Virus record (IMG/VR): IMGVR_UViG_3300048446_000361
Coordinates: 1-34,915 of that record
DNA: 34,915 nucleotides
From: a virus
Strand: one strand, 5' to 3'
The position numbers and the translations under genes are program-made. Under the pieces are notes generated by a model. It did no database searches. It worked only from the letters and a program-made list of their open reading frames with translations, and was not told the DNA's origin. This document shows, piece by piece, positions 1 through 34,915 of this stretch. Positions within the stretch are counted from its first letter, which is position 1, and each line of letters starts with the position of its first letter.

Positions 1-224
1 AGGCAAACAGTGTAGAAATGACTTCTACAGTGTTTACTACTATTATGAGTAACGTTGATACCTCCGCATCTGGTATCGAGTCTACATATAGTGTAAGTTC
101 GCATCTACCAGTTATTGGTGGTATTGATAAACCTGCTGATATACAATTAACCAGACAAACTGGTTTAATCGATTACTTTACAGAACTTGTGGTATTAGAA
201 ACTTCCGTTGTAACTAGAAATTAA
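1..224 (+). CDS. C-terminal fragment of a virion structural protein (5' end outside window)
   Basis: The reading frame is open from base 3 through the window edge, so the ATG at 18 is probably internal and only about the last 74 residues are seen. The stop codon (222-224) overlaps the next start codon in a TAATG junction, which points to translational coupling within one late operon. The visible part is rich in Ser/Thr/Val and ends in a mainly beta-type segment; no catalytic motif or membrane segment is present. Its place two genes upstream of a gp8-like wedge gene suggests a baseplate wedge protein such as a gp6-like protein. That is inference from gene order only; the fragment itself was not recognised. 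Confidence 0.6.
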   Translation, partial: ANSVEMTSTVFTTIMSNVDTSASGIESTYSVSSHLPVIGGIDKPADIQLTRQTGLIDYFTELVVLETSVVTRN

Positions 225-757
225 TGGCAGAACTACAATTAGCATCACCATACAATCAAGTAACTAAACGTGACGGAACCAATGTTACTGTAGGAAATTT
301 TCGACAGAGAATTCCTGCAGGATTTGAGTCCTTTACTAGCGGTACTGTAACATTCACTCTTGCTGATTATGAAGCAATTAAATTTGAAGGTGATCATGTT
401 ATAGATGATGTAACCAGAGCATATCCTCAACTTGCTATTAGAGATTTTGAATTAAGACCTTTTTCTGGATTCACTCTAGGCGGAGATAGATTCACTTTGG
501 GACCATCACCAATGATGATGGGGTTGACCATGGCAAATGGCAATCAAACTATATCCGTAGATGCAGCAAATCCAACGGAAATTGTTGTGCAAACAACTAA
601 TAATTTCCTAGATTCTGGGCATCTATTTACATCTGCGCGTTCACTTATAGAGTATACTTCTAAAGTAAGTAGTACTCGATTTTTGGGTTACGTTAAAAGC
701 GGACCTAACACGCTAAATAACAATGATGAGTTGATCCAATTCTCTGGTCCTGAGTGA
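224..757 (+). CDS. Putative baseplate/virion structural protein, 177 aa
   Basis: This protein starts at the ATG of a TAATG overlap with the preceding gene. It has no signal peptide or membrane helix. The C-terminal half (about residues 110-177) looks like a small beta domain of the sort seen in phage structural proteins: a segment around TEIVVQTTNNF, then a Gly/Ser turn, then IEYTSKVSSTRFLGY and a final DELIQFSGPE. In T4 the gene before gp8 is the 1032-aa gp7, and this protein is far too short for that. It may be a cyanophage-specific wedge component. Its position between the upstream structural fragment and gp8 supports a structural role; the exact function is unknown to me. Confidence 0.65.
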   Translation: MAELQLASPYNQVTKRDGTNVTVGNFRQRIPAGFESFTSGTVTFTLADYEAIKFEGDHVIDDVTRAYPQLAIRDFELRPFSGFTLGGDRFTLGPSPMMMGLTMANGNQTISVDAANPTEIVVQTTNNFLDSGHLFTSARSLIEYTSKVSSTRFLGYVKSGPNTLNNNDELIQFSGPE

Positions 758-773
758 ACCAAGGATAAATTAG

Positions 774-781
774 TATAAATA
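774..781 (+). promoter_or_regulatory. T4-type late promoter octamer TATAAATA upstream of gp8
   Basis: A perfect TATAAATA lies in the 60-bp gap between the 177-aa gene and gp8, 36 bp before the gp8 ATG. In T4-like phages this octamer is the -10 element read by the late sigma factor gp55, and no -35 box is needed. The intergenic placement supports a real promoter. Confidence 0.75.
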
Positions 782-817
782 AATCAGATATTAAATAACG
801 TTCTAGAGAAAACAACA

Positions 818-2692
818 ATGGCTGCAATTATCTCAGATAAGTTTAGAATTTTTAATGCTAAACAGTTTCTAGAATCTTTGTCTGAAGGTGCTACAGACAC
901 CTCCGACGAGAGAACTAGAATGTATTTCTTCGTAGGGCGTCCACAACGTTGGGATGCTTATCTGGAGATTTACTCAGCGAACGCAACTGCGTTCTCTGCA
1001 GGTCAAAGTGTGTATGTCAGTTCTGACACAAATGGATCCTATACATGGTCCAACGCACCTTTCCGCGCAACAATCGAAAAGGTTTATGACAACTCATTGG
1101 TATTGAGTTCTGTTACTCCTTCCGTTACTTCTGCTCCACTAACCAACGCTGTTATTGAAGGTTGGAACGGTTCTTCTGACACTGGTGCTGAGGCACGTGC
1201 AGGCGTTTACCGCTATGCAACAGAAGATGCACCTCCAACACCTCTCGACAACCAAGTTGAGAAATACGGTGTATATGACGAAATCATCGCTGCTAAGCGC
1301 ATCACCGATCAATTTGCACGTGCTGTAATTACACGTTATGATTGGAACACGCTTGCTGCAGAAGCACGTTTCGACATGTTCAAGCCTGACTATTCTTCCA
1401 CAACAACTGGTCAAGTAGGTAAGCAGTCCACAACTGGTGCTACTACTCTAGGTGCTTCTAAGTTCTACGTTATTAACAGTAACTACGAAGTCTTTAAGTG
1501 TCTCTATAACGGTCAGTTCCCTGGTCAGACAGATCCACAACCTGCATACGAACCCAAGACTACACCTTCTGGTGGTGAAGGTACTTATAACTCAAGTACT
1601 GGCATCTTTACAGAAGAAGCATCTGCAGTTGTTGCTAACGCTGCTGGTTCTGGTTATGTCTGGAAGTACATGTACACCATCCCTACCGATGATGTTCTGC
1701 GCTTCTTGTCCACTAACTTTATGCCTATCAACCTGAAGGCAGAAACAACACGTGCTGCAACCGAAGCTCTTGCAGTTGATGGTGCTGTAGACATCGTTCT
1801 AGTTGAAGATGTTGGTTCAGGTCTTCCTGATGGTACTCACTATGCACCTATTTCAGGTGATGGTCAGTCTGTTACCGAAGGCGTTGTTAAGGTTGTAGTT
1901 ACCTCTGGTGCTATCGAATCTACCGAAGTTGTAGTTCGTGGCGCTGGTTACACCTATGCTAGTGTTCTCCTTGATGATGGCGCTACTACTGGTGGTGTTA
2001 AGTCTGGTCTTTATGCCGAACAGTCCCTGACTACTGCTCGCACTGGTGTTACTGGTGTTGGTGCTCTTGAGGTTGTTCTTGCTCCTCAGGGTGGTCATGG
2101 TTCTGACTTCGAGTTGGAATTGAACGCCAAGCGCGTCATGACTAACATCCGCCTTACTTATGCTGAAGGTTCTGGAGACTTCCCTGTCGATAACGACTTC
2201 CGTCGTATTGGTATTATTAAGGACCCCTACAACTTCGCTACCACAGATTACGCAGTTCTAGATACCCTTAACGGTCTCTATGCTGCTAAAGTCACAGGTG
2301 CTACTGCTGATTTTGTTCCTGACGAACAGATCACACAAGCACTTGCTTCTGGTGGTACTGCAAAAGGTACTGTGGTTTCTTGGACACTTGACAGTGGTTC
2401 TACTACCGCTGGTGTTCTTAAGTATCTCCAAGCACCTGAGCAGCATACCGATAGCGGTATTGTTCGTGCTTTCGATGATAGTGCTTCTATCATCGGTGCT
2501 TCTTCACTAGCACAGGGTACTGTAGATGATACAGTTACTGCAGTAACACTTCTTGGCGTTCCGTTCACTGACGGTTTCGGTACTCCACAGATTCAACCCA
2601 ACTCTGGCGAACTCATCTATGTTGAGAACCGCCGTTTGATCACCCGTGCTGCTGACCAAATTGAAGACATCAAGTTAGTTATTGAGTTCTGA
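818..2692 (+). CDS. 8: Baseplate wedge subunit, gp8-like
   Basis: This is a T4 gp8-family protein, part of the baseplate wedge that surrounds the hub. The C-terminal segment SGELIYVENRRLITRAADQ (about residues 595-613) matches the end of T4 gp8, which has SGEMIYMENR and then a DQ-E-I-I-F ending. The central GYVWKYMYTIP (about residues 285-295) matches GYVWEYLFEIP of T4 gp8, and an RIGIIKDPYNF block corresponds to QISIITNPLEA. The N-terminus begins with a KFRIFNAKQFLESL block followed by FVGRPQRW. At 624 aa it is almost twice T4 gp8 (334 aa). Much of the extra length appears to be an insert at about residues 305-435 carrying a Gly-rich RGAGYTYASV repeat module. The gene follows a late promoter octamer. 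Confidence 0.92.
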   Translation: MAAIISDKFRIFNAKQFLESLSEGATDTSDERTRMYFFVGRPQRWDAYLEIYSANATAFSAGQSVYVSSDTNGSYTWSNAPFRATIEKVYDNSLVLSSVTPSVTSAPLTNAVIEGWNGSSDTGAEARAGVYRYATEDAPPTPLDNQVEKYGVYDEIIAAKRITDQFARAVITRYDWNTLAAEARFDMFKPDYSSTTTGQVGKQSTTGATTLGASKFYVINSNYEVFKCLYNGQFPGQTDPQPAYEPKTTPSGGEGTYNSSTGIFTEEASAVVANAAGSGYVWKYMYTIPTDDVLRFLSTNFMPINLKAETTRAATEALAVDGAVDIVLVEDVGSGLPDGTHYAPISGDGQSVTEGVVKVVVTSGAIESTEVVVRGAGYTYASVLLDDGATTGGVKSGLYAEQSLTTARTGVTGVGALEVVLAPQGGHGSDFELELNAKRVMTNIRLTYAEGSGDFPVDNDFRRIGIIKDPYNFATTDYAVLDTLNGLYAAKVTGATADFVPDEQITQALASGGTAKGTVVSWTLDSGSTTAGVLKYLQAPEQHTDSGIVRAFDDSASIIGASSLAQGTVDDTVTAVTLLGVPFTDGFGTPQIQPNSGELIYVENRRLITRAADQIEDIKLVIEF

Positions 2693-2721
2693 TCTCCTAT
2701 ATACTATAGGAAAATTAGATC
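2691..2721 (+). other. Imperfect inverted repeat between gp8 and the giant structural gene
   Basis: The gap holds a 7-bp stem (TCCTATA at 2695-2701, TATAGGA at 2705-2711) around a TAC loop, with an outer GATCT/AGATC pair at 2691-2695 and 2717-2721. The stem is AT-rich and no T tract follows it, so it is not a convincing intrinsic terminator. It could be an RNA-processing or mRNA-stabilising hairpin, or chance. Confidence 0.3.
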
Positions 2722-2735
2722 GTTAGTTGCTAGAA

Positions 2736-5700
2736 ATGCCCCAGAATACTAACTTAAACTCATCGCCTTACTTTGAAGATTTCGATCCTCAGAAAAATTT
2801 CTATAAGGTCTTATTCAGACCAGGGTTCGCAGTACAGACCAGAGAGTTAATTCAACTCCAATCTGTACTGCAGTCCCAATTAGAAAATTTCGGTAGGAAC
2901 GTCTTCAAGCAAGGCGATCTTGTTGTGCCTGGAGAAGTTGGTCTAAACGTTAGACTTAACTATGTTAAACTGTCGTCAGTTTCTGAAGTTGCGGTTGCCG
3001 ATGATAGCGGCAATGTAACATATAAGAAATATGACATTAAAACTCTAATCGGTCTTAAACTGCAGGGTGTATCTTCTGGGGTAACTGCAAGTGTCATTGA
3101 AGTTGAATATGGTTCTGATACAGAATCAGATACCTTATATGTGAACTATCTTAATAGTGGTGCTTCTGGTGATGAAGAAAGATTTAGACAAGGCGAAAAC
3201 CTTGAAGTTATTGGTGGCGTAAATTCTCCACTACTAGTTGTTGGTACTGATGGGGTATCACTTCCAACTTCTATCGGTATTACTAATAGTGATACTGGTG
3301 CCACAGGTGTTATGGATAGTCCTGCTTTGGGTTATGCCTCAGCAGTTAAGGTAGAAGAAGGTATCTATTTTGCTAATGGATATTTTGTACGTAATGCAGC
3401 ACAACTACTTGTAATCGACAAGTACTATGATAGACCATCTGCTAAAGTTGGTTTTAAAATTAATGAACTTCTTGTAACTCCAGAACAAGATGCATCTCTG
3501 TATGATAATTCCAGAGGTTCATCAAACTTCTCAGCACCTGGTGCTCACAGACTTAAAATTACATTATCACTGGTTAGATATGATTACTTCCAGTTAACTG
3601 ATAAGAATTTCATTCAGTTGCTTCTTGTTAAAGATGGTGTCATCCAAAAGCAACTGAAAGCAACCGATTACTCATTGGTAGAAGCTGCGTTAGCAAGAAA
3701 AACATTTGACCAGTCTGGTGATTATGTTGTAGATGAATTTCCCATTCAAGTTAGGGAATACTATCAGAAAAATGACAATCTGGGTTTCTATTCTGCTGGT
3801 ACTGACGGTTTAGTCAATGGTCTCACTGCTATTGATGCAGAGAAAAAATTAGTAGGTACTGTTGGTTCTGGTAAAGCATATGTAAAAGGATACGAAGTCA
3901 AAAACAAAGAGACTAAGTATATTGAAATTGATAAAGCAAGGGACGTTCTAAAGAGAGAGAACGAAACTATTAAGACTACTGGTCTTAGTTCTTTCTATGC
4001 TACTAATGTATATGGCACAATTCCTCTAAACGCTGAAGGCGCTGAACTGACTGCATATCCTACATTATATCTAAACAGTGTATTTAATGATGGTTCTGTT
4101 GGACTCAATAAGACAGAATCACCTGGAGATCCTAAGCGCACTATTTCAAGAAGGGGCGAAGGATTCACTGTCGAAGATGGAGTTAAAACTTTCTATTGTT
4201 CTATTGTAGACCCACAAAAAACAATTGCTGACTTTGATGATGACGCAATTGGAACAGAACTTACGAAACTTTGGTTTATTAAAACTAGAAGCGACAATGG
4301 TTCTATCAATACATATGGTTATGCTGATGTGGTTGCATTCTCTCAGGTTAAAAGACCTGAATTGGGTGGCAATACATATCTAGAAATTACGGTTAAAGGT
4401 AATCGTGCTGACCTAGATTTGTATCTCACAAACTTTGATAGCACTGATGCTACTGCACAAGTACGATACCTATTTCCAGGTGAAGCACAGGTACAGCAAA
4501 ATACACAGCAATTGCTTCGTGTCCTAGATTACAACGAAACAATTACTCCAGTTATTGGTGTTGCTAAACCAAAGAATATTGCAATTGAAAATATCAGTGA
4601 CGGTTTTAATGCTGATACTGATAAGATTGTATCCAAAGGCAAGCTTGCTGGTGGTGTAGAGAAGTACAACACTGTTTTCGACTTATCATATTTTGCTCCT
4701 ACATTCTTTACTAGAATCACACTAGAAACACTTGCAGATGCTACTTTTAGTTCTGGTAAGTACATTACTGGTACTGTTAGTGGAGCAAAGGCAGTTATTG
4801 AAGGTGGTACAGAAAGAGTGTACTCATCAACTAATAAGTTGTTTGTTGTTATGGTTTCTGGAACGTTTGTATCTGGAGAAACTATTGTTAATGAAGATGG
4901 GGTTACTGCTAAAATTGCCACAGAAAATACTGTCTCCCACTTTATCATTACAAATAGAGGTGGAAACTATACTTCAGCATCACAGTTTAAATTAGATGGT
5001 GTTCTCTATGACACCAACAAAATTGCTTGGGTTCGAGGTGGTGGTGGAACTATTCAGAATGTTTCTATTGAAGATAGAAATGCCGTAAGCACTACCTATT
5101 CACAACCTCCTATTGTAGAAATTGAAACTACTGCAGTAATTACAGATGTTGCAAAAGTCACACCTGTTCTGTTTAGAGATACTGTATACACATTCGATCC
5201 TTCCAACGTTAAGTCTGTTAATACTACGTTTGGATCAGGAAACAAAAATTCATTCACCTGTGATATTGAACTAGAGAAAACAGGATACGTTTACACAAAT
5301 TCTGTTACAGACTTTACGTTTACTGGATTTGCTGGTTATAAGTTTATTGAATGTAACGGTTTTGGTGGAGACGCTAGTCTGTCTATAACTAAAGGCGATA
5401 TTATCCAATTTGCTGATAATGATGGTGATGTATATCGTTACTCTGTACAATATGCAACCAAACCTGATGGTGTCAAAAGATCCAGACTTTACTTGGATAG
5501 AACACTACAAGCAGATGCTGTTAATGCTAGTGTTGTTGTACAGAAACCAATCATTACTAATGCCAATGGCACACTAGTATTCTCAACTGGAGATAAGAAA
5601 ATTTCTTCATTGATTGATTCTAGTGAAGATTCTAAGATCACATATTATTTCCGAAGAGACTTTATTACGTCAGCATCTTCTGGAGCAGGTAATCTAACGT

Positions 5701-8700
5701 TTGCTGCTCAACTACCATTTGGTACACAAAGATTTGCTGAATTCAGTCAGAAAAATTTCATGATGACTGTATTGGATCCAGGTATTGCGATCCATGGTTT
5801 AGATACTGCTGGTAACTTTGTACCTAATGGTGGTACTCTCAACAAAGGTGATGTTGTTTATATCGATCCTGCGTTTGTTAAAATTACCCAGACTGATTCC
5901 GAACTAACTGCTGGTAGTGTTACTGTTGACTTCCCAGAGAATCATTTCGGTAATGTTGATAGTATTAGATCTAAGGCAGAAGCATATAACGTTGCTAACC
6001 CAACTACAACGGTTGATCTACCCAATAACAACTTCCCAGTCCTCAAACTAACTGCTACATTGCAGGTATCCAAAGCACGTCCTAGACTTAAGACTTGTAT
6101 TAGAAATAAGCGTATCATTGTACAGGCAAGTGGAACTACAACCGTTCCATTTAGAGGACAGGATTATGATGGAGAAAACATTCAGATTACTTCATATGCT
6201 GATGCATTTAAGTTGAAGTATGTCTATGAAGGTTCTGTCTCTGCTCCTCCAACTATTGATTCTGTTGGTGGTTTGGTAACAGGTACTGATGTTACTTCTA
6301 GATATATCTTTGATGATGGTCAACGTGATACATACTACGATGTTTCTCGCATTACACTGAAACCTGGTCAAACTGCACCTTCAGGTCAGTTGGTTATTGC
6401 GTTCGATTACTTCGAGCATTCACAAGGAGATTTCTGTACGATTGATTCGTACCTCCATGAGGCAGGTGTACCTAATACCGAAGTTCCATCATTCAACTCT
6501 ACTGTTAGTGGTCTCATCTCCCTGAGAGATGCTATCGACTTTAGACCTAAAGTAGACAACTCTAACATTGTTTCTGGTTACTTGGATAAAACAATCCTAT
6601 CCAGTAGTGGTTATATCTCTTTCTCAGGCACCGCTGGAATCCCCGCTAGCACCCCTGCAGACGATGCTAACCTAAGTTATACAGTTAAGTACAATAAAAC
6701 CCAATACCTGGACCGTATCGACGGGGTGTTCCTTGATACTCAAGGTAATTTTATTGTTAAGAAAGGCAATTCTTCACTGAATCCTTCCAGACCTGAATCT
6801 ATCAGTGATGCTATTTCACTATACTATCTGTATGTTCCTGCATATACTGACTCTAATAGAGATGTGAGAATCATTCCTGTAGAGAACAAGCGTTACACAA
6901 TGAAGGACATTGGTAAACTTGACAGTAGAATTGAGAGACTAGAATACTACACTTCACTGAGTGTTCTAGAACAGCAAGCACTTAATATGCAGATCACTGA
7001 TGAAATTGGTCTTGATCGCTTTAAGTGTGGTTTCTTTGTAGATAATTTTGAAACTCATAGAGGTGATGTTAAATCTTTTGACCATAAATCTTCTATTGAT
7101 ACTCAGCAGTCTGTCCTTAGACCACAAGTAAATGAAGAAAGTTTAAATGTAAAAGAAGTAAACACCAGAAACGATCAGCGTGAAGTTGATGGTTATGTAA
7201 TTAACAACGGTGTTATCTCACTTCCATATAGTGAAGTTAAACTGGTAGGAAATAATTTTGCTACTAAGACAATTAACCCCAATCCATTTGTTGTCCTACA
7301 ATACGTTGGCGATCTAGATATTACACCTAGAGTTGATTCTTGGTATGATAGATCAATTGTACCTCTAGTTACTGATAACAATACAAATCTATTTGTTCCT
7401 TTCCTTGCCAAGGATGATGTTGTGGAGGCATTCTCATGCATTTATAACTCATTTATTGTAACATGGTCTGGAGCAGAAAGATCATTCTTCAATATCAATC
7501 CACTATCTACTACAAATAGTGAGGTATCTAATTCCAGAATTGAATCTGCATCAGTTTCTAGTTCTTCAAACATTAGTCCACAGAATAATGAGACACCTAA
7601 AGGTGTTGCAACTAGTAGCAGACGTGGCAAGCAAATTGTAACTTCACTGAAGTATTTTGCTCGCAGCATCCCTGTTAAATTTACTATTCGTAGAATGAAA
7701 CCAAAGACTGAAGTCTTTGTATATCTCGAAGGAAAGAATGTTGGTAGATGGGTCGCACCCGACTCTAGATTTACAGGAATTGCAGGTAACTCTGTTTCGG
7801 CATTTGCAGCACCAATTATTACAGATGAAAGAGGCAATGCTTCTGGTGTTTTAATTGTTCCTGCTGGAGCTCCTCCAACATTTGCTACTACTTGGACAGG
7901 TGATGTATCTACAGTCTCATATGATGAGAGCGGTGAAGATATCAGAATTACTACAGGCGAAAAGACTTTACGTTTTACATCTAGCAGTACTAATTCAGAC
8001 AAGAACGCTGTAGAAACTTTTGCTGAGACTAAGTTCTATGCATCTGGTTTGCTTCCCGATAATCCTACATCTATTATTTCGACACAACCAGCATACTTCA
8101 AAGCAAATGAAGGTTTGCAGTTAGTTCAAAATAATACAGAGCAAGAACAGAAACCAAATCCTTTGGCACAAACTTTCAAGATTGAAGGTTTTGAAGGTGG
8201 TGTATTTACCACTGGTCTTGATCTATTCTTTGCTGAAAAGAGTGATACAGTTCCTTTGCGTGTTTACCTCACAGATGTTGAGTCAGAAAAACCAGGCAAG
8301 AACATTGTTCCAGGAACAGAAATTGTTATGGAACCCTATACTTATTTGAAAGTATACTTCTCTAATACTGTCACTGTTCTGAAAGGTGAAACTCTCACTG
8401 GCATCAATTCAAATGCTTCTGGTCCTATCCTTAAGATTTTTGATAAGAACGACAACGAAGTTACTATCTCCGAAGATAATGAGATTACATTAACAAACGA
8501 ACAGGTCTATACTATTGTTCTTTCTAATCATAACGGTATCAACTTTACTCCAGATGAACGTTTAAGTATTGCTTCTATTATTACTTTCAATAATGCTAAC
8601 AATACCGAAATTGTTTCAAGAATTGCAAAAGATTCTGGTGTTGTATCTGCTATCAATATCACCAACGTTGGTGATAACTATGACAGTGCTTCAGTAACTA

Positions 8701-11006
8701 TTGAAAGTCCTAGTCTTCCAGGTGGAAACAATGCTACTGCAGCTGTATTTGTATCTGATAGCAAAATCTATGATTCTTTACTTACACTAGGAGGCAGAGG
8801 ATATACCGAACCACCTTCTGTTGTTATTAGAGGTACAGGTACTGGTAATAGTGGTGCCGTAATCGAAACTGAAATTTCTATCACAGAACCAGCAGTTAGA
8901 ATGGGTATTGCTGTTGACACAGTTGGTAATGTACCTTCTGTTGTTGCCACTAAGTTTGAGTTTAATTACCCTGTATATCTTCTCAATAATACTGAGTATG
9001 CTCTAACAATTGAAACAGATTCTCAGGACTATTTAATCTGGGCATCTAAACTAGGTGAAACTGAGGTTGCAACTAGTACTACTGTTACGACCAATCCATC
9101 TTTGGGTTCTGTATATAAATCACAAAATACTAATAACTGGGTAGAAGATTTGTTTGAGGATGTCAAGTTTACTCTGTATCGTGCAGAGTTTGATACGACT
9201 AAAGATGCACAAGTTGAGATTAAGAATACTCCTCTTGGATACAATACCATGCAGGTAGATCCTCTAGAGACATATGCATTCGCTAATGCCAATGCTACTT
9301 CATCTTTGTTTAAGAATAATAACAATATTATTAAGGTATCACATAAGAATCATGGGTTTGAAGAAGATCAATCTTATGTTTTCTTTAGAAATTTAGTCTC
9401 TACTGCTGGATTTACTCAAGGTACTCTTAATAGTTCTTTGTTTAAAGTATCCAATGTAGGTGTTGATACTTTCACGGTCAGTGGAATTGGTAGAGCAGCA
9501 GACAGTATTTTTGGTGGTGGTTCAACTGGTTTGATTGCTGCCAATAAAAAGTATGAAAGATTGCTTGCTCAGATTTCTTACATTCAGACACCAGGAACAA
9601 ATATTGATACTGAAGTCAAGACTACTAATATTATTCCTATTGACTCTAATACTCTAAACTACAATTCATATTCTGTATCGAATTATGAGAAAACTTTCTT
9701 GAATGAAGAACAGTTCTTTATCAACCAGAAAGTAATTGCTTCTGGAGTAAACCAATTGATGAACAATTTAGATAATTCATTGGTATACAAACTGAGTCTT
9801 TCTACAACTAAGTCTTATCTCTCACCTGTTATTGATTTAAACAACTCAACCATTAAAATTTCTACTAATAGAATTGAAAATGCTGGTGGTAGCGAAGGTA
9901 GATATGGTAAGAGATATCAACTCATTGAGTTGTATCCTGTTTATAAGTTTAATATTTCTGGCAATGTAGATCCAGATTCAGGTTTAATTATTCCTATTAC
10001 TGCTGGACAGACAGTCAATGGTATTGGAAACGATGCATTGAACATTGATCAGTCAGCAGCAAGCGGTGAAGTTGTACGATATGAATCTACTGGCAATACA
10101 GTATATGTTAAAGTTAAAAACAATAGTGTATATCGCGGTGACGAAAACCTATACTTCTCACAACAATCATCTGAAAATGGTTCTTTAGGTAGTTCTAGTG
10201 TTGACCAAGATGGTAATCCAGTGTGGACACCATATACAATTACAATTTCTTCCAGTGGTCCTTTGGTTGAAAAACCAAATTTCGATTATAGAGAACTGAT
10301 TACTGCTACAAATCCATCTAATGTAACAGAAACATATGATAATTTAATTTCTGGTACGACTGAATTGTGGGATGCTCCTACACAAGTATTGAAGTTGGAA
10401 AATGATAGACAACCTATCAACAACAATTACACTGCTGACAATGGATCATCTGTATATGCGAGAGCACAGCAAATTGCTGATCAACCATCGGACATCTTTA
10501 GAGTAGGTGATCTAATTAATTCTCCATCTATTAGAGTTGGATTTGAAAACTTCTTTGAAATTAAGAAGATTAATTATACTGATGGTATTGACTATGTTTC
10601 TGAAGACAGCACTTTAGATAGTTCTGCTATTGCTAAGTATGTAACAAAAGAAATTATTCTGGACAAATCTGCTACAGCAATTGACGTTATTATTACCGCA
10701 AATCTTACTGACACTAAGAATGTTAAGATGCTATATAAAACCAAGACTACTTCGGTACAGTCTAAGTTTGATGACATTGAATGGATTCTATTCAATGAAA
10801 CAGGATACCCAGATGAGATAAAAGTTGCTACTCCACAGAATGCAATTTCTGCACAAAAAGAAGAGCAATCTGCATATCAAGAATTCAGATATAGTATTAA
10901 TACTTTAGATGAATTTACTTCATTCGGTATCAAAATTGCTATGCAAACAGATGATCCAGCATTTGTTCCTAAGATTCAAGATATTAGGGTGGTGTCGTCA
11001 AGATGA
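2736..11006 (+). CDS. Giant DUF4815-type virion structural protein, 2756 aa
   Basis: The start is set at the ATG at 2736; a TTG at 2727 would add three residues. The product then begins MPQNTNLNSSPYFEDFDP, a familiar opening for this cyanophage family. The N-terminus, with RPGFAVQTRELIQLQSVLQ (about residues 28-46) and then FGRNVFKQGDLVVPGEV, is typical of DUF4815 phage proteins. Later landmarks are DAIDFRP (about 1263), a predicted helical or coiled-coil stretch IGKLDSRIERLEYYTSLS (about 1391-1408), a beta block with PVKFTIRRMKPKTEVFVYLEG (near 1646), and a NPLAQTFKIEGFEGGVFTTGLD block (near 1808). GxGY/GxNY repeat modules occur near 735, 1972 and 2016. No enzyme motif is visible. It is probably a large baseplate-rim or proximal fibre component taking the place of several T4 proteins (gp9/gp10 region); that role is inferred from position. 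Its stop overlaps the next gene. Confidence 0.85.
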   Translation: MPQNTNLNSSPYFEDFDPQKNFYKVLFRPGFAVQTRELIQLQSVLQSQLENFGRNVFKQGDLVVPGEVGLNVRLNYVKLSSVSEVAVADDSGNVTYKKYDIKTLIGLKLQGVSSGVTASVIEVEYGSDTESDTLYVNYLNSGASGDEERFRQGENLEVIGGVNSPLLVVGTDGVSLPTSIGITNSDTGATGVMDSPALGYASAVKVEEGIYFANGYFVRNAAQLLVIDKYYDRPSAKVGFKINELLVTPEQDASLYDNSRGSSNFSAPGAHRLKITLSLVRYDYFQLTDKNFIQLLLVKDGVIQKQLKATDYSLVEAALARKTFDQSGDYVVDEFPIQVREYYQKNDNLGFYSAGTDGLVNGLTAIDAEKKLVGTVGSGKAYVKGYEVKNKETKYIEIDKARDVLKRENETIKTTGLSSFYATNVYGTIPLNAEGAELTAYPTLYLNSVFNDGSVGLNKTESPGDPKRTISRRGEGFTVEDGVKTFYCSIVDPQKTIADFDDDAIGTELTKLWFIKTRSDNGSINTYGYADVVAFSQVKRPELGGNTYLEITVKGNRADLDLYLTNFDSTDATAQVRYLFPGEAQVQQNTQQLLRVLDYNETITPVIGVAKPKNIAIENISDGFNADTDKIVSKGKLAGGVEKYNTVFDLSYFAPTFFTRITLETLADATFSSGKYITGTVSGAKAVIEGGTERVYSSTNKLFVVMVSGTFVSGETIVNEDGVTAKIATENTVSHFIITNRGGNYTSASQFKLDGVLYDTNKIAWVRGGGGTIQNVSIEDRNAVSTTYSQPPIVEIETTAVITDVAKVTPVLFRDTVYTFDPSNVKSVNTTFGSGNKNSFTCDIELEKTGYVYTNSVTDFTFTGFAGYKFIECNGFGGDASLSITKGDIIQFADNDGDVYRYSVQYATKPDGVKRSRLYLDRTLQADAVNASVVVQKPIITNANGTLVFSTGDKKISSLIDSSEDSKITYYFRRDFITSASSGAGNLTFAAQLPFGTQRFAEFSQKNFMMTVLDPGIAIHGLDTAGNFVPNGGTLNKGDVVYIDPAFVKITQTDSELTAGSVTVDFPENHFGNVDSIRSKAEAYNVANPTTTVDLPNNNFPVLKLTATLQVSKARPRLKTCIRNKRIIVQASGTTTVPFRGQDYDGENIQITSYADAFKLKYVYEGSVSAPPTIDSVGGLVTGTDVTSRYIFDDGQRDTYYDVSRITLKPGQTAPSGQLVIAFDYFEHSQGDFCTIDSYLHEAGVPNTEVPSFNSTVSGLISLRDAIDFRPKVDNSNIVSGYLDKTILSSSGYISFSGTAGIPASTPADDANLSYTVKYNKTQYLDRIDGVFLDTQGNFIVKKGNSSLNPSRPESISDAISLYYLYVPAYTDSNRDVRIIPVENKRYTMKDIGKLDSRIERLEYYTSLSVLEQQALNMQITDEIGLDRFKCGFFVDNFETHRGDVKSFDHKSSIDTQQSVLRPQVNEESLNVKEVNTRNDQREVDGYVINNGVISLPYSEVKLVGNNFATKTINPNPFVVLQYVGDLDITPRVDSWYDRSIVPLVTDNNTNLFVPFLAKDDVVEAFSCIYNSFIVTWSGAERSFFNINPLSTTNSEVSNSRIESASVSSSSNISPQNNETPKGVATSSRRGKQIVTSLKYFARSIPVKFTIRRMKPKTEVFVYLEGKNVGRWVAPDSRFTGIAGNSVSAFAAPIITDERGNASGVLIVPAGAPPTFATTWTGDVSTVSYDESGEDIRITTGEKTLRFTSSSTNSDKNAVETFAETKFYASGLLPDNPTSIISTQPAYFKANEGLQLVQNNTEQEQKPNPLAQTFKIEGFEGGVFTTGLDLFFAEKSDTVPLRVYLTDVESEKPGKNIVPGTEIVMEPYTYLKVYFSNTVTVLKGETLTGINSNASGPILKIFDKNDNEVTISEDNEITLTNEQVYTIVLSNHNGINFTPDERLSIASIITFNNANNTEIVSRIAKDSGVVSAINITNVGDNYDSASVTIESPSLPGGNNATAAVFVSDSKIYDSLLTLGGRGYTEPPSVVIRGTGTGNSGAVIETEISITEPAVRMGIAVDTVGNVPSVVATKFEFNYPVYLLNNTEYALTIETDSQDYLIWASKLGETEVATSTTVTTNPSLGSVYKSQNTNNWVEDLFEDVKFTLYRAEFDTTKDAQVEIKNTPLGYNTMQVDPLETYAFANANATSSLFKNNNNIIKVSHKNHGFEEDQSYVFFRNLVSTAGFTQGTLNSSLFKVSNVGVDTFTVSGIGRAADSIFGGGSTGLIAANKKYERLLAQISYIQTPGTNIDTEVKTTNIIPIDSNTLNYNSYSVSNYEKTFLNEEQFFINQKVIASGVNQLMNNLDNSLVYKLSLSTTKSYLSPVIDLNNSTIKISTNRIENAGGSEGRYGKRYQLIELYPVYKFNISGNVDPDSGLIIPITAGQTVNGIGNDALNIDQSAASGEVVRYESTGNTVYVKVKNNSVYRGDENLYFSQQSSENGSLGSSSVDQDGNPVWTPYTITISSSGPLVEKPNFDYRELITATNPSNVTETYDNLISGTTELWDAPTQVLKLENDRQPINNNYTADNGSSVYARAQQIADQPSDIFRVGDLINSPSIRVGFENFFEIKKINYTDGIDYVSEDSTLDSSAIAKYVTKEIILDKSATAIDVIITANLTDTKNVKMLYKTKTTSVQSKFDDIEWILFNETGYPDEIKVATPQNAISAQKEEQSAYQEFRYSINTLDEFTSFGIKIAMQTDDPAFVPKIQDIRVVSSR

Positions 11007-11185
11007 TGAAAGTCCAGGGTCACGACCATCTTTATCGTGACCCCAATACTGGTGCGATAATTAACACACAAACTCCACCTTCTAAAGTATTATCTTCTGC
11101 CATAAATGACATAAATACTTTGAAGAAAGAACTATATGAAATTAAACAACTCTTAAAAGAGATAGTACGAAATGGGAATTCTTAG
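11003..11185 (+). CDS. Small conserved coiled-coil protein, 60 aa
   Basis: The start overlaps the stop of the giant structural gene by 4 bp, with ATGATG in tandem, and the end overlaps the next start by 14 bp. The gene is therefore embedded in a coupled operon. The N-terminal HDHLYRDPNTGAIIN block looks like a conserved family signature. Residues 27-57 (VLSSAINDINTLKKELYEIK and onward) have hydrophobic residues at heptad spacing, consistent with a short coiled coil. It could be an oligomerisation clip or fibre-attachment peptide, but no function is known to me. A strong inverted repeat covers codons 5-14. Confidence 0.75.
   Translation: MMKVQGHDHLYRDPNTGAIINTQTPPSKVLSSAINDINTLKKELYEIKQLLKEIVRNGNS
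11017..11043 (+). other. Perfect 9-bp inverted repeat (stem-loop) at start of the 60-aa gene
   Basis: GGGTCACGA (11017-11025) is exactly complementary to TCGTGACCC (11035-11043), with a 9-nt loop. The stem is GC-rich in an AT-rich neighbourhood and begins 14 bp after the ATG. No T tract follows, so it is unlikely to be an intrinsic terminator. It may affect translation or RNA processing at the junction between the giant gene and the fibre genes. Confidence 0.5.
11110..11117 (+). promoter_or_regulatory. Candidate late promoter CATAAATA before the 1295-aa fibre gene
   Basis: CATAAATA fits the NATAAATA form of the T4-type late -10 element. It lies inside the 60-aa gene, 55 bp before the ATG of the next gene. 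The one-base difference from TATAAATA and the coding location lower confidence. Confidence 0.4.
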
Positions 11186-14100
11186 AAACGTAGCTAAATC
11201 TGACACCTTTGAACGTCAAAGGCAAACTATCAACCAGATTGCTCAAGATATTTACAATCTTGGTGGTGGTGGATCTGATTTGTCTACTGGTCTTCTAAGA
11301 CTTGGAAATGGAAGTAGAACAGAACCTTCATTGTCATTTGCAAATGACACATCGGTTGGTATCTATAGACCAGACACAAAGAAACTGGCATTTGTAAATG
11401 ATGGCAAAAAACTACAGCAGTTGCAGAACGAAGCATCGCTGTTTTATAGAAATTTAATTCTACAAAAAAATATTCTTCACAGTGAAGGTTTATCCATCAC
11501 TGCTAAAGGTCAAGATTATGATGAGGGATCTTATCAAGATATTGCCGCTATTGGTGGTACTGGTCAGGCAGGAACATTAGACCTAACAGTATCTGGTTTT
11601 GATGGAACTACAACTCCTGGTTCTGGATATACTTACGTATCTGGTGGACTTGGTGGTGGTGGTACAGAATCATACCAAGGAGTTCAATTAGTTGGTGGTA
11701 ACGGTTCTGGTATTGAAGTCGAAGTTGTTCATGAATCTGGTTCATTTACATCTACAGTAGTATCTGATTATGGATCTGGATATCAAATAAATGACGTTTT
11801 AACATTACCAGTACAAGTAACTGGTGCTACTGGTACTGCAGATTCAGGTGGTAGTACTATTGTGATGTCCAGTAATGCTGGAATGTTTACTGGATGGACT
11901 TGGACACAAACTGGAGGAACTGCTACATTTGATCCCCCAACAGACCTTGATGGTAACGCCGAACCAATTATCGTTCAAACTGTTGACGATTTAAGTGGAA
12001 CTGATATTGATATCAACGGAACTTGTACCGCTACTGGTACGGTAACGTTTACTCTTACTCCACCGTGGGGTAATGGTGGTTCTGGATATGCATTTACAAT
12101 TGATGTTCTTGGTATTATCACAGAAGCTACTGTAAATCAAGCAGGTGAAGGTTACTCTGTTGGAGATACTTTAAGTATCTTTAATTTAGATCTAACAGCA
12201 GCAATTCCTTATCTTGTAACAACAGTACAATACATTAAACCTGTTTTTGATGCAACTGTTCCATCAGGAACTTTTGTGGCAGGTCAAAATTATAATTTCT
12301 CACAGGAAGATGCATTAAATCCAGGAACATTTGCTAATGTTGCTGTAGTATGTGAAGAAGTATATGACAATGGATCTGAAATTGTCACAGTTACTTTTAC
12401 TATGGTTGATACGAACGAATCTATCAACCAAGGAGATTTGTTTGGTTCTCTAGAAGTTACTGAGATTTCTAGTCCTAATAGATTCCTCATCGATCTGGAT
12501 GAAGCAGATGCTGGCACTGATCCATTTCTATATCCAGACTTAACTCTATTTGTTAATAACAAATATGAATTTGATTGGTCTAATGCATCTAGTCACCCAT
12601 TTAGATTCTCTATCCACCCTGATGGTATTCACAACAAATATGAAGAAAGTATAACTGTTGTTGAAGATTCGCTTACTATTACAGTATCGGATGCTTCTTC
12701 TATTTTAGTTGGAATGACTGTCGTTAAAGATACTGAAAATGCAGGTCTTAATGATAGCGGTGATGTGGATGGGGAGGCAGTTGTAGAAGCAGTTAATGGT
12801 AATGTAATTACTCTAAGTGCTCCAGTTACTAGTTCTGGTACTATGCCAGTTATTATTGCTGGTGTAAAGTATGAAGGTTCTGAAGTAGACTATGATGATA
12901 GTAATAGCAAGACTACTATTGCTGGAAATGATGCAACCCCAACAACGCTATATTACTACTGCGAAGTCCACCCAAACATGGCAGGTTTGACTGGTCAACG
13001 TGCTGAAGTAACCATTGATCCTAATAATACTAAAGTATTTGGTAGTGGTTTTCAACTTCTAGTAACGTCAATTGTTTCAACAGATAATGTTACTCTAGAT
13101 GTAAGTAGTGGCGGTGTAACTGCTTTAGTGGTTACTGCAGATGATGTTCAATCCACAACTGCTACTATACCTACAATAGATGTAGAAGAACTGAACGTTG
13201 ATACTGATGGTAAGGTTAATACAGAATATATTCTGTCTCCTACATCAATGAAGATTGAAACTACTGGTCTTTTGAGTCCATTCAATCTTAAAACTGCAAA
13301 AGTTAATTTCACAACTCCAGGTTCAACTGATCTAGTAAACATTGAAATTTTTACTGACACTGGAGATGTAGTTACATCGGGTCAATTCAAAACTACTGGA
13401 GTATTTAATTCCAGTGATCTACTAAAGATCGATGGTAATAAAATTGAAGCACAGGGTACTAGCGATCTTCTTTTAGATCCTGCACCAAATAGAGTTGCTA
13501 TCATTGGTGGTACACAGGCATTACAAATTCCTGCAGGTAACACTGCTGCTCGTCCTGCACTTGGTCTGACTAATGATGGTGCTATTAGATATAACACCCA
13601 GACTACTCAGTATGAAGGTTATAGTTCAGCAACTACTTCTTGGTCTTCTCTTGGAGGAATTCGAGATCTAGACGGTAATACTTATATTACTGCAGAAGAA
13701 TCGGTTGGTGCTAATGATGATACTTTCTACATCTATAACGGTAATAGTAATACCTTAAAAATTACTCCAACAAAATTTAAGTTTGAAGAATTAAAGCAGA
13801 TTGCATCTCTCAATACATCTGCTCCAACATATACTGAATGGTTCTCTAACACACCTGTAACTCTAGGTCAATACCTCAAGCACAGAAATAACATTTATGA
13901 AGTAACTGTTGCTGGCATTACTGCTACTGATGGCAATGCTCCAACGCATACAACAGGTGCTCAACCAAACAATACTTCAGAACTGACATTTTACACTACG
14001 GCAGTAGGAAATCTTCTATTCCAAGAAATTGATGAAGTACAAATTGACCCATTTGGTGATACATATCTAACTGTATCTGGAGATCTGAGACTCAGAAATA

Positions 14101-15059
14101 ATGTTGTTGCTACAGACATCAATGACTTGATTCTGAGACCTAATGCTGGTAAGAAAGTTGTTGTTGATGCAACTAGTACGCTAGTTTTACCTGTTGGTAA
14201 TGAAAACGAAAGAGGTGCTGCCCAAACAGGTTCAGTAAGATTTAATACAACATCTCTACAGTATGAAGGTTATGACGGCAATAACTGGGGTTCTCTTGGT
14301 GGCGTCAAAGACGTTGATCAGAACACCTATATCATTCCTGAGACTGCACCTGGTGCCAACGAAAATATTCTTTACTTCTACAACAACGGTGTTAACACCG
14401 TCCAGTTAAGTACGTCTTCACTTGACCTGACAAATATTGATAGTATTACTTCAATCAATAATACATCTCTCGGATTTGAATTTAAGACACTTACTGCAGA
14501 TAATGGTTCTACTGTTCTACAGAACACATCTGCTGATGAGACTTTCCTTTACAACACCAAACAATACTTTAAGTTTGGTATGTCAGCAGGTCTTACAGTT
14601 GACCCACTGGTTGTCCTAGAAGATAATGGAGATATTTTCTACAATACAGGATTTGGTACTGGTAACGAAACTCCACTCAAATTATTGAATTCTAGTCTCA
14701 CTGACTTTGAACTAAAAGATTATAAGGTACAGACTAGTACACTTGAACTTGTAAAAGGTACACTTGATGTTGGTTCAGCACTTCTTTATAATACTACAAC
14801 ATCTAAAGGTTGTAAATTGATGGTAATTTTGGAGAATACTATTTCCAATAAATCATCGTTCATGGAATTCAATGTTATTGATGATGGTACTGAAGTATTC
14901 TATAACGAATACGCTGGTGTAAATACTAGTGAAGATGCTGCAACTGCAGTATTTGATATTGACGTTGATAACAACGCTAGAATTACATTTACATTGACTG
15001 AAGATCATACTCTTAATGATAATATTAAAATCACTGTTGTTGCTCAAATTCTAAAGTAA
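11172..15059 (+). CDS. Modular tail-fibre-like structural protein with a cupredoxin-like domain, 1295 aa
   Basis: The N-terminus has MGILRNVAKSDTFERQRQTI, a Gly-rich linker, then LSTGLLRLGNGSRTEPSLSF and SVGIYRPDTKKLAFV, which read like fibre attachment motifs of cyanophages. Gly-rich GSGY modules follow (about residues 150-210 and 300-340). Residues about 455-620 form a cupredoxin-like domain, listed separately. Two copies of an ~80-aa module follow at about 787-866 and 1007-1086, each with RYNTxxxQYEGY or RFNTxxxQYEGY, SLGG, a D-x-N-TYI block, GAN and a Y/F-rich strand. The C-terminus (TTSKGCKLMVILENTISN and onward) resembles the beta-sandwich end seen in many cyanophage structural proteins. 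No signal peptide or membrane segment is seen. It is probably a virion fibre or baseplate appendage; the family is recognised only in general terms. Confidence 0.8.
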   Translation: MGILRNVAKSDTFERQRQTINQIAQDIYNLGGGGSDLSTGLLRLGNGSRTEPSLSFANDTSVGIYRPDTKKLAFVNDGKKLQQLQNEASLFYRNLILQKNILHSEGLSITAKGQDYDEGSYQDIAAIGGTGQAGTLDLTVSGFDGTTTPGSGYTYVSGGLGGGGTESYQGVQLVGGNGSGIEVEVVHESGSFTSTVVSDYGSGYQINDVLTLPVQVTGATGTADSGGSTIVMSSNAGMFTGWTWTQTGGTATFDPPTDLDGNAEPIIVQTVDDLSGTDIDINGTCTATGTVTFTLTPPWGNGGSGYAFTIDVLGIITEATVNQAGEGYSVGDTLSIFNLDLTAAIPYLVTTVQYIKPVFDATVPSGTFVAGQNYNFSQEDALNPGTFANVAVVCEEVYDNGSEIVTVTFTMVDTNESINQGDLFGSLEVTEISSPNRFLIDLDEADAGTDPFLYPDLTLFVNNKYEFDWSNASSHPFRFSIHPDGIHNKYEESITVVEDSLTITVSDASSILVGMTVVKDTENAGLNDSGDVDGEAVVEAVNGNVITLSAPVTSSGTMPVIIAGVKYEGSEVDYDDSNSKTTIAGNDATPTTLYYYCEVHPNMAGLTGQRAEVTIDPNNTKVFGSGFQLLVTSIVSTDNVTLDVSSGGVTALVVTADDVQSTTATIPTIDVEELNVDTDGKVNTEYILSPTSMKIETTGLLSPFNLKTAKVNFTTPGSTDLVNIEIFTDTGDVVTSGQFKTTGVFNSSDLLKIDGNKIEAQGTSDLLLDPAPNRVAIIGGTQALQIPAGNTAARPALGLTNDGAIRYNTQTTQYEGYSSATTSWSSLGGIRDLDGNTYITAEESVGANDDTFYIYNGNSNTLKITPTKFKFEELKQIASLNTSAPTYTEWFSNTPVTLGQYLKHRNNIYEVTVAGITATDGNAPTHTTGAQPNNTSELTFYTTAVGNLLFQEIDEVQIDPFGDTYLTVSGDLRLRNNVVATDINDLILRPNAGKKVVVDATSTLVLPVGNENERGAAQTGSVRFNTTSLQYEGYDGNNWGSLGGVKDVDQNTYIIPETAPGANENILYFYNNGVNTVQLSTSSLDLTNIDSITSINNTSLGFEFKTLTADNGSTVLQNTSADETFLYNTKQYFKFGMSAGLTVDPLVVLEDNGDIFYNTGFGTGNETPLKLLNSSLTDFELKDYKVQTSTLELVKGTLDVGSALLYNTTTSKGCKLMVILENTISNKSSFMEFNVIDDGTEVFYNEYAGVNTSEDAATAVFDIDVDNNARITFTLTEDHTLNDNIKITVVAQILK
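12535..13015 (+). other. Cupredoxin-like domain with amicyanin-type loop, split by an inserted domain
   Basis: Residues about 455-615 of the 1295-aa protein begin with PDLTLFVNNKYEFDWSNA and SSHPFRFS, the first half of a cupredoxin fold, with His475. They end with TTLYYYCEVHPNMAGL, giving Cys597, His600 and Met603. The Cys-x2-His-x2-Met spacing equals that of amicyanin (CTPHPFM), and with His475 all four type 1 copper ligands are present in the expected order. His475 and Cys597 are 122 residues apart, against about 40-50 in small cupredoxins. The extra length (about residues 500-560) is a separate beta repeat beginning ITVSDASSILVGMTV and ending VITLSAPVTSSG. Copper binding is inference. Confidence 0.65.
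13530..14418 (+). repeat. Two copies of an ~80-aa fibre module (13530-13770 and 14190-14418)
   Basis: The copies start exactly 660 bp apart within the 1295-aa gene. Shared features are P-x-GN near the start, G-x-RYNT or S-V-RFNT, QYEGY, WSSLGG or WGSLGG, a D-x-D-x-NTYI block, GAN and an aromatic strand. The DNA has diverged, so this is an old internal duplication. The modules probably stack as beta domains along a fibre. Confidence 0.7.
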
Positions 15060-15060
15060 A

Positions 15061-15567
15061 ATGCCAGTTATCCAAAAACTAGATAGCAACCAGGGTTTTT
15101 CTGTCGATCAAAAAGTGATCGTAGATGAACTCAGAAATGCTAAAGACTTAAACAGTTTAGAAATTAAAAATAGAAATTACGAAGAAAGTTATACATCATA
15201 TAACATTCTCCGAGGTTCTAATACTGCTATTCTTTCTACAGATTTGGTAGGATCTCAAATCATTTTGCCAGATAATACAATATCTTTTATTACAGGAAAA
15301 ATTGTAGCTGCTAATGAAATTGGAAATGCTTTTTATAATGCAAAAATTGAATCATGTGTAAACACTGATAATGTTGGCGCAAGTACTGTTCAAGGAAGCA
15401 TGATTACTGTCATTAAAGATAGTATTCCTGGTGGACAAACTTGGGATATTGAACCTTTTGTAGGTGGTGGAAACAACAAGTTTAGTTACTCAACTACAAG
15501 AGCAGGAACAACTCTATCAATTAGATGGTTGGTTTATACAGAAGTAATCAATATCGAATGGCTCTAA
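15061..15567 (+). CDS. Conserved small structural protein of unknown function, 168 aa
   Basis: The ATG follows the stop of the 1295-aa gene by one base, so expression is probably coupled. The N-terminus (KLDSNQGFSVDQKVIVDELRNAK) looks helical and the rest is beta-rich, ending FSYSTTRAGTTLSIRWLVYT and then IEWL. No membrane helix, signal peptide or catalytic motif is seen. It sits between two very large fibre-like proteins, which suggests a connector, tip or accessory fibre protein. I did not recognise the family. Confidence 0.7.
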   Translation: MPVIQKLDSNQGFSVDQKVIVDELRNAKDLNSLEIKNRNYEESYTSYNILRGSNTAILSTDLVGSQIILPDNTISFITGKIVAANEIGNAFYNAKIESCVNTDNVGASTVQGSMITVIKDSIPGGQTWDIEPFVGGGNNKFSYSTTRAGTTLSIRWLVYTEVINIEWL

Positions 15568-15568
15568 T

Positions 15569-15576
15569 GCTAAATA
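15569..15576 (+). promoter_or_regulatory. Weak candidate late promoter (GCTAAATA) before the giant fibre gene
   Basis: GCTAAATA lies in the 44-bp gap before the 3899-aa gene, 36 bp from its ATG, the same spacing as the gp8 promoter octamer. It differs from TATAAATA at two positions. A purine-rich AGGCGGAG (15593-15600) sits 11 bp before the ATG and may be the ribosome binding site. Confidence 0.4.
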
Positions 15577-15611
15577 ACAACAGGGAAATAGTAGGCGGAG
15601 CTCAGTAGAAC

Positions 15612-18600
15612 ATGAGTTTTAACATTAATTCTGATAAAGAATTTATCTCAGGGTCAAGACCTCAGTTTATTGGTACAACACAGTTTTCTATTCGCGCTGG
15701 TACAGGCGTTGATGAAAAAGAAGTAATCAGAACACTTCTGGATTCGGAAGAAAAACTTCCACGTGTTGGTATCAATAGAACTGGGCAGCGAGTCAACAAT
15801 ATTGCAATTTTGACTCAGGGTTCTGGATATACTGTAGAGCCTACTGTAACTGTCGGTCCTCCGCCTCAAGGCGAAAATGCCAAACAAGCATTAGCATCTG
15901 CCTTTATTTTTAACGGTCGTATTGTTAACATTGCTGTTAACGATCCTGGTAGCGGTTATAGTACTGCGCCAAGTGTTGTCATTACTGGTGGTAATGGTGC
16001 TGGTGCATCTGCTGAAGCATTCCTTGATACTGTTGATTTTGAACTTGATATCAACGGTGCAATCAGAACTTCTACGTCTATTATTTCCGACACGGCAAGA
16101 ATTCTGAACCTGGATATCGATAACTTCGTTACTCCAGACCTTAATTTAAGGGGTCCTAACCTTAAAAATTATGTTAACAACACAGGTACAATCTGGGTTG
16201 CTAATACAATTGTCCAAAAAGATGTCTATAGGTACTTTGGTGCCAACGTATATCAATCACTAAATGCTGGACAGACTGGTCCTAATGCTCCTGAGCATTT
16301 GGATGGTATCGTTCTAAACAACGAAGTAAACTTCAAGCATATTGGTTTCCGTGTTGTAGACGAAAATGCATTTGGTTATAATGAAACTGGTGAAGCAGGT
16401 ATATTCCCAAGGTCTATTACTCCATTGTTGGGTGATAGATCAGATAAGATTGCTACTACAGAATACGTACTAAACCTAGCAACCAATGACGTTGGTGGTC
16501 GTATCTATGTTTCTTCGCAGATTGGTAATGACCTTAACGATGGTCGATCTGCTGTAAACCCTGTACGTAGTATTAAGAAGGCAGCACAATTAGCATGGGA
16601 AACTCCTGGAGTTAAAGAAACAATTATCGTTTCTGGTGGAGATTATGTAGAAGATAACCCCATCTCCTTGCCGCCTGATGCATCAGTTGTTGGTGATAAC
16701 TTACGTCTGGTAATTGTAAGACCTAACAATCCTGGCAAGCACATCTTCAAGTTTGGTGATAAGAACTATGTTATCGGTGTTACCTACCGAGATAAGATTG
16801 ATGCTAACGGTGACGCGATCTCCACGTGGGACTTCGCGATGGTGTTTGATGACAAGCAAAGGATTAATGTCGATTCTGAAGTCAATGGAGACTTTGGCGT
16901 TAACTTCCCAATTGGTCATCAGGTATTTGGTCCCGATAAATTTAGAATTGATTTCCAAAATAACACTGGATTGTCGCAACTTGTTTCTGGTCTAGAAGCA
17001 GTTGGTGTTAACACTGGTGCTAGAGGCGACATCTCTAATGTTGTTTTCAGTACAATTATTGGTAATAATGCATACCAAAATGGTTCATTAGATGTTGAAA
17101 TTACTAGTGGTTCCTTCCTAGAGGGTGAAGGATTTAGATATATTATTGGTGGCACCCAAGGTGCTTCTCTTACTTCATCTACAGGAACAGTAGGTGTTAA
17201 TCAATTTGCAATTACTAGCAATCCTACGCCAGCTGGACTGATTGTTGGTGCATATATTTACTTAGATGGCACTGCTAACTCAGAAGTAGGACAAGGATTC
17301 TACGAAATTATTCAAATTGACGATGACAATGAACCCACTCAATGGGAAATAACTGTTGCTCCACTTCTTTCTTCCATTGGATGGAGAGACACTGCTGCAG
17401 GTAATATTAACATTTATGCAGCATCGATCACAGAAGGTTCCTTCGACTCTACCAAAATTAGATCGATCCGAGCAGAAGGTGAAGTTGTATTCCAGGATGA
17501 TGATTACACTACACCACTTCCAATTGTCAGAATGGATTTCTCCCTACAGGGTGATCCAAGTATTGCAACTGGTGGTTTCCAAAATACACAATTTGGTGAC
17601 GCAGAAGATCTAGGTGGTGTTGTATTCTATACAAGTGCTCTTTCTGGTAGACAAAATTTCCACGACTTTAAAGAAGGTCAAGAAATTTTAATCGAAGGTC
17701 TATCTACTTCAGCACCTGATTTATCATTCCTTAATGGTAGACAAAGAATTTATAAAGTTATTGAAGATGCTGATGGTCGAGCAAGACGTTTTGTTATTCC
17801 TAAAAAGGTTCCTGCAGGTCTAGGTCTTAACGCAAACAACAATTTTGATCCAGGTCAATTTGCAGTTGTCAAATCTGCATCCAGATCAGTAACACTATCT
17901 CTACTCAACTCACCAAACAAATTCCCACTAGCTCAACCTGTTGATAGAAGATTCCAGGATGCTGCTATTTTTATTAGAAATAATAGAGAATTTATTGCTG
18001 ATGAAGTTGTAGGTAGAATCAATAGAGAATTTGCACAAGATTATCATTCTGTTTACAGCATTGGTGGTCAATCATTTGGATCATACACAGCATCGGATGC
18101 TACATATAATCCTGCAACTGGTGAATTTGTAATCACCATGGCAAGTCATGGGTTGTCTGTTGGAGAAGGAATTAGAATTGCAGACAATTCATTCGTATTC
18201 ACATGTGCGATGGATGGCAATGCTACAGAGCATTCTTTGCCAGAATCTACACAATATGCTAGCGGTAAGTCTCTACCTATTCTAGAATCGACTACAAACA
18301 CTGTTACGGTCAACGTAGGTGCATCTGGACCAAACCAATACTATACGCCTTCTAACGCCAGTTACGACCCAACCCTAGGTACTCTACAACTTATTATTGG
18401 AAGCCACTCATTAACACCAGGAGAAGGTGTTGTTATCGATAACAACTCCCTATCGTTTAAGTGTGCGATGGATGGATATGATTCTGTTAAGACATATCCG
18501 AGAGCAGGTATTGACCCTTATGCTAGCAGATCAATTCCTATTACATCTGTAACTGCAGATTCTATTACTTTACAGGTTGGTATTTCTAGAGAAAACTTCT

Positions 18601-21600
18601 CTATGACTCCGACTGCTGTAACTTATAATGCAGCAACAGGTGATATGACTGTTGATGTTGGTCAGCATGGTCTAGGTGTAGGACGTAGCGTTGTTCTTAA
18701 TGACAACTCATTCACCTTCACATGCGATCTGGATGGAAATACGGTACAAAAGACATACCCACGTCCAGGTCAAGATCCTTATGCTGGTAAGTCTATTGCA
18801 ATTACATCAGTTGGTACTACATCACATACCCCAACTGATGTAGATTACGATGCTTCTACTGGTGATATTGAAATGACTATTAATAGTCATGGATTCTCAA
18901 CTGGAGATTATATTAAAGTTGATGATGGATCTTTGGTATTCACCTGTGCTCTTGATGGAAACGTAGCACAGAAAGCATACCCACGTGCTGGATTTGATCT
19001 TCCAAGTGGTCGTTGGTTAGAAATCACTGTAGTTGATAGTTCTAATATTCGTTTCAATGTTGGTCCTTCTAGTTACACAGGTTTACATACTTGGATCTCT
19101 GCAGCTGCTGATGCTGTCAAGCGTCAAGATGGCACATTCACTATCAATGTAGGAGATGCTGGTGCTGCTTCGGGTAGCAACCACGTATGGATTGCTGCTG
19201 CTTCAGGTGCTATTAAGCACGAACCAAGAGCAAATCATCTGTTCCAGGGATCAACAACTAATGCTATCAGACACCTTCCTCAGTCTGCTCATACGTTTGT
19301 AAGGTCAACATCTAATGGTATTACAACAGGTGGTTCATCATTCAAGATCTACCTTGGCAACACTGATCATATCCACACCTACGTAAGTGGTGGTACTGTA
19401 ACATTTGGTGGTAATGACTACGCTATTACTAGTTTCGATTACGATTCTGTAGTTACTGGCGTAGCAGAAATCACAACTACATCCTCTATTCCAGGTTTGG
19501 CAGAAGATGATATTGTAAAACTTGCTGACCTCTTAATTTCGTGTGATGCAGGTACAAAAGTATATCCATCTTATAGTTCCCCAACATCAGGTAATAATGT
19601 TAACCTGAGTAATGGAGATGAGCAATGTAGGCAGGACTTGAATCACTTCATGAATGCAGTCATTCGTGACTTGGAATTTGGTACTAATCATAACGTTATT
19701 GATTCTGCTAAGAAGTTCATTGTTAATGACAAAATTACATACATTGAAGATGAAATTGTCCAGAACGTTCGTGCTATCGAATATGCTAGAGAACTGATTA
19801 GATATGCAGTCTGTAATTGGAGAACTGAGAATAGAACTCCTGCAGATCCTATCTACACTCCTGTGTATTCTGGTGTTACAAGATATTTTGATGACACTGT
19901 TATCACATCAACAGCAGGTACTCCTGCTTGTGCTAACGTCATTTCAGCAATTGATGTTCTATCTTATTTGTGGGTAGATGTTATCACCAACAATGCATCT
20001 GGTACACAACTAGATGCAGCATACCTGATTGCTCGCAATGCGGATCTAATTGCTGATCAAGCATTGTTGGATACCAAGTCAGCATATCCTACTCTTAATC
20101 TTTCCGATGTAATGGAAAGAAAGTGTAAGCGCGACATCAAGATTGTTCTTGAAGGTCTTGCTAAAGATTTGGTGCTAGGTGGCAACTCTGGTATCGTTGC
20201 TGTTGCCGAGTCTTACTTTGCTGGAGCTGCGCTAGTAGCAATCCCAGAAGCACAAAGAGAAGAAACTATCTACGCATACCAAAGAGTTCAATTGCATGCT
20301 ATTGCTGCAATGAGAAATTGGACTGGTGGTAATGTAATTGATGTTACTCCTAATACTGCTCAGTACAATTCTTCGACTGGTCAACTAAGTCTGACGATTA
20401 CTGATCCTGGACTTACTATCACTGCTAATGACAGAATTGCATTTAAAGAAGGAGCACTTACATTTAACTGTGCATATGGTGGCGGTGGAGATCATTCCAA
20501 TCCAAGACCTGGCGATGCCAATTATGGTAAGTCTCAACCTATTATTAGTGCATCTTCTGCTGGTGGTGTGACAACTATTGTTTGTAATGTAGGTAATGCT
20601 GGATTGGCTGCTGGTCTAACTCACACTCTGACTTCTGCATTAACAGATGGTACGATTATCATCTATGACCCAATCGAAACTACTTCAGTAATCCCACAGT
20701 TTGAAGACTGGAATATCCTAATTGATATTAACGGAACTGCATCTTCTATCCAAATTACTCCTGAGAGTGCTACATATGACCCTGCAACAGGTTTGTTTGT
20801 AGTTACCTCTACTGGTCATAGTGTTGCACAGGGAGACCAAGTTCAGATTGCCCCTGAGTCTGTTGTGTTTACATGTGCCATGGATGGCAACCAGACTGAA
20901 CATGCACTACCATCTTCTGGTCAAGATGCATATAACAATATTCTAACAGTTGATTCTGTAACCGCAAATACATTCACAATTGATGTTGGTGAATCTGGTT
21001 CCGACATTCAGTTTACTCCATCTGATGTTTCTTATGATCCTGCAACAGGTGATTTAGAAATTAATGTAGGACCCCACACATTGTCTGTAGGAGAAGGTAT
21101 TGTCATTGCTGATAATGCATTCACCTTTACCTGTGATATGGATGACAATCAGTCACAGAAAACATACCCACGTCTCGGCATTGATCCTTATGCTGGTAGG
21201 TCTATGCCTATCACATCTACATCAGCAACTACAATTACTGTAAACGCAGGCGCTTCTGGTCCTAATAAGTTCTTTACACCTTCTGCTGCTGTCTATGATC
21301 CAGCAACAGGTGCCATGACTCTCACGGTTGGACAGCATGGTTTGGGGCAGTGGCGCAATGTAACAATTGCTAATAACTCATTCACCTTCACATGTGCTGC
21401 TGACGGAAACGCAACACAGCATACATATCCACGTTCTGGTCAGGATCCATTTGCAGATAACAAGTCTATCGCGATCACTGATGTTGGTTTTACAGCACAT
21501 ACAGTTACCGATGCTGACTACAACGCATCAACTGGTAATGTCGAACTAACCATCAGCAATCATGGTTTTGCTAATGGTGATTATATCATGGTTCTTGACG

Positions 21601-24600
21601 GAACCTTGCAGTTCACTTGTGATCTAGATGGTAATACAGTACAGAAAGCATACCCACGTGCTGAATATGATTATCCATCTGGGCGCTGGTTACCGATTAG
21701 TAATGTAACTACAAATACATTTGATATCAACGTTGGTCCTTCTTCCTATAAAGGTGCTCACACATTTACTGGAGCTACCTCTAGTGGTGTTCGCAGACAA
21801 GACGGAACGTTCACTATCAACGTTGGTACATCATCCGACACAAGCGTACATACCTTTGTGGGAGCAACTACTGATGCAGTAAGACATCTTCCACAATCTA
21901 CACATACGTTTATTACTGCTGCTGCAGATTCAGTTAAGCACTTACCACAATCTGCTCACACCTTTGTGAGAGCAAATCAAAATGCACTGGAAGTTTATCC
22001 TCCAGGTTCTGCACCTCTATGTGCAAGCATTGCATCAAACATTGCCACTTCAATGAATCTGTTTGAGTCTATTCTTGATGGAACGATTCAAGCAGGAGCA
22101 ACAACACCAACATATGGTACGTTGTATGTTACAGACAATGTAATCACATATCCAGATTCTTTCATCTATGATCTAGATGATGTCAGAATGGCTGTTCGTG
22201 GTACATATAACGATAACCCGATTATTGAGGCATCTCCATACACCCAAAACGCATCTGTTATCTCCTTCCTAGGTGGTGGCGGTGCTGAGATTGATGGTGA
22301 CAAGGTTAAGCAACCTAACTGCCCCTTCCCTGGTCTTGAGATCGACGGAACAGCATCTTTCCCCAATCAGGGTAAGTCGATGGTTGCATCGGCGTTCACG
22401 ATCGTTTCTTTCGGTGGTACAGGTTATAAGATTATTAATGATGGTTACACCCAGTTAGTTTCTGTATTCTGTATTTTCTGTGCTGATGGTGTTCTTTCTG
22501 AGTCTGGTGGTTATTGTTCCATCACGAACTCTGCTACAAACTTTGGTATCTATGCTCTGAGAGCAACTGGTTTCCGTAGAGATCCATACGTCTTTGACGC
22601 TGGTTACTTTGCTAGTGGAACTTATATCCGTGCAACTATCACTAATGTCTCGCAGACACCTACAGGAAGAACAATCTTTACGATTGAAAACCTAGGTCGC
22701 GAACCTCTGGAGCACTATATCCTCAAGGTTGATGGTTACACTAACTCCGATGAAGATACCGAATACTTTATCGACGAAATTACTCAAGTTGGTGCAGGTC
22801 CACCGTTCACATCTACATGTATCTTTGATGACGGTTCTGGTGGTGCAGTAAGTCTTATCGATAACGCCACTGGTCAAGCCGTTACGCCTGCTGCTCTTGA
22901 TGGTGCCACAGTTAATCTTCATAGACCATCTATTGTTAACTCCTCGGCACATACCTGGGAATTTGCTGGTTCGGGAACGAACTACTTGGCACTACCAGAA
23001 AATGGTGGTGTTAAAGTTGAAGCAAATGAGCAATTCAACGAAAATTATGGTCGTGTTTATTGCTCTGGTACTGATGAACTTGGTGACTTCAAGGTTGGTA
23101 CATTTGCTAAGATCGAGAACAGAACTGGTAACATTACCTTCACGGGTACAGTTACAATTTCGGAAGTTGAATTCTTGAAACTGAAAGGTGGCGACGTTGT
23201 TGTCACAGGTTTCGATGATGCTAATACACTTGGTGGTGCTAATTCTTCTAACAGTAAGATCCCAACACAGAAGGCAGTTAGAGACTTCATCACTAATAAC
23301 CTTGGTGCATACATCCAGAAAGAATATTCAACCAACTCTGTTCCTAGAGCACTGGTCGAACTAACTGATTCTGGTAAGATTTCACTTGATCAGATTCCTG
23401 CACTACGTCCTTTCCAAGTCTTCACGATTGCTGATCAAGCAGAAAGACTTGCAATTGAAGGAGCTCTTGCTGGTGATATTGCAATTGAACAAGATACATC
23501 TACATCGTTCATTCTAAACAATGATAACGGTAGTCAGTTCTTGTCATTCCAAGTTGACCCAAGTCTAACATTTACTCTCAATGATATTTTTGAGGGTAGC
23601 GTTTCTGGTGGTCAGATTCAAGCAACGGAATACAGACAGGGTGTTCTTTACCAAATCAATATCACTGATCCTGGTAGTGGATACACACAACCTCCAGTTA
23701 TTACAATCTCTGGTGGATCTCCACAAGCAGGTTCAGTTTCTGCTATTGCTGGTTGTACTATTGCTAATGGTCAACTTGTCACCATTACTATCCTAGAGCA
23801 AAACAGTTACGTTGGTGGTAAAGGATACAGTGTTGCTCCCGTTATTAACATTGCTGCTCCTCCAGGAGGAGGTACACAAGCAACAGCACTTGGTCTAATT
23901 GAAAGTAGACTTTACGGTAATATTGTCAACAACGTCAAAATTACTGATACAGATACATTTGATTCTAGCGATATTCCTAATGTTAGTGTTAACATTAATA
24001 GAGCAATCAACACATCTTCCAGTAATATTAACAACTGGGTGAGTCTATCAACCACTACTGTTGATGCTAGAGATATTACAGGTGGTCCTATTGCAACTGA
24101 CTTGCTGTCAACCAATTCAACTTCTGCAAACTCAAACACCTTCTTGAGAGGAGACCAATCTTATGCATTGGTAGTACAATCAATTAAAGGTCCAGAAGAA
24201 AGATACTTCGCGAAACTAGCTGTTCCAGCACAAAGTGGTGGAGTCAGTATGATCTTCTCTACCAACCAGAATGCACTGAAAGGTCATATTGTTAAGAACA
24301 GTGTTACTGGTATTCAAGAAGATACGATTATCAATTCTGTTATTACAGAAAATAGTCTCACCACACTCACTTTTGATCAATCAAAAGCACTGACATCTAC
24401 AATTCCAGCTGGAACAATTATTGAGTTTACTAGAGCTGCTTCTCCAATCAGATTTGACTCTACGTTTACTCAAGGTAACTTTGTTGAAGAAGTTATCATT
24501 GCTAACGGTGGTAGTGGATTTACTAACGGTACATATTACAACCAATTGATTACTGGTGGTACTGGTACTGGATTTAAACTAACACTTATTGTTGCTAATA

Positions 24601-27311
24601 ATGCAGTTGATGAAGTCATCATCACTACAGGCGGTACTGGTTATACAACCGACTTCCAAGTTAATACTGCTCCAACTGATCTTGGTAGTGGTACAGGATT
24701 AGATCTCAGATGTAAGATTTCTACAATCAATAGACAGTATGCAAACGTTACTGTTGATATTGATAGAGTAGTTCAAGCATCACTTGACCCAGAATATGGT
24801 ACAACAGGTGTTGCTAGATTTGATAAGGCACAGTTCTTTATCGGTGATGCAGGTGATGGTTCTATCAGACTGAAGACTGCTTCTAACAGTATTGACTCTG
24901 GTCTAGACGCTGACCTTCTGGATGGCAAGCAAGGTTCGTTCTATCAGAATGCTGGTAGTTTGACTGCTGGTACAATTGATTCTGATAGATTAGCAGGAAC
25001 CTATAATATTAATATTTCTGGTCAGTCCCAGAAATGTATCAGACTACTAACTGCTACTTCTCAACCATCTTCCAACCCATCTCCTAATACTTTCGCTGAA
25101 GGTATTATTGTTAACACCAAGAACAACAACAGTAACCAGCTTCTAGACGGTGGCACCAAGCATATGGTGCTGACGCTAAGACCTGGACCTGACGCTACTT
25201 TTGGTGGTATCAGACAGTTGGCATTTACTGATAATGACAACATGTGGTTGCGTGGTTCAGGAACGGGTGTTACCACATTCGGTACATGGGCACAAATTTG
25301 GACATCTGAAAACGACGGTATTGACACTGGTCTAGATGCTGACAAACTAGACAACCGTGAAGGTACTTGGTATCAGAATGCACTAAACATTAACTTCGGA
25401 GAAATTTCTGCTAATAGAGTTCCTACTTTCTTGAAGGCAACTGGATTCAGAAATGAAATCAAAGTTAAATCTTTTAATGGAGATCCTAAGTATCAGATTT
25501 ACGTCTCTGGTAAAGTTCTAACTTCTCTGCCTGCTCCTAACCCATTCACTCCTGGTAGCACGGTCAATATCTACAACGCACAATCTCAAGCAGTTGGTCT
25601 AATTGAGATTGATAACGTTATTGTTAATGATGACCTTAATGATAACAGAAATGATTACACTATCCTAATTGGTAGACTAACTAACGGCAACTTCACTGGA
25701 GCGGTCACAATTGGTACTGCTGCCGTACCTGTTGTATTCCATGACTTCAGTATCTACGATGGCAATACTATTGACGTTGTAACTATCGAAAGTGATGGTG
25801 GAACAGGTAATCTTCGCTTAGGTAGAAAAGATAACGTTGCTTCAAACCCTGGAATCTATTTCAGTTCTTCATCTCTTGCTGCTAACTACAATGCATCTAT
25901 CGTTGCAACTGGTGGTACTGCAACTGATGGTTCTGGTACACTGAATGTTCAGGTTGCATCTGCGGATGGTTTTGGTGTTAACGGTAACGTTGTTTGGAAC
26001 GAAGGTAACGTCCAATTCAATTCAACCAATGTTCTAGGAACTGCGGTTATTCGTGACAATACTGGATCATTTGAAGCACACAAAATTACTTTGGTTGCTG
26101 ATGCAAATGGCATTGAAGGAGAAGTAGTTGGTAAAGCAACTGCTAACGTCCTCAAAGAAGGTGATACGATGTCTGGCACACTGAACATCAGTGGTGCTGC
26201 ATCCAATCTTTCGGTTCAAGGAACTACAGGTCTAACAGGTAATGTCACACTAACAAGTGATCTTACAGTTGCAAGCGACGTTCTCTATGTTGATTCTGCT
26301 AATGAAGAAGTTGGTGTTGGTACAAACAATCCATCAGATAAGTTAAGTCTAGTTGGTGGTTCTTTCTCAGTCAATTCTGGATCGGGTGGTAACTCACTTA
26401 CAACAGCACAGGGTCTTGGACTTACATATGACTCTGCCACAAGTCGTGGTTATATTATTGCTAAGTCCACCACAACTTCCACAGACATCACTTTCGCTAC
26501 TTCTAATAGCGGAACACTACTTGATAAGATCAGATTAGATGCGACAGGTGATTTCTTCCCATTGACTGCTACGCAAGATCTGGGTCTAAATTCTACTAAC
26601 AACATCTATCGTAATGCATATATCAGAAATGTATACGCTAAAGATAAGGTAACCATTCAAGATGCTGGTGGTAACGATGGAGCTCCTGCATACTTCCTTG
26701 GTGCATCTGGTTTCCGTAACTTCCGTGTTGGTAGTCAACTGCTTGCAGACGACACCTTCGAGATTACACCAAGCACCACTAATGGTGGACAGGTTTGGGG
26801 AGCCACTCCTGCACTGTTTATCAAGGGTTCAACTAATAGAGTTGCAATCAATACCACTAACTTTAATGGTACTGACACTTCAGGTTCCACGCCAGTTGTT
26901 AGAGATTATCAACTAAATATTCAAGGCGACCTTAACTTTAATGGTCAACTGTTCCAGAACAACGAAGAATTCGTTACTTCTAGATGGACACTAAACAAAA
27001 ATACTAACAACATCTGGAGAATTTCTAGAGTTGGTATTAACCAGGCAAATCCAGATTATCAACTGGATGTCAACGGTAGTCTTAATGTTCGTGGATCTAC
27101 ATTTGTTTCTGGATCAAATACTGATGTAATTACTGTTAACGGTGATGTTCAGTACGTTGATACTTATGGCGTCTTCAAGACAAACCGTAATACAGTTAAT
27201 GAGAATGTGACTATTCCTGCAAATACCAATGCAGTATCTGCGGGTCCACTGACTATAAATAATAACATAACAATTACCATTGCAAACGGAAGTTCCTGGA
27301 GTGTTGTATAA
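15612..27311 (+). CDS. Giant modular tail-fibre-like protein, 3899 aa
   Basis: The ATG at 15612 follows a purine-rich possible Shine-Dalgarno. Domains in order: two GSGY-type modules 43 residues apart (from about residues 70 and 113); a DRSDKIATTEYV block and the start of a beta-helix-like region (about 295, GRIYVSSQIGNDLNDGRS); a helical domain (about 783) interrupted by four ~85-aa repeats (from 826) and short His-Thr repeats; a second helical domain (about 1470-1575); one divergent plus four further repeats (1579-2050) and more His-Thr repeats; a strongly patterned block around ISFLGGGGAEIDG and GKSMVASAFTIVSFGGTGY (about 2215-2320); a fibre motif IPTQKAVRDFITNNLG (about 2550); more GSGY modules; two DSGLDADLLDG / DTGLDADKLDN modules (about 3097 and 3237); and terminal fibre motifs NEEVGVGTNNPSDKL and NPDYQLDVNGSLNV. 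No enzyme motif is visible. This is a host-contacting fibre or sheath-like appendage. The next gene starts immediately after its stop. Confidence 0.85.
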   Translation: MSFNINSDKEFISGSRPQFIGTTQFSIRAGTGVDEKEVIRTLLDSEEKLPRVGINRTGQRVNNIAILTQGSGYTVEPTVTVGPPPQGENAKQALASAFIFNGRIVNIAVNDPGSGYSTAPSVVITGGNGAGASAEAFLDTVDFELDINGAIRTSTSIISDTARILNLDIDNFVTPDLNLRGPNLKNYVNNTGTIWVANTIVQKDVYRYFGANVYQSLNAGQTGPNAPEHLDGIVLNNEVNFKHIGFRVVDENAFGYNETGEAGIFPRSITPLLGDRSDKIATTEYVLNLATNDVGGRIYVSSQIGNDLNDGRSAVNPVRSIKKAAQLAWETPGVKETIIVSGGDYVEDNPISLPPDASVVGDNLRLVIVRPNNPGKHIFKFGDKNYVIGVTYRDKIDANGDAISTWDFAMVFDDKQRINVDSEVNGDFGVNFPIGHQVFGPDKFRIDFQNNTGLSQLVSGLEAVGVNTGARGDISNVVFSTIIGNNAYQNGSLDVEITSGSFLEGEGFRYIIGGTQGASLTSSTGTVGVNQFAITSNPTPAGLIVGAYIYLDGTANSEVGQGFYEIIQIDDDNEPTQWEITVAPLLSSIGWRDTAAGNINIYAASITEGSFDSTKIRSIRAEGEVVFQDDDYTTPLPIVRMDFSLQGDPSIATGGFQNTQFGDAEDLGGVVFYTSALSGRQNFHDFKEGQEILIEGLSTSAPDLSFLNGRQRIYKVIEDADGRARRFVIPKKVPAGLGLNANNNFDPGQFAVVKSASRSVTLSLLNSPNKFPLAQPVDRRFQDAAIFIRNNREFIADEVVGRINREFAQDYHSVYSIGGQSFGSYTASDATYNPATGEFVITMASHGLSVGEGIRIADNSFVFTCAMDGNATEHSLPESTQYASGKSLPILESTTNTVTVNVGASGPNQYYTPSNASYDPTLGTLQLIIGSHSLTPGEGVVIDNNSLSFKCAMDGYDSVKTYPRAGIDPYASRSIPITSVTADSITLQVGISRENFSMTPTAVTYNAATGDMTVDVGQHGLGVGRSVVLNDNSFTFTCDLDGNTVQKTYPRPGQDPYAGKSIAITSVGTTSHTPTDVDYDASTGDIEMTINSHGFSTGDYIKVDDGSLVFTCALDGNVAQKAYPRAGFDLPSGRWLEITVVDSSNIRFNVGPSSYTGLHTWISAAADAVKRQDGTFTINVGDAGAASGSNHVWIAAASGAIKHEPRANHLFQGSTTNAIRHLPQSAHTFVRSTSNGITTGGSSFKIYLGNTDHIHTYVSGGTVTFGGNDYAITSFDYDSVVTGVAEITTTSSIPGLAEDDIVKLADLLISCDAGTKVYPSYSSPTSGNNVNLSNGDEQCRQDLNHFMNAVIRDLEFGTNHNVIDSAKKFIVNDKITYIEDEIVQNVRAIEYARELIRYAVCNWRTENRTPADPIYTPVYSGVTRYFDDTVITSTAGTPACANVISAIDVLSYLWVDVITNNASGTQLDAAYLIARNADLIADQALLDTKSAYPTLNLSDVMERKCKRDIKIVLEGLAKDLVLGGNSGIVAVAESYFAGAALVAIPEAQREETIYAYQRVQLHAIAAMRNWTGGNVIDVTPNTAQYNSSTGQLSLTITDPGLTITANDRIAFKEGALTFNCAYGGGGDHSNPRPGDANYGKSQPIISASSAGGVTTIVCNVGNAGLAAGLTHTLTSALTDGTIIIYDPIETTSVIPQFEDWNILIDINGTASSIQITPESATYDPATGLFVVTSTGHSVAQGDQVQIAPESVVFTCAMDGNQTEHALPSSGQDAYNNILTVDSVTANTFTIDVGESGSDIQFTPSDVSYDPATGDLEINVGPHTLSVGEGIVIADNAFTFTCDMDDNQSQKTYPRLGIDPYAGRSMPITSTSATTITVNAGASGPNKFFTPSAAVYDPATGAMTLTVGQHGLGQWRNVTIANNSFTFTCAADGNATQHTYPRSGQDPFADNKSIAITDVGFTAHTVTDADYNASTGNVELTISNHGFANGDYIMVLDGTLQFTCDLDGNTVQKAYPRAEYDYPSGRWLPISNVTTNTFDINVGPSSYKGAHTFTGATSSGVRRQDGTFTINVGTSSDTSVHTFVGATTDAVRHLPQSTHTFITAAADSVKHLPQSAHTFVRANQNALEVYPPGSAPLCASIASNIATSMNLFESILDGTIQAGATTPTYGTLYVTDNVITYPDSFIYDLDDVRMAVRGTYNDNPIIEASPYTQNASVISFLGGGGAEIDGDKVKQPNCPFPGLEIDGTASFPNQGKSMVASAFTIVSFGGTGYKIINDGYTQLVSVFCIFCADGVLSESGGYCSITNSATNFGIYALRATGFRRDPYVFDAGYFASGTYIRATITNVSQTPTGRTIFTIENLGREPLEHYILKVDGYTNSDEDTEYFIDEITQVGAGPPFTSTCIFDDGSGGAVSLIDNATGQAVTPAALDGATVNLHRPSIVNSSAHTWEFAGSGTNYLALPENGGVKVEANEQFNENYGRVYCSGTDELGDFKVGTFAKIENRTGNITFTGTVTISEVEFLKLKGGDVVVTGFDDANTLGGANSSNSKIPTQKAVRDFITNNLGAYIQKEYSTNSVPRALVELTDSGKISLDQIPALRPFQVFTIADQAERLAIEGALAGDIAIEQDTSTSFILNNDNGSQFLSFQVDPSLTFTLNDIFEGSVSGGQIQATEYRQGVLYQINITDPGSGYTQPPVITISGGSPQAGSVSAIAGCTIANGQLVTITILEQNSYVGGKGYSVAPVINIAAPPGGGTQATALGLIESRLYGNIVNNVKITDTDTFDSSDIPNVSVNINRAINTSSSNINNWVSLSTTTVDARDITGGPIATDLLSTNSTSANSNTFLRGDQSYALVVQSIKGPEERYFAKLAVPAQSGGVSMIFSTNQNALKGHIVKNSVTGIQEDTIINSVITENSLTTLTFDQSKALTSTIPAGTIIEFTRAASPIRFDSTFTQGNFVEEVIIANGGSGFTNGTYYNQLITGGTGTGFKLTLIVANNAVDEVIITTGGTGYTTDFQVNTAPTDLGSGTGLDLRCKISTINRQYANVTVDIDRVVQASLDPEYGTTGVARFDKAQFFIGDAGDGSIRLKTASNSIDSGLDADLLDGKQGSFYQNAGSLTAGTIDSDRLAGTYNINISGQSQKCIRLLTATSQPSSNPSPNTFAEGIIVNTKNNNSNQLLDGGTKHMVLTLRPGPDATFGGIRQLAFTDNDNMWLRGSGTGVTTFGTWAQIWTSENDGIDTGLDADKLDNREGTWYQNALNINFGEISANRVPTFLKATGFRNEIKVKSFNGDPKYQIYVSGKVLTSLPAPNPFTPGSTVNIYNAQSQAVGLIEIDNVIVNDDLNDNRNDYTILIGRLTNGNFTGAVTIGTAAVPVVFHDFSIYDGNTIDVVTIESDGGTGNLRLGRKDNVASNPGIYFSSSSLAANYNASIVATGGTATDGSGTLNVQVASADGFGVNGNVVWNEGNVQFNSTNVLGTAVIRDNTGSFEAHKITLVADANGIEGEVVGKATANVLKEGDTMSGTLNISGAASNLSVQGTTGLTGNVTLTSDLTVASDVLYVDSANEEVGVGTNNPSDKLSLVGGSFSVNSGSGGNSLTTAQGLGLTYDSATSRGYIIAKSTTTSTDITFATSNSGTLLDKIRLDATGDFFPLTATQDLGLNSTNNIYRNAYIRNVYAKDKVTIQDAGGNDGAPAYFLGASGFRNFRVGSQLLADDTFEITPSTTNGGQVWGATPALFIKGSTNRVAINTTNFNGTDTSGSTPVVRDYQLNIQGDLNFNGQLFQNNEEFVTSRWTLNKNTNNIWRISRVGINQANPDYQLDVNGSLNVRGSTFVSGSNTDVITVNGDVQYVDTYGVFKTNRNTVNENVTIPANTNAVSAGPLTINNNITITIANGSSWSVV
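15819..15990 (+). repeat. Two GxGYxxxPxV modules at the N-terminus of the giant fibre
   Basis: Residues 70-78 (GSGYTVEPT) and 113-121 (GSGYSTAPS) begin two modules 43 residues apart, each followed by a short beta strand and a Gly/Ala-rich turn. Similar modules recur near 23670-23860 and 24490-24670 in the same gene, and in gp8, the DUF4815-type protein and the 1295-aa protein. Confidence 0.65.
17955..20330 (+). other. Two copies of a helical domain, the first interrupted by the repeat array
   Basis: Copy 2 (about 20010-20330) has AYLIARNADLIADQALLDTK, KCKRDIKIVLEGLAKDLVLGGNS and a following helix. Copy 1 is in two pieces: DAAIFIRNNREFIADEVVGR (about 17958-18017) and QCRQDLNHFMNAVIRDLEFG (about 19624-19683). 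Between them lie about 1.6 kb of repeat units. The pattern C-x-RD ... D-L-x-G-x-N is shared by both copies. Confidence 0.6.
18087..19323 (+). repeat. Repeat block 1: units A-D plus four His-type short repeats
   Basis: Units start at 18087 (A), 18345 (B), 18606 (C) and 18828 (D). Each follows the pattern Y-[DN]-x3-G-x10-H-x9-G, then FxCxxDG, then (in B-D) a YPR or similar motif and a closing VG strand. After D, from 19086, four short repeats of about 17 residues follow, of the form H-x-[FW]-x5-A-[IV]-x-H-x-P-x-[SA]. Most units carry one Cys at a fixed position. Confidence 0.8.
20346..21990 (+). repeat. Repeat block 2: divergent unit E, units F-I plus four His-type short repeats
   Basis: Unit E starts at 20346 and is divergent. 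F, G, H and I start at 20757, 21015, 21276 and 21501, and the short His repeats at 21759. F-I match A-D in order and length: start offsets are 2670, 2670, 2670, 2673 and 2673 bp for A/F, B/G, C/H, D/I and the tail. D and I share PSGRW, VGPSSY and RQDGTFTINVG. C and H share a 20-bp exact match (18705-18724 and 21375-21394). The two blocks are therefore one duplicated super-unit. Confidence 0.8.
22080..22650 (+). other. Strongly patterned beta-rich block in the giant fibre
   Basis: Residues about 2157-2346 contain ASVISFLGGGGAEIDG, PNCPFPGLEID, FPNQGKSMVASAFTIVSFGG and SESGGYCSITNSATNFGIYA. I recognise this only as a segment that recurs in cyanophage structural proteins. The regular strand-turn pattern suggests beta-helix rungs, perhaps continuing the beta-helix-like start near residue 295. 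Confidence 0.45.
27254..27261 (+). promoter_or_regulatory. Perfect late promoter octamer TATAAATA inside the 3' end of the giant fibre gene
   Basis: TATAAATA lies 51 bp before the ATG of the first glycine-rich adhesin gene, within the last 20 codons of the preceding gene. It is identical to the octamer before gp8. It would allow the adhesin cassette to be transcribed separately from the 11.7-kb fibre gene. Confidence 0.65.
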
Positions 27312-28061
27312 ATGAGTAGCATATTTGTAAACAATTTAAAATCTACAACAGGAAATACTATTCTGATTCCAGCTGGACACTCTTTGTCTCTAGATGGTTC
27401 AGTTGTTACAGGTCAGTCTTTGATTCCTAGTCCATCTGGACAAGCAGGAAAACTTATCAGATCTGATGGAAGTAATTTAGGATGGGGTGAAACTGGTGCT
27501 AAAAACATCATTCAATTTACCCAATCTGGAACTTATACTCCTTCCGCTGGTACTAGACTAGCTCATGTTAGAGTTGTTGGTTCTGGTGGTGGCGGTTCTG
27601 GTTATGCAGAATCTGGTGGATCTGGAGGTTATGCCGAAGGATTCTTTGATATGACAGGTGTTAGTTCTGTCACTATCAGTGTTGGTAATGGTGGTTCTGC
27701 AACCTATTACTCTGGTAGTGCTGGTACTGGAGGAGCTGTTAGTTTCGGCAATTATATTACCTGCAATGGTGGAGCTGGTGCCAACAGCACTGCTCAACAT
27801 TGTGGAGGAATTGGTGGATCAGCATCAGGTGGAAATATGTCTTTCTATGGTGGCGGCGGTTGCGGTCACGGTTACAATAGTAGGGCAGGTTCTAACTGGT
27901 TTGGTGGAGCTGGTGCTAATGGTCACCCTCAAGGTGGAGCATATGCCAATAATCATAGATCACATTCTGTTCCAGGAACAGGTGGTGCTAATGGTTGGGC
28001 TCGTAGCTACCCTGGCAATGTCGGTATTGAAGGTCAAGTAGTAATTTGGGAATATAGTTAA
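27312..28061 (+). CDS. Glycine-rich tail-fibre adhesin paralogue 1, 249 aa
   Basis: The ATG directly follows the stop of the giant fibre gene. The N-terminus (about 1-60) has a VNNLKSTTGNTILIPAG pattern and SLSLDGSVV, then an SPSGQAGKL block; it probably serves for trimerisation or attachment. A QSGTYTPSAG strand leads to the phage glycine-rich domain (about 90-249): GGGGSGYAESGGSGGYAEGF, MTGVSSVTISVGNGG, QHCGG, FYGGGGCGH and GGAGANGHPQGG. The Gly runs between variable His/Asn/aromatic segments resemble the polyglycine-II layered adhesins of T-even-like phages (gp38 type), which bind the host receptor at the fibre tip. That assignment is by pattern, not alignment. The stop overlaps the next ATG by one base. 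Paralogues 2 and 3 follow. Confidence 0.8.
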   Translation: MSSIFVNNLKSTTGNTILIPAGHSLSLDGSVVTGQSLIPSPSGQAGKLIRSDGSNLGWGETGAKNIIQFTQSGTYTPSAGTRLAHVRVVGSGGGGSGYAESGGSGGYAEGFFDMTGVSSVTISVGNGGSATYYSGSAGTGGAVSFGNYITCNGGAGANSTAQHCGGIGGSASGGNMSFYGGGGCGHGYNSRAGSNWFGGAGANGHPQGGAYANNHRSHSVPGTGGANGWARSYPGNVGIEGQVVIWEYS

Positions 28062-28825
28062 TGTCAATTTTAAGAGTAAATGAAATCAGGTCCCAATCGG
28101 GAAATACTATTACTGTTCCATCTGGATACCAGTTGTCATTGGATGGCAGTATTGTCAACTCAAATTCACTTCCTCCAGATCCATCTGGACAAGCTGGTAA
28201 ATTTTTACAAGCAAATTCAAGTGCCACCAGCACTGGATGGGTAAACGTTGGTCCAGATGCTATTAGAGTATTTACATCCAACTCAACTTGGACTAAACCA
28301 TCTGGTATCACTAAAATTTTAGTTAAAGTTGTTGGTGGTGGTGGATCAGGATCTGGTGTTGGCGAAAATGGTGCAGCAGGTGGTTATTCAGAAAGATTGA
28401 TTGATGTAACAGGTGTAACAAGCGTTAACGTTACCATTGGTACTGGAAGTACCGCTTCCACATATTATGCAAATACTGCGGGTGCTGGTTCTGCATCTTC
28501 GTTTGGATCTTTTATATCCTGTAGTGGAGGAAAGGGTGGAAACCAATCACATCAACATTGTGGTGGACTTCCTGGTGTAGGAACTGGTGGAGATTTCAAC
28601 ATGTATGGTGGTGGCGGAAACGGTCACATGTACTGGTCTGGTCCTCCTGGTGGTAGTTCTTACTGGGGTGGAGCAGGTGCTACTGGGCACCCTCAAGGTG
28701 GCGACTATGCTTATCAACATAGTTCGCATGCTCCGCCAGGATGCGGCGGACCCGCTGGTTACCATACTTCCCGACGTGGAGCAAATGGTAGAGATGGTAT
28801 GGTTGTTGTTTACGAATTTAGATAG
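28061..28825 (+). CDS. Glycine-rich tail-fibre adhesin paralogue 2, 254 aa
   Basis: The architecture matches paralogue 1: VNEIRSQSGNTITVPSGYQL and SLDGSIV at the N-terminus, an NSTWTKPSGITKILVKVVGG strand, then the Gly-rich domain with DVTGVTSVNVTIGTGS, QHCGGLPGVGTGG, MYGGGGNGH and GGAGATGHPQGG. The framework is conserved, but the segments after GGGGNGH (MYWSGPPGGSSYW), after GHPQGG (DYAYQHSSHAPPGC) and before the C-terminus (GYHTSRRGANGRDG) differ from the neighbours. Those segments are candidate receptor-binding loops. The start uses a TAATG overlap. It shares exact 39-bp and 30-bp tracts with paralogue 3. Confidence 0.8.
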   Translation: MSILRVNEIRSQSGNTITVPSGYQLSLDGSIVNSNSLPPDPSGQAGKFLQANSSATSTGWVNVGPDAIRVFTSNSTWTKPSGITKILVKVVGGGGSGSGVGENGAAGGYSERLIDVTGVTSVNVTIGTGSTASTYYANTAGAGSASSFGSFISCSGGKGGNQSHQHCGGLPGVGTGGDFNMYGGGGNGHMYWSGPPGGSSYWGGAGATGHPQGGDYAYQHSSHAPPGCGGPAGYHTSRRGANGRDGMVVVYEFR

Positions 28826-29341
28826 ATGTCAACACTTAATGTAAATCGAATTGAATCGTCTGACGGTTCTAGTATTCTAGTTCCTGCTGGATATTCACTC
28901 AGTATCGATGGTACTGTGATGAATAAGGATACGCTACCGCCAAGTCCTAGTGGACATTCAGGCAAATTCCTATTCAGTGATGGAACAAACCTAACATGGT
29001 CTGTTGCTGGTCCAAAAAGTATGCAGCAATTTATTTCCAACGGTACTTGGACTAAACCAGCTGGAATCACTAAAATTCTTGTAATGGTACAAGGTGGCGG
29101 TGGTGCTGGTAGTGGTCACTCAGAATCTGGTGGCGCTGGTGGGTATACCGAAAAATTGATTGATGTAACAGGTGTAACAAGCGTTAACGTTACTGTAGGT
29201 GCGGGTTCCACTAGCTGGTCTTATTATTCAGGTGCGGGTGGCGGAGGTGCTTCTTCTTCATTCGGAAGTTATTGTTCTGCTACTGGTGGTAAAGGCGCTA
29301 ATACAACAAACCAACATTGTGGTGGACTTCCTGGTGTAGGA
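28396..29341 (+). repeat. Exact 39-bp and 30-bp tracts shared by adhesin paralogues 2 and 3
   Basis: A 39-bp tract is identical at 28396-28434 and 29155-29193 and encodes the DVTGVTSVNVT strand. A 30-bp tract is identical at 28553-28582 and 29312-29341 and encodes QHCGGLPGVG. Both encode framework, not variable loops. Synonymous identity over these lengths suggests recent recombination, gene conversion or recent duplication. Confidence 0.85.
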
Positions 29342-29590
29342 TCTGGTGGAGATATTAATCTCTATGGTGGCGGTGGTACTGGGCATATGTCTTGGGCATG
29401 TATGAAAGGAGGAAGTTCTTTCTTTGGTGGTGCTGGTGTAGGTGGTCACCCTAGGGGTGGTAATATTATTCATGCCAATGATGATAAAGCAGCATATGGT
29501 TCGGGTGGACCTGGTGGATATACTAGTAACTCAACTACTAAAGCTGCAAGAGGCAAACATGGAGTCGTAGTTGTCTACGAATATACTTGA
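28826..29590 (+). CDS. Glycine-rich tail-fibre adhesin paralogue 3, 254 aa
   Basis: The ATG abuts the stop of paralogue 2. The N-terminus has VNRIESSDGSSILVPAGYSL, SIDGTVM and an SPSGHSGKF block, then NGTWTKPAGITKILVMVQGG, the Gly-rich region with SGGAGGYTEKLIDVTGVTS, QHCGGLPGVGSGG, LYGGGGTGH and GGAGVGGHPRGG, and a VVVVYEYT end. The loops differ from the other two: MSWACMKGGSSFF, NIIHANDDKAAYGS and GYTSNSTTKAARGKHG. The C-terminal VVxxYEx ending is common to copies 2 and 3. It probably has the same adhesin role with different receptor specificity. A late promoter octamer overlaps its stop codon. Confidence 0.8.
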   Translation: MSTLNVNRIESSDGSSILVPAGYSLSIDGTVMNKDTLPPSPSGHSGKFLFSDGTNLTWSVAGPKSMQQFISNGTWTKPAGITKILVMVQGGGGAGSGHSESGGAGGYTEKLIDVTGVTSVNVTVGAGSTSWSYYSGAGGGGASSSFGSYCSATGGKGANTTNQHCGGLPGVGSGGDINLYGGGGTGHMSWACMKGGSSFFGGAGVGGHPRGGNIIHANDDKAAYGSGGPGGYTSNSTTKAARGKHGVVVVYEYT

Positions 29591-29596
29591 TAAATA
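29589..29596 (+). promoter_or_regulatory. Candidate late promoter GATAAATA before the 155-aa gene
   Basis: GATAAATA overlaps the stop codon of adhesin 3 and lies 26 bp before the ATG at 29622. It fits the NATAAATA late -10 form. It is the last such element seen before the enzyme genes, so it may drive them too. Confidence 0.55.
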
Positions 29597-29621
29597 GTAA
29601 TACAAGATTTCAACTATCCAA

Positions 29622-30089
29622 ATGAAAAGCGTACTTATTGATACTAAGGGTCATATTAATGATGTTGTAGAACCAGGTCAAGAATTTCCTGTATTTACTG
29701 GTCCTGGTGCTGTTTGCTGTTGGGTAACTTGTCAAGATGATAATGTTACCTCATGCTGGTTGATGACTAATAAGACCTGGTTGGCACCAGAAAACCGTTA
29801 TGAAAACGGTCAAAGTGTCAAGCGCCAAATTGCTTATGGGGAAGTGGGCGAACAGTTGGACATGATGTATAAAGATCAACTCAATGGTACTACCAATTGG
29901 AGAGATCATGTCAATACTGTTAAGTCAACCATTCAATCTGAAGCTGCTTTTGCTGCAGATGACAGAAACAGAGTAGGTAAAACTGAAGTTAAACTTCATG
30001 ATGATTCCAACCCTGCATGGTTGCATCTTCCAGAAGGTGATAACATTATTGAAAATATTCCAACGGGTGTTGTATACGAAACTGAGTAA
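29622..30089 (+). CDS. Small conserved cyanophage protein, possible fibre assembly factor, 155 aa
   Basis: The N-terminal half (about 1-60) is a small beta domain with DTKGHINDVVEPGQEFPVF and a Cys-rich GAVCCWVTCQDDNVTSCW. The middle (about 70-105) has GEVGEQLDMMYKDQLNGTTN and then WRDHVNTVKSTIQ. I recognise the QLDMMY-x-D-x-x-NGTT pattern from many small phage proteins encoded next to tail-fibre genes, where it often ends a fibre-associated protein. There is no signal peptide or membrane helix. Its position right behind the adhesins fits a fibre-assembly or accessory role, but this is inferred. The gene is preceded by a candidate late promoter. Confidence 0.65.
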   Translation: MKSVLIDTKGHINDVVEPGQEFPVFTGPGAVCCWVTCQDDNVTSCWLMTNKTWLAPENRYENGQSVKRQIAYGEVGEQLDMMYKDQLNGTTNWRDHVNTVKSTIQSEAAFAADDRNRVGKTEVKLHDDSNPAWLHLPEGDNIIENIPTGVVYETE

Positions 30090-30098
30090 TAAATTATC

Positions 30099-31673
30099 AT
30101 GAATGTAAATTCGGTATGCATCGTAGGGGGTGGTTCCTCTGGGTGGATGACTGCTGCACTTTTAGCATACAATCTACCAAATTTAAAAATTACTGTAATT
30201 GAACCAAAAGACATTGCAACTGTAGGTGTAGGTGAATCTACCTTAGGTCACATTAATAGATACTTAGACTGTATTGGACTTACTGGCAAAGATTCTGAAT
30301 GGATGCCAGCATGTGATGCTACATATAAAGTTTCTATTCAGTTTACTGATTTTAGAAAGAAAGGCACTCGTTTTCAATACCCATTTGGGCAAGTTGACTA
30401 CACTAATAAAGTTGGAACTGATGATTGGGATTATATTAAAAATCTACATGAAGATACAGATTTTTCAGAATTCTATAATCCAATTACATACCTAGCAGAT
30501 AACAATGTGATGACGGGTGATGCTGCTATCATCAGAAATTTTAATTTTACTAAAGATACAGCATATCATTTTGATGCTACCAAATTTGGTGCATGGTTAA
30601 AAGATAACATTTGTATTCCTAGGGGTGTTAATGTAGTACGAGATAGCGTTGCTAAGATCTTCCGAAAAACTAATGGAAGTGATGAGGTTGACTTTCTGCA
30701 ATTGAAAGGATCTCCAATGCTAAAGATCGAAGCAGATCTTTTTATTGATTGTACTGGATTTAAATCTTTGCTGTTGGAACAGGAGATGGGATCTGAGTTT
30801 ATTAGTTTCAATGATGTATTGTTAAATGATACTGCTATTGCTACTCGCATTCCTTTCGTAGATAAAGAAAAAGAATTACATAACACTACAGACTGTCATG
30901 CTTTACAATATGGTTGGGTATGGAATATTCCTCTGTGGTCCCGAATCGGTACTGGTTACTGCTACTCTAGCAAGTTTACTACAGATGAACTTGCAGAGAA
31001 AGAATTCAGAAAACATTTAGCAAAATCTGATGTCAAGCGAGCAGAAGAAGCAGAATTCTTCAAGATTGATATTAGACATGGAAAAAGAAAAAAAGCATGG
31101 GTTAAAAATGTAGTTGGTATTGGATTGTCATATGGATTTCTAGAACCTTTGGAATCTACTGGACTTTTAACAACACATGAAAATGCTTTACGATTGCTAG
31201 CAACTTTAGAAAAACGTAATGGTTTAGTTAAGCGTCCAGACATTGAAGGATATAATCTTGCTGTAGATCAAGACATCGAAAGTATGAAAGGATTTATTGC
31301 TATGCATTATTTGCTTTCAGAAAGAAAAGATTCTACTTACTGGAAATATCTAACAGAAGAAATTGAATTTCCTGAGATGTATGATATGATTGTAAGAAGT
31401 CCTAGACTTTATCAAGAATTTGTTTATGGAACTTCTGCATATAATAACTGGGGAAGTTTAGATGGTCTTTTGTATATTGCTGCTGGAATGGGCATGCGAC
31501 CTTTGGGTACTACCGAATGCAAGTATAGATTGAGAGATGGATTCGTAAATGCTGAAGCATTGGAAGAATCTTACAATAAGCATATTCATTATAAAGAACA
31601 GGTATTGAAACATGTCGAAAAGATGCCTAGTACATTTGAATTTTTGAGAGATAATGTTTACAAATCCATTTAA
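30099..31673 (+). CDS. prnA-like: Flavin-dependent tryptophan-halogenase-like protein, 524 aa
   Basis: These enzymes use reduced FAD, O2 and chloride or bromide to form hypohalous acid, which is guided through the protein to halogenate tryptophan or another aromatic. The FAD-binding motif is VCIVGGGSSGWMTAALL (residues 6-22). GVGEST follows at 43-48. Lys77 in WMPACDATYKVSIQF aligns by context with the catalytic Lys79 of PrnA. WVWNIP (273-278) is the WxWxIP motif typical of halogenases rather than monooxygenases. FLEPLESTG (Glu349, Glu352) matches the loop holding the catalytic Glu346 of PrnA. The length of 524 aa is normal for the family (about 510-550). No flavin reductase is visible nearby, so the host would have to supply FADH2. 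The substrate is unknown. The next gene overlaps by 20 bp. Confidence 0.9.
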   Translation: MNVNSVCIVGGGSSGWMTAALLAYNLPNLKITVIEPKDIATVGVGESTLGHINRYLDCIGLTGKDSEWMPACDATYKVSIQFTDFRKKGTRFQYPFGQVDYTNKVGTDDWDYIKNLHEDTDFSEFYNPITYLADNNVMTGDAAIIRNFNFTKDTAYHFDATKFGAWLKDNICIPRGVNVVRDSVAKIFRKTNGSDEVDFLQLKGSPMLKIEADLFIDCTGFKSLLLEQEMGSEFISFNDVLLNDTAIATRIPFVDKEKELHNTTDCHALQYGWVWNIPLWSRIGTGYCYSSKFTTDELAEKEFRKHLAKSDVKRAEEAEFFKIDIRHGKRKKAWVKNVVGIGLSYGFLEPLESTGLLTTHENALRLLATLEKRNGLVKRPDIEGYNLAVDQDIESMKGFIAMHYLLSERKDSTYWKYLTEEIEFPEMYDMIVRSPRLYQEFVYGTSAYNNWGSLDGLLYIAAGMGMRPLGTTECKYRLRDGFVNAEALEESYNKHIHYKEQVLKHVEKMPSTFEFLRDNVYKSI

Positions 31674-32436
31674 GAAAAAAAGATCTATTAGATTTCATAC
31701 ACTACATCCAGGTGCAAATACTTTCTATCCTATAATTAATTCATCAAAATTAAATAGAGATTGGGTACAAGAAGAAAAAGAAGATTATAAAAAAAGATCT
31801 AAATGCCCATTTGGTTTTGGAGAACCACCAGCACATAGTATCAATAAATGCCCTGCTATTCATATGATTATGAATCAGGGATATATTATTAAAACTCCAT
31901 TTGATATTAATGTTACTAGAGTAGATGATAAATTAGAGGTTCAAGCATCTAATCTTATTCCACATCTTCCAAGTGTAGTAACACATGGCGAAGAAGTTTC
32001 TAAATGGTTGTTAGATAGTTCTAAAGATAATACTGCACCAGAAATATTAAAAGTCAATACACCATGGCGTGTTACTACAAATGATAATGACTTAATTTTT
32101 CTAGTTGTTAAAGTTCCTCACACTAAAGAAGATAGATTTTCTGCAGTGATGGGTGTCATGGATCCAAAAACTGCTTTTGAAATTAATGTGCAGTTGCTTT
32201 GGCATTTGCCTAAAAATGAAAGTTCTACTATTAAAGCAGGAACACCATTGTGTATGTACATTCCAATGTCAAGACAGTATCTAAACACATCTTTTGTATG
32301 TGAGGATGCAGACGAGAGAGACTGGAATGTTGAGAAAGAAATGACCTATTCATATACACATGTCAATTCATCTACTAACACATTAGGAGATCGAGTATCA
32401 AGAGTTGTAAAAATTCTAAAAAAATATTATGATTGA
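31654..32436 (+). CDS. DUF6065-like protein of unknown function, 260 aa
   Basis: The ATG lies inside the last codons of the halogenase gene (20-bp overlap), so translation is probably coupled. The centre, INKCPAIHMIMNQGYIIKTP (about 67-86), then a beta-rich stretch with NTPWRVTTNDNDLIFLV and AFEINVQLLWHLPK, resembles the DUF6065 family as I remember it, a beta-barrel-like protein of unknown function. An intact AGTPLCMYIPMSRQ follows near residue 199. No membrane helix is visible. Being between a halogenase and four oxygenases suggests a partner or substrate-handling role. The family name is a moderate-confidence recall. Confidence 0.6.
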   Translation: MFTNPFKKKRSIRFHTLHPGANTFYPIINSSKLNRDWVQEEKEDYKKRSKCPFGFGEPPAHSINKCPAIHMIMNQGYIIKTPFDINVTRVDDKLEVQASNLIPHLPSVVTHGEEVSKWLLDSSKDNTAPEILKVNTPWRVTTNDNDLIFLVVKVPHTKEDRFSAVMGVMDPKTAFEINVQLLWHLPKNESSTIKAGTPLCMYIPMSRQYLNTSFVCEDADERDWNVEKEMTYSYTHVNSSTNTLGDRVSRVVKILKKYYD

Positions 32437-33016
32437 TTTATTCCCTGTTCAAATTTACAAAGGTCATATTGAACAAGAAGATAATATCTTGTATGACCAA
32501 GTTAAAAAATTTCTAGAAGGTACTACAAAAAATTTGTGGACAGGTGAATCTGGATGGAGTACTGGAGAAAAAAGTCTTGCTTTGTGGGAACATGTACATC
32601 TAGATCCTTTGTTTAAATCTATGATGCCATCTGTATATGAGTATTGGGATGCTTTAGATTATATTCCTGCTGATATTACTGTACAATCATGTTGGTCAAA
32701 TTTACATAACTCTAATGATGTAACAGAAGAACACTCTCATTGTGATGGATTTCGTGGCGCTAATATTTTATCTGGTGTATACTACCTGAGGAAACCCACC
32801 GAAGCAAATATAAGATTCATTAATCCTTTGGAATATATTCTGCGAATGACACCATATAGTACTATGCAGGGTATTAAATCAATATCAACTGAAGTTGAAT
32901 GCAGTGAAGGTGACTTCTTGTTATGGCCGTCTTGGTTAAAACATAGAGTTGAACCATCAGAATATGATGGAGAACGTATCGCAATTTCTTTTAACTTTAG
33001 TGGTAACCCACAATGA
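32429..33016 (+). CDS. 2-oxoglutarate/Fe(II)-dependent oxygenase-like protein, 195 aa (copy 1)
   Basis: Family members use Fe(II), O2 and 2-oxoglutarate, usually to hydroxylate a substrate. The fold markers resemble the TIGR02466 / 2OG-FeII_Oxy_5 family: FPVQIYKG at the N-terminus, EEHSHCDGF with ANILSGVYYLRKP, then LLWPSWLKHRVEP and ERIAISFNF at the C-terminus. Candidate ligands are His104 and Asp106 (HxD) and His172, with Arg183 as the likely 2-oxoglutarate carboxylate contact. The length of 195 aa is typical. The gene overlaps its upstream neighbour by 8 bp and the next by 4 bp. It is closely similar in layout to the 33774 gene, so the two are paralogues. Substrate unknown. Confidence 0.85.
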   Translation: MIDLFPVQIYKGHIEQEDNILYDQVKKFLEGTTKNLWTGESGWSTGEKSLALWEHVHLDPLFKSMMPSVYEYWDALDYIPADITVQSCWSNLHNSNDVTEEHSHCDGFRGANILSGVYYLRKPTEANIRFINPLEYILRMTPYSTMQGIKSISTEVECSEGDFLLWPSWLKHRVEPSEYDGERIAISFNFSGNPQ

Positions 33017-33777
33017 TATTTTTGAGGATGGATCCTAGTTCGGTAGATTTTCCGAAACTGATCAAAACAAACAAACTTCAATACGAAGAGGTAAAGGTAA
33101 CAGATGATATTTCATATTACGAAGTCCACGAAATCTTTGAGAGTGATGGGTTCGATCGATTCCAAAACTTTATTCAGTCTAATCCTATCTGGAGGATGAA
33201 CAACGAACCAGACCTACCAGACATGAATCCGTTTTCCACAATTCATTTACCTATGTGGGCAACGAAAGAATTGTTTTCTATGGTCTCAGAACTATACGTA
33301 AAGACAGCAAAACATATTCCATCATATAGAACTGACACTTTTCTTTCTAACCAAGATTGGGGAAACATTTATTTTAAAGAAGAATGTAGACCTATCAAAA
33401 AATGGAGACTGCCTCATATAGATTTTGTTGCTGGCATGGCTGCTAACATGTGGTTTACTGATCATACTCCTGGATCTTCAGGAACTGTTTTGTGGAAATA
33501 TGTTGGCGGCGAGATTCAGAATGGTGTATTTGAATATCAAGGAAACCCAGAGCACCCTAGATATGCTGAGTGGCATGCTATGGATCCATTAGATAGAGAT
33601 ACACATTGGACTAATTTTACTGAGGAAGAAGGTAGATATTGGGGATTTGAATCTATTGGTTTTGTGCCATCTAAATATAAATGTATGACCTGCTACCCTG
33701 CAAACGTACCACATACACCATACATCGATAACCAAATTGATTTTCGATGGTCTCATACATTTTGTGCTATTGAATGA
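33013..33777 (+). CDS. 2-oxoglutarate/Fe(II) oxygenase-like protein, 254 aa (divergent)
   Basis: The ATGA start overlaps the previous stop. The protein has WRLPHIDFVAGMAANMWF, giving His135-x-Asp137, then NVPHTPYIDNQIDFRWSHTF, giving His234 and Arg245. This is a full HxD...H...R set in the right order and with the usual Arg offset of about 11 residues from the distal His, as in prolyl-hydroxylase-like 2-oxoglutarate oxygenases. The rest is rich in Trp and Tyr and does not resemble the TIGR02466-type neighbours. I assign the fold from motif only. It lies in the same coupled operon as the other oxygenases. A different substrate is likely. Confidence 0.7.
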   Translation: MIFLRMDPSSVDFPKLIKTNKLQYEEVKVTDDISYYEVHEIFESDGFDRFQNFIQSNPIWRMNNEPDLPDMNPFSTIHLPMWATKELFSMVSELYVKTAKHIPSYRTDTFLSNQDWGNIYFKEECRPIKKWRLPHIDFVAGMAANMWFTDHTPGSSGTVLWKYVGGEIQNGVFEYQGNPEHPRYAEWHAMDPLDRDTHWTNFTEEEGRYWGFESIGFVPSKYKCMTCYPANVPHTPYIDNQIDFRWSHTFCAIE

Positions 33778-34352
33778 ATTTAGAATATATTTTTCCGACA
33801 CCTATTTGGTCGTTTGAACATACAGAAGGTTGTAGAGAAATGACAACCTATATCAAGAATGTTAAAAAAGAATCTGAAGGTAGAATAGTATCAAACGATG
33901 GTGGATGGCAATCTAACGATTTCGTACCAGGTGATCTTCCAGAATGTTTCCGACCTTTTATTAGAAATATACTTTCTAAGTGTAGATTGTGTGTACATGA
34001 ATATGGTTCTGATTATACACCATGGATAGACAATCTTTGGTTTAATATTAACAAGAAGGGTGACTCAAATAAAAGACATTTTCATGCAGAGTCTTTATTG
34101 TCTGGTGTATTCTATCTCCAGTGTACTGATGATAGTGGCAGAATTCAATTTGTCAAACAACCACTAGAAGATTACGCAGTTATATCTCATCTAGGAAAAC
34201 CTAGAATAACTAAACTATCAGCGTCTGCTTGGGAATATATTCCAACAGAATCTATGTGTCTTCTATTCCCATCATGGTTGATGCATCAGGTAGAGTCCAG
34301 TAATAGCGACACAGAAAGAATTTCTATAGCATTTAATATCAAAGTATCATGA
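33774..34352 (+). CDS. 2-oxoglutarate/Fe(II)-dependent oxygenase-like protein, 192 aa (copy 2)
   Basis: This is a clear TIGR02466 / 2OG-FeII_Oxy_5 type: FPTPIWSFEH at the N-terminus, PWIDNLWFNINKKGDSNKRH leading into HFHAESLLSGVFYLQ, then LLFPSWLMHQVESSNSD and RISIAFN. Candidate metal ligands are His104 and Glu106 (HxE rather than HxD) and His171, with Arg182 for 2-oxoglutarate. All lie at or within one residue of the same positions as in the 32429 product, which supports common origin. The gene has ATGA overlaps at both ends. The family often occurs in cyanophages near structural genes; its substrate is unknown. Confidence 0.88.
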   Translation: MNLEYIFPTPIWSFEHTEGCREMTTYIKNVKKESEGRIVSNDGGWQSNDFVPGDLPECFRPFIRNILSKCRLCVHEYGSDYTPWIDNLWFNINKKGDSNKRHFHAESLLSGVFYLQCTDDSGRIQFVKQPLEDYAVISHLGKPRITKLSASAWEYIPTESMCLLFPSWLMHQVESSNSDTERISIAFNIKVS

Positions 34353-34915
34353 AAATAATTGACAATTTTTTGCCTGTTAGTGCAGCAGAAGACATAGAAA
34401 CTACAATGACTGGGGAAGGATTTCCTTGGTATTATGTTTCTGATGTAACTAGAGAACGCCGAGTTGAAGGAGCATACTCTCAACCAGGGTTTCATCATAC
34501 GCCATTCATGAACTATAGACCCCAGTCACCTTTTCATGATTACTTTAAAATGCTGGCAATGTCAATTAAAGATGCAATTGGTCACGATGGTGATCTACAT
34601 TTGTTTAGAATTAGAGCAGGATTGAATATTGCAAATTCTAATAGCAATAAAGACTGGAAACAAGAATATAATTTTCCACATGTAGATCAAAATTCTGATT
34701 TTGTTACTTGTAAATCATATACCTGTTTGTATTATGTAAATGAAAGTGATGGTGATACTTTTATTTTTGATCAAACTGAAGAATCAAAGAACTATACTAC
34801 ACGTCATAGAGTAACTCCACATAAAAATAGAGTTATGATTTTTGATGGAGAGCAATATCATGCTAGTTCTTCTCCAGTAGTAAATGATGTACGTATAGCA
34901 ATTACATTTAATTTT
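34349..34915 (+). CDS. 2-oxoglutarate/Fe(II) oxygenase-like protein, 3' end outside window
   Basis: The ATG overlaps the preceding stop (ATGA) and the frame stays open for 189 codons to the window edge. NFPHVDQ gives His111 and Asp113, GEQYHASSSP gives His171, and DVRIAITFNF gives Arg182. This complete HxD...H...R set and the typical C-terminal RIAITFNF strand show that only a few residues are likely missing. The centre has YTCLYYVNESDGDTFIF, the usual double-stranded beta-helix strand pattern. The N-terminus (MKIIDNFLPVSAAEDIE) fits the prolyl-4-hydroxylase-like subgroup rather than the TIGR02466 type. This is the fourth oxygenase-like gene in a row. Confidence 0.85.
   Translation, partial: MKIIDNFLPVSAAEDIETTMTGEGFPWYYVSDVTRERRVEGAYSQPGFHHTPFMNYRPQSPFHDYFKMLAMSIKDAIGHDGDLHLFRIRAGLNIANSNSNKDWKQEYNFPHVDQNSDFVTCKSYTCLYYVNESDGDTFIFDQTEESKNYTTRHRVTPHKNRVMIFDGEQYHASSSPVVNDVRIAITFNF

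Follow-up and report, generated by a model that had tools for sequence, protein, structure and literature searches.

The closest structural counterpart of the proteins described here is gp24 of cyanophage Pam3, a homotrimeric fibre protein whose distal half is made up of a TNF-like and a glycine-rich domain (PMC9608196). These distal domains have been proposed to act in host recognition, proper folding of gp24 requires the chaperone gp25, and gp24 was described as resembling gp38 of phage S16 (PMC9608196). Little is understood of how the abundant cyanomyoviruses recognise their hosts, and the labels given to their tip adhesins ('tail fiber assembly', 'collagen-like', 'PE-PGRS') are misleading. 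The literature searched contained no account of three adhesin genes in tandem in a cyanophage, nor of heterotrimeric tips of such a kind. We analysed a 34.9-kb virus record (the whole stretch of 34,915 nt, hereafter the window), part of the genome of a marine T4-like cyanomyovirus. Among named viruses it stands closest to the Synechococcus phages Sf-CH3 and Sf-FP1, and also to S-RIM44; the DNA of Sf-CH3/Sf-FP1 is 77.5% identical to the window across 97% of positions 24000-34915. We consider it probable that three adjacent genes of the window encode three specialised, co-translated fibre-tip proteins that are stably different from one another and non-interchangeable.

The three genes lie in tandem on the plus strand, at 27312-28061 (copy 1, 249 aa), 28061-28825 (copy 2, 254 aa) and 28826-29590 (copy 3, 254 aa). 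All three encode glycine-rich proteins of phrog_863 (E 1e-39, 4e-57 and 3e-59, respectively), and each is the orthologue of the copy at the same position in relatives. Copy 1 starts 1 nt past an open reading frame for a giant fibre or structural protein of 3899 aa (15612-27311, plus strand), presumably a shaft that the adhesins sit on or next to, and the first copy likewise stands directly behind the fibre gene in relatives. The giant protein ends in ...ITIANGSSWSVV, a C-terminal motif that is also found upstream of the arrays in the window's clade, and the gene at this position in Sf-CH3 and S-RIM44 is annotated as 'structural protein' or 'tail fiber protein'. Copy 2 begins within the stop codon of copy 1 (TAATG), copies 2 and 3 abut (TAGATG), and a search for promoters and terminators inside the array gave no signal that clearly exceeded the shuffled expectation. 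We propose that the adhesins are co-translated from these abutting genes behind the giant fibre gene.

The adhesins are followed by the phrog_1787 gene and then by genes for a flavin-dependent halogenase and for 2OG-Fe(II) oxygenases. The order giant fibre, adhesins, phrog_1787, halogenase is kept in nearly all IMG/VR loci examined, as well as in Sf-CH3, S-RIM44, Sf-FR1, P-TIM40, Syn9 and S-WAM1. In the window, the region directly behind the adhesin module (30099-34915) holds a tryptophan-halogenase-like flavoenzyme gene followed by several 2OG-Fe(II) oxygenase genes; some relatives possess two halogenases. One- and two-copy phages encode, ahead of the adhesins, a different protein still richer in glycine (31-39% Gly, about 300 aa; L005 1408-2358, L006 654-1589 and L207 2634-3614), as do a few three-copy phages (L076, L079).

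An earlier note on this DNA had recognised three adjacent copies by their shared QHCGG, GGGGxGH and GGAGxxGHPxGG blocks, and all of these blocks are indeed present in all three open reading frames. Over their whole length the copies are 49%, 45% and 57% identical in pairwise comparison (BLASTP; E 8e-66, 2e-41 and 4e-66), and the likeness extends N-terminal of the shared blocks, over the entire protein. Since copy pairs score 130-193 bits and composition-preserving shuffles never exceed 21 bits, the copies are homologous and not simply alike through glycine bias. The intervening and following segments, said in the note to 'differ completely', retain 31-77% identity between copies, so that statement went too far: the values are 38-77% from QHCGG to GGGG, 31-46% from GGGGxGH to GGAG and 33-42% behind GHPxGG.

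To place the family, we compared its sequences and predicted structures with described proteins. Copies 2 and 3 match PF21722 (Gly_rich_2) with 44.3 and 36.6 bits, both above the Pfam cut-off of 24.3 bits, whereas copy 1 reaches only 20 bits; the same profile is matched at E<=1 by 86 of 87 relatives. AlphaFold2 models, built from alignments of the window and fetched sequences, gave a pLDDT of 88.8 for copy 2 and 83.4 for copy 1. Structural comparison with VIA-align aligned the copy 2 model with Pam3 gp24 over 182 residues (Z 21.5, 2.4 Å) and the copy 1 model over 181 residues (Z 21.1, 2.3 Å). The match to the Pam3 fibre (7ypx/7yfw; Z 20-21.5) thus covers about 180 residues (63-254), namely the half made of the TNF-like domain and the polyglycine lattice. 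The next structural matches are far lower, with the Bxb1 tail tip at Z ~15 and the ALK/LTK glycine-rich domains at Z ~10. Glycine-rich sequence can inflate such scores, although the match in these models also spans the non-repetitive TNF-like strands. Residues 1-62 contain only short strands and no helix in both models, at lower model confidence. A PDB sequence search with one copy, the 87-row profile and the chaperone profile returned no relevant match, and a degenerate-pattern search with a 19-row alignment found no stretch conserved enough.

The adhesin domain also forms the C-terminal end of the long fibre families phrog_21412 and phrog_6202. We call the products fibre-tip adhesins because they are predicted to share the fold of the receptor-binding half of Pam3 gp24 and because the same domain ends long fibres. 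The Pam3-like predicted fold, the fibre-tip PHROGs and the gene order fibre, adhesins, chaperone-like gene support the earlier description of the three proteins as adhesins. On this view the six extended, glycine-rich loops of each protein would build a distal lattice beyond a TNF-like beta domain, which follows a short region for attachment at the N-terminus (about residues 1-62). The three genes would then supply the tip proteins with which the long fibres of a T4-like cyanomyovirus bind their receptor.

The likeness to gp38-type adhesins of T-even-like phages that the note had drawn extends to architecture and not to sequence family. None of the 87 family members, the window's copies included, matches GP38 (PF05268) or Gp38_N (PF21721) at E<=1, while the positive control, S16 gp38, scored 246 bits (GP38) and 70 bits (Gp38_N). 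Consistently, hhalign of the family profile against S16 gp38 gave a probability of 3%. The S16 gp38 structure (6F45), which has a PGII-sandwich fold, is absent among the structural matches listed, an absence that carries no evidence for a different fold.

We next examined the loops, which the note had taken to be hypervariable. Tips were defined as the middle of the six loops that leave the TNF-like strands, with limits that are approximate for lack of model coordinates; in copy 2 they comprise residues 97-103, 131-138, 161-167, 189-196, 207-224 and 231-239. Among orthologues from 23 genomes, identity was 59% in the tips, 60% in the TNF-like strands and 52% at the N-terminus, so that tips and frame are conserved to about the same degree and the supposed hypervariability largely falls away. 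Conservation peaks in the glycine arms between the tips (73%), as a lattice of glycine would require. In the four closest genomes the tips showed 74/86/69% identity versus 67/73/75%. Over close pairs, pN/pS was 0.11/0.10/0.13 in the tips and 0.20/0.16/0.16 in the frame (overall range 0.10-0.21), and nonsynonymous changes were fewer in the tips (pooled odds ratio 0.67, p=3e-5, the pairs not being fully independent). As judged from these alignments, every copy is under purifying selection, which is stronger in the loop tips. The arrays of four S-RIM44 isolates differ by only 0-3 nt over their whole length.

The comparison of loops with frame across relatives gave one exception. The idea of hypervariable loops fails for copies 1 and 2 and in part for copy 3, whose L5 and L6 tips evolve fast in the nearest clade: among the window, Sf-CH3 and L010, 42 of 89 positions differ there (47%), against 84 of 492 (17%) elsewhere in the domain. 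The opposite holds for copy 2, with 8 of 81 positions differing in its L5/L6 tips and 94 of 492 outside them. The region as a whole puts these rates in context. Identity to Sf-CH3, L010 and L009 is 80-84, 73-80 and 61-75% for the adhesins, 80, 71 and 56% for the fibre C-terminus, 81, 76 and 66% for the halogenase, and only 67, 57 and 39% for the chaperone-like protein; by this measure the adhesins are not where the region evolves fast.

Differences between the copies are, in contrast, concentrated in the tips. Paralogues within a genome diverge most in the L4 and L6 tips (identity 0.29 and 0.27). We found 14 copy-diagnostic columns (null mean 0.06), and these are enriched in the tips (8 of 57 columns, against 3 of 183; p=6e-4), with a further 3 of 14 in the N-tail, that is, the first 14 residues. 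In copy 2 the L4 tip HMYWSGPP (residues 189-196; 28625-28648, plus strand) is 0.92-1.00 identical among close orthologues, and the L6 tip PAGYHTSRR (residues 231-239; 28751-28777, plus strand) has 4 of 9 columns copy-diagnostic, with GYHT specific to this copy. Together, the conserved, copy-specific N-tail and L4/L6 tips would create three different binding surfaces. Other mid-loop residues are common to the family: in 87 proteins E102, Y136 and N161 (copy 2 numbering) are invariant, and H166, H189 and H210 nearly so. Their conservation suggests a distal element that may be structural, ligand-binding or metal-binding.

Phylogenetic analysis (a tree of 128 rows, with positional orthology judged over 23 genomes) placed the position-1 proteins in one clade (100/94), the position-2 proteins in one clade (85/98) and the position-3 proteins in two neighbouring clades; copy 1 is duplicated in L030. 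A recent duplication of the copies is rejected by this tree. Exactly three family members occur in the whole genomes of Sf-CH3, S-RIM44 and Sf-FR1, and also in one 200-kb contig. The window's own clade always carries at least three adhesins (three, once four) and no degenerate copy. Other lineages (the L077 type, the L073 type and L106) have triplets of their own whose members cluster together, a pattern in the tree that fits either repeated triplication or homogenisation within the lineage. We propose that the triple set arose from old duplications and that, in the window's clade, the copies became stable, non-interchangeable subunits.

Across cyanomyoviruses the module comprises 1-4 adhesins, three being commonest. 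A dereplicated survey anchored on the adhesins found three copies in 24 of 29 arrays, two in 4 and four in 1. Because more copies raise the chance of an array being found, we repeated the survey from the chaperone-like gene, which yielded three copies in 17 of 30 arrays, two in 8 (one of them hand-corrected), one in 4 and four in 1. The obligate three-copy rule that the first survey suggested is rejected by the one-copy arrays of the second. Two irregular cases were reassigned: an apparent absence of adhesins in L189 was a two-copy array masked by an overlapping reading frame, and the seemingly single copy of S-CREM1 was two copies, one with in-frame stops. In this first adhesin gene of S-CREM1 (OP535465.1; L160 2694-3494), whose annotated product has 122 aa, a short T-rich stretch is interrupted by five TAA codons in frame, while both ends are still homologous in the proper frame; either the copy is broken or the sequence has a local error. 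Syn9 gp39 (L005 3702-4880) has 392 aa versus 272 aa in Syn10, and the C-terminus of the domain matches in another frame, which suggests a frameshift or a sequence error.

Signs of exchange between the copies were also present. A 39-nt tract in copy 2 (28396-28434, plus strand) is identical to one in copy 3 (29155-29193, plus strand) and is a candidate gene-conversion tract; it is the longest exact match between the two copies, against 14 nt expected with synonymous codons shuffled (p=1/301), and sits inside a 198-nt repeat at 73%. Matches above expectation (p<0.01) occurred in 15 of 69 within-genome copy pairs, the p-values being optimistic as the genomes are related, and for all three pairs exact tracts averaged 19-20 nt within genomes versus 12.5-13 nt between clades. 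These short tracts suggest occasional gene conversion, which would leave the identity of the copies intact. They lend weak support to the idea of a recombination reservoir raised in the note, while positional identity is kept and no copy of the clade is degenerate.

The gene behind the array (29622-30089, plus strand; phrog_1787, 155 aa) is a candidate adhesin chaperone by its position and by analogy with Pam3 gp25. It lies directly behind every complete adhesin array examined, and comparison of its product with solved chaperones gave no sequence match. By this analogy we infer that the product acts as the adhesin chaperone and probably aids adhesin folding. The protein carries a short C-terminal motif, YGxxxEQLDMxYKD...W..HI..VK, which is also seen in genes of pelagiphages and in small genes at or near the fibre genes of S-T4 and of Methylophilales phage MEP301; such proteins may possibly form a wider class of fibre chaperones. 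As to the virion, S-SZBM1 is the only published relative for which we found a per-protein virion proteome; mass spectrometry detected its fibre (S-SZBM1_52) and the next protein (_51) and neither of the two adhesins (_49, _48) (PMC9146016). Each of these two has 8-9 suitable tryptic peptides. We infer that the adhesins of the window are virion components.

This proteome is one of two points for a reading in which the proteins are intracellular tail-fibre assembly factors that never enter the virion, the other being the name of PHROG 863, 'tail fiber assembly'. That label presumably derives from the naming of T4 gp38. The predicted fold matches a receptor-binding fibre tip and not a Tfa-type chaperone, some fibre proteins carry this domain fused at their C-termini, and a separate chaperone-like gene stands behind each array; we therefore regard assembly factors as very improbable. 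Somewhat less remote, yet still improbable, is the view that the copies are gp38-type adhesins with hypervariable loops, serving as interchangeable variants or a cassette reservoir for mixed tips or host-range switching. The divergence of the L4 and L6 tips between paralogues (0.29, 0.27), the longer exact tracts within genomes than between clades and the fast L5/L6 tips of copy 3 (47% versus 17%) would all agree with it. Against this stand the conservation of the tips among orthologues (0.59, versus 0.60 in the TNF-like strands and 0.52 at the N-terminus; odds ratio 0.67), the positional orthology without degenerate copies in the window's clade, the near identity of the S-RIM44 isolates (0-3 nt) and a sequence that is not GP38.

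Within the preferred reading of three specialised tip proteins, two arrangements on the fibre can be envisaged. The copies may form separate homotrimers (or single caps) at different sites or in series, like multi-spike adhesin complexes, to which we give a little under an even chance: single-copy relatives imply that self-assembly suffices, and the copy-specific N-tails would fit separate docking sites. Alternatively, the three may join in a heterotrimeric A:B:C tip, as do C1q A/B/C with a similar jelly-roll, so that three reflects stoichiometry. The closest structure, Pam3 gp24, is trimeric (PMC9608196); both surveys have three as the modal copy number (24/29; 17/30), several distinct parts of the tree have arrived at it, the genes abut or overlap, and the N-tails are copy-specific. 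Yet one (4/30), two (8/30) or four (1/30) copies suffice in related modules, and concerted evolution could mimic separate triplications, which leaves the heterotrimer unlikely; separate homotrimers are slightly favoured over it because single-copy relatives exist. The fuller version, an asymmetric C1q-like A:B:C head on a polyglycine lattice in a module that reached three copies more than once, we would rate a shade lower still. If true, a heterotrimer would place three different, fixed binding faces on a single fibre tip.

For host-range work, the conserved module of 1-4 tip proteins and a candidate chaperone offers a concrete gene set, and the natural series of one, two, three and four copies lets one ask whether additional copies mean a wider host range or a composite tip. 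The arrays of Syn9 (gp38/gp39), P-TIM40, S-WAM1, P-RSM6, S-SZBM1, S-RIM44, Sf-CH3 and Sf-FR1 belong to the same PHROG 863 family and share the synteny with phrog_1787 and the tryptophan halogenase; copy number is 2 in Syn9, S-WAM1, P-RSM6 and S-SZBM1 and 3 in P-TIM40, S-RIM44, Sf-CH3 and Sf-FR1. No functional work on these arrays was found in the literature searched. The Bxb1 tail-tip Gly-rich proteins (9D93) and ALK/LTK have a polyglycine lattice on a jelly-roll, and the likeness is one of fold only, in contexts unrelated to the window adhesins.

Compared with Pam3 gp24 (PDB 7YPX, 7YFW), the window copies share the TNF-like and glycine-rich distal domains and a small protein encoded directly downstream (chaperone gp25 in Pam3, phrog_1787 in the window). 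In Pam3, however, one gene makes a homotrimeric fibre whose N-terminal helical baseplate-docking domain lies in the same chain, whereas the window has three separate genes behind a giant fibre gene and copies with a predicted beta-type N-terminus. The adhesins resemble T-even gp38 (S16, 6F45; PP01, 9V85; T2) in architecture, position and presumed role: in both cases a small gene, separate from the distal fibre gene and placed after it, encodes a glycine-rich lattice with protruding loops as the presumed receptor site. S16 has one copy of gp38 and the window three adhesins, and the loops, hypervariable in T-even gp38, are not hypervariable among orthologues of the window type. The receptor-binding module is ordinary in kind, and its stable three-way specialisation is unusual.

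Follow-up and report, generated by a model that had tools for sequence, protein, structure and literature searches.

Chloroviruses and mimivirus carry their own hydroxylases and glycosyltransferases, which modify their own virion proteins. To our knowledge, no halogenase is known in such a role. Ever since the early cyanophage genomes, "tryptophan halogenases" and multiple 2-oxoglutarate (2OG) oxygenases have been catalogued among the auxiliary metabolic genes, with roles that are guesses; the published accounts that were found treat the halogenase and oxygenases of the syn9-type gene run as separate auxiliary metabolic genes. That run, gp38-gp54 of syn9, includes two fibre-tip genes, gp40 (phrog_1787), two halogenases, gp43 (phrog_7084) and many oxygenases. 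One cyanophage halogenase, VirX1, has been crystallised (PDB 6QGM). It halogenates with a preference for iodide, and its large, accessible active site accepts large phenols and other aromatics, including, in vitro, many small ones (PMC8407142). For fibre tips, the closest described system is cyanophage Pam3, in which the fibre gp24 is paired with the chaperone gp25 (7YPX; PMC9608196). A search of the cyanophage literature, with the primary papers on Syn9 (2007) and VirX1 (2019) outside its coverage, found no paper joining halogenase, tail fibre and oxygenase, and no report of the gene context or native substrate of VirX1.

The window analysed here, a 34,915-nt stretch of viral DNA (IMG/VR record IMGVR_UViG_3300048446_000361), has the same gene order as syn9. 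A gene for a 3899-aa fibre protein (15612-27311) lies directly upstream of three copies of a small, glycine-rich fibre-tip adhesin, all on the plus strand: ADH1 (27312-28061; phrog_863, E 1e-39; co-aligned family A1/A4), ADH2 (28061-28825; Gly_rich_2 PF21722, E 3e-11; phrog_863, E 4e-57) and ADH3 (28826-29590; Gly_rich_2, E 6e-9; phrog_863, E 3e-59). A PDB profile search with the adhesin gave no relative by sequence. The predicted structure of ADH3 (pLDDT 87), however, matches the Pam3 fibre 7ypx (Z 21.5, 183 residues, rmsd 2.5), and on this model the small adhesins appear to share the glycine-loop domain fold of the Pam3 gp24-type fibre tip. They differ from gp24 in that the N-terminal 60 residues fall outside the match, and in being present in one to three copies. 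Since the match to Pam3 is strong and S16/T2 gp38-like tips are absent from the fold search results, no claim is made about gp38. Three adhesin residues are near-invariant among 280 distinct adhesins: Y134 (275/280), H164 (271/280) and H187 (274/280).

The original prediction described a cassette starting 509 bp after the last adhesin. The interval is there but is not empty: it holds a 155-aa phrog_1787 gene (29622-30089, plus strand; E 1.6e-21), overlooked in that prediction, so the halogenase starts only 9 bp past the preceding gene. Wherever it occurs, the phrog_1787 gene lies between the adhesins and the halogenase; it follows an adhesin in 88 neighbour pairs and precedes a halogenase in 80. 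In the INPHARED database, phrog_1787 and the adhesin occur in the same 20 records. Because of its position, phrog_1787 is a candidate adhesin chaperone, and the arrangement recalls Pam3, with a chaperone-like gene following the fibre-type adhesins. A profile of phrog_1787 relatives had no PDB match, and no homology to Pam3 gp25 was detected.

From 30099 to the end of the window, six ORFs on the plus strand overlap by 20, 8, 4, 4 and 4 nt, as expected for the six-gene, same-strand cassette with 4-20 bp overlaps that had been proposed. These are genes rather than chance ORFs, since many other phages encode each of them as a protein in its own right, with 30-80% identity. The cassette had also been expected to run past the window, and it does. 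Contig L002, which is 99.95% identical to the window, contains a complete copy of the sixth gene (195 aa; L002:6915-7502) followed by a JmjC_2 gene (L002:7483-8178; PF08007, E 6e-18), a gene for a further HxD...H protein of 2OG type, OX8 (L002:8168-8749), two small ORFs and then, beyond the cassette end, the neck gene gp13, with gp14, gp15 and gp16.

The first gene of the cassette (30099-31673) encodes a protein with the features of a flavin-dependent halogenase of the VirX1 clade. It matches Trp_halogenase PF04820 (E 2e-99; 334 bits against a cutoff of 21) and phrog_2928 (E 4e-156), and the FAD glycine motif GGGSSGW, W273 in the WxWxIP motif (here GWVWNIP), K77 and E349/E352 are at least 95% conserved in 111 relatives. 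It aligns with VirX1 (6qgm; E 4e-143) and is about 45% identical to it. VirX1 itself is CPUG_00131 of cyanophage Syn10 (530/530 residues aligned), where it lies behind adhesins, a phrog_1787 gene and a first halogenase, and is thus a member of the same block; the window, in contrast, has one halogenase copy. The second gene (31654-32436; phrog_7084, E 8e-51; no Pfam match) had been labelled "DUF6065-like". This label is rejected as without sequence support: of seven family members, one reaches E 0.08 against DUF6065, and for the window protein there is no match at all. A model of the protein (pLDDT 91) has dUTPases as its best structural matches (Z 9-10; Foldseek best E 8e-4), pointing to a dUTPase fold; a G...D..P stretch resembling dUTPase motif 3 is conserved in A3, while no sequence family match was found.

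The remaining four genes had been predicted to carry 2OG/Fe(II) oxygenase motifs. This holds in the classic H-x-D...H form for two of them; the other two, of PF13759 type, have a conserved H-x-H...H...R instead, and their placement among the 2OG-Fe(II) oxygenases follows from Pfam family membership, with both matches exceeding the curated cutoff. They are OX5a (32429-33016; PF13759, E 8e-17; phrog_81), in which H102, H104, H172 and R183 are invariant and which has PDB relatives 3bvc and 2rg4, and OX5b (33774-34352; HFH...H...R; PF13759, E 3e-23; phrog_81). Between them lies a phrog_1644 gene (33013-33777; E 5e-20) with conserved H135, D137, H234 (or H248) and R245. Because it has no PDB profile match, and no oxygenase match in Pfam, its assignment as a probable 2OG oxygenase depends on the HxD...H pattern. 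The database name of phrog_1644 is "minor coat protein". The sixth gene (34349-34915, cut by the window end; PF13640, E 8e-7; phrog_274) fits a prolyl-4-hydroxylase-type 2OG-Fe(II) oxygenase by sequence: the putative iron ligands H111, D113 and H171, and R182 for 2OG, are at least 95% conserved in 112 relatives. The database name of its family is "DNA endonuclease V". The JmjC protein of L002 conserves H131, D133 and H195 and has a profile match to NO66 (E 6e-15); its nearest relatives, NO66, MINA, YxbC and YcfD, are annotated as protein hydroxylases. It appears to belong with the JmjC_2 ribosomal oxygenases (NO66, MINA, YcfD), with which it shares a significant profile match and HxD...H. Unlike them, it is phage-borne and adjoins adhesins, beyond the window in L002. 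A PDB profile search with OX8 gave only a weak ferrochelatase match (E 0.16) and a TauD-like one (E 0.72).

How tightly are these genes tied to the adhesins? There is evidence from gene order, from presence and absence, and from divergence. First, adhesins, phrog_1787, halogenase, dUTPase-fold protein and oxygenases recur in this order in several genomic contexts. The original prediction had called for a check on whether the cassette lies mostly away from fibre genes in other phages, and the opposite was found. Of 50 adhesin-anchored loci on viral contigs that have 2.5 kb of flank or more, 48 have the halogenase within 4 kb downstream, both exceptions being weak adhesin matches; in the other direction, adhesins are upstream in 26/27 halogenase-anchored and 53/54 phrog_7084-anchored loci with enough flank. 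Within the block, adhesins number one to three, rarely four, and VirX1-type halogenases one or two; besides phrog_1787 there is a dUTPase-fold accessory protein, and proteins of 2OG/Fe(II) oxygenase type number about three to eight. Its order is kept in unrelated settings, before gp13 and before helicase/DNA methyltransferase genes, and in two loci (L097, L100) the enzymes are inverted yet still adjacent to the adhesins. Second, against a backdrop of about 460 cyanophage INPHARED records with gp13, each of the 20 adhesin records also has a halogenase that shares 39% identity or more with that of the window, and where the adhesin is absent this halogenase clade is almost always absent. The linkage of adhesins, phrog_1787 and cassette is thus near-obligate. 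Within the VirX1 clade, two sublineages lack the adhesin: in S-H35/S-B64 the halogenase adjoins an SbcC-like gene, and in Sf-CH11/CH1a other tail proteins are present. More distant phage halogenases are located elsewhere.

Third, adhesins and enzymes are inherited and exchanged jointly as one block. For example, adhesins and cassette are jointly present or absent between S-RIM44 isolates that are ~97% identical from gp13 on. Isolate Np_42_0711 has three adhesins and the full cassette, whereas Np_05_0604, 97-98% identical to it from just before gp13 onward, has a single oxygenase, a protein with weak similarity to phrog_1787 and another kind of fibre-tip-type protein. Halogenase and adhesin distances are correlated (r 0.91), also after accounting for gp13 (partial r 0.89; 10 loci). 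Indeed, loci L003 and L037 have gp13 proteins that are 98% identical, but halogenases only 59% and adhesins 61% identical. The two therefore co-diverge independently of gp13. Because adhesins, phrog_1787 and cassette can hardly be told apart by gene order, presence/absence or divergence, a reading that links the enzymes to the adhesins is much stronger than position alone would make it.

What is the likely function of this block? The best explanation, with a probability of roughly 0.6, is a co-inherited system for the post-translational modification of fibre-tip adhesins. In this view a T4-like cyanophage carries a movable receptor-binding module, of which the region would be the distal half, and the adhesins would be finished post-translationally, either ahead of fibre assembly or while it proceeds. 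Hydroxylation of side chains at the glycine-loop apices may be the work of the oxygenases, among them the JmjC protein (of the His/Asn/Arg-hydroxylase group), while the halogenase may iodinate or brominate an aromatic residue, for which the near-invariant Tyr134 is the best candidate; the near-invariant apex residues may also be structural. As a result, the binding tip could be stiffened, cross-linked or tuned. As in chloroviruses and mimivirus, virus-borne enzymes would act on the virus's own surface proteins. A more specific version, which we put forward tentatively and at somewhat less than even odds, is that the receptor-binding protein is made functional by dedicated, co-inherited halogenation, using iodine or bromine from seawater, together with hydroxylation, that the native substrate of VirX1 is the neighbouring adhesin, and that this chemistry at the fibre tip is like that of marine bioadhesives.

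Beside the adhesin-free VirX1-clade sublineages and the distant halogenases located elsewhere, two further observations count against this reading. In a first set of loci, none of the 17 adhesins from two clades lacking the JmjC gene retained Q163 or Q210 (2 shared of 48 conserved columns). A retest on 111 more loci weakened this covariation, with three loci without JmjC (L148, L149 and L162) keeping both glutamines and L158 keeping Q163; the independent pairs comprise 4 in the same direction, 0 opposite and 2 with no change (sign test p 0.125), so the covariation is only a lead. The virion proteome of phage S-SZBM1 included the fibre proteins gp51-54 but not the two adhesins gp48/49 (PMC9146016), each of which has 8-9 suitable tryptic peptides. 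These two proteins may be scarce, modified, or not part of the virion.

Other explanations are less likely. The enzymes might make or alter a small molecule, either for antibiotic protection, by analogy with PrnA and pyrrolnitrin, or in 2OG metabolism. Such roles have been proposed for the halogenase (PMC2984593; PMC9964418) and, in 2OG/nitrogen signalling, for the oxygenases (PMC3037559), and would suit the range of small aromatics taken by VirX1. The published accounts, however, give no reason to expect the enzymes to be swapped together with fibre-tip adhesins, the block shows no further gene for the pyrrolnitrin pathway and none for a synthetase or for export, and JmjC_2 relatives hydroxylate proteins; we regard this reading as unlikely. 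A target on the host side is likewise unlikely: during infection the enzymes would alter the host surface or receptor, for example to mask the receptor or exclude superinfection, and they would travel with the adhesin as partners matched to a single receptor. Co-inheritance with adhesins is predicted here too, and in S-SSM7 the halogenase and oxygenases lie near sugar-modifying genes. But no transport genes are seen in the block, the substrates of the JmjC relatives are intracellular proteins, and the cassette is nearly always directly behind the adhesins and the chaperone-like gene. Rather improbable is a substrate elsewhere in the virion or fibre, namely the 3899-aa fibre protein or the phrog_1787 protein in place of the small adhesins. 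While the large fibre gene is directly upstream and phrog_1787 is linked as tightly as the adhesin, the large fibre proteins of S-RIM44 are homologous (51-59% identity) in cassette-plus and cassette-minus isolates and it is the small adhesins that are replaced; moreover, in S-PM2 the small structural proteins likewise follow a gene of comparable size, and no enzymes are encoded ahead of gp13. A variable hot spot, with fibre and cargo genes exchanged side by side as one recombination fragment and with no functional link, would fit the variability of the slot before gp13 and the separate location of distant halogenases, but is very improbable, given the block's recurrence at other genomic positions and with inverted enzymes, the near-universal absence of this halogenase clade where there is no adhesin, and the expectation that linkage to a neutral neighbour would break down among adhesins whose identity falls to about 40%.

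Post-translational modification of the adhesins, as the preferred reading, has two main implications. First, VirX1 is a studied biocatalyst, and its membership in a receptor-binding module supplies a concrete substrate hypothesis. Second, if the reading is true, host recognition by these phages would depend on side-chain chemistry that is not directly encoded in the adhesin gene, which would matter for host-range prediction and for fibre engineering.

The window, an entire IMG/VR contig, covers the structural region of a T4-like cyanophage, in which a baseplate wedge gene (phrog_438) is followed by large fibre genes, three tandem genes for glycine-rich proteins (27312-29590; here, adhesins), and a plus-strand enzyme cassette (30099-34915). 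The six cassette ORFs of the original prediction are all present as described: a flavin-dependent halogenase (FDH; 30099-31673), phrog_7084 (31654-32436), a PF13759 oxygenase (32429-33016), phrog_1644 (33013-33777), a second PF13759 oxygenase (33774-34352) and a P4H-type oxygenase (34349-34915), with overlaps of 20, 8, 4, 4 and 4 nt. The cassette does lie behind the adhesins, as had been stated, but a gene that separates the halogenase from the last adhesin, phrog_1787 (29622-30089), had been overlooked. The run was also said to continue past the end of the window, and the continuation is visible in contig L002, which has 7481 bases matched to the window with 4 mismatches. L002 carries the complete sixth gene, then a JmjC_2 protein (PF08007, E 6e-18), an HxD...H protein (OX8; elsewhere annotated "ferrochelatase" or oxygenase), two small ORFs, and the neck genes gp13-gp16. 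Therefore, the full run consists of one halogenase, one accessory protein and six oxygenase-type proteins.

How closely is the cassette tied to the adhesins? Loci were collected with each of three anchors and scanned with profiles of every gene. Among loci with enough flank, FDH lies ≤4 kb downstream of an adhesin in 48/50 adhesin-anchored loci, an adhesin lies upstream of the halogenase in 26/27 halogenase-anchored loci, and both are present in 53/54 loci anchored on phrog_7084; these sets overlap in some contigs and so are not independent samples. Since the seeds for the adhesin search were taken from cassette phages, the adhesin-anchored count by itself would carry a bias; the other two figures were not built on the adhesin. 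Gene order across cyanophages supports a link first proposed from position. In INPHARED, the adhesin occurs in 20 records, 20/20 of which have the halogenase, and phrog_1787 occurs in these 20 records and, as a short match, in one more; the 20 records represent about nine distinct phages from several genera, against a background of ~460 cyanophage records with gp13. The genes of the block also remain linked elsewhere in the genome, in syn9 and P-TIM40, and with the enzyme genes in inverted orientation, in L097 and L100. Weighing against the link, some halogenases of the VirX1 clade, to which the window's enzyme belongs, are found without this adhesin: in S-H35 and in Sf-CH11, where the flanks are oxygenases and other tail-type proteins. 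More distant phage halogenases are located elsewhere.

The block is also exchanged jointly. Starting just ahead of gp13, the genomes of two S-RIM44 isolates are 97-98% identical. The first isolate encodes three adhesins together with phrog_1787 and the entire cassette. The second instead encodes phrog_2415, a different small protein that begins with a similar MSELRVNSIRS stretch, along with a protein weakly resembling phrog_1787 and a single PF13759 oxygenase. S-PM2 fills the same slot with different virion structural proteins and carries no enzymes there. Across ten loci with gp13, FDH and adhesin distances correlate at 0.91, and at 0.89 with gp13 held constant, a value as high in 1/2000 permutations. 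For example, gp13 is 98% identical between L003 and L037, whereas FDH and the adhesin are only 59% and 61% identical, respectively; L044 has a distant gp13 (51-57%) yet FDH and adhesin at 56-69%.

The halogenase belongs to the clade of VirX1, the crystallised enzyme of cyanophage Syn10 (6qgm, E 4e-143), and its flavin motif, W273, K77 and E349/E352 are kept across 111 relatives. VirX1 itself sits in the same block: the translation of Syn10 CPUG_00131 is the 6QGM sequence over 530 residues, and the gene is preceded by two fibre-tip genes, a phrog_1787 homologue and a first halogenase, then followed by a phrog_7084 homologue and oxygenases. VirX1 prefers iodide, and its large accessible active site accepts large phenols and other aromatics (PMC8407142, a review). 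We found no account of its gene context or native substrate in the literature searched, which did not include the primary VirX1 paper.

The accessory protein phrog_7084 has no sequence family and a confident predicted model (pLDDT 91), for which every listed structural match is a dUTPase (Z 9-10). Both PF13759 oxygenases have an invariant HxH...H...R where HxD...H is expected; their metal ligands may be three histidines. Their closest solved structures are uncharacterised proteins. The HxH...H...R pattern (32429-33016 and 33774-34352; oxygenase alignment A7) is also aligned in PDB 3bvc. HxD...H is retained in the P4H-type, JmjC and OX8 proteins, and in phrog_1644, for which database searches gave no support as an oxygenase. 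Some names at the locus look misleading: "ferrochelatase" (OX8) and "minor coat protein" (phrog_1644) are applied to HxD...H proteins. PHROG and GenBank label 34349-34915 and its homologues (syn9 gp51/gp53, Sf-CH3_98) "DNA endonuclease V" (phrog_274); 34349-34915 is a P4H-type 2OG oxygenase with HxD...H...R kept. The JmjC profile matches NO66 (6e-15), MINA, YxbC and YcfD, which are annotated as protein hydroxylases; in the case of YxbC, a related protein has been deposited under the name putative asparaginyl hydroxylase.

What might these enzymes act on? The analysis establishes the gene content, the conserved catalytic residues, the linkage, the joint exchange and, as a model, the adhesin fold. 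From these we infer that the adhesin is the substrate, and the residues modified and the effect of modification are put forward on the same footing. In structure comparison, the predicted adhesin (pLDDT 87) aligns with the fibre of cyanophage Pam3 (Z 21.5, rmsd 2.5, 183 residues). Folding of the Pam3 fibre is done by a separate chaperone (PMC9608196), and phrog_1787 is called chaperone-like because of this analogy; a profile of its relatives found no homologue in the PDB. The adhesins are 27% glycine and lysine-poor. Across 280 distinct sequences, Tyr134 (275/280), His164 (271/280), His187 (274/280) and His208 (230/280) are conserved, and their position between glycine runs, together with the Pam3 description, would place them at loop apices. 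Since the distal tip of the Pam3 fibre is its least conserved region (PMC9608196), near-invariant polar residues there would not be expected if they served purely as receptor contacts, and would be consistent with a shared chemistry. Under the proposed mechanism, phrog_1787 would hold the adhesin chain, the oxygenases would hydroxylate its side chains, and the halogenase would halogenate Tyr134 or a Trp.

One lead concerned the JmjC protein, which the complete Sf-FR1 genome lacks. In the initial set of loci, every adhesin of the two JmjC-minus clades had lost Gln163 and Gln210; no other column among the 48 conserved ones was lost in both clades, and in one clade the loss occurred in parallel in three paralogous copies. 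JmjC was not separable as the cause because these clades also lack the second PF13759 oxygenase. With 111 loci added, related JmjC-minus L148, L149 and L162 retain both glutamines, and L158 retains Gln163. Covariation pairs stand at 4 for, 0 against and 2 unchanged, which is not significant, leaving a lead only. Evidence against the proposal comes from the S-SZBM1 virion proteome, which lists gp51-54 but not adhesins gp48/49 (PMC9146016), although each adhesin has a computed 8-9 tryptic peptides of suitable size.

Other loci vary the arrangement. L019 has two tandem ORFs resembling phrog_7084 by eye (12426-13795; KRGDPLY and CPA motifs) inside a single-adhesin cassette version, and an apparent haem oxygenase (10516-11097). 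L083 (7105-13400) has four halogenase ORFs after three divergent adhesins. A further halogenase gene pair lies on the opposite strand downstream of the cassette in L152, L168 (from a 265 kb contig), L170, L172, L177, L178, L183, L184, L187 and L189. Sf-CH11 (L114:7770-13932) fills the slot before gp13 differently: proteins annotated as GspG-C-like and LamG-like lie on either side of a halogenase (44% identity) and four genes of oxygenase type, which may form a parallel module that tailors adhesins of another kind. Pelagibacter phage HTVC008M has four minus-strand 2OG oxygenases directly before gp13 (L108:1-1898) and a halogenase between its terminase subunit genes.

The gene run has been visible in public genomes since syn9. 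The publications consulted consider its parts one by one: the halogenase has been proposed to give antibiotic protection (PMC2984593, PMC9964418) and the oxygenases to act in 2OG/nitrogen status (PMC3037559), with DNA repair also among the suggested roles. Literature searches found no paper tying the cassette to the adhesins. Viruses are known to modify their own virion proteins; to our knowledge, a halogenase doing so would be new.
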